Assembly: GCA_945875845.1 (NCBI GenBank)
Contig: CAMCMB010000049.1
Location: forward strand, 1-53,373
Length of the DNA stretch: 53,373 nucleotides
Reading direction: 5' to 3'
Source of the DNA: Pirellula staleyi DSM 6068
GTDB taxonomy: Bacteria > Planctomycetota > Planctomycetia > Pirellulales > Pirellulaceae
Position 1 is the stretch's first letter. The number at the start of each line of letters is the position of its first letter. Made by a program: the position numbers and the translations under genes. The notes under the pieces are model-generated. The model did no database searches, was not told the origin of the DNA, and worked only from the letters and a program-made list of their open reading frames with translations. Below, piece after piece: positions 1-53,373 of the stretch.

Positions 1-77
1 ACAGGCACCCCATCTAAGAGATGCTCCCTTACCATCGCGATCTTCTGCGCAGGCGTTAAAAACTTTCGTTTCGTCAT
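1..77 (-). CDS. IS3/IS911-type transposase OrfA, N-terminal part, cut by window edge
   Basis: Reading on the minus strand from an ATG at 77-75, the first 25 codons begin MTKRKFLTPAQKIAMV and run off the left edge. This lysine/arginine-rich start followed by 'TPAQKIAMVREHL' is typical of the helix-turn-helix OrfA protein of IS3/IS911-like elements, which binds the element ends and is part of the transposase. An AAGGAG ribosome site lies about 10 bases upstream of the ATG, which supports the start. The gene lies just downstream of the Avd gene, in the place where the template repeat and reverse transcriptase of a diversity-generating retroelement would be expected, so an insertion may have destroyed that part. 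With only 25 residues visible the family call is tentative; other HTH transposases remain possible. Confidence 0.55.
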   Translation of the reverse strand, partial: MTKRKFLTPAQKIAMVREHLLDGVP

Positions 78-180
78 TGCGGTTTCTCCTTGCCGAACCG
101 CTAAACTTGAGCACACGATTCTGTGCACTACTTCGAAATGAGCAAAACACCACGAGTGGATTTCTTGAAATAACTCCCCT

Positions 181-540
181 TTACGTTTCATTCGCGACCG
201 CTGCCGACTGGCTTGCCCGTCGCCACCCTTGCACCTGCTTGGCCAGCTCGGTCAATTGCCAAGCGGAGTACTCGTGGCTAGTCATATTGATCAATCGTAT
301 GTCTTTGCACATGCGAAAAAGAAGCCTTACCTGCTCAAGCCTGACTCCGGCATCGAACAACGTTTCTTCTTTGGATTTCGAAAATTTTGCCTTAATGAGG
401 AGTTGCAAGATTTCCAGTTGATTGTCCTGAATACGGCTCCCGATCGTGAACTTAACGGATCGCGGAAATCGCTCGATATGTTGATGGGTCCACAGAATCA
501 ACTCGTACAACTGGTCGATGACTCGCAACTCTTCTGCCAT
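181..540 (-). CDS. avd: Avd-like four-helix accessory protein of a diversity-generating retroelement
   Basis: The protein starts MAEELRVIDQLYELILW and continues through HIERFPRSVKFTIGSRI, LLIKAKFSKSKEE and LEQVRLLFRMCKDIRL. This order is the signature of the bAvd family, small all-helical proteins that assemble as a basic pentamer and bind the reverse transcriptase and template RNA during mutagenic retrohoming. About 119 residues, normal family length, so this gene itself looks intact. I prefer the ATG at 540 over the one at 558 because family members usually begin just before the EELRVI motif. It directly follows a decayed FGE-sulfatase-like gene, the common DGR target class. No template repeat or reverse transcriptase is visible; the next gene is a transposase start. 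Function is inferred from family; whether it is still active is doubtful. Confidence 0.8.
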   Translation of the reverse strand: MAEELRVIDQLYELILWTHQHIERFPRSVKFTIGSRIQDNQLEILQLLIKAKFSKSKEETLFDAGVRLEQVRLLFRMCKDIRLINMTSHEYSAWQLTELAKQVQGWRRASQSAAVANET

Positions 541-554
541 ATTTACCCCACGGT

Positions 555-1047
555 TCAAAGAACTCCGGGGCTTTCGACAATGCTACTAACCCCGAACTTC
601 CAAAAGCTTTCGGCCGGCATCGAGAACAAGTCCGCCTCTTGTGCAACGCTGCTCGACACGCCCACAGAACCTGGGCTCCTCAAAGCCGATATTCCCTCCC
701 ACCAGTACTCCAGTTCCCAGGAGGGAAACTTGTACTTCGCCGCGTACTCCCACTCGGTCTCCCAAGGCAACCGACACGACTGACCGTCCCACCGCAACCA
801 CTGGCAATACACCCACGCATCAAAGAAGGTGATTACCACCGCAGGATGGTTCAATGTCTCTGAGTACTGCCTGTACTCCCGCCAAATTTGAGTGTGCCTT
901 GGGCTATACAACCGATACCAAGCGTTGCTGATCGTTTGTCGCCCAAGCTCGAACGCATCGATCGATAGCTCGGGATTGCTGACGTACGTAAATCCAAAGA
1001 AAACCTCTAACGGGTTTCGCGTTGCCAGGGCTCTGGACCGAAAATCT
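555..1047 (-). pseudogene. Decayed FGE-sulfatase-domain protein, probable former DGR target
   Basis: An open frame on the minus strand from about 1047 reads LEVFFGFTYVSNPELSID, then NHPAVVITFFDAWVYCQWL and CRLPWETEWEYAAKY. This is the formylglycine-generating-enzyme/sulfatase-modifying fold (HPVV-x-WYDA-x-YCQWL and RLPTEAEWEYAA in intact relatives). The similarity stops after EYWWEG near 690. From there fragments of the fold appear to continue in other frames, and the frame closes at 555, overlapping the upstream start choice of avd. No start codon with a ribosome site is visible at the right end; a TAA in frame lies near 1050. So the gene is truncated at the front and frameshifted at the back. 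In diversity-generating retroelements such domains carry the variable repeat at the C-terminus; that part is not recognisable here. Confidence 0.7.
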
Positions 1048-1087
1048 TAAGTTTTTACCCTTGTCCGCCTGGAACGAGCATGGGTAA

Positions 1088-1130
1088 CCCTTAGGTGAGC
1101 AACGCTCACCTAAGGGCGCGCGATTTTTTT
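1088..1130. terminator. Perfect 13-bp hairpin followed by T tract
   Basis: CCCTTAGGTGAGC (1088-1100) and its exact reverse complement (1104-1116) are separated by only AAC. The plus strand continues with a short GC run and seven T (1124-1130), which fits an intrinsic terminator for plus-strand transcription. No plus-strand gene ends here, so it may be a leftover of a lost element, or a palindromic element end. It lies just outside the decayed FGE fragment. Confidence 0.5.
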
Positions 1131-1617
1131 GAGCCTATTGGGAAAGTGGTAGGCTTCATTGCTTTCCACGCACGGTTCGGGTTCTTTCTAACCGTAGCAT
1201 GGGCCTCCGAGCCCGTGCGCTGCTAATTAAGTACTTAACGCACAGGGTCGGAGCACTCAACTTTACCCACATCTTTTGAACTTGCTCCCCTCGCCCTGGT
1301 CTCGGCCGAAACGGGGCGAGGGGTTGGGCGACCATCTAAGGATAAGGCAATGGAGTCGATTCGAAAATCGGAAATTTTTCGAATTCCAGCAGTGCTCCTC
1401 AGGGGCTCTGCCCCCGAACCCCCGGGATTTTTCGAGGCATGGCACCGAACATCCTTTATTTGATTTATTCTTCGCGCAGCGTTGAGATGAACACCGCTGG
1501 GTCAAACGCAACGGAGCTCTGTGGGGACACTGTCTTCGCTGGGAATACTCAGTCGCCGAGAAGTCAAACCTTGTCGAGCACGTGAACGGGTGCAGGTCGA
1601 TTGGAAACAGTTGAACC
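1131..1617. other. Gene-free stretch between mobile-element remnants
   Basis: I see no credible gene. The reading frames here have no family signature, no convincing ribosome sites and mixed composition. It lies between the hairpin at 1088-1116 and an IS110 fragment, so it is probably eroded mobile DNA. Confidence 0.5.
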
Positions 1618-1775
1618 TGACGCTTGCCTTCGGACTTGCCCGATTGCTTAATCATCGGGGCAACACCCATAAGCTTTGCGATCTTCGCTCGCGAAAGACT
1701 GCCAAGCTCAGGTAACTCTGCGACGAGCGTCGCAGTCATTACCGGACCAACCACACGATTCAAGCTCACCCACAA
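1618..1775 (-). pseudogene. IS110-family transposase, C-terminal fragment
   Basis: About 50 codons on the minus strand read VVGPVMTATLVAELPEL, then SRAKIAKLMGVAPMIKQSGK. This is the conserved C-terminal transposase_20 region of IS110/IS116/IS902 transposases (G-VGPVTAATLLAELPELG-L-R-IAALAGVAP---SG). Similarity ends near 1617, where the frame continues with unrelated sequence. The N-terminal DEDD domain and the catalytic serine region are missing. It differs in sequence from the second IS110 remnant at 2203-3222, so the two come from different elements. Confidence 0.75.
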
Positions 1776-2202
1776 GCTCCCTTGCGAGGCCTAGGGGGTA
1801 CATACGATCTGCGTGGCTGCACTGCAAAGTCGCTGCAGGCAACTCGGTAACATCAACATTCTGAGCTGCTCAAGTTGCTCAAAACTGTCAACGGGTAGAT
1901 ACGAGGGGGTGAGCCCCTCCATGAGTACTGGTTTGTCAACACGGGGGAAATAGTTTTTGTTAAAATTGTTTTTGCTTGGACGGAGGATAGGGCTCTGCGG
2001 GGACGCAACCTGAGCGCCGATCCAAGGCTGGAAGCAATGGGGAGGGTATCGAGAGATGCCCTCCCTTGTCTTTTGGCTCGCTCGCCTTGGAATGCCTCCA
2101 AAAATTGCTTTTAGCTCAAAGCGTAAAATCCATACCATCGATGTGCACTTTTGGCCTTTTTGTGTTTTCACGTTTAGATTCTTGTATTTCATGATCTGCT
2201 TT
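1776..2202. other. Gene-free stretch between two IS110 remnants
   Basis: No supportable gene. The longest minus-strand frame (2192-1791) has no family features, and its composition does not look coding. Probably decayed element ends or intergenic spacer. Confidence 0.45.
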
Positions 2203-3222
2203 TCACGTTCCTAACATTTCGAACCAACGGCTCTTACTTTGGTCGAGCAAGTTGCCCGACAACCTTCTATCCGTTTCGATCAGTAACTTTCTGGCCAACG
2301 CTACAATTCCTCGCTTTCGGCTTCGTTTCGAACCGTCATCGAAGCGTCGCCGGTACCACTTGCTAAGTTCGCTGTTGGGTTGATAGTAAAGCCACATCCA
2401 TGCAATCTCGATCATCAAACACCGGAACTCGGCGCGTCCTGATTTGCTGATTCCTTGTTCTCGTTCGCTGTTTCCGCTGTCATACGGTACCGGTACAAGA
2501 CCAGCTAGTGCGGCTAGTTGTCTTCGATTTTTGATATCTCGCCAACCACAGATCTCAAGAGACATTGTCCAGGCGGTGACCGTTCCTATGCCTTTGAGTT
2601 GACAGAGCCGATATGCAATCTCGGCTCTCTTTTCTTTGGAATCTTTAGGCTCGTCTTCCTTCTGGCTCGCTTGCTTGAGTCTTTCTCCTTGGATCCGCTC
2701 GAGTTCGCGGATGTGCTCAACGACTAACGCAACGCGATCAAACTCTCGGCGTAAGCGAGCCTTGAATTCTTCCGATATAGGGCGGCCATCAGCAGTAAGC
2801 AATGCATCGAGATTGGTTTTGAAATTCAGCGTGACATCCTTCAATGCAATGCCCTGCGTCTCAAGTCGGTCTTGGCTCTTCTCGCCTTTCGATTGACAAG
2901 CATGCTTGTGGGTTCGACGATGAAGTTTTGGATGCTCATCGCGATCAGGCATCGGTGCACCCAGAATCCTTGTCGCCCTGCTTCGTAGCCGCTAACCACC
3001 TTGCAATCGTCGGGTAAGCCAAGAGCCTTTTTTGCAGCGGCAATTTCCTTGAGCATTTCCTTTCGGGTCAGGTCAAAAAGTCCGCAAATTTTGATAGTTC
3101 GGATTCGGGGGTTCCGGGCAAGCGAGTCGGCAAAAGCGAGCTTCCATTCGCTGGAACTGAGTTCAATGGCCATGTACAAAACATCGCCTGGAATGATAGG
3201 AATGGAACTTGGGTTGGTAGTC
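2203..3222 (-). pseudogene. IS110-family transposase, frameshifted and internally deleted
   Basis: The front half starts at an ATG at 3222 with an AGGAG site just upstream. It reads YMAIELSSSEWKLAF, CKVVSGYEAGRQGFWV and IVEPTSMLVNRKARRAKTD: the DEDD RuvC-like N-terminal domain of IS110 transposases. The frame breaks near 2850-2900. The back half runs in another frame (to 2203) with RLCQLKGIGTVTAWTMSLEI, LAALAGLVPVPYDSGN and GRAEFRCLMIEIAWMWL, the C-terminal transposase_20 domain with its serine-containing region. Immediately after the AKTD motif, intact relatives have a helical region of many tens of residues; here it is largely missing. So there is a frameshift and probably an internal deletion, and the element cannot encode a normal transposase. 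I see no second copy in the window. Confidence 0.8.
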
Positions 3223-3400
3223 ATGTCATACTCCTGGGGATGGTGAGACAAAACCAGCATTATGAAGGCTACCAGCCCTCTTTACACCCATAGCATCTCT
3301 CCCCGGAGTACCAGGGCGAGGGGAGCAAGATCAAAAGAGGTGGGTAAAGAGGCGAGCCGCCTATGCCACTTTTTGCATCCATGGGCGAGACGCCCATGCC

Positions 3401-3485
3401 ACCGCTTCACAACAGCCACCGCTTCACAACAGCCACCGCGGCATAACAGTTACCGCGGCATAACAGTTACCGTGGCATCACCGGG
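3401..3485. repeat. 17-bp tandem repeat at the 3' end of scpA
   Basis: Units begin at 3401, 3418, 3435, 3452 and 3469. The first two read ACCGCTTCACAACAGCC, the next two ACCGCGGCATAACAGTT, and a fifth is partial and divergent. The scpA stop codon (3467-3469, minus strand) lies inside the repeat, so the array forms the end of that gene and its downstream flank. Confidence 0.85.
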
Positions 3486-4291
3486 AGATTTGAATTTGCC
3501 ACGGCGAGAATGCCGATATTTTCGACTTGAGCTACCTCGAGCGATTCGGGGAATTCTGGGCCCGGCTGCAGGTACAAAGGTCCGTCCGCCGTTTCTTGGA
3601 CTGCCTTTAAACCATGATGACGAGTCATTTCCAGCGTTGCCAAGAACATTGCAATCAGCGCGCTCTTGTGCATACCGATTTCGAACAGATCTTGCAGTTC
3701 AATGCGATTGCACTGGAGTATCCGATCGTGGATGCGTTGCATGTACACGTGGATCGGCGTATCGTCATACTGAATACTCTGATGTGTTGTTTTTTGACGA
3801 GCTTTGAGTATCCGGCCAAACGCGCTCACCAAATCCCAAACTTCTACTCGTGCGATCGGGACTTCGCAGGCATCCACTCGCCGAGGAGGAAGATCGTTTG
3901 CAAGTCGAGCGTAACGAAGCTGCCATCGTCGACTCTGCTCGTCAAGAAGACAGGCCGCATCTCGAAACCTCTTGTACTGGACGAGTCGCTCGACCAGTTG
4001 CGGCATGGACTCCTCTTTCGAAACCTCCGCTTCCTGTACCGTTTCGTCGGAGGCCGGCAAAACCATTTTTGCTTTGAGTTCAATCAACTGGCTGGTGATA
4101 TCCAGGAACTCGCTGACATCATCCAGATCAAGTGTTGCGAGTATTTCTAAATACTCGATGTACTGATGCGTGATTTTGGCTAGGGACAAATCCTCCAATG
4201 GCAATTCTTCGCGATGGACCAAGTAGAACAACAAGTCTAGCGGTCCATGATAACTGGGCAGATCGATACCGAATACCATGTTTCGATCCAA
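3467..4291 (-). CDS. scpA: Segregation and condensation protein A
   Basis: ScpA is the kleisin subunit that bridges SMC heads with ScpB in the bacterial condensin complex and helps separate replicated chromosomes. The 274-residue protein opens with the family hallmark YHGPLDLLFYLVHREELPL, followed by ITHQYIEYLEIL and DVSEFLDITSQLIELKAKM in the N-terminal helical domain. A charged linker follows, and a C-terminal winged-helix region contains LFEIGMHKSALIAMFLATLEM. Length is normal. An alternative start is the internal ATG at about 4279. The last codons run into a 17-bp tandem repeat, so the extreme C-terminus may vary between strains. It is followed upstream on the same strand by the barrel gene with almost no gap. 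No scpB or smc is in the window. Confidence 0.93.
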   Translation of the reverse strand: MDRNMVFGIDLPSYHGPLDLLFYLVHREELPLEDLSLAKITHQYIEYLEILATLDLDDVSEFLDITSQLIELKAKMVLPASDETVQEAEVSKEESMPQLVERLVQYKRFRDAACLLDEQSRRWQLRYARLANDLPPRRVDACEVPIARVEVWDLVSAFGRILKARQKTTHQSIQYDDTPIHVYMQRIHDRILQCNRIELQDLFEIGMHKSALIAMFLATLEMTRHHGLKAVQETADGPLYLQPGPEFPESLEVAQVENIGILAVANSNLPVMPR

Positions 4292-4293
4292 CG

Positions 4294-6093
4294 TTATCGC
4301 GTCAGGCCCATCGTAAAGGAGAACACTTGCCGAGAATCGGAATCCGCGTAGGCGATTGGAAACGCAAAGTCAAATGCCAACGGTGCGGGTCCGAGTGCAG
4401 GCACGGCAATCCGTGCACCAAGTCCAGGTGCGACTCGGAAATTCTCGGAATTGATTTCGATATCTTTCTCGATCGTTCCATAGTCAACGAACGCCACCAT
4501 CCGCAGCATGTCGTCCGCTGTGACCGGCATCATGTACTCAAACGAACCTAACATCTGAAATTGACCTCCGACCTGCACTCCATTTTCGACGGGGCCCGCT
4601 CCGCGAAATTGGAAACCTCGCATGGTCGAGAAACCGCCCGCAAAGAAATTTTCAAACAATGGCGTATCGCCACCAGTGAATCCCAAACGCATGGAAGCGG
4701 TAAAGGTATGTCGTCCCGAACCGTCTGCACGTTCGCGCACGAGAAAGTAGCGGCTCAAGTTGACTTGTCCACGAGGGAAATCGAATTCTCCAAACGTTTG
4801 ATCATAAATCATTTCCAGCAAGTGGCCTTCGGTCGGCAGGAATGGGCTGTCGCGCGTATTGTGGGCCACTCGGATGCGACCTGTGTACATGTCGTTGCTA
4901 CCGAGGACTCGGTTCAACGCCGCATTGGAGCTGGTGCTCGGATTCGAAATGTCGACATCCTCGCCTCGAAGTTCGGTGGTGACGGAAAGATCCGGTGTGA
5001 CTTCATACCCTATCGCCACGCGGGCTCCAAGTCGCTCTTCGGTCCAGTCGCGATAGATACGGGTGAAATAAAATCCGCCTACCGATAGACTAAAAGGGGA
5101 GTAGCCAAACAAATTGGGTTCCGTCCAGTTGAGGGTATAACGTTGAACTCGGTTTCCCGGCACCAATTCCATTCGGAAATTTTGGCCCGCTCCTCGAAAT
5201 GCCCCGTTCAAAAGATCGCTGGGACGACTTGGGAATTTGCGTATATCGAAGTTGCGTTCTTCTAGAACAAACTGTCCCGCAACGCCTAAATCGCTGTTGA
5301 CCGACCCGCCAACGGAGAAGCGACCTGTTTGACCTTCTTGAGCATAGATATTGATCGGCACGTCGCGGATCTTCGGGTTATACCCGAATGGGCTCGCGTC
5401 CATAAACGTCGTGTTTGGTTCGATTTGCCAAGGTTGATTCAAAGGTGGCAAAGGCTGATTCATGGGCCCTGGGAGCGGCAAGGGCTGAGCGTTATTCTGC
5501 GGAATGGAGTTCGGTGGAGCCATCATCGGCTGGCCCTGAAAAGCCTGCCCCTGCACGGGTTGGCCCTGAACGCCTTGGCCGAACATAGGCTGCCCGACAA
5601 GGATTCCACCATCGATCGCACCATTGGGAACGGGGGCACCATAAGCTTGTTGTCCGCCATAAGGTTGTTGGCCGCCATAACCGGGGGCACCATATCCAGG
5701 GGCGGTATTGACGGGGGCACCATAACCAGGGGCGATATTGACGGGGGCACCATAACCAGGGGCGATATTGACGGGGGCGCCAGCGACGGGGGCGCCAGCG
5801 ACGGGGGTACCGGTCGCGGGATCGTAATACGATGGCACCGCGTTGGGTGGGGCGTTGTTCGTGGGGTTTCCGCCGTAGACCCCGCCTGCACCGTAGGGAG
5901 CGGCAACGCCATAGCCCGAGGCTGGACCAGTGGGTGGGCCGCCGTTCGGATTCGGTGGCGTAGAGCTGTAAGAATAGCCGAAGCCGGGACCCACCGTTTG
6001 TGCAAAACCAAAGGAACCAAGGGATGTCAAAAAGCCAAGCGATGCGAGCAACGTCGAAGCAAAGCGAATCCGACGCTGATCGCGTTTGTTCAT
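4294..6093 (-). CDS. BamA/Omp85-type outer-membrane beta-barrel protein without POTRA domains
   Basis: About 599 residues. A signal peptide (MNKRDQRRIRF... ending near FGFAQT) is followed by a long low-complexity stretch rich in Gly, Pro, Gln, Ala and Tyr with repeated APVNIAPGYG-like units (nucleotides about 5640-5830). The C-terminal part, from roughly residue 230, is an Omp85 barrel: FSVGGSVNSDLGVAGQFVLEERN, YTLNWTEPNLFGY, SPFLPTEGHLLEM, and the signature FSTMRGFQFRGAGP, which matches the VRGF/Y loop motif that reaches into the barrel. It ends with the strand FSFTMGLTR. No POTRA domain is present; these are encoded by the adjacent upstream gene at 6212-7609. I take the ATG at 6093 because it begins the signal peptide. 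Likely role: inserting beta-barrel proteins into the outer membrane together with the POTRA protein. Confidence 0.85.
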   Translation of the reverse strand: MNKRDQRRIRFASTLLASLGFLTSLGSFGFAQTVGPGFGYSYSSTPPNPNGGPPTGPASGYGVAAPYGAGGVYGGNPTNNAPPNAVPSYYDPATGTPVAGAPVAGAPVNIAPGYGAPVNIAPGYGAPVNTAPGYGAPGYGGQQPYGGQQAYGAPVPNGAIDGGILVGQPMFGQGVQGQPVQGQAFQGQPMMAPPNSIPQNNAQPLPLPGPMNQPLPPLNQPWQIEPNTTFMDASPFGYNPKIRDVPINIYAQEGQTGRFSVGGSVNSDLGVAGQFVLEERNFDIRKFPSRPSDLLNGAFRGAGQNFRMELVPGNRVQRYTLNWTEPNLFGYSPFSLSVGGFYFTRIYRDWTEERLGARVAIGYEVTPDLSVTTELRGEDVDISNPSTSSNAALNRVLGSNDMYTGRIRVAHNTRDSPFLPTEGHLLEMIYDQTFGEFDFPRGQVNLSRYFLVRERADGSGRHTFTASMRLGFTGGDTPLFENFFAGGFSTMRGFQFRGAGPVENGVQVGGQFQMLGSFEYMMPVTADDMLRMVAFVDYGTIEKDIEINSENFRVAPGLGARIAVPALGPAPLAFDFAFPIAYADSDSRQVFSFTMGLTR

Positions 6094-6211
6094 AGTCGAT
6101 TTGTCTTGGGGAGTAGAGCTAGGCATAGGTGGTTCTAGTCAACAACGGGATTCGTTGAGTCGCTTCGCATTGTTTCAGTGAGTTGGTAGTAGACGCATGT
6201 TTTTTGCTCGC

Positions 6212-7609
6212 TTAACGATCCGAGTCTCGATCTTGGTAGGAATCCTCGGGCCGGTCGACTTGGATACTTGGCAGTGCTCCTTGGCTCGGGTCGGCGTTGA
6301 AAATCCCGAGGTTCTTGAGTCTTCGTTCGCCGTCATCGAGCGCCGGTCCATCGATAATGCTACCCGGCCGAATCTTGCCTAACGGTTGCATGGCGACCCG
6401 CTCTTTCGTGTGATCGCCATCGATATGGACTCGAATTTCGCTCGCTCGATACACATCCCCTTCGCCGACGTTGTAGATGATGTCGACTTGACTGTCGGGT
6501 TGATAAACCAGTTCGCCGACGATATCGCAGAAGATGTGTCCTTGTGCGCCGTAAACGTCGCGCAGCAGTTTCTCGTCTTTCTGCTTGTTGACTTGCAGGA
6601 ATGGCTCTCCCATTTTTAGCTTCATATAGGGAATTAGCTCGCTCGGCTGGTAGCGTTTTGTACCCGTGATAGAAACGGATTTGATCGTGTAACGTTGCCC
6701 TTCGGAAATGACAAACGTCACGTCGATAAAATCGCCACGCGTATTGTAGTCCTTGCGAAAGTCGACCCGAGCGTCGAAGTAGCCAAGCGATCGGTAGTAT
6801 GCCATGAGCATATCCCGGTCCTCTTGGATCTTGTTATCGGATGCCTTGTTGAACATGTAGGACGTCAGTCCACCGCGTGCATCGCGGCTCTTAATGCGGG
6901 CTTTGAGCAGGTCGGAGGCAAAGGCCTTATTGCCTATAAAATGAATGGCATTAAGCCGTTCGACAGGTCCTTCGTTGATGATGAACTCGACTTCACGTTC
7001 GCCCGGTTTCAGTCCCGAAACGATTTGGACATCGGCTTGGTTCATCCCTTTGTCTTGATAAAGTTCGATCAAACGGGACTTGGCTGAATTGAGCGTGATG
7101 GGATCGAGCGGGTCCCCTTTTTGAATGCCCGCATGTTTGGCTAGCGCACTGTCTTCCAGGCGTTCGTTGCCTCGAAAGTGGACCGACTTCACGATGGTCC
7201 GTTCTTCGACAATCAATCGAATGTGCACTCCTTCTGGCGACTCCGAGAAGTAGGGCGTGATCTTTTTAAAGAGATTGGATCGGTACAGGGCGCTTATGTC
7301 GCGGTTGAACGTATCCTTATCAAAGGTGCGATCCTCACGTGATTGCATCGTTGTGAGAATGAAGTTCTCCGAAACGCTTTTGTTTCCCTCGATGCGAACC
7401 GACAGGATCGGTACCCCGTTGGATGCTTGAAGTCCTCGAGGGCCTCCCGCCTCGTATAACCTGTCTTTGAATTTAGGGTCGCTAAAGGCGGGCGCATTGT
7501 CGCCTCCACCAGGCATTCCACCACCCATTTGAGCGAAGCCGACGGATCCGTTGACAAATAGGCAAGCCGTAGCTAACCAATGTGTTGGCGAAAATCGTGG
7601 AACAATCAT
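6212..7609 (-). CDS. Secreted POTRA-repeat protein, partner of the adjacent Omp85 barrel
   Basis: About 465 residues. A signal peptide begins at the ATG at 7609 (MIVPRFSPTHWLATACLFV, ending near VGFAQ), then a Gly/Met-rich linker and a series of POTRA domains. Successive units are visible as VRIEGNKSVSENFILTTMQS, VHFRGNERLEDSALAKHAGI, IHFIGNKAFASDLLKARIKS, VSITGTKRYQPSELIPYMKL and a last weaker one, so about five, as in BamA. The protein ends (DSYQDRDSDR) without any barrel, and the barrel is in the next gene 118 bases downstream. The frame is open further upstream to 7837, but the signal peptide favours 7609. In BamA the POTRA repeats face the periplasm and receive substrates; here they would have to dock on the separate barrel protein. 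Confidence 0.88.
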   Translation of the reverse strand: MIVPRFSPTHWLATACLFVNGSVGFAQMGGGMPGGGDNAPAFSDPKFKDRLYEAGGPRGLQASNGVPILSVRIEGNKSVSENFILTTMQSREDRTFDKDTFNRDISALYRSNLFKKITPYFSESPEGVHIRLIVEERTIVKSVHFRGNERLEDSALAKHAGIQKGDPLDPITLNSAKSRLIELYQDKGMNQADVQIVSGLKPGEREVEFIINEGPVERLNAIHFIGNKAFASDLLKARIKSRDARGGLTSYMFNKASDNKIQEDRDMLMAYYRSLGYFDARVDFRKDYNTRGDFIDVTFVISEGQRYTIKSVSITGTKRYQPSELIPYMKLKMGEPFLQVNKQKDEKLLRDVYGAQGHIFCDIVGELVYQPDSQVDIIYNVGEGDVYRASEIRVHIDGDHTKERVAMQPLGKIRPGSIIDGPALDDGERRLKNLGIFNADPSQGALPSIQVDRPEDSYQDRDSDR

Positions 7610-7840
7610 GTCTATCTCGGATGGTCCAGAGGCTTGTTTCAATCCAGTTGCTTGTCGCTTTGGTTTGGAACCCAACAACGACAGACCATGACTGAATACA
7701 CAAAACAACTTTTGCAGGGCAACGTCAGCCCTCTCGCCACTTGAACTTTTTTGCCTTTTTTCGACTACAATACGGAGAACTTTTGAGCCAAAGCTCCTGC
7801 CCACCTTCCGAAAATCCCGCATCCTTCGCAGATTCACTAT

Positions 7841-10800
7841 ATGAACATGCCCATCGTTGCTCGCCCACTGCGATTCGCCTGCTTGCTTTCCTGCACTCTA
7901 GGGTTTTATCTGGTTGCGATAGCCCGCTCCGAGGAGACCGCGAAACGGTTCACTCCCGCCGAACCGAGCACGGCCCAGGAACTTTACGGACAGACCATTC
8001 GCGATTCCAATCCACTCGCTCCGATGGATGAGCTAGCCGGTTTTCATGTTCCTGACGGTTTCCAGATCGAACTGATCGCCTCAGAACCGTTGATTTCCAA
8101 ACCCATGAACATGGCATTTGACTCGGTCGGTCGATTGTGGATCACCCAATCTACGCAGTACCCGTTCCCAGCCAAAGAAGGAGAACGCGGAACGGACGCG
8201 ATCGTCATTCTAGAAGACAACGATCACAACGGTACCTTCGAAAAATCACATGTCTTCGCGGACGGATTGAACATCCCCATCGGGATGCTCCCGTATGGTG
8301 ATGGTGCATTGTGCTTTTCGATTCCCAACCTTCTCTACCTGCGCGATACCGATAACGATGGCGTTTGCGATCGACGCGATGTCGTTCTGGGCCCATTTGA
8401 TACAACCCGGGATACCCATGGGATGGTGAACTCCCTCCGGATGGGAGAGGATGGATGGGTCTACGCATGCCATGGCTTCAACAACCAGAGCCGCATTCAA
8501 GGTTCCGATGGGCATGCGATCTCATTGACCTCGGGTAATGTGTTTCGCTTTCGACCGGACGGTTCGCGAGTCGAACTGTTTTCCCAAGGACAGGTCAATC
8601 CATTCGGCCTAGCTCGTGATCGATGGGGATTCTGGTACGCCGCCGACTGTCACAGCAAACCGATATCGCAGTTGATTCTGGGGGGCTGCCACCCAAGCTT
8701 CGGCCGTCCTGACGACGGACTTGGATTTGTTCCGCCCATGATGGACCACTTGCACGGCAGCACGGCCATCGCCGGACTGGTGCATACCAAGGATTCCCGG
8801 TTTCCAATCGCCTTTCAAGATAATTTCCTGAGCGGCAACGTCATGACCTGCCGCATCAACCGCAATCGCATCGAATACCAGGGTGCGACTGCCAAAGCGG
8901 TTGCATTACCCGACCTGCTGACGAGCGACGATCCTTGGTTCCGACCTGTTGACTTGCAGTTTGGACCGGATGGGCATTTGTACATCGCGGACTTCTACAA
9001 CAAAGTGATTGGTCATTACGAGGTACCACTGGATCACCCCGGTCGAGACCGAACCAGCGGGCGGATCTGGCGAATCAAATGGACCGGCGACAAGGAAACG
9101 CTTGTTCCAGAACCGTCGCAAGAAATGGCACGCGACGCAATCAAGCCAACCATCGACCAACTCGATGCGACAAAACCGTTGGAAGCGAAAAAGGTTCTGG
9201 CTCGATGGATCCGTTGGTTGCAAAACGACAAATCGTCACAAGGAATGTCGTATACGGAACGGGACCAACTTCTGCGTTTTGGCGATGCGCTGGACTTGAA
9301 CACCGAGCATCCCCAGACCACCGAGCATAACAGCATGCTCCTTCAATCACTCGCAGAGCTCATTTCGAGCCAATATGCTGTCGCTCGCAACCCATCGATT
9401 GCGACCGCACCCGTCGATGCCGTAACACAAGAACGGGTTATAACGCAAAACTCGGCCGTGACGCCAGAATGGCTTGTTCGGCAGACGAGCCGAATCGATA
9501 GTGCTCGCGATCCCGTACTCATGCAGTCTGTCCTGATCGCGTTGCGACGCACTCTGCTGGAACTGCGCTCCAGGGATACTCGCGGTTTCGAGGCGTTGGT
9601 CGACCGAATCGTTGGGGGATTAAAAGATCCGAAGGATGGACGTGCATTTTCCATCGATGCAGCGGACGTTCGCGCACTGACACGCGTGCTCTTGGCGATG
9701 AACGACCCAACTTCGACGGGCGGAGTGCTAACACTTGTCGAGAAACAAGCCGCCAATCGCGAATCAACCGCCGGTCAAAAACGCATTGTCGAGGAATTGA
9801 CGATTCGGTTAGCGGATGTTGTCGAGGACTCGGAAATCGATCGCTTGGTTACCTTACTGGAATCTTCCAGTATCGACTTCCATTCGATGGCAGATCAGTT
9901 CTTGCGAATCGCTCAACGACAGCAGCAACAGCGTGGCAAAGTCCTTGGCAACCTGAAAATTCGCGGTCAAACCATGATCGCCAAGCTGTCCGAGGAATGG
10001 CTGGCCAATGCGGCTAATGCGGCTAATGCTCGCGACGCCAACAACGCTCGCGATGCCAACTCGGTTGCATTGATTGGATTTATGGGCTTTTCCGCAAAAA
10101 AAGAAGAGCGTCGCGACTGGGGTGTTGAGAACCGGATGCTGTCGAAACCGCTGAGCAAAAAAACAGAGCCAGGTAAGTTTTTTAGCAGTATGACGCTCGG
10201 CGAAACCTACACCGGCACTTGGATGTCGGCACCCTTCATTGCGCCGAGCAAGCTTAGTTTCTACGTCGTTGGACACAATGGTCTACCCTCGGCACCCGAT
10301 CACAACAAGAATTATGTTTGTCTCGTCTCGTTAGATGAAACGGGATCTGTCATCGACGAAATCGCTCGCGCATTGCCACCTCGAAGCGACGTTGCGAAGT
10401 TCATTGAATGGGATCTTGCCGATCATCGCGGTGAAGATCAACACAGTCAAGATCATCGCGGTCAATCGGTGCAGCTGCAAGTTGTCGATGGCGATTCGGC
10501 TAGCAGTTATGCTTGGATCGGTTTTGGCGAATGCAGTCTCATGGGTTTGACTCCAAGTCCGCTACGAAACGAATGGCAGCGTATTGTATCGTTCGCGGAG
10601 TGTTTCGGCTGGCCCGACGACGCGTCTCTTTCAACGAGCGTCTCCAAACTGCTGAACTCGGATCTTGCAGACTGGAGCAGCCGTTTTCAGTTGAACAAAC
10701 AACGTTACAAGAATGAATGCGGTGTCGCCATCGAGCTCATCGAGTTCTCGACGGAACGAAATTGGAAGGATCTTCTCTCGGATTTGGGCGGGGAATTCCC

Positions 10801-11551
10801 CACGCTCGATGCATGGAATTGGGGCTCCCTCTCTCAGGGGAAAATTCTCTCACTCGCCACTGCGATGTGCAAGCGATGTTCGTATCAGGACCAGGAACGA
10901 CTCGTCGTTCGTTTAAGCAAACATCGCGAATCGACCGAGCTGATGGGGCATTTATGCATGAACGGAGCACTCTCACGGGACTCCTTGCGGGCGTTACCAA
11001 GTAATTTCTGGGAGAGCTTGCCATCCGATGGTTCGGTAATGCTCGTCAGCTTGCGGCCCGAGGCAGTAACTCCTTCCGCTCGTCAATCGGTCGTTGAAAG
11101 CAAGGCAACAGCGATTGTCGCGTTGAAACCTGACCTGCAAACAGGCGCAAAACTCTTTGCAGAACGATGCGCACTTTGCCATAAATTGGGTGATCAAGGA
11201 AAAGTGATTGGTCCCCAGTTGGAAGGAGTCGGATCGCGGGGGATCGCGAGGCTCTGCGAAGACATCCTCTGGCCGGATCGCAACGTAGACGAGGCCTTTC
11301 GCATCACGCTTTTAACGCTTGAAAATGGTGAGTCGCTGAGCGGCTTGGTGACCGATCGAACAGCCGATTCACTCCTGTTTACAGATCAAACCGGCAAGCA
11401 GCGACGCATCCTGGTGGCTGACATTGAACAAGAAAAGCAAAGCAAACTCTCCTTAATGCCAGGCAATTTCGAGGAGACCATGACCAACGACGAACTCGCT
11501 GCCCTGATTGGTTTCCTTCGTAAGCAAGCGGGCATCAAGGCAACACACTAA
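7841..11551 (+). CDS. PVC-type membrane-bound dehydrogenase with C-terminal c-type heme site
   Basis: A 1236-residue secreted protein with a signal peptide (to about residue 30). The N-terminal 400 residues form a glucose/sorbosone-dehydrogenase-like beta-propeller (FQIELIASEPLISKPMNMAFDSVGRLWI, LQFGPDGHLYIADFYNKVIGHYEV), the hallmark of a family very common in Planctomycetes. A helical repeat-like middle region follows, with a short Ala/Asn/Asp-rich repeat (residues about 725-745). The C-terminus is a Planctomycete heme-binding domain: KLFAERCALCHKLGDQGKVIGPQLEGVG, with the CxxCH site at residues 1110-1114, and an end domain with LSGLVTDRTADSLLFTDQTGK and LSLMPGNFE. Probable role: periplasmic oxidation of a sugar or similar substrate with electron transfer through cytochrome c. 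The substrate is unknown. It starts 231 bases from the divergent POTRA gene. Confidence 0.88.
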   Translation: MNMPIVARPLRFACLLSCTLGFYLVAIARSEETAKRFTPAEPSTAQELYGQTIRDSNPLAPMDELAGFHVPDGFQIELIASEPLISKPMNMAFDSVGRLWITQSTQYPFPAKEGERGTDAIVILEDNDHNGTFEKSHVFADGLNIPIGMLPYGDGALCFSIPNLLYLRDTDNDGVCDRRDVVLGPFDTTRDTHGMVNSLRMGEDGWVYACHGFNNQSRIQGSDGHAISLTSGNVFRFRPDGSRVELFSQGQVNPFGLARDRWGFWYAADCHSKPISQLILGGCHPSFGRPDDGLGFVPPMMDHLHGSTAIAGLVHTKDSRFPIAFQDNFLSGNVMTCRINRNRIEYQGATAKAVALPDLLTSDDPWFRPVDLQFGPDGHLYIADFYNKVIGHYEVPLDHPGRDRTSGRIWRIKWTGDKETLVPEPSQEMARDAIKPTIDQLDATKPLEAKKVLARWIRWLQNDKSSQGMSYTERDQLLRFGDALDLNTEHPQTTEHNSMLLQSLAELISSQYAVARNPSIATAPVDAVTQERVITQNSAVTPEWLVRQTSRIDSARDPVLMQSVLIALRRTLLELRSRDTRGFEALVDRIVGGLKDPKDGRAFSIDAADVRALTRVLLAMNDPTSTGGVLTLVEKQAANRESTAGQKRIVEELTIRLADVVEDSEIDRLVTLLESSSIDFHSMADQFLRIAQRQQQQRGKVLGNLKIRGQTMIAKLSEEWLANAANAANARDANNARDANSVALIGFMGFSAKKEERRDWGVENRMLSKPLSKKTEPGKFFSSMTLGETYTGTWMSAPFIAPSKLSFYVVGHNGLPSAPDHNKNYVCLVSLDETGSVIDEIARALPPRSDVAKFIEWDLADHRGEDQHSQDHRGQSVQLQVVDGDSASSYAWIGFGECSLMGLTPSPLRNEWQRIVSFAECFGWPDDASLSTSVSKLLNSDLADWSSRFQLNKQRYKNECGVAIELIEFSTERNWKDLLSDLGGEFPTLDAWNWGSLSQGKILSLATAMCKRCSYQDQERLVVRLSKHRESTELMGHLCMNGALSRDSLRALPSNFWESLPSDGSVMLVSLRPEAVTPSARQSVVESKATAIVALKPDLQTGAKLFAERCALCHKLGDQGKVIGPQLEGVGSRGIARLCEDILWPDRNVDEAFRITLLTLENGESLSGLVTDRTADSLLFTDQTGKQRRILVADIEQEKQSKLSLMPGNFEETMTNDELAALIGFLRKQAGIKATH

Positions 11552-11552
11552 A

Positions 11553-11637
11553 GTGGCGTAAGCTTCCAGCTTGCGTGCGTATAAAAACACAGGCTGGAAG
11601 CCTATGCCACTAAAGTGGCGTAAGCTTCCAGCTTGCG
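11553..11637. repeat. Dispersed palindromic repeat, three copies
   Basis: GTGGCGTAAGCTTCCAGCTT (extended by GCG) occurs at 11553-11575 and 11615-11637, with an inverted, slightly diverged copy between them (about 11590-11610). A perfect inverted pair of the same 23-bp unit lies at 39239-39294, nearly 28 kb away, so this is a dispersed intergenic element rather than a local structure. Confidence 0.85.
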
Positions 11638-11652
11638 AGGATAAAAAATTCG

Positions 11653-14600
11653 ATGTTAGAAATGAACACTATGAAGCGAATTATTGCGGTACGCCAACAT
11701 TCGATCCGGCAACTTCTCGCGTTGATAGGGTTGTGCGTTATTTGCCATGGCTCTGTGCCTTTCGCGTTGGGGCAATCGCGCGAGGATCAAGGGCAAGGGC
11801 CCGCGCTCTCACCCGCCGAATCCTCGCAACTGTTCTCCGTATCCGATCAGTCCGTATGGAAGCTGTTGCTTGCCGAACCCACGATTGAACAACCGCTCTC
11901 TGCAACGTTCGACTCCCGAGGTCGGCTATGGGTCGTCGAGTATCGTCAGTACCCCGAGCCCGAAGGATTGAAAGCTCTGAGCCGCGATAATTTCTGGCGA
12001 ATCGTTTACGATCGCATGCCATTGCCGCCCGGGCATGGAGGAGCCCGAGGTGCCGATCGCATCACGATTCACGAAGATCAAAACGGGGACGGAAGTTTCG
12101 AAACACACTCGACCTTCGTCGATGGACTCAATATTGCAACCTCTGTCGTTCCAACCTCCAAAGGTGCTTGGGTACTCAATCCACCTTACTTGCTTTTCTT
12201 TCAGGACGAAGATGGTGACTCCCAAGCGGATGGCCCCCCGGAAGTGCATCTGGAAGGCTTTGGACTTGAGGACACTCATTCCGTCGTCAATAGTTTGTGC
12301 ATGGGTCCCGACGGTTGGCTCTATGCGGCTCAAGGCAGTACGGTCACCGGCGCCGTCAAGAACTATGGCTCGTCCGAATTGCCCATCAAGACACTTGGCC
12401 AGGCCATTTGGAGATATCATCCCCAGTCTCGCAAGTATGAAGTCTTCGCGGAGGGCGGTGGAAACGCATTTGGTGTCGCCATGAATGATTCCGGCGAAAT
12501 CTTTTCAGGACATAATGGCGGAGATACTCGCGGATTCCACTATTACCAAGGGGGCTACTACCGCAAAGGATTTACGAAACATGGCAGTTTGTCCAATCCG
12601 AACGCATTTGGTTACCTAAACCCGATGGCGCATCCTCCCATCCAGCGCTTCACACACACGATGTTGATGATGGAGGGCACTGCGTTTGAGAATCAGATGC
12701 CAGAGGCTATGCTTGCCGTCGATCCACTCCACGGAAAACTCATCCAAACCGAGTTGCTCCGACACAGTTCCACCTACGACACACGCGATATTGTGGATGT
12801 CGTATCCAGCAAAGACAAATGGTTTCGACCCGTCGCGATTGCCGATGGTCCAGATGGATGCGCCTACGTGTGTGATTGGTATGACTTTCAAGTGGCACAT
12901 CTTTATGCACACGAAGGCAAGATGGACCGCGAACACGGGCGCGTCTACCGACTCGCGCCGACCAAGGAAGATGTTTCCGTCCCAGCCAAAGGGCTCGCGT
13001 GGAATGCAGCTCTCGCCAATTCACTGGACGAAACGTCGCTTGAGTATTTGGTGGATCGACTGAATCATCCCTATCGATGGCAACGCTGGATGGCTCGCCG
13101 TTTGATTGCCGAGCATCCGGCTCGTGAGACGATTCGCGCTCAGATTTTGAACGGCATTCTCAACAACAAAAACCGAATGCTCGAGTACCTATGGACGGCG
13201 CACGCATGCGGCTGGATCGGCGATACGCTGTTGGCGGGTTCGGAGAAAACGCAGTCACCGAACGAATTCATCCGCCATCCTGATCCCCAAGTTCGATCGT
13301 GGGCCATTCGACTGGTGTGCGATGACAATGCCGCATCGACTGATGTTTGCGACGCGATTTGTCAAATCGCGACCCAGGAGAACGATCCATCTGTACTATG
13401 CCAAATCGCTTGCTCTGCCAAGAGACTGGACGCCAATGCAGCCATCAAGATCGTTTCAAGTTTGCTGTCGCGTCCTTTGCCTTCGGAGGATTTGTTTCTG
13501 CCGATGTTGATTTGGTGGGCCGTTGAAAAACATGCCGACGAATACGAGCTCATTGCAAAACAACTAACATCCAATCCCATCTACTGGAACAATCGTATCG
13601 CCAGGAAAACGATTTTTCCAAATCTGATTCGCCGCTGGTGTGCAAGCCATGACGAAAATGCCATGCGCTCAGTCGCAACATGCATCAAAGGGGTTGCCAC
13701 ATTGCCAGACGCGATTCGTCAAGAGGCTGCGACCTCCGTTCAAGTCGCATTTGAGCAAGCGTACGAAGGGAAATCACTCGCAGGAGTACCGGATTATGTG
13801 ATCGATGCACTTATCGGCCTGGGACAACCGTCGATTACCTTGCGGCTTCGGCGCGGAGATGCAGCAGCCGTTAACGAAGGGGTCATCGCGTTTGAGAATC
13901 GTAAATCGCCGCTACCGCTGCGTATCCAAATTGCCAAGATCGCAAGCGAGTTCGCAAGCGAGAAATCCTTTGAACCGTTCTTGGCCGCTTGCCTACGAAT
14001 CGCTTCCGAAAAGGGCGAGGAATCTCGTGTTCGTGAAGCGTCCATCGCGGCCTTGTCCTCGTTCAAAAAGCCAGAGATTGCAGAGGAGATTATCCAGCTG
14101 TGGCCATTGCTAACCGACGAGCTCAAGGCAACCGCAGGCGCGGCATTAGCATCGCGTGAGTCTTGGACGCAGGCCTGGATGAACGCATGTGCAAAACAAA
14201 TCGTTGCGCCTGGGGATTTGACGCTGGAAGCCGTTCGAGCCATGAGGCAACACGAGAGTCCTCAACTGCAAACGCAGCTTGTCGCGACCTATCCAGCCAC
14301 GGCGGGACTTGATTTCGCATCGATCCAAAACCGTTGCAACGAATTGTCAACCATGATTCTTTCCGGAAATGGGGACCCGTATCGCGGCAAGAAGCATTAC
14401 AAGAACTTATGTGCCCGTTGTCATCGTCTGTTCGAGGAAGGTGGAGAAATAGGTCCGGATTTGACGGGGTACCAGCGAGATCAGTTGTCGACCCTTCTTC
14501 GAAACGTGGTCGGACCGAGCCTTGAGATTCGCGAGGGCTACCGGACAGTGCAGTTGATCACGGTCGACGATCGCGTTCTGAGCGGGTTTGTGGAAAGCCA

Positions 14601-14790
14601 AAACGAAGAGCAATTGGTGCTTCGAACGATCGACGGGCAGGCATACACCTTGGCCAAATCCGACATTGAGAAAATAAAGCCACAGTTATTGTCGCTCATG
14701 CCGGACGGGTTGTTAGACAAGTTAGGGGATCAAGAAGTGGTCGATTTGGTCTCGTATTTACGAAGTTCTCAACCCTTGAATGAGAGGTGA
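11653..14790 (+). CDS. PVC-type membrane-bound dehydrogenase with C-terminal c-type heme site (second copy)
   Basis: A 1045-residue secreted protein of the same architecture as the preceding gene but clearly diverged. After an N-terminal signal region (internal ATGs at residues 4 and 7 are alternative starts), the propeller domain has WKLLLAEPTIEQPLSATFDSRG, then ITIHEDQNGDGSFE and a matching run of blades to about residue 440. The middle is helical with HEAT-like Ala/Leu-rich repeats. The heme domain reads KKHYKNLCARCHRLFEEGGEIG with CxxCH at residues 920-924, followed by GPSLEIREGYRTVQLITVDDRVLSGFV and LLSLMPDGLLDKL. The two genes sit in tandem and probably arose by duplication or belong to one catabolic unit. 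Function as a periplasmic dehydrogenase is from family; the substrate is not known. Confidence 0.87.
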   Translation: MLEMNTMKRIIAVRQHSIRQLLALIGLCVICHGSVPFALGQSREDQGQGPALSPAESSQLFSVSDQSVWKLLLAEPTIEQPLSATFDSRGRLWVVEYRQYPEPEGLKALSRDNFWRIVYDRMPLPPGHGGARGADRITIHEDQNGDGSFETHSTFVDGLNIATSVVPTSKGAWVLNPPYLLFFQDEDGDSQADGPPEVHLEGFGLEDTHSVVNSLCMGPDGWLYAAQGSTVTGAVKNYGSSELPIKTLGQAIWRYHPQSRKYEVFAEGGGNAFGVAMNDSGEIFSGHNGGDTRGFHYYQGGYYRKGFTKHGSLSNPNAFGYLNPMAHPPIQRFTHTMLMMEGTAFENQMPEAMLAVDPLHGKLIQTELLRHSSTYDTRDIVDVVSSKDKWFRPVAIADGPDGCAYVCDWYDFQVAHLYAHEGKMDREHGRVYRLAPTKEDVSVPAKGLAWNAALANSLDETSLEYLVDRLNHPYRWQRWMARRLIAEHPARETIRAQILNGILNNKNRMLEYLWTAHACGWIGDTLLAGSEKTQSPNEFIRHPDPQVRSWAIRLVCDDNAASTDVCDAICQIATQENDPSVLCQIACSAKRLDANAAIKIVSSLLSRPLPSEDLFLPMLIWWAVEKHADEYELIAKQLTSNPIYWNNRIARKTIFPNLIRRWCASHDENAMRSVATCIKGVATLPDAIRQEAATSVQVAFEQAYEGKSLAGVPDYVIDALIGLGQPSITLRLRRGDAAAVNEGVIAFENRKSPLPLRIQIAKIASEFASEKSFEPFLAACLRIASEKGEESRVREASIAALSSFKKPEIAEEIIQLWPLLTDELKATAGAALASRESWTQAWMNACAKQIVAPGDLTLEAVRAMRQHESPQLQTQLVATYPATAGLDFASIQNRCNELSTMILSGNGDPYRGKKHYKNLCARCHRLFEEGGEIGPDLTGYQRDQLSTLLRNVVGPSLEIREGYRTVQLITVDDRVLSGFVESQNEEQLVLRTIDGQAYTLAKSDIEKIKPQLLSLMPDGLLDKLGDQEVVDLVSYLRSSQPLNER

Positions 14791-14959
14791 TTCGGACGGA
14801 CAGTCAGTCGGAAATGGTTCCAGTTGGAGAAAAACTGGTTATGATGGAGCGATCGACAGGAATTTGCCCCTGCGGCAGTGCCTCTTTTCGATCGGTTTTC
14901 CAAAGACTGCCTGCCCGATTTGTCCTCCTACCGCTAACTCCGAATCGTTTGGTTTCTCC

Positions 14960-17044
14960 ATGCGTTCCAAAGCAATATTGATAGCGATTTCCATGCCTTG
15001 GCTGCTCCTGCCTGCTAGTCACGCGATCGCTCAGTTGCCTTCCCCTGAGCTGAATGCCCTGGGGCAACTTGGTGGTCAAATCGACCAGCCAATCGTGCCT
15101 TTGGACAAAGCCACTGGGCAAAACCTCGCTGAAAGCGTGCCACGCTTTTCCTCCAGCGCGATCAAGGATGGCAAAATCCCAGGCGATACGCCGCCGGGCG
15201 TGGTTCAAGTGAGAGCCCAGAACTCGCTTGGGCTTTCCAACTCGAGAAATTTCCTTTTAACTTCTCAACCTTGGACGATCGTAACGGGCAATGAATCCTA
15301 TGCGACGGCCGCTGGTATTTCACTCGATGGGATGTTTCAGGATGAATGCCCAGAGCGAGGTCGCAACTACTACCGACTCAAGTTGGATCGCGACCAAAAC
15401 ATCGAGATCGAATCCTTTGCTCATTCACTCGATTCACGTGCTCAATTGAATCTGTCCATTCTGACCTCCAGCACGACCAAGATCGCCTTTGCGAATGCGA
15501 CCAATGATCGAGATGCAGTGCTTCGGTGCAAGCTTTTGGCGAACACGGAATACACGCTTGTTGTTCACGATCATTTGTATCGAGGCGGTCCGGACTATCG
15601 CTACGCCATTTGCGTTAAGTCCGTTAGCGACGATCTTCTTTTAAACCGTTCTACTGGCAAGTCAGCAAGTGCACGTTGGCGAGAACTGTGCAGCCAAATT
15701 GCGATGGTTCAATCGAGCACCGAGCCTCACAAGCTGATCAATCCTCAGTACTTGCACCCACGTTGCTCCTTGGTTCGACCTCCTGTGGTCGATAAAGCGC
15801 CGACGGTACACGAAGAAGGTTCAACGCCCAATGCCGTGGCAGTAACCGTCGAATTCCCGACTTTGATCGACGGAGTCTTTGACGCCAATGACGATGTGGA
15901 TCTGTTCGATTTCGATTGCGAAAAGGATGCGAACGTCGTCATTGAAGTCGTGTCTCAGCGAGTTGGCCAATTGACCGATAGCGCGATTGTTGTCTATCGA
16001 GTTGAAAATCCAAAGTTGCCAAACGAAAAATTGAATCGCTTGGCCGAGAATGATGACCTTCCCGCAACCGGAAATGGCGAAATGCGTTTTGCCAACAAGG
16101 ACTCCATTTTGGCTTTCAAAGCACCGGAAAAAGGTACCTATCGACTGGCCGTTCGGAACCAGCAAAACTCGGATCGACTAGCGACACCACCTCGATATGC
16201 TGTTGAAATTCGACAGCCCACGCCTGGATTCGTGTTGGCATGCCATTGGTCTTGTCCGGTGCGCGATCTGGATCAAGCTCGTATGACAACCAACACCATC
16301 AACCTAGGTGGCTCCGCATTTCTAGGCGTCCATGCTTTGCGGTTTGATGGATTCAACGCACCTATCGAACTGACGGTGAGCGGCTTGCCTGTAGATCTTC
16401 GCGGCGGAACGGGTGTCATCGCGATGGATCAGAATTCCGCCACGTTGAGTTTGTGGCATGATGAGAAAGGCTCGGCACCGGCAACCTCCGAACCCGTCGT
16501 ATCATTGAATGTTGCCGGTCAATCCAAAGTCGGCGAACAGACGCTGAGTTCATTGGCGACTCCAGTGGAAGTGATTTGGGGTTTGATCGATACGTTTCGA
16601 TCTCCTATCGCCCGAATAACCACGGAACTGCAGTGCATTCGATCCGCTTCTCGCACCTGCCCCGTCACGATCGAACTCGGACCAGTCGCAGCAAACCCCG
16701 GCGAGCCGATCGTCATGAGCGGTATCCGTGGACAACCGCTTAAGGTTCCCATTCGAATCACGCGCCGAGAAGGTGGCCAAGAGTCGGTCGTGTTGGTGCG
16801 CTTGCGTCAGACGCCGACCAAGACAACTGCCGCAGAAGTCAAACTCGAAGCGAAATCGACCGAAGGAACGCTTGAGCTTCAAATCCCAAAAGATGCACCC
16901 ATCGGTGAGTATTTGCTCAGTACTTTGTGCGAAGCTCCCGTAACCATTCCCAACTTAGATCCTGCGGCCAAAGACAAAACAACCAAAATTACCTTGCAAT
17001 TGCCTAGTTCTTGCATTCGCTTGCGAATCGGAGATGCTCCCTGA
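14960..17044 (+). CDS. Secreted protein with PPC-like domains, unknown function
   Basis: About 694 residues from the ATG at 14960, chosen because it begins a clean signal peptide (MRSKAILIAISMPWLLLPAS, cut near AIAQ); the frame is open further upstream but that part lacks such features. Two regions look like bacterial pre-peptidase C-terminal (PPC) beta-sandwiches: around residues 100-220 (GRNYYRLKLDRDQNIEIESFAHSL, RLAQLNLSIL-like strands, EYTLVVHDHLYRGGPDYRY) and around 285-430 (DGVFDANDDVDLFDFDCEKDANVVIEV, GTYRLAVRNQQNS). No peptidase motif is present, so this is not itself a protease by sequence. It overlaps nothing and is followed after only 2 bases by the cytochrome/WD40 gene, so the two are probably co-transcribed and may act together at the cell surface. 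Confidence 0.6.
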   Translation: MRSKAILIAISMPWLLLPASHAIAQLPSPELNALGQLGGQIDQPIVPLDKATGQNLAESVPRFSSSAIKDGKIPGDTPPGVVQVRAQNSLGLSNSRNFLLTSQPWTIVTGNESYATAAGISLDGMFQDECPERGRNYYRLKLDRDQNIEIESFAHSLDSRAQLNLSILTSSTTKIAFANATNDRDAVLRCKLLANTEYTLVVHDHLYRGGPDYRYAICVKSVSDDLLLNRSTGKSASARWRELCSQIAMVQSSTEPHKLINPQYLHPRCSLVRPPVVDKAPTVHEEGSTPNAVAVTVEFPTLIDGVFDANDDVDLFDFDCEKDANVVIEVVSQRVGQLTDSAIVVYRVENPKLPNEKLNRLAENDDLPATGNGEMRFANKDSILAFKAPEKGTYRLAVRNQQNSDRLATPPRYAVEIRQPTPGFVLACHWSCPVRDLDQARMTTNTINLGGSAFLGVHALRFDGFNAPIELTVSGLPVDLRGGTGVIAMDQNSATLSLWHDEKGSAPATSEPVVSLNVAGQSKVGEQTLSSLATPVEVIWGLIDTFRSPIARITTELQCIRSASRTCPVTIELGPVAANPGEPIVMSGIRGQPLKVPIRITRREGGQESVVLVRLRQTPTKTTAAEVKLEAKSTEGTLELQIPKDAPIGEYLLSTLCEAPVTIPNLDPAAKDKTTKITLQLPSSCIRLRIGDAP

Positions 17045-17046
17045 AT

Positions 17047-19827
17047 ATGAACAACAATCTCAATCTCAATCTCAATTGTCTCGCAACTCGCAGTCTCCAC
17101 TGCGTCCTATGCTTCGTCATGGCCCTCGCGGCATGCGGTACGCTTGGCGCTCAGACGCCGATCTACTTTGAAGATGCCGTTGCTCCCATTCTTAGAAAAA
17201 ACTGTATCGCTTGTCACAATGTCAAGCTTACCGAGGGTGGACTCAATCTTGAGACTCCCGCGAACATCATGAAGGGAGGTGACACCGGCTCGTCCATCGA
17301 TAAAGCCAACATCGACATGAGTCTATTGATCAAGCGTGCCACGGAAACCGAAGACCCCATGCCTCCCGCAGACAATACCGTCGGTGCGGAAAAACTGACG
17401 ATGGAACAACTCAACATCATTAAAGCATGGATTGCCGGTGGGGCTTTGTCCAAAGGGACAGCCGGCGGAATGCCAGCGCTTATCCTGCGTCTTCCAGAGA
17501 CTGCGAAGGCGAGTTACGCACTGGCGGTCTCGCGCGACAATGACTTCGTCGCGTTCGGGCGAGGTGGACAATTGATCATCCATAATGCTCGGCGACTGGC
17601 CTTTGCCCAAAGCGTTGAAGGCATGATGAGTTCGACACCCACTCAAGTCGTAGCGAACGCTCATCCCGACTTCATCCACTCGATTGCTATCAGCGAGGAC
17701 GGAGAGCGGATCGCAACGGGCAGTACGGGTCAAGTCAAAATCTGGAAGCACGTACCCAACTCGATCGAGTCGTCACGTGTTGCTCTTGAAACAGCCGGGG
17801 TTCCCCTTTCCAACCTGCTGTGTACTTCGGCGGATGGCAAGCTACTTGCAACCGTTAAGAAACGAGCCCAAGCTCCAAGCGACCCAGCTACCGAAAAAGC
17901 TCCCGGTTCTACCATTCCCGGTATCCTCACGATGCTAAATCGAAGCGGAGAGGTAGTCTATTCCATCGAGGTGGCGGATGCGTCTTTGGTACATGGCACT
18001 TGGTCTCCCTCAAACCAACGCTTCTTTGCCATTGGTACCAACAACATGCTTTATTCTTGGGATCTGCAAGCAATGCCAATTGCCCCACCCACTGCTTCGC
18101 AATTACCGACCGCGATTCAATCGCTTGACTCGATGGACGAAACGACCCTCCTCACGATTTCTGAGCGGAAAATTTCCGTTTGGAAATACAACACACCCGC
18201 CGCAGCGGAGAACGTACCTGCACATCCGCTAGTTGTCGCGATCAACGCAGCTGGCCCAATCGATCTTGCCAATGTTTCCCCTGATCGAACCAAACTTATT
18301 GTGGCAACTCAAGTGGATGCGACCAAGAACACGGCGCTCAAGCTTTGGAACATTCCTGCCGCAAAGCTTGTGGGAACCATCGAACGAGATCGAAAAAGTC
18401 AACTCGCCTTTTTGAATGCGGATCGTATCGTGCGTCGCGCACAAGGGGCAGTCGACCGATCGAATGCGAGTGTGGCGGAATTTGAGAAAGCGATTACTAC
18501 GGAAACGGCGGCGGTCACCGCGGCGAAAGCCGCCAAAGACAAAGCGGCCGAGGCATTAGCCAAGAAAGAGCAAGAACGAGTGGCCGCAGTTCAAGTCGTC
18601 GCAGATCACGAAAAAACCATGGTGGAAGCAAAAGCAGCTATCGAGGCGGCCACCTTGAAGCTAACGCAGTTAACGACGGAGCTTGAGCCAAAAAAGAAAA
18701 TGGCGGCCGACCTAGAAAAACAGAAGAAAGATTCTCAAGCAGCCATGGACAATGCCGCTCAGTCGGTGGCCGCAACGGAGGAGACGCTCAAAGCCGCACA
18801 AGTGCGACTGGAGTCACGAAAGCAATTAGTTACCAAAGAGTCCGAGGAATTGGCAGCCGTTAAGACCAAGAGTGAAGGCCTCAAATCCCAATCCGAGATG
18901 GTTGCGTTTTCCGCTCGCACGATTGCATTCGCAGACGCGAATACGATCGCTGCCGTTCGGAACGCTGCTACGCCAAATAGTAACGAACCTAGTGTTATCG
19001 ATTTGTTTTCCGCAGAAACCCTGGAACGTATCGACACTCAATCGGTTTCCACTTCCATTGATTCCAGCGCGGCCTTGATGGCTCCTATTTCCAACTCAAC
19101 CATAGACGGAATTTGGCAGCAGGAGCGACTGATCGATTCCGCAAAACTAATTGTGGACAGAGTGACGGCGTTAGCCTTTAGCCCAGACGGATCGAAACTT
19201 GCGATGGGAAGCGGGCTTCCAAGTCGCAGCGGTCAACTCGCCATCGTGAATGTGAATGACGGCTCTCCCATCCCCTTGCCATCGGATTCCGCAGCGACTG
19301 CAATGGGTGATACAGTGGATCTGCATAGCGATACGATTCTTGGCCTAAGTTATTCCCCCGACGGACGGTGGCTGGCTAGTTGCGGAGCAGACAAAATGAC
19401 GAAACTGATAGATACTTCTAACAACAAGGTAGTAAAAATATTTGAGGGTCACACGCATCATGTTTTGGCTCTGGCATGGCAAGATAGCGGGCATCGGTTG
19501 GCGACCGCAAGCGCCGACTCGACAGTGAAGATTTGGGACATTGAACGCGGTGAATCCATACGCACTGTCACCGGCTTTGGAACCGAGGTGACAGCTCTGG
19601 CTTTTATTGGAACCACCGAAAACATTGTTTCGTCGACGATGAACAATTTGGTTCGGATGCATGAATCGGGCTCGGGCAAACAAGTCAAACAGTTCAGCCC
19701 AGCGGGCGACTCTCTTTACGGTGTTGCCACAACTCCCAACGGAAAATATGTTCTATCGGTGGGTCAAGAAGGCATTGTTCGAACGTGGCTGATTGAGGAT
19801 GGACGCTTGGTCGGTGAATGGAAATAG
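17047..19827 (+). CDS. Secreted c-type cytochrome / coiled-coil / WD40 protein
   Basis: About 926 residues from the ATG at 17047. A signal region leads to a Planctomycete cytochrome C domain, YFEDAVAPILRKNCIACHNVKL with CxxCH at residues 53-57 and the typical GGLNLET and PPADN segments. Beta-propeller repeats follow (HSIAISEDGERIATGSTGQVKIW), interrupted at about residues 465-625 by a long Ala/Lys/Glu-rich coiled coil (AAVTAAKAAKDKAAEALAKK and following). The WD40 repeats then resume (VTALAFSPDGSKLAMGSG, ILGLSYSPDGRWLASCGADK, VLALAWQDSGHRLATASADS). The split propeller with a coiled coil between its halves is the notable feature. Its codons 2-8 come from a short tandem CTCAAT repeat. Function unknown; the heme suggests electron transfer or redox sensing in the periplasm. 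Confidence 0.85.
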   Translation: MNNNLNLNLNCLATRSLHCVLCFVMALAACGTLGAQTPIYFEDAVAPILRKNCIACHNVKLTEGGLNLETPANIMKGGDTGSSIDKANIDMSLLIKRATETEDPMPPADNTVGAEKLTMEQLNIIKAWIAGGALSKGTAGGMPALILRLPETAKASYALAVSRDNDFVAFGRGGQLIIHNARRLAFAQSVEGMMSSTPTQVVANAHPDFIHSIAISEDGERIATGSTGQVKIWKHVPNSIESSRVALETAGVPLSNLLCTSADGKLLATVKKRAQAPSDPATEKAPGSTIPGILTMLNRSGEVVYSIEVADASLVHGTWSPSNQRFFAIGTNNMLYSWDLQAMPIAPPTASQLPTAIQSLDSMDETTLLTISERKISVWKYNTPAAAENVPAHPLVVAINAAGPIDLANVSPDRTKLIVATQVDATKNTALKLWNIPAAKLVGTIERDRKSQLAFLNADRIVRRAQGAVDRSNASVAEFEKAITTETAAVTAAKAAKDKAAEALAKKEQERVAAVQVVADHEKTMVEAKAAIEAATLKLTQLTTELEPKKKMAADLEKQKKDSQAAMDNAAQSVAATEETLKAAQVRLESRKQLVTKESEELAAVKTKSEGLKSQSEMVAFSARTIAFADANTIAAVRNAATPNSNEPSVIDLFSAETLERIDTQSVSTSIDSSAALMAPISNSTIDGIWQQERLIDSAKLIVDRVTALAFSPDGSKLAMGSGLPSRSGQLAIVNVNDGSPIPLPSDSAATAMGDTVDLHSDTILGLSYSPDGRWLASCGADKMTKLIDTSNNKVVKIFEGHTHHVLALAWQDSGHRLATASADSTVKIWDIERGESIRTVTGFGTEVTALAFIGTTENIVSSTMNNLVRMHESGSGKQVKQFSPAGDSLYGVATTPNGKYVLSVGQEGIVRTWLIEDGRLVGEWK

Positions 19828-19865
19828 TCGTTGCCGAGATGACAAGGAAGGATTTTGAAGTTTGG

Positions 19866-19923
19866 CAAAAAGCCAAGGAGCAAAAAGCCAAGGAGCCAAA
19901 AACAAAGGAGCCAAAAACAAAGG
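19866..19923. repeat. Short tandem repeat between convergent genes
   Basis: Two units of CAAAAAGCCAAGGAG are followed by two of the related GCCAAAAACAAAGGA. The repeat lies between the end of the WD40 gene and the end of purL. No hairpin terminator is evident here. Confidence 0.75.
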
Positions 19924-19937
19924 AAACGTGCTGAAAT

Positions 19938-22901
19938 CTATTCCCAGTCAAGCGGAGCCAACCAAGTCTCTCTCAATTGCAACCATGGAACATCGATAAG
20001 GACTTCATTGTCGCAACGCACCACAACTCGATCGTGCGCGGCCACTTCGCCTACCCGAAAACAAGGCAGGCCCTGCATGGTTGTCTCAAACTGTTTGGTT
20101 TGACTCGCAGGCACTTCGCAGAGCAACCGACTATTCGATTCGGAGAACAACGCCACTTCTCGGTCCACAAAACTCGCTTGACGCATATTGGTAATGTCGA
20201 TCGAAATACCCAACTCGCCAGCAAACGACATTTCCGCGAGCGAAACCGCCAAGCCCCCTTCGCTCAAGTCATGGCAGGAAACCATTTGCCGTTTCACGAT
20301 CGCTTGATGAACGGCTTCATAACTTCGCATCGCCATGGCAGAGTCGACCGTCGGAACTTTGCCACCTGATTTACCCATCACCATCGCGGCAAAGGAACCA
20401 CCCAACTCCTCGCGGGTCACTCCGATCAAATAGATCGGATTGCCGACTTTCTTTAGATCCATTGAGATTGCTTGCGAACAGTCGTCGATTTGCCCGATGG
20501 CGCTGATCAAAAGGGAACAAGGGATCGCAATCGTTTGCTTTTGCCCGCGACCTGTAAACCAAGTGAACTCGTTGTTCAGACTGTCTTTGCCGCTGATAAA
20601 TGGTGTTTTCCATTGAACCGCCAAATCATGGCATGCGATGGCGGCTCGGACCAACGTGCCGAGTGTTTCCGGTCGCTCGGTATTGCCCCAACAGAAATTA
20701 TCCAGAATCGCGAGCCTCTTTGGGTCCGCTCCCACGGCGATCGCATTACGGACCGCTTCGTCGATGGCGGAAGTGGCCATATGGTATGGGTCGTAGTCGC
20801 CAAAGCGTGGGTTCATTCCGCACGACAACACGATCCCTCGTTTGCTATGGAGCTTTGGCCGGACAACGGCCGCATCACTTGGACCGCTGGACGAGGGCCC
20901 AACCAGCGGCTTGATGACGCTGCCCGCTTGCACTTCATGATCGTATTGCCGAATGATCCAGTGTTTGCTGGCCACGGTTGGATGAGCCAGAATTTGGAGC
21001 AGCGTTGATTCGATGGCGGATCGAGCGAGCGAACCGAGTTCGCACGAATGGAACTGCGGGGGTTCGTAGGTCGCCTTGCGAATCACAGGCGGTCTGCCTT
21101 GATGCAAGAACTCCATTGCCACACAACCGACTTCAATTCCTTGATACATCAATCGCAACATGCCTGTCTGCGTGAATTGGCCGAGCACCGCGACTTCGAC
21201 ATCTTCGCTGTTGCAGAGCTTCTTGAATCGATCAAGGTTTTCGGGTGGAACCGACATGACCATGCGTTCTTGAGCTTCGCTTATCCAAATTTCGGTATAG
21301 CTCAAGCCAGCGTATTTGAGGGGCGCTTGATCGAGCCACACTTCGGCACCGATCGATTCGCCCATTTCGCCGACGGCACTGCTGAAGCCGCCGGCCCCGC
21401 AGTCGGTTACCGCCGTATAAAGTCCTTGGTCCCGCGCTTGGAGCAATACATCCATCACCATCTTCTCGGTGATCGCATTTCCTATTTGGACGGAGCCTCC
21501 GGAGATCGCATCGCTCTCGTGAGTCAGTTCAACGCTGCTAAAGGTCGCTCCATGGATTCCATCGCGTCCCGTTCGGCCGCCGATCGCAACGATCAGATCG
21601 CCGGGTCTCGCTTGCTTCTCGACCCTGTCCACCGGAATGATTCCAACGTTTCCACAATAAACAAGCGGGTTACCCAAGTAGCGATCATCGAAATAGACAG
21701 CTCCATTGACCGTTGGGATTCCCATCCGATTCCCGTAATCGCGAACACCTGAGACTACGCCTGTCATCACGCGACGCGGATGCAAAACTCCAGGTGGAAG
21801 CTCGCTCGCTGAATAGTTGGGAGATGCGAAACAGAACACATCCGTGCTGCATACAGGTTTGGCCCCAAGCCCCGTGCCGAGCGGATCGCGTATGACACCA
21901 CCCAAGCCCGTATTGGCACCGCCATACGGTTCGATCGCGGACGGATGATTGTGCGTCTCTACTTTGAAAACCACATGATCTTCGTCGTCGAACTTGACGA
22001 TCCCAGCGTTGTCCTTGAACACGCTGACACACCAATCGTCCGGTCCCAACATTTCGCGGATCTTCACTGTGGCAGCAAAAATAGTTTCTTTCAGCATGCT
22101 CTTGAAATGCCGCGTTCCGTTCTCATCCCGATACTCGATCTTGCCACCCAAAGTCTTGTGACTGCAATGCTCGCTCCATGTTTGCGCGACGGTTTCCAAT
22201 TCGATATCCGTCGGATCGCGGCCTTGTTCGCGGAACTGCTCTTGAATGGTCAGCATTTCGGCGATCGACAAATAAAGTTGACCGGATTTGCTCAGCTGCA
22301 TGAGCGCATCCTCATCCAAGTCGCGGATCGGCACGACGATGAGTTGAAATGAATAGGGAGTACCGGCTCCAATCTGCTCAAGCTGCAAAGGACCTACATT
22401 GATCTGTTCGATCGAATCGTTGGCAAACACCTTTTGACAGAGGCGTTGGATAACGGAAGAGTCGACGGACGAGTCTGTCACCCCAGAATCCTGTTTTTTG
22501 CTCACCCAGTACTTCCGAAATGTACGCACTTCATCGACGTCGTACTTCAAACCTCGCAACATCGAGAGCGTACTTTGAGCGACGGGATCCATGACGCCCA
22601 GTTTGGGCATGCAATAAATCAGTGTGCCGGAGGGTGATCCAGGCGCGACGCGGGAATCGTTCAGCGAAGCGTCGCCCACGTGTGCCGACACAATCCGCTG
22701 CGCAATCGGGTCCGAGAGCAGCTCGGACGCGATCTTCTTGACTTCCTCGGAGCTTAACCCACCTTGAATCAAAAAGCCGTAGGCGGCTTGGATCGCTAAT
22801 TCGCTGGATATACCGAGTTCGGCTGCCGCGTTGACCGCAGTGTGTCCGAGCGAATCCGGTTGGCCATCAGCCGGATAAATGTCTACTTGCCACAGCCTCA
22901 C
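19938..22901 (-). CDS. purL: Phosphoribosylformylglycinamidine synthase, PurL with N-terminal PurS-like part
   Basis: Catalyses the ATP-dependent amidation of FGAR to FGAM in purine synthesis. The 987-residue protein starts with PurS-like material (LWQVDIYPADGQPDSLGHTA at the start and TLIYCMPKLGVMDPVAQSTL about residue 93), then the PurL core: DIELETVAQTWSEHCSHKTLGGKI, VFKVETHNHPSAIEPYGGAN, TDCGAGGFSSAVGEMGESI, and in the second half LSCGMNPRFGDYDPYHMA and SCHDLSEGGLAVSLAEMSFAG. No glutaminase (PurQ) domain is fused, so a separate PurQ is expected elsewhere. This gene shape, PurS fused to small PurL, is known in several phyla. Its start overlaps the end of tyrA by 35 bases, which indicates one transcript. 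Confidence 0.93.
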   Translation of the reverse strand: MRLWQVDIYPADGQPDSLGHTAVNAAAELGISSELAIQAAYGFLIQGGLSSEEVKKIASELLSDPIAQRIVSAHVGDASLNDSRVAPGSPSGTLIYCMPKLGVMDPVAQSTLSMLRGLKYDVDEVRTFRKYWVSKKQDSGVTDSSVDSSVIQRLCQKVFANDSIEQINVGPLQLEQIGAGTPYSFQLIVVPIRDLDEDALMQLSKSGQLYLSIAEMLTIQEQFREQGRDPTDIELETVAQTWSEHCSHKTLGGKIEYRDENGTRHFKSMLKETIFAATVKIREMLGPDDWCVSVFKDNAGIVKFDDEDHVVFKVETHNHPSAIEPYGGANTGLGGVIRDPLGTGLGAKPVCSTDVFCFASPNYSASELPPGVLHPRRVMTGVVSGVRDYGNRMGIPTVNGAVYFDDRYLGNPLVYCGNVGIIPVDRVEKQARPGDLIVAIGGRTGRDGIHGATFSSVELTHESDAISGGSVQIGNAITEKMVMDVLLQARDQGLYTAVTDCGAGGFSSAVGEMGESIGAEVWLDQAPLKYAGLSYTEIWISEAQERMVMSVPPENLDRFKKLCNSEDVEVAVLGQFTQTGMLRLMYQGIEVGCVAMEFLHQGRPPVIRKATYEPPQFHSCELGSLARSAIESTLLQILAHPTVASKHWIIRQYDHEVQAGSVIKPLVGPSSSGPSDAAVVRPKLHSKRGIVLSCGMNPRFGDYDPYHMATSAIDEAVRNAIAVGADPKRLAILDNFCWGNTERPETLGTLVRAAIACHDLAVQWKTPFISGKDSLNNEFTWFTGRGQKQTIAIPCSLLISAIGQIDDCSQAISMDLKKVGNPIYLIGVTREELGGSFAAMVMGKSGGKVPTVDSAMAMRSYEAVHQAIVKRQMVSCHDLSEGGLAVSLAEMSFAGELGISIDITNMRQASFVDREVALFSESNSRLLCEVPASQTKQFETTMQGLPCFRVGEVAAHDRVVVRCDNEVLIDVPWLQLRETWLAPLDWE

Positions 22902-23721
22902 GTGTTGCTTTTCCCGCTTTTAGAAGTTGTTCGACGCGGTCGAAATCCGCTTTTTCCAAAGCATCGACCCAAGATGCGCAAATTGTGGCAAAATTCTTCA
23001 TCGCTTGTAAGGCAGGCGCATGGTTTTCTTCCAAGATCTGCCTCCATAGTTGTGTATTACTGGAAGCAATACGAGTCGAGTCCATCCAGCCCTTGCCCAC
23101 GAATTGAAGGATCGCATCGGGGGTCGAAGTGGCCAACGCCGACGCAACCATATGAGGTAAATGACTAGAGATCGCCAAGGCCTCGTCGTGTTCTTTCGGA
23201 GAGACGCAGCAGGTTCGTGACCCCATCGACTCCCAAAATTCCGTTATTCGCTGAACTAATTCAGGAGGCGTGTCTTCGGAAGGAGTAATAATCACGAGCG
23301 CCCCGTCGAGCAATGTACCCACCGCATGCTCCACTCCGCTGTGGTGTCCCCCAGCGATTGGGTGGCTGCCGACGAATTGATTGGGTGAGAGTCGGCCAAG
23401 TGCAGAACGCATGATAGTTTGTTTGGTGCTCCCCACGTCGGTCAGGATCGCATTGGGGTGCGCAACGCTTGCGGCGACGCAGAGCGAGTCGACGATCGAT
23501 TGGACGGGGGTACATGCAATGATTAGGTCGGCGTCCTTGGCTCCAACCAAAATATCGTCTGTTGCATGGTCGATCGCTCCGCGGCTGAGAGCCGTTTGGA
23601 GTTTCGAGACGGTTCGCCCGACACCAACCACTTCTTGGGCGAGCCTTTTTCGCTTGAGTGCAAGGCCTATTGAGCCTCCCAGCAAACCAACACCAATTAT
23701 GCAAACGCGCTTCCAAACCAT
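22867..23721 (-). CDS. tyrA: Prephenate dehydrogenase
   Basis: Converts prephenate to 4-hydroxyphenylpyruvate in tyrosine synthesis. The 284-residue protein has an N-terminal NAD(P)-binding site, VCIIGVGLLGGSIGLALKR, then the family motifs LTDVGSTKQTI, FVGSHPIAGGHHSGVEHA and HDEALAISSHLPHMVASAL, in the right order. The C-terminal helical dimer domain follows (GKGWMDSTRIASSNTQLWRQI). No chorismate mutase or ACT domain is attached. The gene lies just upstream of purL on the same strand and overlaps it; a functional link between the two is not obvious and the pairing may simply be an operon of convenience. Confidence 0.93.
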   Translation of the reverse strand: MVWKRVCIIGVGLLGGSIGLALKRKRLAQEVVGVGRTVSKLQTALSRGAIDHATDDILVGAKDADLIIACTPVQSIVDSLCVAASVAHPNAILTDVGSTKQTIMRSALGRLSPNQFVGSHPIAGGHHSGVEHAVGTLLDGALVIITPSEDTPPELVQRITEFWESMGSRTCCVSPKEHDEALAISSHLPHMVASALATSTPDAILQFVGKGWMDSTRIASSNTQLWRQILEENHAPALQAMKNFATICASWVDALEKADFDRVEQLLKAGKATREAVASRHLSG

Positions 23722-23838
23722 AGATGCCCAGGAATTCAGACGGTCCTCAAAAATGATAGCAGGAAATCGATGCTCCCACGAATTCCACAGTGTAACCTGA
23801 ACGGTTGGAAATGCGAATCAGGCAACGTACGCTTTGGG

Positions 23839-24657
23839 CTACCGTTGTCGGTGCCAGAGTGGGTCCGAATAGCGTGATTGCATCAGCCGGGCCGCTTCTT
23901 GGGCGACTTCTTGCTGGAACCAGGTGTCCGTGCCTGGCGGGGTGGCGGTCCAGGCCATTGCAATCTGCTTTTCCAACAAAGCTCGAAATTCGTGGGAAGT
24001 TGCCGCGCCCATGCAGCCGTCCATCACATTGACAACAAAAGACGAATGATCACGTTTTTCACGATATTCGGGTTGCCTCGGAGGTTCAAGCAAATACTCG
24101 GTGAGCCATCCAAGGGGCATCGCAACCATAATCGTCCCGTGATATAGCATCCATTGGCGTTTGCAGCGAAGCGCGTTTCCAGAAAACTTGCGATTGCCGA
24201 GCGTCAGATCGCACGTACCCTTCAAGTCGATTTGAGCGGGCGACTGAAGCGAATGAAGTGAATTCTGCACCGCCTGACGCATTCGCGTCATGACTTCCGA
24301 ATGGGCGATATCCAACATCCGCCAAGCTGGGCGACTTTGATACGAGAGCAACACCGAATACATGAGACAGCCTGGGCCAGCAACGATCGAAGCCCCCCCG
24401 CTGACTCGCCGAAGGATGGGTACCGCGTCTCGTTCGCAAGCGATCGCGTTTGCCTCTTCGGCCCACTTGCTGGCTCGCCCCAGGACGACACAAGGAGTCG
24501 GCATCTCCCAAAGACGCAAAACCTCCGGAACGACACATTCTGTTTCCAATTCCGTGTCCACGTCCCGATCCCGTTCCCGGTCCGCAACCTCGAGCAGGGC
24601 CTCGTCAAAAGCCAAATTTTCGGCCGGCGTTGTCAGCGATGTGTCGATCAATATCAT
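23839..24657 (-). CDS. Lipoate-protein ligase A family protein
   Basis: About 272 residues with the biotin/lipoate A/B ligase fold: NLAFDEALLEVA at the start, PCVVLGRASKWAEEAN, then the conserved RRVSGGASIVAGPGCLMYSVLL (the RR-GGG-V/A-hD-G lipoyl-binding region in relatives) and LTLGNRKFSGNALRCKRQWMLYHGTIMV. The lysine in GNRKFSG corresponds to the conserved active lysine. The family attaches lipoate or octanoate to E2 and H proteins, or transfers octanoate. Whether this member is a ligase, an octanoyltransferase (LipM type) or a scavenging enzyme cannot be told from the sequence. It is separated from tyrA by 117 bases. Confidence 0.85.
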   Translation of the reverse strand: MILIDTSLTTPAENLAFDEALLEVADRERDRDVDTELETECVVPEVLRLWEMPTPCVVLGRASKWAEEANAIACERDAVPILRRVSGGASIVAGPGCLMYSVLLSYQSRPAWRMLDIAHSEVMTRMRQAVQNSLHSLQSPAQIDLKGTCDLTLGNRKFSGNALRCKRQWMLYHGTIMVAMPLGWLTEYLLEPPRQPEYREKRDHSSFVVNVMDGCMGAATSHEFRALLEKQIAMAWTATPPGTDTWFQQEVAQEAARLMQSRYSDPLWHRQR

Positions 24658-25151
24658 TGAGTAGAGTGAGCTTGAGGCCGGTGGGGACTAACCAACGAGA
24701 TCCATTTTTAGCACACCACGCTTGTTGCGAACATTGGGCACGGGGCACTCGGTCGTCCATCGTCGGCAAATCGCAGGCTGACGGCAACTGAAAAGTGCCT
24801 TGTTCGGCGAGCGTCGTTAGATCCTTCTGGAATGCGGCAAACCATAATGAAATCTGCCTAACGTTTTGGCGGATTACAGACAACATCGAGTCCGAGCCCG
24901 TCGTCCTCAATCGATCATGAAGCGACATCCATGAGAGGTGACCGCATTATGAATTCCCCCAAACCGGGACATTTCAGTGCGGTATTTGCAAACAAGGAGC
25001 GTCTGTCCGTCTGGCCCATTTATAAATCTATTTTACAAGAAAACGCCGACACCCACACCTTGTCCTATAGCGAGTCAAGTTAGAGTCGGCTCTATTCGTG
25101 GGTGTTCCCAGTTCTAAAAATTCTTTAGGCACATTCAAACTGAAGCAGTAA
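24658..25151. promoter_or_regulatory. Region upstream of cas1, with two mutually exclusive inverted repeats
   Basis: No credible gene; a minus-strand frame (24928-24605) overlaps the ligase and lacks a ribosome site. Close to cas1 there are two inverted repeats: GCCGAC (25045-25050) with GTCGGC (25085-25090), and ACACCCAC (25049-25056) with GTGGGTGT (25098-25105). Their left arms share two bases, so the two stems compete. Such an arrangement could serve as an operator or a leader switch for cas1/cas2-3; this is inference. No strong promoter consensus was seen. Confidence 0.4.
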
Positions 25152-26111
25152 ATGGATTTAATCAGGTCAAAAGCTAAAGAGATCCTTCACTCTAATCGCG
25201 GCAACTTGGAATACCTGGAACACTGTCGGGTTTTGGTCAAGGATGGGCGAGTACTGTATCTTCGCGCAAAAGACGACACAAATGTCGAATGCTACTGGAA
25301 TATTCCAATTGCCAATACAACCGTAGTGTTAATGGGATCAGGTACTTCCATTACTCAGGCTGCGGTTCGGATGCTTGCGGACGCAGGGGTTCTGATTGGA
25401 TTCTGCGGAACAGGGGGAACACCACTCATTGTTGGATCCGACGTGGAGTTTTTGACGCCACAATCTGAGTATCGACCTACGGAGTACATCCAAGGATGGC
25501 TTAAATTTTGGTTCGACGATGCTAAGCGTCTCAAGATCGCGAAATATTTCCAGGAAGCGAGAATTCAGTTCATTCGGTCGGTTTGGGAAAAAGAGAAAGT
25601 ATACATCGAGCATGGACTCGATGTCGCAGATCGTGAACCCCAGCAGTCGTTTGAAAAATACCTACTGTCCTCTCAGTCCGCAAACGAAGTAATGCATCTT
25701 TTGACAGCCGAGGGAAGGCTTACGAAAGAGCTTTACAAATATGTCGCGAATAACGTTGGTATCCAAGAATTCTGTCGTGATACGACTTCGTTGGACAAAC
25801 CGAACCAATTCCTCAATCACGGAAACTATTTAGCATACGGACTGGCAGCAACTTGCCTCTGGTGTTTAGGGATACCTCATGGTTTTGCCGTCATGCATGG
25901 TAAGACTCGGCGAGGTGCATTAGTTTTTGACGTTGCAGATCTCATTAAGGATGCCGTCGTTCTTCCTCAAGCATTCATATCCGCTTCCTACGATGTGTCG
26001 GAAAAGGAATTTCGGGAATCCTGCTTAGAACGATTTTTAAAACATAAAGTACTTGATCGCATGTTTGAGGTCGTCAAGGATGCAGTCATGATCGGAGCTA
26101 GTCTGAAGTGA
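25152..26111 (+). CDS. cas1: Type I-F CRISPR integrase Cas1
   Basis: Cas1 inserts new spacers at the leader end of the array, working as a complex with Cas2-3. The 319-residue protein matches the I-F subtype closely: YLEHCRVLVKDGRV, YWNIPIANTTVVLMGSGTSITQAA, LTPQSEYRPTEYIQGW, LNHGNYLAYGLAATCLWCLG. The metal-binding residues are in place: Glu187 in LLTAEGRL, His249 in AVMHGKTRRG and Asp260/Asp263 in FDVADLIKD. The start ATG at 25152 aligns with the family's N-terminus, though its ribosome site is weak. The stop overlaps the start of cas2-3 (GTGA at 26108-26111), so the two are translationally coupled. The type I-F system is mostly known from Gammaproteobacteria, so its presence here suggests transfer. 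Confidence 0.96.
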   Translation: MDLIRSKAKEILHSNRGNLEYLEHCRVLVKDGRVLYLRAKDDTNVECYWNIPIANTTVVLMGSGTSITQAAVRMLADAGVLIGFCGTGGTPLIVGSDVEFLTPQSEYRPTEYIQGWLKFWFDDAKRLKIAKYFQEARIQFIRSVWEKEKVYIEHGLDVADREPQQSFEKYLLSSQSANEVMHLLTAEGRLTKELYKYVANNVGIQEFCRDTTSLDKPNQFLNHGNYLAYGLAATCLWCLGIPHGFAVMHGKTRRGALVFDVADLIKDAVVLPQAFISASYDVSEKEFRESCLERFLKHKVLDRMFEVVKDAVMIGASLK

Positions 26112-29100
26112 TTGTTACTTTTGTCTCCGAGTGCCACAAAAACTCTCTTAAACTTACTCGCAAGGTCCTTGACGCATATGCTCATCGTATTGGCCAACGC
26201 ACATGGCAAACAGTCATAACGGAAAAGGGGCTTCAAGCCATTCGAGAACGACTATCGAGCACCGCTAGAAAGACTACTGCTGTGGCCTGCCATAGACTGC
26301 ACGGTACACGGCGAAGTGAACTTTTGTGGGTCGTTGGAAACCGAGAGGTGTTTGACGAGACAGGGAATATACCTGTGCACTACACCACGCGCGATCTACT
26401 TGATAAGGACACGAGCAACGATTGGCTTTACCTTGAAACATTGAAGTGTATTGTGGCCATGGCTTCGTTGTTTCACGACTTTGGGAAAGCCTGGATTCCC
26501 TTCCAAAACAACCTAGAACCGAAGAACGGCAAGAATAAGACTCCGCTTGATCCTTGGCGACACGAATGGGTTTCCATGTTGCTCTTCATTGCGTTCGTTG
26601 ATCAGCAATCCGATGAGCAATGGACAGATTGCCTACACGATCTGCATGAGCGAACGTTGGATGAGCGTAAAAGGTTGTCAGATTTGGTCATCGAAAAGGC
26701 GAAATTATTGGTCGAACAACCTAGACCTATGATGGCGGCAAAGTCACCGCTCGTGAGTTGGATTGCGTGGTTAATTGTTTCACACCATCGGCTTCCTAAA
26801 AGCCTGGAGGGAGTCGAAACACAAATGCATGAGCAGGATGTTTGGAATGAAATACAGGTCACTGATGATTATGTCAAAACCAGCGCAGAGAAATTCGATT
26901 CAAAAAAGCATTGGGTTTTCGAATCTTCACTTCCGTTTTGTTCAACGTCGTGGTGCCAATCAGCATCCCGTTGGGGACGAAAATTACGGGCCGAATTGAA
27001 CCATCCGACAGAATCCAAAATCACCAGAGTGGAGCCATGCCAACGACTGCTGCTTACGTTGGGCCGAATGCTTTTGATGCAAGGGGACCATGAATACTCT
27101 TCGAGAGACGAGTATCCCAATTGGAATTCGGACTACGACCCATATGCAAATACGTACTCGCGACCTGCGCAAGTCAATTCCGAGAGGCGATTAAAAGGGG
27201 ATAAGAAGCAACGTCTCGATGAGCATCTCGTGAAGGTTACCGAATTTGCGGTAAAGCTCACTCATCGGCTACCAGCCTTCGAACGATTTTTACCCACGGT
27301 CCAGTCCTTACGTCCCTTGAGAAAGCCCAGCAAGGGTTCTAAGTTTGCTTGGCAGAATCGTGTGGTCCAAGAAGTTCGTAAATATCGTGATGAACATCGG
27401 ACGGGCGAAATCGGATTTTTCGCGGTGAACATGGCCAGTACCGGCATGGGTAAGACCCTTGCGAACGCAAAAATCATGGACGCGTTAAATCGTGATGGAC
27501 TAAGATTTTCATTGCTCCTTGGACTTCGGACACTGACGTTACAAACGGGCGATGAATACCAATCGCGTTTAGGACTAGATCGCAGTGAACTGGCCGTTTT
27601 GATCGGTTCTGCAGCAATCCGCGATTTACACGAACTTCACAAGAAAGAGTCTTCCGTTGCGGATATTAACTATCAGCATCGAATGGATGACTCTGGTTCT
27701 GAATCAGAACGTAGTATAAGCGATGGCTTTGAATTTGCGTTTGATGACCTAGTACCTCCAGACACGATAACGACGGTACTTAGCAATGCGAAAAGCAAGC
27801 AATTACTCAAGTCACCAATTTTAGTCTGCACGATCGATCACCTTATGCCAGCCGTTGAAAGCTGTCGCGGCGGCACGCAAATTCTACCGATGCTACGTAT
27901 GATCTCTTCGGACATCGTGATCGACGAAGTAGATGACTTTTCAGAACAAGACATGCCAGCCATCGCTCGCTTGGTACACCTTGCAGGGATGCTCGGTCGC
28001 AAAGTCATGATTTCCTCAGCCACTATCCCACCCGCAGTCGCCAATGGACTCTTTATGGCGTATAAGGCCGGTTTTGCTCAATTTGCGGAATTCCGAGGAC
28101 GTAAACCGGAGATTTCTGCTCTTTGGGTTGACGAATACTCCGCAAAGATTCATGACGTATCCATTGAGCGACAATTCAATGATCAACATCAGATGTTTGT
28201 CGAGAAGCGAGCGAAGAAACTTGCGCAGGTTGAGCCAGCACCGCGAAAGGCCTCTATTATCACGATGCCTTCGATGACGACCATCGCTACCGAGACAAAC
28301 GATTCCCAGCAAACTATTTGGTTCCAAGCGCTGCTGGATTCCGTTATCGCATGTCATCGAAATCATATCATGATCGACGCGCCGACCAAAAAGCAATGGT
28401 CAGTAGGAGTCGTTCGTTTCGCGAATGTCGATCCTTGCATCGACTTCTCGAGATTCGCGATGCAGTGCAAGCTACCAGAGGATGTCGATTTACGAATACT
28501 CACTTACCATGCAAGACAAGTTCTCTTTGTACGGTCGAAACAGGAAGCGTATCTTGATCAACTCTTAAATCGCAAGGGGGATCGGTGTCCGTCGGTAGAT
28601 CCTCTCGTTCGCAACCATCTTTTCGGTACGACCAAACCCAACATGATTTTTTTGGTCGCAGCCAGCCCCGTTGTCGAGGTTGGCCGTGATCACGATTACG
28701 ATTGGGCAGTCATGGAGCCGTCCTCCTATCGTTCTATAATCCAAATGGCGGGTCGAGTTCGCCGTCATCGGGAGGCAATGCCCACGGACAGCAAGCCGAA
28801 CGTTGCTATCGCTCAATTCAATCGGTTGGCATTTACTTCCAATCAAGAAGTCGTCTTTACCAGACCAGGCTTTGAGACTAATCGAATGATCCTTCGGTCC
28901 AAAAGTATGTTTGACCTAGTGGATACCGAATTAATAGGCTCCCGACTTGATGCCTCCGCTAGGATTGTGGCTCCAGACCCCTTAAGACCCACCGAGAAAT
29001 TAGCGGACCTCGAACATGCAGTGCTCGGGCAAGTTCTCGATCCTCAGTCTGCATCCCCTAAATCACTTGGTGGCTGGATCAACGGCGGCTTCTATCTGAC

Positions 29101-29440
29101 GGACTACTGCCAACGAGAATCGGGGTTTCGTTCATCGATCGCAACAGACACATACAACCTGTTTCCGATTCCGGATGATGAACTACGATTCTGCGAATTT
29201 GATGCGAAAACGGGGAGATTCGTAGCCAGTTCCACAGTTAAGGTCGGGTCGGTTACCAGTGAACAACGGGATCGACTATGGCTCGAAATAGACTGCCAAA
29301 ACGAGATTGAGAGACTTGCAGAGCGATTGGGCGAATCCATAAATCAAATTTGCGAAAAGTTTGGCTCCATCGAGCTGCGATCGGATTGTGGGCGAATCCC
29401 ATTTGAGTGGAGCCCTGAAACCGGTGCTCGCAGCGTTTAA
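26108..29440 (+). CDS. cas2-3: Type I-F Cas2-Cas3 fusion, nuclease-helicase
   Basis: In type I-F systems Cas2 is fused to the front of Cas3; this 1110-residue protein shows the same. Residues 1-90 are the Cas2-like domain (IVTFVSECHKNSLKLTRKVL, QTVITEKGLQAI, HGTRRSELLWVVGN). The HD nuclease motif is at 122-126 (LFHDFGKAW, His123/Asp124). The SF2 helicase has Walker A ASTGMGKT (443-450), Walker B/DExD DEVD (606-609), SSATIPPAV and the arginine-rich motif QMAGRVRRHR. It would degrade DNA marked by the Csy complex and also assist Cas1 in spacer capture. The GTG start at 26108 overlaps the cas1 stop. No frameshift is seen, so it should be active. Confidence 0.96.
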   Translation: MIVTFVSECHKNSLKLTRKVLDAYAHRIGQRTWQTVITEKGLQAIRERLSSTARKTTAVACHRLHGTRRSELLWVVGNREVFDETGNIPVHYTTRDLLDKDTSNDWLYLETLKCIVAMASLFHDFGKAWIPFQNNLEPKNGKNKTPLDPWRHEWVSMLLFIAFVDQQSDEQWTDCLHDLHERTLDERKRLSDLVIEKAKLLVEQPRPMMAAKSPLVSWIAWLIVSHHRLPKSLEGVETQMHEQDVWNEIQVTDDYVKTSAEKFDSKKHWVFESSLPFCSTSWCQSASRWGRKLRAELNHPTESKITRVEPCQRLLLTLGRMLLMQGDHEYSSRDEYPNWNSDYDPYANTYSRPAQVNSERRLKGDKKQRLDEHLVKVTEFAVKLTHRLPAFERFLPTVQSLRPLRKPSKGSKFAWQNRVVQEVRKYRDEHRTGEIGFFAVNMASTGMGKTLANAKIMDALNRDGLRFSLLLGLRTLTLQTGDEYQSRLGLDRSELAVLIGSAAIRDLHELHKKESSVADINYQHRMDDSGSESERSISDGFEFAFDDLVPPDTITTVLSNAKSKQLLKSPILVCTIDHLMPAVESCRGGTQILPMLRMISSDIVIDEVDDFSEQDMPAIARLVHLAGMLGRKVMISSATIPPAVANGLFMAYKAGFAQFAEFRGRKPEISALWVDEYSAKIHDVSIERQFNDQHQMFVEKRAKKLAQVEPAPRKASIITMPSMTTIATETNDSQQTIWFQALLDSVIACHRNHIMIDAPTKKQWSVGVVRFANVDPCIDFSRFAMQCKLPEDVDLRILTYHARQVLFVRSKQEAYLDQLLNRKGDRCPSVDPLVRNHLFGTTKPNMIFLVAASPVVEVGRDHDYDWAVMEPSSYRSIIQMAGRVRRHREAMPTDSKPNVAIAQFNRLAFTSNQEVVFTRPGFETNRMILRSKSMFDLVDTELIGSRLDASARIVAPDPLRPTEKLADLEHAVLGQVLDPQSASPKSLGGWINGGFYLTDYCQRESGFRSSIATDTYNLFPIPDDELRFCEFDAKTGRFVASSTVKVGSVTSEQRDRLWLEIDCQNEIERLAERLGESINQICEKFGSIELRSDCGRIPFEWSPETGARSV

Positions 29441-29458
29441 CCAATAAAACTAAAAAGG
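29439..29458 (-). promoter_or_regulatory. Predicted self-target (protospacer plus CC PAM) of the mini-CRISPR RNA
   Basis: On the minus strand, CC at 29458-29457 is followed by TTTTTAGTTTTATTGGTT (29456-29439). The spacer-like segment of the mini-CRISPR begins TTTTTTGTTTTTTTGGTT (29537-29554). They agree at 16 of 18 positions, the exceptions being 6 and 12. CC directly 5' of the protospacer is the type I-F PAM. The PAM directly adjoins the -35 box TTGACA (29459-29464), so a bound Csy complex would cover the promoter. Beyond position 18 the match ends. This was found by hand alignment; the tract is T-rich, so chance matching must be assessed. Confidence 0.7.
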
Positions 29459-29486
29459 TTGACAGAACGTTTGGATTCGCTATCAT
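29459..29486 (+). promoter_or_regulatory. Strong sigma70-like promoter for the mini-CRISPR and csy operon
   Basis: TTGACA (29459-29464), a 16-bp spacer and TATCAT (29481-29486) are a near-consensus sigma70 promoter in the gap after cas2-3. Transcription should start near 29493, about 16 bases before the first repeat-like element and about 120 bases before csy1. It means the effector genes can be expressed separately from cas1/cas2-3. The predicted crRNA-like target site abuts the -35 box. Confidence 0.7.
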
Positions 29487-29508
29487 GTTGAAGTCGCCAA
29501 AAATTCAA

Positions 29509-29586
29509 AGGAGATGCCGTGCAGGCAGCTTAGAAGTTTTTTGTTTTTTTGGTTGTCAAAATCTCCACTGCCGTACAAGCAGAAAC
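29509..29586 (+). ncRNA. Mini-CRISPR with two degenerate repeats and one spacer-like segment: candidate CreR-type Cas-regulating RNA
   Basis: Two elements resemble the array repeat. The first (29509-29536) has TGCCGTGCAGGCAGCTTAGA and keeps the 3' handle almost unchanged (CTTAGAAG against CTTAGAAA) and a TGCC/GGCA stem, while its first six bases have diverged. The second (29563-29586) has CACTGCCGTACAAGCAG, keeps most of the hairpin, and has lost the handle. Between them is a 26-nt segment (29537-29562), shorter than the usual 32. Processing by Cas6f would give a short crRNA-like RNA with a normal 5' handle. Its spacer pairs with the promoter just upstream (see the target feature). Known analogues are Cas-regulating RNAs that guide their own effector to repress cas promoters, described in some other type I and type V systems. 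Alternative: hairpin plus T tract acting as attenuator or terminator. Confidence 0.7.
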
Positions 29587-29611
29587 GCAACAAATCCTTA
29601 GGAGATCTCTC

Positions 29612-30859
29612 GTGACAAATCCAATTGAAGACTTCCTGAATTCGCGAAGAATTCTTCGCGAAAAGAAACCAGGAGAACGCAACGCGGAACAGATCCAATC
29701 GGAGTTTTCGCTTCCGAATTGGTTAGAGTCGGCTGCGATGCGAGCCAGTCAACTAAGTTTGGTAACTCATCCGGGAAAATTTTCCCATCCTGACGTCGAT
29801 GTTGCCAGTATACGAGCTAGCCCGAGAGCGGAAGCAGACGGATTTTTGCGATCGGGAAACGTAACAGATGTACCCTTCGACGTACTCGGTAATGCTGCAG
29901 CACTGGATGTATACGCATTCCTTTCCCTGGTGATGGAGGATGGAAGAACAGTTCTTGAGCATTTCGAAGCAAGCAGCACTGTACTTCAAAATCTCCTGCA
30001 AGTTGACGACGAAATATTTGGTCGATGGCGCGAAGGGCTGCTTAAGATTAAAGAAGATCAACGCGAACTTCGCTCCGACGGGAAAGCAAAGCAGGTGTAT
30101 TTCCCTATTTTTTCTGATGCAACGGATCCCCAGTACCACCTTCTAACAATCCTAACTGCTTCAGGAATCGTGAATGTCAATCGTGATCGAATTCGGGATT
30201 CGAAGTTTTCAGATGAAGTAAAACAAGCCAGAGAGAATCGAAAGAATAACCAGCTGGATCCGAAAGGTTACGACGATTTTTCGGGATTGTTGATCATGAA
30301 ATTCGGTGGAAGCCAACCTCAAAATGTCAGCCGACTCAATAGTACGAATACCGGCCAAGCGTATCTCTTTTCGAGCCTGCCACCGCTATTGGATGACTCC
30401 TATATCGCGAAGCCAAAACGAGATTTTTTCAAAGAGTTGCGTTGGAACGTAGAGCTCAAGGAATACTTCTCATCCATGCATCAATTGCTTGCGCAAGACT
30501 ACAACAACGTCAATATCCGTGACGGAATGAGGTATTGGCGGCAGCAAATCTGCGATTGGGTCTTTGAACGTGCCAGTATCCTGCAGAGCTTAGATCCAGA
30601 ATGGACAACATCCGAGACGAATCACCTGCCAATCATCCAAAAGCGATGGCTTGATCCCAAACGGGACTGGGATGACTCGGTAATCGAACTCGATGAGTGG
30701 CATAACGAGATCGTTCGAATGATTGTGGTTTGGATGGTATCGACCTATCGCCGAATGTTTAAGGCGAAAGGAGTCGTCCTTTTGGGAGAGGTGCATGAAG
30801 TCGTTTTTGCTTCGGAACTCTCAGAGTACATCGCGTCGAACTATTGGAGTCAATCATGA
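29612..30859 (+). CDS. csy1: Type I-F Csy complex large subunit Csy1 (Cas8f)
   Basis: Csy1 (Cas8f) sits at the foot of the crRNA complex, holds the 5' handle with Csy2 and reads the CC PAM. I start it at GTG 29612, because AGGAGA lies at 29600-29605 with good spacing and because the 415-residue product (MTNPIEDFLNSRRILRE...) then has the expected length. The frame is open up to 29549, but that stretch is the second mini-CRISPR repeat. Family features: WLESAAMRASQLSLVTHPGKFSHPD, an ISTD-like KQVYFPIFSDATDPQYHLLTIL segment, LLIMKFGGSQPQNVSRLNS and YLFSSLPP. The stop overlaps csy2 (ATGA at 30856-30859). It is the first gene of the csy operon, driven by the promoter at 29459-29486. Confidence 0.93.
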   Translation: MTNPIEDFLNSRRILREKKPGERNAEQIQSEFSLPNWLESAAMRASQLSLVTHPGKFSHPDVDVASIRASPRAEADGFLRSGNVTDVPFDVLGNAAALDVYAFLSLVMEDGRTVLEHFEASSTVLQNLLQVDDEIFGRWREGLLKIKEDQRELRSDGKAKQVYFPIFSDATDPQYHLLTILTASGIVNVNRDRIRDSKFSDEVKQARENRKNNQLDPKGYDDFSGLLIMKFGGSQPQNVSRLNSTNTGQAYLFSSLPPLLDDSYIAKPKRDFFKELRWNVELKEYFSSMHQLLAQDYNNVNIRDGMRYWRQQICDWVFERASILQSLDPEWTTSETNHLPIIQKRWLDPKRDWDDSVIELDEWHNEIVRMIVVWMVSTYRRMFKAKGVVLLGEVHEVVFASELSEYIASNYWSQS

Positions 30860-31701
30860 GTCAAGTCTTGATCATTCGGAAACTTCAGGTGCAAGGTGCA
30901 AACGCAATTTCCAGCCCCTTTACCTACGGTTTTCCTGCCGTCACTGCATTTCTTGGGTTTGGACATGCGCTTCAACGGCATTTCAATTCGTCAGTCGAAC
31001 AACCACGATTGAACGTGCGCGGCGTCGGGATCATCAGCCACAAAGTTCAAATGCTTGACGAATCTATTGGATATAACCGACTGCTTAAACTGACGGGCAA
31101 CCCGTTGAACGAACATGGAGAACGCTCATCCTTCGTCGAGGAGGGGCGTTGCCACATGACTGTCAGTTTGGTTCTGGAAGTAGATGGATTGACTCGAGGG
31201 ACGATAGACACCGAATTAATGCAGGACGTCATTCTTTCACGAATGAAGCTCGCAGGTGGTGATATCCTCACCAAGCCTGATATCCAGCTAATTGGGCAGG
31301 ACAAGCCGTTTGCCTCCCTGGTGATGCCTGGGTACGCGCTGATGGAACGCCGCTCGTTAATCGCGGATTCCATGAAAGAAGGGGCGGACGCATTAACGGC
31401 GATCCATCGGTATGTAGCCATCCAAAACAGAAGCCAAATTAGTACAGATGGATCTGTGGTCTGGTCTCGCAAACGAGAGAAGGCAGGCTGGCTTGTACCC
31501 ATTGCGACAGGCTTTCACGCCATTTCCGAGATACAGCACCCAAAAAACACGCGTGAGCCGGATACTCCGCACCGTTTTGCGGAAAGCGTTGTAACGCTCG
31601 GTGAGTTTGTATTGGCCAGTCGCATCAAACGACTCTCCGAAATCCTTTGGCGATATCAACATAGTCAAGATCTTTATCTCTGCGTGCAATCCGCAAGTTG
31701 A
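30856..31701 (+). CDS. csy2: Type I-F Csy complex subunit Csy2 (Cas5f)
   Basis: Csy2 pairs with Csy1 to cap the 5' handle of the crRNA. The 281-residue product starts MSQVLIIRKLQVQGANAISSPFTYGFPAVTAF, which corresponds to the family's conserved opening ('LRIQNANAIS-PLTWGFPAPSAFLGF-HAL'). Later motifs are RCHMTVSLVLEV, GGDILTKPDIQLIG and FHAISEIQHPKNTREP. I choose the ATG at 30856 over the in-frame TTG at 30844: it overlaps the csy1 stop by four bases and has GGAG at 30846-30849. It ends 82 bases before csy3. Confidence 0.93.
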   Translation: MSQVLIIRKLQVQGANAISSPFTYGFPAVTAFLGFGHALQRHFNSSVEQPRLNVRGVGIISHKVQMLDESIGYNRLLKLTGNPLNEHGERSSFVEEGRCHMTVSLVLEVDGLTRGTIDTELMQDVILSRMKLAGGDILTKPDIQLIGQDKPFASLVMPGYALMERRSLIADSMKEGADALTAIHRYVAIQNRSQISTDGSVVWSRKREKAGWLVPIATGFHAISEIQHPKNTREPDTPHRFAESVVTLGEFVLASRIKRLSEILWRYQHSQDLYLCVQSAS

Positions 31702-31783
31702 GAGTGTCCAAGTCCACGTCGAAAGGGTTTCTAATCGACGCAGTTTCCGTTTTCCTTTGTTCAATCCAAGAGGAGCTAGTTCT

Positions 31784-32809
31784 ATGGCAAAAAAAGTTGA
31801 AGTTGATCCTTTTCCGTCCGTGTTGGCTTTTGAGAAAAAGCTTGTTCCGTCTGACGGTCGAATGTTTGCCGCCAAGTTCGCCGATCGCGGTTCAAATGAG
31901 GTGCCACTACGACTACACGAGAAATCCGTGCGGGGAACGATTTCAAACCGACTGTCTAGCAAGCAGGAGAATGACCCGGCCAAGATAGATGCGGAAGTCG
32001 AAAAGGCCAACTTGCAAACAGTTGATAGTTGTTCCCTCCCGGCAGGCTACGATACGTTGAAACTGCAATTCACCTTGAAAGTACTTTGCGGTGTTCAGGA
32101 ACCGTGTGCCTGCAATGTAGCCAGTTTCCAAGTAACATGCCGTGATGCGGTCAATGACTATATTTCGAGAACTAGCTTCCAAGAGCTTGCTAATCGGTAT
32201 GCAACGAACCTTGCCAATGGGCGTTTCCTTTGGCGAAACCGCGTGGGTGCCGAGCAGGTTCGAGTCGTAATCTCGGTCGAAGAGGCAAAAGCTTCTGACA
32301 AAAAAACGGTCTATGATTTCGATGCGTACGAATTCGATTTGCGGTCATTCGACAACAAATCAACTAAGCTAAAAGAGTTGGCCGACCTTATTGCTGTAAC
32401 ACTTTCGGGAAAGAGACCTTCCATTCTCCTTGATGTGGTTGCGTATGCTCAAATGGGTGAAGGTCAAGACGTTTATCCGAGCGAAGAACTTGTTTCGGAA
32501 AAGGGGGATAAAAAAAGTAAGTTTCTTTATTCTGTTGACGGTATCGCCGCGATGCATTCGCAAAAACTTGGTAACGCGATCCGAACCATTGATACTTGGT
32601 ACATGAATAAAGCGGAACGTCCGATTGCGATTGAGGCGTATGGATCCGTGACCAACTTAGGCGTCGCCTATCGCAAGCCGAGAGACAAAACGGACTTCTA
32701 TACTCTTTTCGACCAATTCGGTTGTGGTACGAAAATAGAACCGAACGAAGAGCATTATGTGATGGCGATGTTGGTTCGCGGTGGCGTTTTTGGAAAGAGT
32801 AGCAAATGA
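31784..32809 (+). CDS. csy3: Type I-F Csy complex backbone subunit Csy3 (Cas7f)
   Basis: Six copies of Csy3 usually form the helical backbone along the crRNA spacer, displacing every sixth crRNA base, which is why mismatches at spacer positions 6, 12 and so on are tolerated. The 341-residue product starts at ATG 31784 (AGAGGAG site at 31769-31775). It carries the family motifs SVLAFEKKLVPSDGRMF, REKSVRGTISNRL-type LHEKSVRGTISNRLSSKQ, ANLQTVDSCSLPAGYDTLKL, LANGRFLWRNRVGAEQVRV and the C-terminal GNAIRTIDTWYMNKAERPIA and DFYTLFDQ. The frame is open back to 31601 over csy2, but the ribosome site and family alignment fix the start. It overlaps cas6f by ATGA (32806-32809). Confidence 0.94.
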   Translation: MAKKVEVDPFPSVLAFEKKLVPSDGRMFAAKFADRGSNEVPLRLHEKSVRGTISNRLSSKQENDPAKIDAEVEKANLQTVDSCSLPAGYDTLKLQFTLKVLCGVQEPCACNVASFQVTCRDAVNDYISRTSFQELANRYATNLANGRFLWRNRVGAEQVRVVISVEEAKASDKKTVYDFDAYEFDLRSFDNKSTKLKELADLIAVTLSGKRPSILLDVVAYAQMGEGQDVYPSEELVSEKGDKKSKFLYSVDGIAAMHSQKLGNAIRTIDTWYMNKAERPIAIEAYGSVTNLGVAYRKPRDKTDFYTLFDQFGCGTKIEPNEEHYVMAMLVRGGVFGKSSK

Positions 32810-33489
32810 ATACAGCAACAAAAACGGTAACTCAAACGTCAACTTACTTTCATCAGGACATCGTTTGCTTGGAAAGTGAGTCGATCAGTACCGGAGCGCT
32901 GATGAGCCGTATATTTGCAAGCCTTCATTTCGCCTTCGTCGAGATCACAGGTGACGATCCCGTTTGTCCGATTGGGATAACCTTTCCGGGTTATCAATTG
33001 TTCGGACGCCAATCTGAGCGTCAATCTGACAAAGCTGAGCGATCCGAACAAGTGAATTTACCTCAGATAGGCAATTCGATAAGACTGTTTTCGGTGGTCG
33101 AAGGGGAACTGGAGATGCTAGATCTTGCACGACGACTTTTGCGATTTCGAGAGTATCTCGCTATCGAGACAATAAGGTCATTGCGTCGCAAAAATTATGG
33201 CTTAGCTCTCTATCGTCGCCATCAACCCAAATCGACACCGGAACGATTAATTCGTCGACGTATGAAGCGTCACAGCGAATCGTACGACGTTGCATCAGCG
33301 CACTATCGATCGATGATTACCGAACCTACCAGTCTTCCGTACTTGGATGTGCAAAGCCAAAGCACTCATGGGCGATTTCGTTTGTTTATCGAAAAACGGC
33401 TTTGTGAAGAAGTGAGCAGCGACAAAGAACGGACATGGGGCTTTAGCTGCTACGGTTTGTCGACCAATGTGTTGCTTCCAGATTTCTAA
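32806..33489 (+). CDS. cas6f: Type I-F crRNA endonuclease Cas6f (Csy4)
   Basis: Cas6f cuts the precursor CRISPR RNA just 3' of the repeat hairpin and stays bound to it. The 227-residue protein has the candidate catalytic histidine at 41 (LMSRIFASLHFAFV, corresponding to His29 of the Pseudomonas enzyme), an arginine-rich helix RLIRRRMKRH that would enter the hairpin groove, and the C-terminal strands LPYLDVQSQSTHGRFRLFIEK and TWGFSCYGLSTN. It is longer than the usual about 187 residues: an extra charged segment (about residues 66-100) and an N-terminal extension explain the difference. It shares ATGA with csy3. The CRISPR leader follows. Confidence 0.93.
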   Translation: MNTATKTVTQTSTYFHQDIVCLESESISTGALMSRIFASLHFAFVEITGDDPVCPIGITFPGYQLFGRQSERQSDKAERSEQVNLPQIGNSIRLFSVVEGELEMLDLARRLLRFREYLAIETIRSLRRKNYGLALYRRHQPKSTPERLIRRRMKRHSESYDVASAHYRSMITEPTSLPYLDVQSQSTHGRFRLFIEKRLCEEVSSDKERTWGFSCYGLSTNVLLPDF

Positions 33490-33739
33490 TCAATCAGACC
33501 ACTTGTATCGATCGCAGCTCAAAATCAACGAGTCCCTGTTTTCATCATGGTAGCAAGGGCTTTCGCATGCGCTCGTTTTGGGTGGTAGTTCAGCAAAACA
33601 CCCTTTTTTGGGTGAACGCGTTTTGCGGTTCAATATCCTGGGTTAAAACGAGTTCCAGAAAAAAGGGTCAAAGTCACTCAACATCCTTGAATTGCAGTAA
33701 AACCCAACGATTCGTAAACTCTTCGCAAGAGTGGCTCTA
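33490..33739 (+). promoter_or_regulatory. CRISPR leader region
   Basis: A gene-free, A/T-rich stretch between cas6f and the first repeat. It contains a perfect stem CACCC-TTTTTT-GGGTG (33599-33614), a long inverted pair ACCCTTTTTT (33600-33609) and AAAAAAGGGT (33659-33668), and a small hairpin CTCTTcgcAAGAG (33719-33731) ending 8 bases before the first repeat. This side is the leader because the repeat at the far end (37944) carries a mutation. The array promoter and integration-host-factor type sites are expected here, but I could not pin them down. Confidence 0.75.
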
Positions 33740-36700
33740 CTTCCCTGCCGCACAGGCAGCTTAGAAAAGCCATCTGGCCCGTATCGCATTGCTACATTGC
33801 TTCCCTGCCGCACAGGCAGCTTAGAAAGATTGGGTTAGCCGAGTGCCCAATTTCGGTTGCTTCCCTGCCGCACAGGCAGCTTAGAAATCTATAACTAGCC
33901 CTGGATCGCCCGAGCCAACCTTCCCTGCCGCACAGGCAGCTTAGAAAAAGTCAACTAAGATTCGCGTATTGTACCCTTTCTTCCCTGCCGCACAGGCAGC
34001 TTAGAAAGACCTACGCGGTGCCAAACTACGCTACGCCGACTTCCCTGCCGCACAGGCAGCTTAGAAAGACCCGCCCGCAAGATCGCCGCTAGGCAATCCC
34101 TTCCCTGCCGCACAGGCAGCTTAGAAACTAGCGTTAGGCGTACTAACCCCAGCGACCAACCTTCCCTGCCGCACAGGCAGCTTAGAAATTGATTGATCAT
34201 CGAAGCTAAGCAAGCCCCGCCTTCCCTGCCGCACAGGCAGCTTAGAAAACTGAGCCGTCCATTGCGTCCGTTATGTATGCCTTCCCTGCCGCACAGGCAG
34301 CTTAGAAAAAGCGTTACGCGTGCGTACTGCTTGATTGTTCCCTTCCCTGCCGCACAGGCAGCTTAGAAAGTTGCCCGCAAAAATGGATGGAACGCTGCTG
34401 ACTTCCCTGCCGCACAGGCAGCTTAGAAAAGCATAGGCCGCCGGAAAACCGGCATAGATTCCTTCCCTGCCGCACAGGCAGCTTAGAAATCTCCGATCGA
34501 CAAAAAAAGGAACTGCTCATTCTTCCCTGCCGCACAGGCAGCTTAGAAAGCGTAATAAAGAGGGGATGCAAACCGGGCCTGCTTCCCTGCCGCACAGGCA
34601 GCTTAGAAATCCCACCGTTGGCGACCTCTTCTTGAGCAAGCCTTCCCTGCCGCACAGGCAGCTTAGAAAAAGTCGAGGGAAAGGCGCGGGCCATCACGTT
34701 TCTTCCCTGCCGCACAGGCAGCTTAGAAAGTAAAGGCCAACCGCCTCAACTTCGCGTACAACTTCCCTGCCGCACAGGCAGCTTAGAAATCTCAAGAGAT
34801 GCCCGATTGCGACGTGAAAGTCTTCCCTGCCGCACAGGCAGCTTAGAAATAACAGGTGGCACCATTTCGAGCCTAGTGTACCTTCCCTGCCGCACAGGCA
34901 GCTTAGAAAACGCTCAGATAACTGCGACGTGCGACGGTCGCCTTCCCTGCCGCACAGGCAGCTTAGAAAGGCTGCGAGTGATCCGCGAGACTGCTGATCG
35001 CCTTCCCTGCCGCACAGGCAGCTTAGAAAAACTTTGTCACCCCGACAGACGTAACGCCAATCTTCCCTGCCGCACAGGCAGCTTAGAAAAGGTCGACGCG
35101 GCCGTTGGATGCGAACGTGATCTTCCCTGCCGCACAGGCAGCTTAGAAATTGCGTCGCTTGTGAGGCGATCGAACACCGACCTTCCCTGCCGCACAGGCA
35201 GCTTAGAAAAACGACGCTGACGAATGCGATGCGATCGGCGTCTTCCCTGCCGCACAGGCAGCTTAGAAAGCCAAATGGAGACGCAAATGGTTAAGCGTCT
35301 CTTCCCTGCCGCACAGGCAGCTTAGAAAGGCCGAACGATCCGAACCGACAGCCAGAGAGGCTTCCCTGCCGCACAGGCAGCTTAGAAATATCCGGCAAGC
35401 AAGGCCCATGCCCCAAGTGCCTTCCCTGCCGCACAGGCAGCTTAGAAATGAAGTTGGCGATAAACACGCAACATCTCTTTCTTCCCTGCCGCACAGGCAG
35501 CTTAGAAAGTTGCTGCGTGGAGGGAGCATAGTGGCACCGCCTTCCCTGCCGCACAGGCAGCTTAGAAAATGTTCTTCTATCTCCTTTCGTTTCTGCTCTT
35601 CTTCCCTGCCGCACAGGCAGCTTAGAAAGACCTAAGCAAAGCCAACCTACGCGGTGCCAACCTTCCCTGCCGCACAGGCAGCTTAGAAAACACGGTCGTG
35701 AAGCCAACATAGCTTATTGAATCTTCCCTGCCGCACAGGCAGCTTAGAAATCGCAAATCAGGCATACCTAGTTGCCTACGCCCTTCCCTGCCGCACAGGC
35801 AGCTTAGAAAGAACGCAAAAGCTGCTTTACCGAACAACATTGCTTCCCTGCCGCACAGGCAGCTTAGAAAGTTCGGTCATCAATGGTCAATCATCGATTC
35901 GACTTCCCTGCCGCACAGGCAGCTTAGAAAAGACGGATGAACGCCAATGGGGAATGAGCTTGCCTTCCCTGCCGCACAGGCAGCTTAGAAAAAACGCATG
36001 CGGCCACTTATCCCACTTAACCCCTTCCCTGCCGCACAGGCAGCTTAGAAATCAAACGCTACCGGTTGAACATTTGGACCAACCTTCCCTGCCGCACAGG
36101 CAGCTTAGAAAATCCAAGCGGAAAGACTCAGTCCGGCAGCGCCCTTCCCTGCCGCACAGGCAGCTTAGAAAAACCTAAGCGGTGCCGACCTAAGCTACGC
36201 CGACTTCCCTGCCGCACAGGCAGCTTAGAAAGCTTAGGTTGGTGCCGCTTAGGTCGGCGTAGCCTTCCCTGCCGCACAGGCAGCTTAGAAAGGTGCTTGC
36301 GTCCGTGTCCGCTGGCTTATCGACTTCCCTGCCGCACAGGCAGCTTAGAAAAATGGCACGGTGTTAGGTCACCTGGACTTGCACTTCCCTGCCGCACAGG
36401 CAGCTTAGAAAGAACAAGCCGATCCGACCCGAGAGCGATTTCGCTTCCCTGCCGCACAGGCAGCTTAGAAATGACCAATGTTTTACTGCTGGCGAAAGTC
36501 AGCCTTCCCTGCCGCACAGGCAGCTTAGAAAACGTAAGGCCCGTAGCGTCGCTGCATGATCGCCTTCCCTGCCGCACAGGCAGCTTAGAAAGCATCGGTG
36601 GCAACGCATGTGCTGGGCTGGTACTTCCCTGCCGCACAGGCAGCTTAGAAACAATCCATTCCGACGCCATTCGCCCACTGGAGCTTCCCTGCCGCACAGG

Positions 36701-37971
36701 CAGCTTAGAAAGAGAATCCAAGCAGCATAAAGAGCGGGATTGTCTTCCCTGCCGCACAGGCAGCTTAGAAAGAAAATACTCCGACCTCAATATCTGGCAT
36801 GTTCTTCCCTGCCGCACAGGCAGCTTAGAAATGGATAGGAGAGTGCTGCCTGAATGAAATTCGCTTCCCTGCCGCACAGGCAGCTTAGAAATGGTTGAGA
36901 CGTTCCAAACTCTCCATCTGGTACTTCCCTGCCGCACAGGCAGCTTAGAAATCGACAATCCCGCCCGAGTTGCGTTTGATCTCCTTCCCTGCCGCACAGG
37001 CAGCTTAGAAAATGAAACGAAGGACAAGAGAGTTCAACGAGTTCTTCCCTGCCGCACAGGCAGCTTAGAAAACGCCACGCCAACCTACGCGGTGCCAAAC
37101 TACCTTCCCTGCCGCACAGGCAGCTTAGAAAGGTTGCTACATTAAGTGATGTTGAAGCATCAGCTTCCCTGCCGCACAGGCAGCTTAGAAAGGTCATAAA
37201 CTGTCATTCGAGTAATGACATGCCTTCCCTGCCGCACAGGCAGCTTAGAAATCAGCTAGCAAAAAAGATTGCGGAACAAGTAGCTTCCCTGCCGCACAGG
37301 CAGCTTAGAAAAAGCGGGTCAAGAGATCCTCCCTCAGTTGCATCTTCCCTGCCGCACAGGCAGCTTAGAAATCTTGATCCTCCCGGTTACGCGTTCGCCA
37401 TTCCTTCCCTGCCGCACAGGCAGCTTAGAAAATGCCAACCTAAGCTACGCCGACCTACGCCACCTTCCCTGCCGCACAGGCAGCTTAGAAAACTTGTTAG
37501 GGGCAATCGATTCGTTAGTGATCCTTCCCTGCCGCACAGGCAGCTTAGAAATTGGGAGCCGCGATTGTGAAAACGGAATTTGTCTTCCCTGCCGCACAGG
37601 CAGCTTAGAAAAAATCACCCGATGGAAGATCGAAGATACAGCCCTTCCCTGCCGCACAGGCAGCTTAGAAAAATCGGCAAGTGCTTTTTCCGATTCGGCA
37701 ACACTTCCCTGCCGCACAGGCAGCTTAGAAAATGCCATTGGTCAGCAGATAACCGTTGCTGCGCTTCCCTGCCGCACAGGCAGCTTAGAAATAGGCACGC
37801 CCGAGCAACCCGCGTATGTCGTCCTTCCCTGCCGCACAGGCAGCTTAGAAAACAAACGTGCATCGGACTGTGGCGCAGTGTTCCTTCCCTGCCGCACAGG
37901 CAGCTTAGAAAACGCGTCCCCATCACCGACGAGAGACGCCGAACTTCCCTGCCGCACCGGCAGCTTAGAAA
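33740..37971 (+). CRISPR. Type I-F CRISPR array, 71 repeats and 70 spacers
   Basis: The 28-base repeat contains TGCCGCACAGGCAGCTTAG (positions 7-25 of the repeat), with the I-F stem CTGCC/GGCAG and the 3' handle CTTAGAAA. Repeats start every 60 bases, with five 61-base and one 59-base units; hence 64 spacers of 32 nt, five of 33 and one of 31. All repeats I checked are identical except the last (37944-37971), where CACAGG reads CACCGG, marking it as the old, distal end. Six spacers (34008, 35629, 36172, 36232, 37072, 37432) encode pentapeptide-repeat motifs. Translations of the array in any frame give a repeated LPCRTGSLE-like peptide, which is an artefact of the repeat. Confidence 0.99.
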
Positions 37972-37993
37972 AAGCGTAGCTACGTTTGTTATG

Positions 37994-38278
37994 CTACTCG
38001 AGCAACTGGCGTAACTGCTTTTCAAATCGTTCCGTGAATACTCCTCCGTTGAATGCGTTTCTAAGCAATTCGAGAAGTTCGTCTTCCGTGGCATCGAGTG
38101 GACGCGGAGTCATGCGACCGTCTTTCCACCACGAGAAACGATAGCCCTCCTTGCCGTTAGCCAACCCCTCCTTAAAATGCAGCCGCTCAATCCGTCCCTC
38201 CGAGCCGGTGGGAAAGGAAATACTCGCGTGCGCGAGTTCCGTTGCGTAACGTGTATCTCTTAACGATGCGTCGTTCAT
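37994..38278 (-). CDS. Small protein of unknown function beside the CRISPR array
   Basis: 94 residues, starting MNDASLRDTRYATELAHASI and ending in a helix (LLRNAFNGGVFTERFEKQLRQLLE). It has a central stretch of aromatic and charged residues (YRFSWWKDGRMTPRPLDATEDEL). An AAAAGGAG site lies about 12 bases upstream of the ATG, so it is likely a real gene. I recognise no family; no signal peptide or membrane segment. It ends 22 bases after the last CRISPR repeat, convergent with the array, and is next to a toxin-antitoxin pair, from which it is separated by about 120 bases. Confidence 0.6.
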   Translation of the reverse strand: MNDASLRDTRYATELAHASISFPTGSEGRIERLHFKEGLANGKEGYRFSWWKDGRMTPRPLDATEDELLELLRNAFNGGVFTERFEKQLRQLLE

Positions 38279-38399
38279 GTACAGTTATTCTCCTTTTCGC
38301 CTATGGTCTAAATTCAGCGGGTTACGGCCAATAGACTTTGCCTATCAAAAACCTTAGCCCGTCGCTCCGTGGCCCTGTTGCAATTTTTTTGTGTTTTTG

Positions 38400-38690
38400 T
38401 TACCCGCGATCTCTTAGGGTCAGACTGCTTCGCCCATTTACGAGCAAACCTACGACGACTATCTCAGAGTCGGTAAGGTCGTAGTAAATCACCGCAGTAA
38501 ATCGCGGCATACGTATCGGACGATAGCCCGTCTCGTCAACCGAGTGGTGCAATGAAACAGTTGGCAAGCCTCTCGCGATGGTGAAGAAAAGATCGGCAAA
38601 TTCGTCACCCAGACCATCCCGCTTTTCGTCATACCAGTCCCGAGCGGATCGCAAGTCAAGGTAAACGTCGTCAACGAGTCGTACGTTCAT
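38400..38690 (-). CDS. ParE/RelE-type toxin
   Basis: 96 residues with the RelE/ParE fold pattern: VRLVDDVYLDLRSARDWYDEKRDGLGDEF, then a middle helix, GYRPIRMPRFTAVIYYDLTDSEIVVVGLLVNGRSS. The central basic and tyrosine-rich strands are typical of ParE toxins that inhibit gyrase, or RelE mRNA endonucleases; which one cannot be decided. It starts with ATGA overlapping the antitoxin stop (38687-38690), the classical antitoxin-toxin coupling. The pair stabilises DNA by addiction and may protect the CRISPR locus from loss. Confidence 0.85.
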   Translation of the reverse strand: MNVRLVDDVYLDLRSARDWYDEKRDGLGDEFADLFFTIARGLPTVSLHHSVDETGYRPIRMPRFTAVIYYDLTDSEIVVVGLLVNGRSSLTLRDRG

Positions 38691-38914
38691 CTCGTCCGAT
38701 CAGCATCAAGTCGGCCCCGAAGCTCATCGATTGTCATTGCCGTTTCTGGATTCTGCCGATAATTCGCTATCCTACGATCAAACTCAGCCTTGATCTCGGG
38801 CGCTGGTGCTGGATTTACATTCTCCGGCAGCGAATCCCAGATTGCCTCGGCTACGCGAAGTCGGTCGGAGACGGATAGAGATACGGCATCGGATATAAGT
38901 TGTTCAGCGGTCAT
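38687..38914 (-). CDS. Addiction-module antitoxin (TIGR02574-like)
   Basis: 75 residues; SLSVSDRLRVAEAIWDSLPE is the hallmark of the 'putative addiction module component' family that partners ParE/RelE toxins. An AGGAGG site stands five bases before the ATG at 38914. The C-terminal part (PEIKAEFDRRIANYRQNPETAMTIDELRGRL) would wrap the toxin. It is the first gene of the two-gene operon and probably represses its own promoter with the toxin. Confidence 0.85.
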   Translation of the reverse strand: MTAEQLISDAVSLSVSDRLRVAEAIWDSLPENVNPAPAPEIKAEFDRRIANYRQNPETAMTIDELRGRLDADRTR

Positions 38915-39380
38915 TGGAACCTCCTCGATTTAGGGTGCTGTCCTGCTTTGGCGGGCTGTCCCACCATTTGCGGGCTAATTGGTTTCGAGCCTAGCGAAAT
39001 CCCAATAGCCCTAAACGCCGAAATAGGATCTTGTATCCGCAAAGCTTGGGGAATTATCCCTGATTTGTCAATTCAATTATTCCTGGTTCCCTCCAGTTGT
39101 CCCGGTTTCATGGTGGAAGGCAAAATCTTCGGTCCACAAGGGATTATTAATTATTCCTGATTCCCGCGTGATGCTTGGACATGAAGGCAATAATGCAAGA
39201 CTGGGCAAGAACTCGCGTTAGGACCCTTCTGCAAATAAGTGGCGTAAGCTTCCAGCTTGCGCGGCAAAAAACGCAAGCTGGAAGCTTACGCCACGCTAGC
39301 CATCATTTTCAGCTTGACAGGCTGGAAGCATATCCCACTAATTGTGCTGCGAGAACAGACGCCTTTCTAGCGAGAACAAA
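38915..39380. repeat. Gene-free region with a perfect 23-bp inverted repeat
   Basis: No gene seen. GTGGCGTAAGCTTCCAGCTT plus GCG (39239-39261) is followed, after a 10-base loop, by its exact reverse complement (39272-39294). A third, diverged copy lies around 39314-39339. It is the same unit as at 11553-11637. As RNA it would form a very stable hairpin between the antitoxin promoter and pqiA, and could act as a terminator or mRNA stabiliser. Confidence 0.8.
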
Positions 39381-39974
39381 GTGGTAAAATCAAACAAAGC
39401 TTGTCACTGTTGTGGTCTAATCCATCGTATGCATGCGCTTCGGGCTAACCAACGATCCTTGTGCACACGCTGTCATAGCGTCATGGACATTCCTCGAAAT
39501 CATGAACGGTCCCAAGGGCGAACTGCCGCTGCAGCGATCGCCGCCGTTTTGCTCTTTCCCGCGGCCGTCCTTTTGCCCATTCTCGAAGTGGAACAACTCG
39601 GACACCACCATCAAAGCAGTATCCTCGGCGGGATTTTAGAGCTGTTTCGAAACGGGAACTATTTCATCGCTATCGTGATCCTTGTGTTTTCGATCGTCCT
39701 ACCGTTAGCGAAAATACTCGCTTTGATCGAGCTCAGTTGGCTGTGCTCGCTGCAGCAACGTCATCGAGCTTGGACCTATCGGCTGATGGAGCAGATTGGC
39801 AAATGGAGCATGATGGATGTGATGTTGCTCGCGTTTTTGGTCATGCTGATCAAGCTCAGCGGATTGGTGCAATTTCATTTTGGGCCAGCCGTTATCGCTT
39901 TCGTGTTGTGCGTGACCATGAGTATGATTGCAGCCATTTGCTTTGATCCTCACGCGATTTGGGAGTCCCCATGA
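39381..39974 (+). CDS. pqiA: PqiA-like membrane protein with zinc ribbon
   Basis: About 197 residues from a GTG at 39381; I choose this start because the first cysteine pair of the zinc ribbon (KACHCCGLIH then LCTRCHS) would otherwise be lost, although the ribosome site is weak. Four membrane helices follow: AAAAIAAVLLFPAAVLLP, YFIAIVILVFSIVLPLAKIL, MMDVMLLAFLVMLIKL and AVIAFVLCVTMSMIAAICF. This is a single PqiA domain; the Escherichia protein has two. PqiA works with an MCE protein (PqiB) in lipid movement between inner and outer membrane, and the MCE gene follows after only 10 bases. Confidence 0.87.
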   Translation: MVKSNKACHCCGLIHRMHALRANQRSLCTRCHSVMDIPRNHERSQGRTAAAAIAAVLLFPAAVLLPILEVEQLGHHHQSSILGGILELFRNGNYFIAIVILVFSIVLPLAKILALIELSWLCSLQQRHRAWTYRLMEQIGKWSMMDVMLLAFLVMLIKLSGLVQFHFGPAVIAFVLCVTMSMIAAICFDPHAIWESP

Positions 39975-39984
39975 AAGTTCAAGA

Positions 39985-41466
39985 ATGAACGAGCCAGAAA
40001 CATCACCTGAGCCGCCGATCCCAACTGCCCTCTTGCAAACCAACCCCACGATTTCGCGTTGGTTCGCCTCTCGATTGTGGTTGCTGACCCTGGTTTGCGG
40101 AGTGATCAGCCTCGGTCTGTTTTGGTACTCAAGGCAAAATACGGGCTCTTTGATCACGATTGCGTTTCGCGAAGGGCATGGATTGAAGCCCGAGGATCGA
40201 CTGACGTATCGCGGTATCGAGATTGGAGCGGTCGAGAAAATTGAGTTGAATCCAAATCGAGATGGCATCGTAGTCCATGTTCGCTTGACCCCTCGAGCGC
40301 GGTCGATGGCTGCGGAGGGAGCCAAATTCTGGATTGTTCGCCCGATGTTATCGATTGATGCCATTCGGGGGCTCGATACCTTGCTCGGCGCAAAGTACAT
40401 TGCAATCGATCCACCGTCGGTCGAAGCTCGGGCGCAGTCCCATTTTGTGGGGCTGGATTCGGCACCGATCATTTCTCCTGCGGATGGCTCGCTAGAAATT
40501 AGCCTCGACGCAAAGTCGCGCGGCGGATTGGAAAATGGAGCTCCTATTCTCTTTCGCGGCTTCCGCATCGGCAACATCGTTCAAGTAAGTTTGGCGATGG
40601 ATGCGAGAACCGTGCGAGCCAGATGCGCGATCGATCCGGAATACCGAGACATTATCAGGAACAACAGCAAGTTTTGGAATCGTAGCGGTTGGCGATTGGA
40701 ATTCGGCTTGTCCGGCCTCAAGTTAGACGCGGATACACTCGCACAAATGCTCTCGGGCGGAATCGAAATGGCGACACCCTCCGAGCCAGCACCGAGCGTC
40801 AGTACCGGTCACCGATTCTTCCTTTATGACAAGCCGGAGGCCGATTGGCTAACTTGGCAACCGTCGATGGTACACGGCCAAACCTTAAGTCGCTTGGCGT
40901 CGAACATGCCTCAGCCTATTCGTATCGCACTGAGATGGCAGGAGCGATCGTTTGGCTTTCGCACGAATCAACAACGATCCTCATGGTGTTTGCCCCTCTC
41001 CGACGGATCCATCCTCTGTCTTTCGGAACAAACGACTGCACCTAAGTCTGCCCTGGCCGATTCGACGCAGATCGAGTTTGCCGGGGTGTCGCTGAGCCCA
41101 TCGCAGTTCCAGGTATCCAACACCACATCCGAAGCATCCCAGGACAGTTCGGTCGAATCGGTCGAAAAGGTCGGGCGTTTTACTACGTCCGAACCCATCC
41201 CAGTGGATGTCCTTCGCTGGCCAGCGGACCGAGTTGCCGCGAAACTACCGGATACGGTTTGCGACGTTCTCATCGCTCATGCCGATGCGTCGAGTGTGGT
41301 TGCCATCGATGCGGGCAGACTGAAAAAGACATCCATCGATTGGGAAATCGATGAGCAGGTGCTTGTCGATCGCGACTATCACGGCTTGCCCGTTGTCTCC
41401 GCCGATTCAAGCGAAGTCATTGGATTTATTGATATCCACAAAGGAAAAAAAAGGATCGTCCGTTAG
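39985..41466 (+). CDS. pqiB: MCE/MlaD-family protein, PqiB-like
   Basis: About 493 residues from ATG 39985, 10 bases after pqiA. One N-terminal membrane helix (LWLLTLVCGVISLGLFWY) anchors the periplasmic part. Two MCE domains are visible: ITIAFREGHGLKPEDRLTYRGIEIGAVEKIEL, and LEISLDAKSRGGLENGAPILFRGFRIGNIVQV. The remaining C-terminal portion resembles no MCE copy clearly. MCE proteins form hexameric rings or tubes that guide lipids across the periplasm; PqiB has three MCE domains, this protein shows two, so it is a shorter variant. Operon with pqiA. Confidence 0.85.
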   Translation: MNEPETSPEPPIPTALLQTNPTISRWFASRLWLLTLVCGVISLGLFWYSRQNTGSLITIAFREGHGLKPEDRLTYRGIEIGAVEKIELNPNRDGIVVHVRLTPRARSMAAEGAKFWIVRPMLSIDAIRGLDTLLGAKYIAIDPPSVEARAQSHFVGLDSAPIISPADGSLEISLDAKSRGGLENGAPILFRGFRIGNIVQVSLAMDARTVRARCAIDPEYRDIIRNNSKFWNRSGWRLEFGLSGLKLDADTLAQMLSGGIEMATPSEPAPSVSTGHRFFLYDKPEADWLTWQPSMVHGQTLSRLASNMPQPIRIALRWQERSFGFRTNQQRSSWCLPLSDGSILCLSEQTTAPKSALADSTQIEFAGVSLSPSQFQVSNTTSEASQDSSVESVEKVGRFTTSEPIPVDVLRWPADRVAAKLPDTVCDVLIAHADASSVVAIDAGRLKKTSIDWEIDEQVLVDRDYHGLPVVSADSSEVIGFIDIHKGKKRIVR

Positions 41467-41656
41467 TGCATGCATGTGGGAGGTTGTGGCTGGAGACCCG
41501 CAATCCCGAATGACTCGCGCCGGCAATCGCTTGCGTTTGATTCTCCTGAACTTGGATTTTTGTTGCTGGCTAGCCACCGAGGGGCGGCGGTTGGACTATA
41601 ATCCGACTCGCCCAATCTTGCCCGCCGAACAACCCTCGCCAGGAGAGCCCTAAAAA

Positions 41657-43114
41657 GTGTCGGAACAAACAACAAAAACCAACTGGTGGAGTGGCCTAAC
41701 CAGTTATCACTGGTTTGTTTTCGCGATGGCGTCTCTCGCGTGGCTATTCGATTGCCTCGATCAACAGATATTCATTTTGGTTCGCAAGGATGCATTGAAG
41801 CACCTGCTCCCGCCAACCATGGATGCAAGCCAGGTCGGTGCCTACTCGGGTTATGCGACCAGTATTTTTATGATCGGTTGGGCGACCGGCGGATTGATCT
41901 TTGGTTCGGTTGGAGATTGGTTTGGGCGAGCGAAAACGCTGACCTTGACCGTTTTGATCTATTCCCTATGCACGGGCTTGTCGGCGTTCTCTACCGGTTG
42001 GATCGATTTTGCAATTTATCGGTTCATTACGGGCCTGGGGGTTGGTGGTGTTTTTGGCCTGGCGGTGACTTTGGTTGCCGATAGCTTGCCCGCGCACTCC
42101 AGGACGGGTGCTCTCGGGTTGCTTCAGGCGTTATCTGCCGTCGGCAATATCTCCTCGGGGCTAATCTACTTGTTGGTCACATCTCTCTCGAAGGCAGATG
42201 TAATTGCCTCCAACATGAGTTGGAAGGTTATGTTCTTGGTCGGTGCCTTGCCGGCATTCTTATGCGTCTTTCTGCAAATGAAAATGAAAGAACCGGAGGC
42301 CTGGGTCAAAGCCAGAAAAGAAGGCAAGGTCACAGGGGTCAAATTCGGGTCCTATGCGGAGCTTTTCGGCGACCCTGTGCTTCGGCGGAACGCTTTGTTC
42401 GGAATGCTGCTGTGCGTCGCTGGGATTATCGGTGTCTGGGGTATTGGCTTTTTCGCGCCGGACTTGGTTCGGGATGTCATCACGAACAATCTTACCCAGC
42501 AAGAAATTGCCAAACAAAAAGCATCCCTTGCGGTTTCAACGACTGATGCCGTGCCAACGGACGCCCAGCCCGCCGTGATTGAGCTGCCCAAGGAAGTGAA
42601 GGCAAAGATCGCCGATGAAGCTTCCACATTGGTAGCATTCAACGGAATCTTGCAGAACATTGGTGCTTTTTTTGGAATGATGACGTTTACCTATATTGCG
42701 CAGGCAATTGGGCGGCGAAAAGCGTTTTTCATGGCCTTTATCGCAGCCATGATTGCGACCGTCGGATATTTCCAGTTGTTCAATAGTCCATGGCACCTTT
42801 GGATGAGTAGCGTCATGGGCTTTTTTCAGATGGCGCTGTTCGCGGGCTTTGCAATCTACCTGCCTGAGTTGTTCCCAATCCGCCTCCGAAGTACAGGAAC
42901 AAGTTTCTGCTACAACGTGGGGCGTTACGTCGCCGCATCTGGCCCAATCACACTGGGATTGCTGGCTCTCAGTCTAGCTGCCAACGCCAAGTCGACGACC
43001 GAAAAAATCGATGCCTTTCGCGATGCTTGCAGCTACATGAGCGTTATCTTCTTGATCGGTTTGATTGCGGTCTATTTCTTGCCAGAAACCAAGGGTAAGC
43101 CACTGCCGGAATAG
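41657..43114 (+). CDS. MFS transporter, sugar/aromatic-acid-type
   Basis: 485 residues with twelve predicted membrane helices and the major facilitator signatures: GLIFGSVGDWFGRAKTLTL (loop 2-3 motif), RFITGLGVGGVFGLAVTLVAD, then FLPETKGKPLPE (PETKG motif) at the end. A long loop between helices 6 and 8 is rich in Lys, Glu, Ala and Thr (about residues 285-330). Start GTG at 41657 with AGGAG at 41641-41645. The substrate is unknown; relatives carry metabolites such as aromatic acids or sugar phosphates. Confidence 0.88.
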   Translation: MSEQTTKTNWWSGLTSYHWFVFAMASLAWLFDCLDQQIFILVRKDALKHLLPPTMDASQVGAYSGYATSIFMIGWATGGLIFGSVGDWFGRAKTLTLTVLIYSLCTGLSAFSTGWIDFAIYRFITGLGVGGVFGLAVTLVADSLPAHSRTGALGLLQALSAVGNISSGLIYLLVTSLSKADVIASNMSWKVMFLVGALPAFLCVFLQMKMKEPEAWVKARKEGKVTGVKFGSYAELFGDPVLRRNALFGMLLCVAGIIGVWGIGFFAPDLVRDVITNNLTQQEIAKQKASLAVSTTDAVPTDAQPAVIELPKEVKAKIADEASTLVAFNGILQNIGAFFGMMTFTYIAQAIGRRKAFFMAFIAAMIATVGYFQLFNSPWHLWMSSVMGFFQMALFAGFAIYLPELFPIRLRSTGTSFCYNVGRYVAASGPITLGLLALSLAANAKSTTEKIDAFRDACSYMSVIFLIGLIAVYFLPETKGKPLPE

Positions 43115-43120
43115 CCCAAT

Positions 43121-43168
43121 GGCGTTAGCCTTCCGTTATGACGGATTAGACAACCGTGGGCTAGCGCC
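43121..43168. repeat. Imperfect inverted repeat after the MFS gene
   Basis: GGCGTTAGCC (43121-43130) and GGCTAGCGCC (43159-43168) pair at nine of ten positions. Probably a short intergenic palindrome, possibly a terminator for the MFS gene. Confidence 0.45.
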
Positions 43169-43209
43169 CTTCGGCTAATAAATAATCCAGGCTAGGCAAG
43201 CGTAAAACC

Positions 43210-43764
43210 ATGGAAACCAAGTTTCAACCTGACTTGATCGATGCCGAGAGCTTTGTCGCCAAGAATGCAACGCTTCGGGGTGAAGTGATTATTGGACGGC
43301 ATGCATGCGTCTTGTTTGGAGCTGTTCTTCGCGGTGATGTGGAGGCGGTTCGAGTGGGTACCCATTCCAACATTCAAGACCTTTGCTGTTTGCACAGCGA
43401 TCCTGGGTTTCCGTGCACCATCGGTGAGCGAGTGACAGTGGGCCACGGAGCAATCATCCACGGAGCAACGGTTGAGAACGACTGTCTCATAGGCATTCGA
43501 GCCGTTGTACTCAATGGTGCCGTTATTGGTACGGGCTCCATCATCGCGGCAGGAGCGTTGGTCCCGGAAGGCAAAATCATCCCACCCAATTCGTTAGTGA
43601 TGGGAATACCAGGCAAAGTCGTTCGCGAAACCAATGTGGCTGACGCCGAAATGATTGATCATGGCTGGAAACATTATGTCGAAGTAAGCAGGCTGTACAA
43701 AGAGAGCGAAGCTTTTCAGACCACATCAATCCAGACTGCCGGAACTCCAAGCACTTCCGCATAA
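43210..43764 (+). CDS. Gamma-carbonic-anhydrase-like hexapeptide-repeat protein
   Basis: 184 residues with left-handed beta-helix repeats: FVAKNATLRGEVIIGRHACVLFGAVLRGDVEAVRVGTHSNIQD, then RVTVGHGAIIHGATVENDCLIGIRAVVLNGAVIGTGSIIAAGALVPEGKIIPPNSLVMGIPGKVVRE. The metal-binding histidines of the gamma class are suggested by LHSD, VGHGAIIHG. A short helix closes the protein. The family contains carbonic anhydrases and acyltransferase-like relatives; the exact activity cannot be told. Confidence 0.87.
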   Translation: METKFQPDLIDAESFVAKNATLRGEVIIGRHACVLFGAVLRGDVEAVRVGTHSNIQDLCCLHSDPGFPCTIGERVTVGHGAIIHGATVENDCLIGIRAVVLNGAVIGTGSIIAAGALVPEGKIIPPNSLVMGIPGKVVRETNVADAEMIDHGWKHYVEVSRLYKESEAFQTTSIQTAGTPSTSA

Positions 43765-43781
43765 GTCATTGAGTGTAGTTT

Positions 43782-43831
43782 GGGACCATTGTCCCGAACG
43801 AATCATAGGACGGGACATTGGTCCCATCCTA
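43782..43831. repeat. Dispersed 'GGGAC...GTCCC' palindromes
   Basis: GGGACCATTGTCCC (43782-43795) and TAGGACGGGACATTGGTCCC with TCCTA (43806-43831) are inverted-repeat hairpins in the gap between convergent genes, where they may serve as terminator. The motif resembles a repeat I associate with Pirellulaceae intergenic DNA. Confidence 0.7.
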
Positions 43832-43889
43832 CGGAACGGCACCTCGTGGAACAGGGCCAAATTCCACCGAAAGATTCATGCACTTGTGC

Positions 43890-44984
43890 TTAGTGTTCCA
43901 TTTCATTAGAACCGACTTGCACCTTGCCGAACTCGAGTCCAATCATCAACGAATTGAGTCCTGAGCCGATACCCAACAATGCAGTTCTGGTTCCGGCGGC
44001 AAAATAGGATTCGGTTAGACCGAGCCCCAGTGCGGTGGGTAGCGCGACCGATCCTGTGTTTCCTAATCGATCAAATGTCGAATAGTCCGATTCCAAGGGC
44101 ATATGCAATGTCTCTAGCATTCGTCGACGGTGCGCCGATCCCACTTGATGACAAACCGTTGTGGCGATGTTGGTCCGTTCCCACTGCAGCTCATCGAGCA
44201 GCAAATCGAACGCAGCGGCGCCGGTGGCCACACCAGCCTCCAATAGCAATTCAGAATCCGTATTCATGATGGGCTGCATGCCGCTACCCGCTTGATCGGT
44301 ATCGCTTTGACACAGGTCATGATGCTGGGTTCGGGCAACGGCGACAGCTCCTTTCACTGCGGCTCCGAAACCAGGTCTTTGCGATTCAAAGTACCTTCGA
44401 TCGCCGAGTAGCCATGCGCAGCTCCCAGAACCAATGGTCAGCGAAGCGAATGCTGGCTTGATCGATTGTCGCGTCAGATTCGGATCCGAATTGAGCTGCT
44501 CAATCGTCCCCTCCAACAAGCCTCGACAATCCTCTGTGCCTACCACGAGCCCTGCACGTATTACCCCGCTTTCAATCAACTGCGAAATTTGAACGGCTCC
44601 GTTCATCACACCCAAACATGCGTTCGAAACATCGTAGACCCAAGCGTTTTCGGGGAGGCCGACAAGGTGATGCACTCGACAAGCCGTAGCAGGTTCAAGA
44701 TACTCGCGACAGACGCTTGCGTGGATCAAGCACTGCACTGACTTAGGATCGACCTGCGCCGCGTTCAATGCGAGGCGGCAACTTTCAGCACTCCTATCGC
44801 TGATGCGAGTGTGCGGCTTCCAAAGTCGGCGTTCTCGAATACCGCTCATCCCTTCGAGGCGGCCCTGCGGCAACTTAAGCCGTTGGTAGACGCCATCCAA
44901 TTGGGATTCGATGTCGGCGGACGTCACGATTTGGGGGGGCAATACATAACCCACGGACAAAAGGGACACATTGTTGAAAAGCAT
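43890..44984 (-). CDS. 3-oxoacyl-ACP synthase III (FabH-like)
   Basis: 364 residues with the thiolase fold of KAS III enzymes. The catalytic cysteine is in VYDVSNACLGVMNGAVQI, the histidine in CHQVGSAHRRRML, and the asparagine in DRLGNTGSVALPTALG. The end GIGSGLNSLMIGLEF matches the family's final strand. KAS III starts fatty acid synthesis from acetyl-CoA and malonyl-ACP; FabH-like relatives in Planctomycetes can also act in lipid or polyketide pathways (OleA, PqsD types), and the sequence cannot tell them apart. The gene ends an apparent minus-strand operon (48966 to 43890), 23 bases after the hemD-hemE fusion. Confidence 0.85.
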   Translation of the reverse strand: MLFNNVSLLSVGYVLPPQIVTSADIESQLDGVYQRLKLPQGRLEGMSGIRERRLWKPHTRISDRSAESCRLALNAAQVDPKSVQCLIHASVCREYLEPATACRVHHLVGLPENAWVYDVSNACLGVMNGAVQISQLIESGVIRAGLVVGTEDCRGLLEGTIEQLNSDPNLTRQSIKPAFASLTIGSGSCAWLLGDRRYFESQRPGFGAAVKGAVAVARTQHHDLCQSDTDQAGSGMQPIMNTDSELLLEAGVATGAAAFDLLLDELQWERTNIATTVCHQVGSAHRRRMLETLHMPLESDYSTFDRLGNTGSVALPTALGLGLTESYFAAGTRTALLGIGSGLNSLMIGLEFGKVQVGSNEMEH

Positions 44985-45007
44985 AGGATTTGCGGATTTT
45001 TTTCAGT

Positions 45008-46984
45008 CTAACTGCGGCGGTCGCTAAGCTCGTGGACCAAATCCACCAGTGCTATGACATTTTCGACAGGTGTCCCTGGCAAAATCCCGTGACCCAGATT
45101 GAAGATATGGCCGGGTCGCCCGGACGCCTGCGAAAGGACGTAATGAACCTGGTCGCGTATCGTTTCTAGGTCTGCGAACAAAACGATTGGATCGAGGTTT
45201 CCTTGAACAGCTCGATCGTTGCCCGCCATATCCCAACCAACGTCGAGCGGCACGCGCCAGTCCAAGCCAACCACGGTGCGGCTATCTCCACGCAATAGCG
45301 AGGTAAGCATTGGATTCCCGGTTGCAAAGTTGATGACAGGCACTCCTGGCACGATTGAGTCCAAGAGCTGATGCATGTGCGGAAGGATCCTAGTTCGATA
45401 CTCGTTGGGTGACAGACAGCCAGCCCATGAATCAAACAATTGAACGCACTGGGCTCCCGCTGCGATCTGCGAGTTGAGATACAAAGCGATCGAGTCCACC
45501 AGTTTGCTCATCAGTACTTTCCACGCCACAGGGTCGGTGTACATGAGAGTCTTAGTATGGATATAGTTGCGAGAACCGCCACCTTCGATCATGTAGCTGG
45601 CTAAGGTAAAAGGGGATCCTGAAAAGCCGATGACAGGGATCTTGGTGGGCAAGCTTGCTCGGGTGGCGCGAACCGTATCCGGAACAAACTGCAGCGCATC
45701 CATATTCTCAAGCAACCGCACGCGATCCACGTCTTTCGGCGTGCGAATCGGGTTGTGGATGACCGGTCCATCGCCGGTTGTGAATTCCAATTGGAAGCCC
45801 ATCGGTTCCAGGATGGGCAAGAGATCGGAGAAGATGATCGCAGCATCCACTCCGAGCTTGTCGACAGCCGTGACCATCACTTCGGCGCACAGTGCCGAAT
45901 TCTTGCAAAGTTCGAGGAACGATACCTTTTCGCGAACCGCGCGGTATTCGGCCATATAGCGTCCAGCTTGTCGCATTAACCAAACGGGGGTCACGTCCGA
46001 TGGTTGGCGATAGCACGCGTTCATGAAACAGCTTTCTTGAAGCGATGCTTCCAATGGGTCCGGTGCGCTCTTTTCGACATCCTCTTTCACGGTTACGCGA
46101 GAACTTCTTGAAAAGCGTTTCGCTTTTAGGATACGCGGTCCCTTTTCGGCAGAAGCCTGAACCAGGTGTCCCATTTTCGGGTGGTCGGGTTCGAGGTCGA
46201 TCGGAATATCCAAATGCTGAAGCATCTCGGAAGTGGTTGGACCAATCGAGGCGACAACCATGCTTCGCAAAGCAGAACGGAGATCCGATTCACAATCGAG
46301 GGCGGTTGCAATGCGTAGCAAATTGACAGCTTGGTGGGCGCTCGTAAACAACAAGCAATCTCGCTCCCCACGAACGATGGCTCGAATGTTTTCTTCGAGC
46401 GGTTGCGTGTCCTCAGGCAACTCCCATTGATAGACTCGCACGGTGGTAACGCGAGCTCCTCGGGCCTCCAGGCCACCAATTAAGGAGTGATTGGTGATCC
46501 CATATTCCTGGAGTCCAACGGTCAAGTTCGAAATGGGCAAATGCTGATCGATCGTCTGCAAGACTTCTCGCCAGGTGTTCGGTTCCGGAGCTCGGTGCGT
46601 TGCTTGGAGTCCGACCTCGCGCATGGCGGCCACGGGCTTTGGCCCTCGAGCCAGCGTTGGAATGTCCGAAAGGGCATCGAGGAATCGCTGCTTGTCGACA
46701 TGGGGTTCGATGGCCGTGATCAATTGTTTGAAGCCAACTCCGGTTAAGAAAATCACGGCACCGATTTCACCGGTAATGACCCGGTAGGCAAAGTCGACAG
46801 CTTCTTTGTTTTTTTCGATTGGGATTTCGCGCATGGACGGGCTTACAAACGGTACGCCACCAAACCGTTCGATCAGTCGAGCGAAATCATCTCGACGCCT
46901 ACTTTCCAGCGCGGCAACTCGCAATCCACCAAAGGACGGGCTGAGCGATTCGGCGGGCGAGGTGGAGTTCAATTCTTCGGACAT
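45008..46984 (-). CDS. hemDE: Uroporphyrinogen-III synthase / uroporphyrinogen decarboxylase fusion (HemD-HemE)
   Basis: A 658-residue fusion of two consecutive heme-pathway enzymes. The N-terminal part (about residues 20-275) is HemD: GLRVAALESRRRDDFARLIERFGG, AVIFLTGVGFKQLI, VRVYQWELPED, CLLFTSAHQAVNLL and VASIGPTTSEML. It converts hydroxymethylbilane to uroporphyrinogen III. After a basic linker (about 275-315), HemE begins: PVWLMRQAGRYMAEYR (Met of the MRQAGRY motif is residue 337), VIGFSGSPFTLASYMIEGGGS, VQLFDSWAGCLS and HIFNLGHGILPGTP. It decarboxylates uroporphyrinogen III to coproporphyrinogen III. The ATG at 46984 begins the HemD homology; the frame is open to 47047. Both halves carry their key motifs, so channelling between active sites is possible. 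Confidence 0.93.
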   Translation of the reverse strand: MSEELNSTSPAESLSPSFGGLRVAALESRRRDDFARLIERFGGVPFVSPSMREIPIEKNKEAVDFAYRVITGEIGAVIFLTGVGFKQLITAIEPHVDKQRFLDALSDIPTLARGPKPVAAMREVGLQATHRAPEPNTWREVLQTIDQHLPISNLTVGLQEYGITNHSLIGGLEARGARVTTVRVYQWELPEDTQPLEENIRAIVRGERDCLLFTSAHQAVNLLRIATALDCESDLRSALRSMVVASIGPTTSEMLQHLDIPIDLEPDHPKMGHLVQASAEKGPRILKAKRFSRSSRVTVKEDVEKSAPDPLEASLQESCFMNACYRQPSDVTPVWLMRQAGRYMAEYRAVREKVSFLELCKNSALCAEVMVTAVDKLGVDAAIIFSDLLPILEPMGFQLEFTTGDGPVIHNPIRTPKDVDRVRLLENMDALQFVPDTVRATRASLPTKIPVIGFSGSPFTLASYMIEGGGSRNYIHTKTLMYTDPVAWKVLMSKLVDSIALYLNSQIAAGAQCVQLFDSWAGCLSPNEYRTRILPHMHQLLDSIVPGVPVINFATGNPMLTSLLRGDSRTVVGLDWRVPLDVGWDMAGNDRAVQGNLDPIVLFADLETIRDQVHYVLSQASGRPGHIFNLGHGILPGTPVENVIALVDLVHELSDRRS

Positions 46985-47001
46985 GTGTTTCCGTATTCTA
47001 G

Positions 47002-47766
47002 TTATTTCAATACTTCGGAGGCTGCAGCGGCATCTAGGAACCACCACAAGCGACCGAGCTTAGGTTCGATCAATTGAGCAGGATACTCGTCGGGATGACG
47101 TGGACCATGCATGACAACATCCACTGCGGGTCGCTTCGACGCACCGCAAACAAGAAATGCAACATTTCTCGCAGCGTTGATAATGGGTGCGGTCAGGGTT
47201 AGCCGATAGGCGGAAAACTTGGGGACAAAGTTCGCCACAAAGAGTCGGTTCGACTCCTTTAATGCGTCGGTTTCAGGAAAGAGAGACGCGGTATGAGCGT
47301 CGTCTCCTAACCCGAGCAAGACAATATCGATCTGCGGAATGTCGGCGTCATCTCGTTCGTCATCGCTGATAAGCAGTTCTTTGAGTTGTTTTTCGTATCT
47401 AGCGGCAGTTTTCTCTGGGGCTTTGACGTCGATCGCAACGGGAAGAACGCGCGGCATGGACTTGGGTTTTTTGGGGTCAAGCCGATCGAGCCACGCTTCG
47501 CGGACCATGTTGTAATTGCTGTCTACATGCTCGGACGGAACATGTCGTTCGTCTCCCCAGATCAAGGTCACTTTCGACCAATCTAGACTCTCGGTTTCAT
47601 TCTCGGCGATAAGCTGGTAGAGACGCTTGGGCGTGGATCCGCCTGATAACGCGATGCTACATTGCCCGGTAGTGGCCAGGCACTCTTGAATCGTTTCGAT
47701 TAGCCACTCCGTTGCCGCAATCGCAACCTCTTCGGCGTTTGGTTTTACAACCGTCTGATGGTACAT
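47002..47766 (-). CDS. pgl: 6-phosphogluconolactonase
   Basis: 254 residues from ATG 47766 (AAGGAT site upstream). It carries SIALSGGSTPKRLYQLIAEN, VTLIWGDERHVPSEHVDSNYNMVREA, QIDIVLLGLGDDAHTASLFPETDAL and YRLTLTAPIINAARNVAFLVCGASK, the full set of the NagB/Pgl fold. Hydrolyses 6-phosphogluconolactone in the oxidative pentose phosphate pathway. The start codon is two bases from the end of the DUF2293 gene, and it ends 17 bases before hemDE, so the three are transcribed together. Confidence 0.94.
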   Translation of the reverse strand: MYHQTVVKPNAEEVAIAATEWLIETIQECLATTGQCSIALSGGSTPKRLYQLIAENETESLDWSKVTLIWGDERHVPSEHVDSNYNMVREAWLDRLDPKKPKSMPRVLPVAIDVKAPEKTAARYEKQLKELLISDDERDDADIPQIDIVLLGLGDDAHTASLFPETDALKESNRLFVANFVPKFSAYRLTLTAPIINAARNVAFLVCGASKRPAVDVVMHGPRHPDEYPAQLIEPKLGRLWWFLDAAAASEVLK

Positions 47767-47768
47767 AC

Positions 47769-48446
47769 TTATCCTTCTAATGCCCTTCGAAGCGGGCAAC
47801 GCGTTTTGTCCACAGAATGACCTCTTCGATAATCGTTTAGCAGCAGACGAGACTGCTCGGCCAACTCCCGGCGGACTTCGCGCCGTTTGCCCTTCACACG
47901 AGCGATTTTGAGATCGTCGTAAGCGGTTGTCTGGTGACGCATCCAAGCGATAACAGCTGATTCGGCTCGTTGCTCGATGGGGATACGTTCGGTTCGGGCC
48001 ACAGTCCCACTCCCGACCGGAGTTGCATGGTTCGTAACAGCAACGGACAATTTTACCGCAAGGTCCGAGTAGCAAGACGAGAAATTGAGGAAATCGACAA
48101 CGGCGGCCCCAAAATCTTCTACATACTCCGACTGCTTCTTCTCTCGTCGGTTGGCATCCGCAATTTTTCGCTTGGCGTACGACTCCGTCGAGCGCTCGTG
48201 ACCGAGGTCAACACGGATGGATAGGATGGTTTCGGTCGGCGCCCACACACCCTTTGAAAACGTTCGACGGCCTTTTTTCTCTTGGACGGTCCATGTTGGC
48301 CCTGCGGCTTTAACCCGTCTGGTCAGGCCTGCATCCCCGGGCGGCAATAGCTCCCAGCCAGTAGGTATCGCAATAATCTTGCCATCCTGGGTGCGCACTG
48401 TGTTTTCGTTTGGGCCGGGCGATACAACCCTTGTTTCAATCGTCAT
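47769..48446 (-). CDS. DUF2293 domain protein
   Basis: About 225 residues from ATG 48446. The C-terminal part reads AVIAWMRHQTTAYDDLKIARVKGKRREVRRELAEQSRLLLNDYRRG, ending CPLRRALEG: this is the DUF2293 signature. The N-terminal half is a conserved planctomycete region of unknown role (VRTQDGKIIAIPTGWELLPPGDAGLTRRVK). The abundance of Arg/Lys in the C-terminus suggests nucleic acid binding, but no activity is known. First or second gene of the operon with pgl. Confidence 0.8.
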   Translation of the reverse strand: MTIETRVVSPGPNENTVRTQDGKIIAIPTGWELLPPGDAGLTRRVKAAGPTWTVQEKKGRRTFSKGVWAPTETILSIRVDLGHERSTESYAKRKIADANRREKKQSEYVEDFGAAVVDFLNFSSCYSDLAVKLSVAVTNHATPVGSGTVARTERIPIEQRAESAVIAWMRHQTTAYDDLKIARVKGKRREVRRELAEQSRLLLNDYRRGHSVDKTRCPLRRALEG

Positions 48447-48501
48447 TGATGGATAATGGAATGGTGATCGTACCAAGAATCGCAAATTCTATTAGCCCAG
48501 A

Positions 48502-48966
48502 CTAGCCGCTCAGATGGTTCAAGACTTGCAAAATACCGTTTAGATGGGCCATGCGCGGCCCAAAACGGTCAAGAAACTCGGTGAAAACGTAATCGCTTTC
48601 CGAAAGCCCGTCCTTAGAGTCTGCAACTTCATCGGCTAAATTTTGCAAAAATTCGGTTTGCACCGTCGACAACGTTTCCAGGGCTTGCTTGCACGAACGG
48701 ACTAAATTTGGGTGAGCATTTCGCCATTGAGTGAGTTCATTCTGGCGCTGTGCGTTGGCTTGATTGCTAGCTTGAAGCACCTGTTTGTTCACTTGCAGTA
48801 TTTGGTCAAGCAGTTGATTTTGGCGTTGTTGGGTTTCGACCAATTGGCGTGTCAATGCAACTAATGCCGCTCCCACTTCCGCGGGACGGGGCGGTGTGTT
48901 CGAGCTGGCTTCGGCGGAGACGTCTATGCTGAATACGGGCGAATACTGAGCAGGATCGTGGGACAT
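48502..48966 (-). CDS. Coiled-coil protein of unknown function
   Basis: 154 residues, Gln- and Asn-rich helix in the middle (LTRQLVETQQRQNQLLDQIL, VNKQVLQASNQANAQRQNE) that forms a coiled coil, followed by a conserved helical region (HPNLVRSCKQALETLSTVQTEFLQNLADEV). No signal peptide. It lies 55 bases upstream of the DUF2293 gene, head of the operon. Confidence 0.6.
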   Translation of the reverse strand: MSHDPAQYSPVFSIDVSAEASSNTPPRPAEVGAALVALTRQLVETQQRQNQLLDQILQVNKQVLQASNQANAQRQNELTQWRNAHPNLVRSCKQALETLSTVQTEFLQNLADEVADSKDGLSESDYVFTEFLDRFGPRMAHLNGILQVLNHLSG

Positions 48967-49243
48967 CGAGATTGCGCAATCTGTTCTACGAGTGGTTTAT
49001 GAATCCCTGGTATTGGATTCAAATTTTCTCAAGCGGTCAACTCCAGCTTAGTATAGTCGTTATCAAGCATAAAAGTCGAGAATCTTGTCTGCCAATCGTA
49101 ATCTTTGCAGATTGCAACGGTTTTGACCAATGATCCGATTGGACCACGAATTCTGGTGACACTGAACCAAAGGGGACGATTCAGTCGAAGCTAACGTGCC
49201 GGTCCTACGACTTGGCGGCCCCCCCTACCCGATTGATTCTTGG
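48967..49243. other. Divergent intergenic region
   Basis: No gene seen. It lies between the starts of the minus-strand operon (48966) and the SNF2 operon, so it must hold both promoters. I could not place a consensus promoter with confidence. Confidence 0.45.
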
Positions 49244-49807
49244 ATGAAAGTCCGCATGCAAGAAAATAAACCCAAAACTGCGATTTCCATGGGCTTTCTT
49301 ACGGTCCGACACCATTCGATTCATGGTTTTTTTGGTGGTTATCTGATTGTGAACAGCCTTGCCCGCCCCCTTGAATTTCATTGCACTCTTCCGGTTCAAC
49401 CCACCCGAGCTCAGCAAATTCTATACGGGGCCACCTTGAATGAATTTGTTTGCGGCGAACAAATTGCCAGAGCGTTAGTCACCAAAGCAAAGTGTGTACC
49501 GGCTGTGCTTTTCGCGGACACTCAAGCGGTATTAACATTGCGGCACATGCACTCGCTTCCCGTGGGAGTCATTGAAGTTCAAGAAGACCAAGCTGCTCCA
49601 TTGCCTCGTCCCGTTGTCAGTCGCGAGGACTTTCATCGTTTCAAGATTTTCGGACACAACGTCACCATGTTGCGTGAGTATGCAGGGGATGCATCTGCGT
49701 TTGAAACTCTGTTCGAAGGGAGCAAACCAACGCTGGATTTGCTCGAGCCTTTCGGACGCATTGAAGAAGCGCTGTTAGAAGCACATCCCGCAACCAAGGC
49801 TGCATGA
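49244..49807 (+). CDS. Small unknown protein coupled to the SNF2 helicase
   Basis: 187 residues from ATG 49244 (the frame is open to a GTG at 49196; neither has a strong ribosome site). The central region has a mixed alpha/beta look: HHSIHGFFGGYLIVNSLARPLEF, RAQQILYGATLNEFVCGEQIARALV, and AVLFADTQAVLTLRHM. I recognise no family. Its stop overlaps the helicase start (ATGA at 49804-49807), so the two are translated together and probably work together. Confidence 0.65.
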   Translation: MKVRMQENKPKTAISMGFLTVRHHSIHGFFGGYLIVNSLARPLEFHCTLPVQPTRAQQILYGATLNEFVCGEQIARALVTKAKCVPAVLFADTQAVLTLRHMHSLPVGVIEVQEDQAAPLPRPVVSREDFHRFKIFGHNVTMLREYAGDASAFETLFEGSKPTLDLLEPFGRIEEALLEAHPATKAA

Positions 49808-51630
49808 CCATGAATCGCTCAGAACAGAGCACAATCGAGACGGAAATCAATGCAAGTTGGCTCGCTCACGACGTCGATATCTCACTGCTCGAGCCGTTCC
49901 TGCCCGTCCATCCGATGGACGTCGTTCTCCATTGCGATGAGCAAAATGGCGGACTGAGCCTTGAACCATTCCATGCTCCAAAAGTCCTGCCCATTCAATT
50001 GTCTCAGTCCCTGCCACGAACGATAGGTTTCTCCTTTCCGGAGTCGCCCGAGTGGTTGGCGCCGAAAGCCAAAGTTGACGATTCCGATTCAAAGAACCCG
50101 TCCAAAATTCCGCCGAAAAAAAACGAGGCGGAGAGCGACGAAGATCAGGATGAGGAAGCGTCAAAAAATCGCCAAACGATCACCCGCATTCGGCCACCGG
50201 GCGACCTTGTCCGCCTGGAAGATCGCCTCTACTACGTCCTGCAACCACCGCTTGAGTCGATCGTCCAAACCGCCAAACTGACTTTTCCATTTCAGCCATT
50301 CCCTTATCAAATGGAAGGGATCGCTTTCTTGTTCCCTCGCTCCGCCGCGATTCTGGCTGACGAAATGGGGTTGGGCAAAACCATGCAAGCCATCACTGCG
50401 ATCCGGATGCTGTTGCTGTCGAGCGAATTGAAGAACGTACTCCTCATCTGCCCGAAACCCCTCGTTACGAATTGGATCCGAGAGTTTCGACAGTGGGCGC
50501 CCGAGATCCCACTTGCAATTATCGAAGGGGATTCGGCTAAGCGGAATTGGATTTGGAATAACCCGCAAGCCCCAGTCAAAATTGCCAACTACGAATTGAT
50601 GATGCGAGATCGCGATGTGTTCGAAGAGAACGCATTGCATTTCGATTTGGTCGTGCTTGACGAAGCGCAACGAATCAAAAATCGCAATAGCACCACCAGC
50701 GAGATCGTGCGCTCGATTCCTAGAACGCGTTCCTGGGCGTTGACGGGAACTCCCATCGAAAACTCCGTCGAGGATTTGGTCAGCATCTTCGAGTTTTTAT
50801 CCCCAGGCTATCTGCGCGATGATATGCATTTGAAGTCCCTTGGGAATGCGACGCGCGATTACATCCTCCGACGAACCAAAGACAAAGTGCTGACCGACAT
50901 GCCACCCAAGCTGTTTCGACCAGCCGATCTTGAACTCACGGGTGATCAGCGAGCCAGCTACCGTGCGGCCGAAGAAGACGGAATCGTCCAGTTATCGGAA
51001 ATGGGTGAGTCTGTTACCATTCACCATGTATTTGAATTGGTGCTACGACTAAAGCAGATTTGCAATTTTGATCCAGCCACCGGATCCAGCGCCAAAATGG
51101 AACGGCTCGAAGCGGATCTCGAGGAGATCGCGGCAAGTGGTCAAAAAGCAATTATCTTCAGCCAATGGGTCCAAACGCTCGACGTGCTCAAGGAGCAATT
51201 GGCCAAATACCAGCCGTTGGAGTATCACGGTCGAATTCCATCCAACAAACGCGATGCAATCATCGATCAGTTCAAGAATAACCCCAAGAATAAAGTGATC
51301 TTGATGAGTTACGGTGCGGGAGCCGTGGGCTTGAACCTGCAGTTTTGCCACTATGTATTCTTGTTTGACCGCTGGTGGAACCCGGCCGTCGAGGATCAGG
51401 CAATCAACCGTGCGCATCGCCTGGGAGTCAAGCAGCCAGTGACCGTTACCCGCATGATGTCGCTCGATACCATAGAGCAACGCATCCATGACGTGCTCGA
51501 ACAAAAACGGGAGCTTTTTAACACTCTTTTCGCAGAAGCTGGAACACCGCAAAATCTCGGGCTAAACCAAAAAGAAATCTTCGGCCTATTTGGACTCAAT
51601 GCTCCCAAGATTCAGTCCAAAGCAGCCTAG
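49804..51630 (+). CDS. SNF2-family DEAD/DEAH-box helicase-like ATPase
   Basis: 608 residues. An N-terminal region of about 120 residues with an acidic/basic linker (SDEDQDEEAS) precedes the SNF2 core: PYQMEGIAFLFPRSAAILADEMGLGKTMQ (Walker A), VVLDEAQRIKN (DEAQ box), ALTGTPIENSVEDL, and the second RecA half with KAIIFSQWVQTLDVL, VGLNLQFCHYVFLFDRWWNP and QAINRAHRLGVKQPV. Members translocate on double-stranded DNA and remodel protein-DNA complexes. No nuclease domain is fused, so it is not a restriction protein by itself. It overlaps the small protein upstream by four bases. Confidence 0.92.
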   Translation: MTMNRSEQSTIETEINASWLAHDVDISLLEPFLPVHPMDVVLHCDEQNGGLSLEPFHAPKVLPIQLSQSLPRTIGFSFPESPEWLAPKAKVDDSDSKNPSKIPPKKNEAESDEDQDEEASKNRQTITRIRPPGDLVRLEDRLYYVLQPPLESIVQTAKLTFPFQPFPYQMEGIAFLFPRSAAILADEMGLGKTMQAITAIRMLLLSSELKNVLLICPKPLVTNWIREFRQWAPEIPLAIIEGDSAKRNWIWNNPQAPVKIANYELMMRDRDVFEENALHFDLVVLDEAQRIKNRNSTTSEIVRSIPRTRSWALTGTPIENSVEDLVSIFEFLSPGYLRDDMHLKSLGNATRDYILRRTKDKVLTDMPPKLFRPADLELTGDQRASYRAAEEDGIVQLSEMGESVTIHHVFELVLRLKQICNFDPATGSSAKMERLEADLEEIAASGQKAIIFSQWVQTLDVLKEQLAKYQPLEYHGRIPSNKRDAIIDQFKNNPKNKVILMSYGAGAVGLNLQFCHYVFLFDRWWNPAVEDQAINRAHRLGVKQPVTVTRMMSLDTIEQRIHDVLEQKRELFNTLFAEAGTPQNLGLNQKEIFGLFGLNAPKIQSKAA

Positions 51631-51708
51631 TTTGGCCATCCCAAGTTTTGTTGCGAGTCGCGGGGGGATTCGAAGCAATTGATTTCCACCAATGAAAAAG
51701 CAGGCTTT

Positions 51709-52395
51709 CTAAAGATTGGGTCGCGCCGTGGTACGCCAGGCGCACGCGCAGACCAATTGCCTAACAACAAGGCAACCTAAAACGACCTGCTTGCAACCGC
51801 TCAACAGTCGATCCAGGCCAGTCGGTCGGCAATCGCAAAATGGATCGATACCACGCTGGTGATCGCCGTTAACTGTCTGCTTCGTAAATCTCGCGGGGGT
51901 ATTGACTACAACGGTGCGTCCATACTTATCGCCGATCGCATTAACACGATCCGAATCTGCAACAGCCGAGGGCCAAGTAGTTCTCGCTTGCAATCCGGTT
52001 TTTAACGGATTGCCTGAGTCTGTCGCATCGTGAGCGACCCCACCCGCAACCGGAACCGAAGATTGATCGGATGCGATAGAAACCGCAAACGCATTCGCCA
52101 TAGTCTTCTAACCAAGCGATGCTGGTGCAAGTGCAATCAACGAAGTAAGTCGTTGCGAGATTCGTTTTAGACGCCCATTCATACCGCTCGAAGCGGTATC
52201 TATTGCCGGTGCCGTTTCGGTCAACGCTCCTTGCAGTGTGTCTGTTGCAGCACCGGCTGGCAAAGGCACGAAGGTGGCGCGCTGTTCGGCATTGGCGCAG
52301 CACAAGACAGGTCAACTGCAACGCCGTCTACCCCGATACCGATCTTCATACGTTGGCAGTGGATTCCACCGATATCATCGGTAGCTATCGGTACC
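51709..52395 (-). pseudogene. Phage-like structural gene remnant with amber codon and frameshift
   Basis: Reading on the minus strand, VPIATDDIGG (near 52395) and MKIGIGVDGVAVDLSCAAPMPN give the start of a tail/virion protein type common in phages. Near 52300 the frame shifts to TFVPLPAGAATDTLQGALTE and SSGMNGRLKRISQRLTSLI. It then runs to an in-frame TAG at 52108-52110 (SLG stop KTMANAFAV), where relatives have a glutamine (CAG to TAG). After the stop it continues MANAFAVSIASDQSSVPVAG to 51709. So one gene is broken by at least one frameshift and one nonsense codon. It suggests an old prophage remnant; no other phage genes are visible. Confidence 0.7.
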
Positions 52396-52607
52396 TACTG
52401 GTGGGAAATCGCGGCGCCGGACCCGAAGCGACTGCCGCTGGTCCGCATGGTCGAGTATGACCGGCACTCGGCAGTTGTTAGTTTCATCAGAAATCGGAAA
52501 AAACTATTTTCTGTCGCCTAAAAAGGTGTTAGATCGGTGCTCGAACTAGGTTTCGGTCGTCCGGTGCATGTCTATCAACCACAAAATTTGACAAGAGGAA
52601 AACGTCG

Positions 52608-52889
52608 ATGAAACGATTCGCTTGTAGCTTTGGTGTCGTCGCGTTACTGGCCCTTTCGGTCCCACATACGGCTCTGGCAGGGTTCATCACCAGGACGCCT
52701 GATGTCCTCGACGGCAAGTTGACGTTTGAAATCCAATATGCTGGAACTCCCATCAGTTATACTGTTAAAGCTACCGTACGCTGGGGTGGTTGCGATTCTT
52801 TGATCGCAACTATCAGTCTTTCTGATTCAATTTGGACGCTCGATTCCAATTCTAAAAAACGCCTCGCTGTGGCTCGCGGAAAGGAATGA
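52608..52889 (+). CDS. Small secreted protein of unknown function
   Basis: 93 residues. A clean signal peptide MKRFACSFGVVALLALSVPH (cleavage near ALAGF) with AGAGGAAA upstream of the ATG. The mature part (FITRTPDVLDGKLTFEIQYAGTPISYTV) is beta-rich. Its 3' end approaches the group II intron fragment on the opposite strand, so the C-terminus may have been altered by that insertion. No family recognised. Confidence 0.5.
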   Translation: MKRFACSFGVVALLALSVPHTALAGFITRTPDVLDGKLTFEIQYAGTPISYTVKATVRWGGCDSLIATISLSDSIWTLDSNSKKRLAVARGKE

Positions 52890-52904
52890 TCGTCGCATCC
52901 ACGG

Positions 52905-53212
52905 CACGACGAAACGGACACCACTGGAACTTCATGATGCTGGACTTGCTTGACAGCTCTGTGTGCAGAGCGTTTGGGTCTAAAGCCGAAGCTCGAATCC
53001 GAGAATCCCGGATCGAAGATCGGCGTTAGGACTTGGAGGATGGCTTGTTGAATCAGTCTTTCGACGACATTGGGAATGCCGAGATTTCTGAACGAGCCAT
53101 CTGATTGATCTGCGCTGAGACTCTCAAGAGCACGGGCATTTATGGTGTCGTCTCCCGTAGGGACGGACGAGCTAGGGTCAGTACTACGACCTCTGCTGAC
53201 TTCTGTTGGCAC
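52905..53212 (-). pseudogene. Group II intron reverse transcriptase/maturase fragment
   Basis: On the minus strand a GTG at 53212 opens VPTEVSRGRSTDP, the usual beginning of group IIB intron-encoded proteins. It soon jumps to FRNLGIPNVVERLIQQAILQ and FDPGFSDSSFGFRPKRSAHRAV, the RT palm start (motifs 1-2 region). A large part of the N-terminal domain between these segments is missing, and the homology stops at about 52910, before the YADD motif. The intron RNA would lie to the right and beyond the window. It is a decayed fragment, not able to move. Confidence 0.75.
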
Positions 53213-53373
53213 GATTTCGAGTTACCTCGAGTCGCCCTGGCTTTCAATCGTCGAGATGATTTACTCCCAGGTACGCGCAACAGATCTCCCCAAATAAGAG
53301 CGTGATCTGTCCCTGCCCAAGCTTCCCATCTACTTCCGTCTCGTCTTCCGGATTGGCTTCGTGGTCAGCAGCC

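Follow-up and report, generated by a model that had tools for sequence, protein, structure and literature searches.

The primary paper on CreR, the cas-regulating RNA, is reportedly that of Liu et al. (2023, Cell Host Microbe). CreR is named in subtypes I-B, I-E, and V-A in the excerpted text of one source (PMC13131331), and the available part of another places it more generally in type I and V-A (PMC12737573). Within type I-F, a CreTA module has been published from Acinetobacter sp. WCHA45, where it lies in the gap between cas3 and csy1 and includes a 33-bp mini-ORF behind a Shine–Dalgarno motif; inspection of cas3–csy1 gaps gave the same authors 19 further I-F modules (PMC10097628, in excerpt). 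An Acinetobacter I-F guide with a 20-nt spacer, mismatches at positions 6, 11, and 18, and a CC PAM repressed transcription approximately 7–8-fold, according to the same excerpts (PMC10097628). Complexes of I-F1 with spacers of 14–176 nt bind, whereas Cas2/3 is triggered only by R-loops of at least wild-type length, as far as the excerpted source describes (PMC7296934).

Type I-F locus and its mini-CRISPR

The window, by which we mean the whole stretch of 53,373 nucleotides from Pirellula staleyi DSM 6068 that was analyzed, contains a type I-F locus on the + strand, in which cas1, cas2-3, csy1, csy2, csy3, and csy4 are followed by a CRISPR array. All six genes scored above their respective NCBIfam cut-offs: cas1 and cas2-3 (25152–29440; TIGR03637 and TIGR02562), csy1 (29612–30859; TIGR02564, 212.6 bits), and csy2, csy3, and csy4 (30844–33489; TIGR02565, TIGR02566, and TIGR02563). 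Csy4 matched its family over its full length, and its residues 137–225 matched the solved Csy4. The array (33740–37971) comprises 71 repeats and 70 spacers. Elsewhere in the window, four big reading frames (1236, 1045, 754, and 938 amino acids) lie on one strand at 7841–19827. The gap between cas2-3 and csy1 is 171 nt, and this gap, together with the end of cas2-3, contains a target site, a near-consensus promoter, a first degenerate repeat (psiR1), a 26-nt spacer-like segment (psiS), a second degenerate repeat (psiR2), and the csy1 ribosome site.

This repeat–spacer–repeat mini-CRISPR sits close to the cas genes and is not part of the array. The sequence-only reading had described it as two degenerate repeat copies around a 26-nt spacer, and its coordinates proved correct on re-checking. 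On the + strand, psiR1 (29509–29536) forms a hairpin and ends in the 5′ handle CTTAGAAG (29529–29536), psiS occupies 29537–29562, and psiR2 (29563–29582) forms a weak hairpin ending at 29582, where the 3′ terminus of the guide is predicted; when aligned over 28 columns, each psiR agrees with the array repeat at 19. Judging from this anatomy, Csy4 cuts would leave a mature guide RNA of 54 nt (29529–29582). The csy promoter (29459–29486, + strand), consisting of TTGACA (29459–29464) and TATCAT (29481–29486) separated by 16 nt, agrees with the consensus at 11 of 12 positions and was the one promoter-like site found in 29300–29720. The target of psiS is on the minus strand at 29439–29456, with pairing positions 1–18 counted from 29456 downward, and the match to it is partial. 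It is flanked by a CC PAM (29457–29458; GG on the + strand) that directly abuts TTGACA, the −35 box of the csy promoter, as had been noticed from the sequence.

The predicted folding energies were −8.2 kcal/mol for the psiR1 hairpin, −3.7 kcal/mol for psiR2, and −8.6 kcal/mol for the array repeat, so processing may be weak. The weak fold of psiR2 counts against a CreR-type reading, as do two further observations: both psiR hairpins contain one mismatched pair, and the predicted guide alone folded no better than shuffled sequences. Rfam, searched with 29300–29700, returned nothing at E-values up to 1. The interval from cas2-3 to csy1 showed no terminator-like site, and part of the csy transcript could therefore come from read-through.

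Match between psiS and the csy promoter site

Re-scoring gave the same 16 of 18 agreements between psiS and its target that the sequence-only reading had counted, with mismatches at positions 6 and 12 only. In type I guides, every sixth base is flipped out and unpaired, and once positions 6, 12, and 18 are left out, the match is 15/15. Among the 6513 CC-preceded sites on both strands of the window, the second-best score was 11/15, and the 70 array spacers reached at most 10/15 against the csy1-upstream region. The shuffled-sequence test suggested earlier was run with psiS held fixed and dinucleotides preserved, using 20,000 shuffles each of 29401–29528 and 29401–29611. The maximum was 13/15, reached once in the former set and twice in the latter; T-richness therefore fails as an explanation. 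In a search of the genome (7.0 Mb) with positions 6 and 12 left free and CC required, the csy-promoter site was the sole exact match. These results confirm that the match of psiS to the csy-promoter site is genuine and greatly exceeds chance expectation.

One other genomic site also matches psiS at 15/15 (G000:C9:96814-96833, L094), but TC replaces CC there. This site falls within a short open frame resembling a small membrane protein. Its existence counts against the uniqueness of the promoter match and against a CreR-type reading; the TC-flanked match is probably due to chance.

Recurrence across related loci

We examined 83 csy1-upstream regions, comprising 80 loci (the best 80 of 165 relatives, picked by Csy1 similarity to the window), two further Pirellulaceae (G491 and G474), and the window itself; one locus (L102), which is the same as L011, was left out before counting. 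In a search anchored on the handle, run on the 81 regions that were long enough (L036, which is short, and L044 were left out), 27 upstream regions scored at least 12/15. Under the same search, none of 391 coding regions from these loci did so (maximum 11), and one of 81 reversed regions did. Two loci whose handle differs at two of its eight bases (L012 and L109) were added, giving 29 carriers; the partial case of Thiolinea disciformis (L017, 11/15) was not included. Because the sample was chosen by Csy1 similarity to the window, 29/83 is not a frequency for type I-F at large. A pair search without handles was rejected as too permissive, since the best scores of the other loci were mostly 10–14 and arose from other kinds of inverted repeats, and it is the handle anchoring that separates carriers from non-carriers.

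The carriers have differing spacers, each paired with a CC-flanked site of its own that in most cases lies next to the csy promoter. Spacer–target pairing has thus been maintained across related loci (29/83, against 0/391 in the coding controls), and the comparison of homologous I-F loci proposed in the sequence-only reading was strongly positive. For 24 loci, the psiR pair was picked by geometry and handle, blind to targets; with any PAM allowed, the best site was CC-flanked in all 24 and scored at least 13/15 in 23, the remaining one being L017 with 11. When spacers were cross-paired with the targets of other loci, 8 of 552 pairings reached at least 13/15, all within the groups L019/L020, L021/L061, and L072/L077/L089. 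The L019 and L020 targets are identical, and over the 18 nt their psiS sequences differ at position 6 alone. The csy leaders of L072, L077, and L089 share a GTGTCATCGTTAAT-like stretch after the csy promoter.

Most carriers are proteobacterial, and the unit is not specific to planctomycetes. Carriers were found in Legionella, Vibrio, Methylobacter, Colwellia, Desulfocapsa, Desulfuromusa, Parendozoicomonas, Shewanella, Methyloprofundus, Methylovulum, Methylomonas, Oceanisphaera, Amphritea, Methylotenera, Endozoicomonas, Fangia, and Crenothrix, as well as in one bin labeled Neomarinimicrobiota and two Pirellulaceae (the window and G474). Against the CreR-type reading, the unit was absent from the cas3–csy1 gaps of the congeneric L010 (an uncultured Pirellula; 75-nt gap) and of G491 (103-nt gap). 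Rubripirellula obstinata (L011) also counts against it: an intact handle and a psiR2-like repeat stand before csy1 from 9924 onward, with no matching target. The best CC-flanked site for its psiS over the 21-kb locus scored 10/15 in the expected register and 11/15 when shifted by two; a 12/15 upstream site without CC simply mirrors the near-palindromic psiS, and L011 was not counted as a carrier. This unit looks as if it were decaying.

The mismatches themselves follow a phase. Over 28 loci (L020 was left out as a near copy of L019), 16 mismatches fell at position 6, 14 at position 12, and 21 at position 18, whereas the other 13 positions up to 15 together had 12 mismatches in 364; positions 16 and 17 had 5 and 7, respectively. 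On 23 loci, the excess at positions 6 and 12 relative to the remaining positions through 17 gave a Fisher p of 5e-13, which serves only as a guide because the loci are related. This sixth-base spacing of the mismatches shows that natural selection reads the register of Csy pairing.

Position and orientation of the unit

The PAM-proximal end of the target lies 36–114 nt upstream of the csy1 start in 24 of the 29 carriers, which leaves little room for another gene. TTGA begins 0–2 nt after the PAM complement in 18 of the 29 carriers, compared with 20 of 257 GGs in the same regions (targets included). In all carriers but L054 and L084 (27 of 29), the protospacer lies on the minus strand, and the target site of L109 overlaps a possible promoter. 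In a Methylotenera metagenome-assembled genome (L080), the targeted promoter is 339 nt upstream of csy1, with a short frame in between.

The unit was present in 27 of the 30 measured loci with a cas3–csy1 gap of at least 150 nt (L011, L030, and L079 lack it) and in none of the 40 with a shorter gap; this threshold was set post hoc, and 13 loci, including the carriers L045 and L061, had no measurable gap. The gaps counted here may overlap with those of the 19 CreTA modules cited above. Twenty-six of the 29 carriers have the mini-CRISPR divergent from csy1, and three have it on the csy strand, namely the window, where it is in the csy leader, L012, and L109; the same orientation is seen in the partial case L017. 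A guide within the repressed transcript is accordingly uncommon (3/29), which counts against the CreR-type reading.

Predicted autorepression of csy1–4 and alternative readings

The best reading of this locus is CreR-type autorepression of csy1–4, which we consider likely. The sequence-only reading had reached the same interpretation, and the co-varying spacers and targets lend it support, with the function itself predicted. From this anatomy we infer processing, binding, and repression along the following lines. The csy promoter would produce a leader carrying psiR1–psiS–psiR2, followed by csy1–4; Csy4 would cleave at both hairpins to release a short crRNA-like RNA; and the Csy proteins with this guide would bind the CC-flanked site immediately upstream of the −35 box, thereby hindering RNA polymerase. 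With no more than 18 nt matched, the R-loop is expected to fall short of the length that recruits Cas2-3, and repression would occur without cutting. Repression would be eased when array crRNAs fill the Csy proteins or when an anti-CRISPR disables them, as suggested by what reviews say of CreR. If this is true, a csy-repressing guide titrated by array crRNAs would explain how effector and guides are balanced in I-F cells, and it would give these cells a response at the level of transcription to anti-CRISPRs, a large number of which target I-F. With the unit recurring in 29 of the 83 regions, these predictions lend themselves to direct tests in common laboratory species.

We considered and rejected a translational switch operated by Csy4 cutting, in which AATCTCC immediately before psiR2 can pair with the csy1 Shine–Dalgarno motif. 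The predicted accessibility of this motif in the window fell from 0.32 uncut to 0.16 cut, which is ordinary in comparison with 200 shuffled leaders; the corresponding values rose from 0.34 to 0.55 in L012 and from 0.58 to 0.62 in L109, within the range of their own shuffles. A candidate leader peptide is encoded by a 33-codon frame from ATG 29514 to TGA 29615, which overlaps the csy1 start, but the Shine–Dalgarno motif of this frame abuts the ATG.

Because CreTA sits in the corresponding gap of Acinetobacter, a toxin module must be weighed, although space for one in the window is scant. In a CreTA module, the repressed transcript would start with a small toxin (an RNA or a peptide), the crRNA-like RNA would act as the antitoxin, and the cell would be dependent on Csy. 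The published module with its mini-ORF and the 19 further ones (PMC10097628, as excerpted) give this reading a precedent, and in the window a Shine–Dalgarno motif precedes a 4-codon frame (GTG 29519 to TAG 29533), just as L012 has, after its targeted promoter and ahead of its mini-CRISPR, a 23-codon frame with a well-spaced Shine–Dalgarno motif, at −151 to −79 before csy1. However, the motif of the frame from ATG 29514 touches its start, frames in the window leader with a properly spaced Shine–Dalgarno motif are all at most 4 codons long, a measure to which a toxic RNA would be invisible, and no divergent mini-ORF of approximately 33 bp was found there, only the 4-codon frame on the mini-CRISPR's own strand. 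Repression would in any case fall on csy1–4, because only one promoter-like site was found before csy1, and the short distance from target to csy1 in 24 of the 29 carriers also argues against a toxin gene. We therefore regard a toxin module as unlikely. The L012 frame ends inside psiR1 and could be a leader peptide or creT-like. In L017, a promoter-adjacent CC site (11/15) and the mini-CRISPR are separated by a frame of approximately 46 codons that resembles a small membrane protein; this frame is possibly a toxin or an extra operon member.

It is quite improbable that the unit is a decaying relic of a former csy-regulating mini-CRISPR that has lost its processing. The degenerate repeats with weakened hairpins would fit such a history, as would the absence or decay of the unit in L010, G491, and L011, but psiS and its target agree at every one of the 15 pairing positions, the PAM and promoter are intact, and repeat degeneration is common among working CreTA units, according to the available part of PMC9458426. 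An accidental inverted repeat formed by an A-rich element ahead of the −35 box and the T-rich leader, against which the sequence-only reading had cautioned, is scarcely credible: psiS is indeed T-rich and its target is located where an UP element would be, but dinucleotide-preserving shuffles stopped at 13/15, loci with unrelated spacers again show the handle, CC, and mismatch phase, and spacers hardly ever matched the targets of other loci (8/552).

Comparison with known systems

In scaRNA, as predicted for the window, a partial-match guide turns a nuclease into a transcriptional repressor; unlike the window, scaRNA works with a class 2 effector, and its target is a lipoprotein operon rather than cas genes. 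The scaRNA of Francisella novicida Cas9 is mentioned in the available part of PMC9458426. The I-F CreTA of Acinetobacter sp. WCHA45, as far as the excerpts of PMC10097628 describe it, resembles the window in subtype, in its place in the cas3–csy1 gap, in its psiR1–psiS–psiR2 order, in its CC PAM, and in having a short spacer that is mismatched at, or close to, every sixth base. Its target lies downstream of the toxin promoter, and its mini-ORF is divergent from creA (PMC10097628, in excerpt), whereas in the window the target is immediately next to the csy promoter and the search for a comparable mini-ORF found none. Most carriers are called CreR here because the target sits at the csy promoter.

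As described in the excerpted parts of PMC12737573, PMC12948488, and PMC13131331, CreR shares with the window a mini-CRISPR beside the cas genes, a crRNA-like RNA with a limited match to a cas promoter, and predicted autorepression that senses crRNAs and anti-CRISPRs. In the literature searched, mostly without subscription papers and without the primary CreR paper, we recognized no report of CreR in type I-F. The window differs from the CreR of those excerpts in that it is type I-F and carries its guide inside the csy mRNA leader. On balance, we lean toward the view that CreR-type autorepression is widespread in I-F and so far undescribed for this subtype, with a sizeable cas3–csy1 gap as its usual mark, and that the window represents a forward form, in which the guide would come from the leader of its own effector's mRNA, so that each csy transcript would yield one repressor guide and the strength of the feedback would be set by Csy4 activity.
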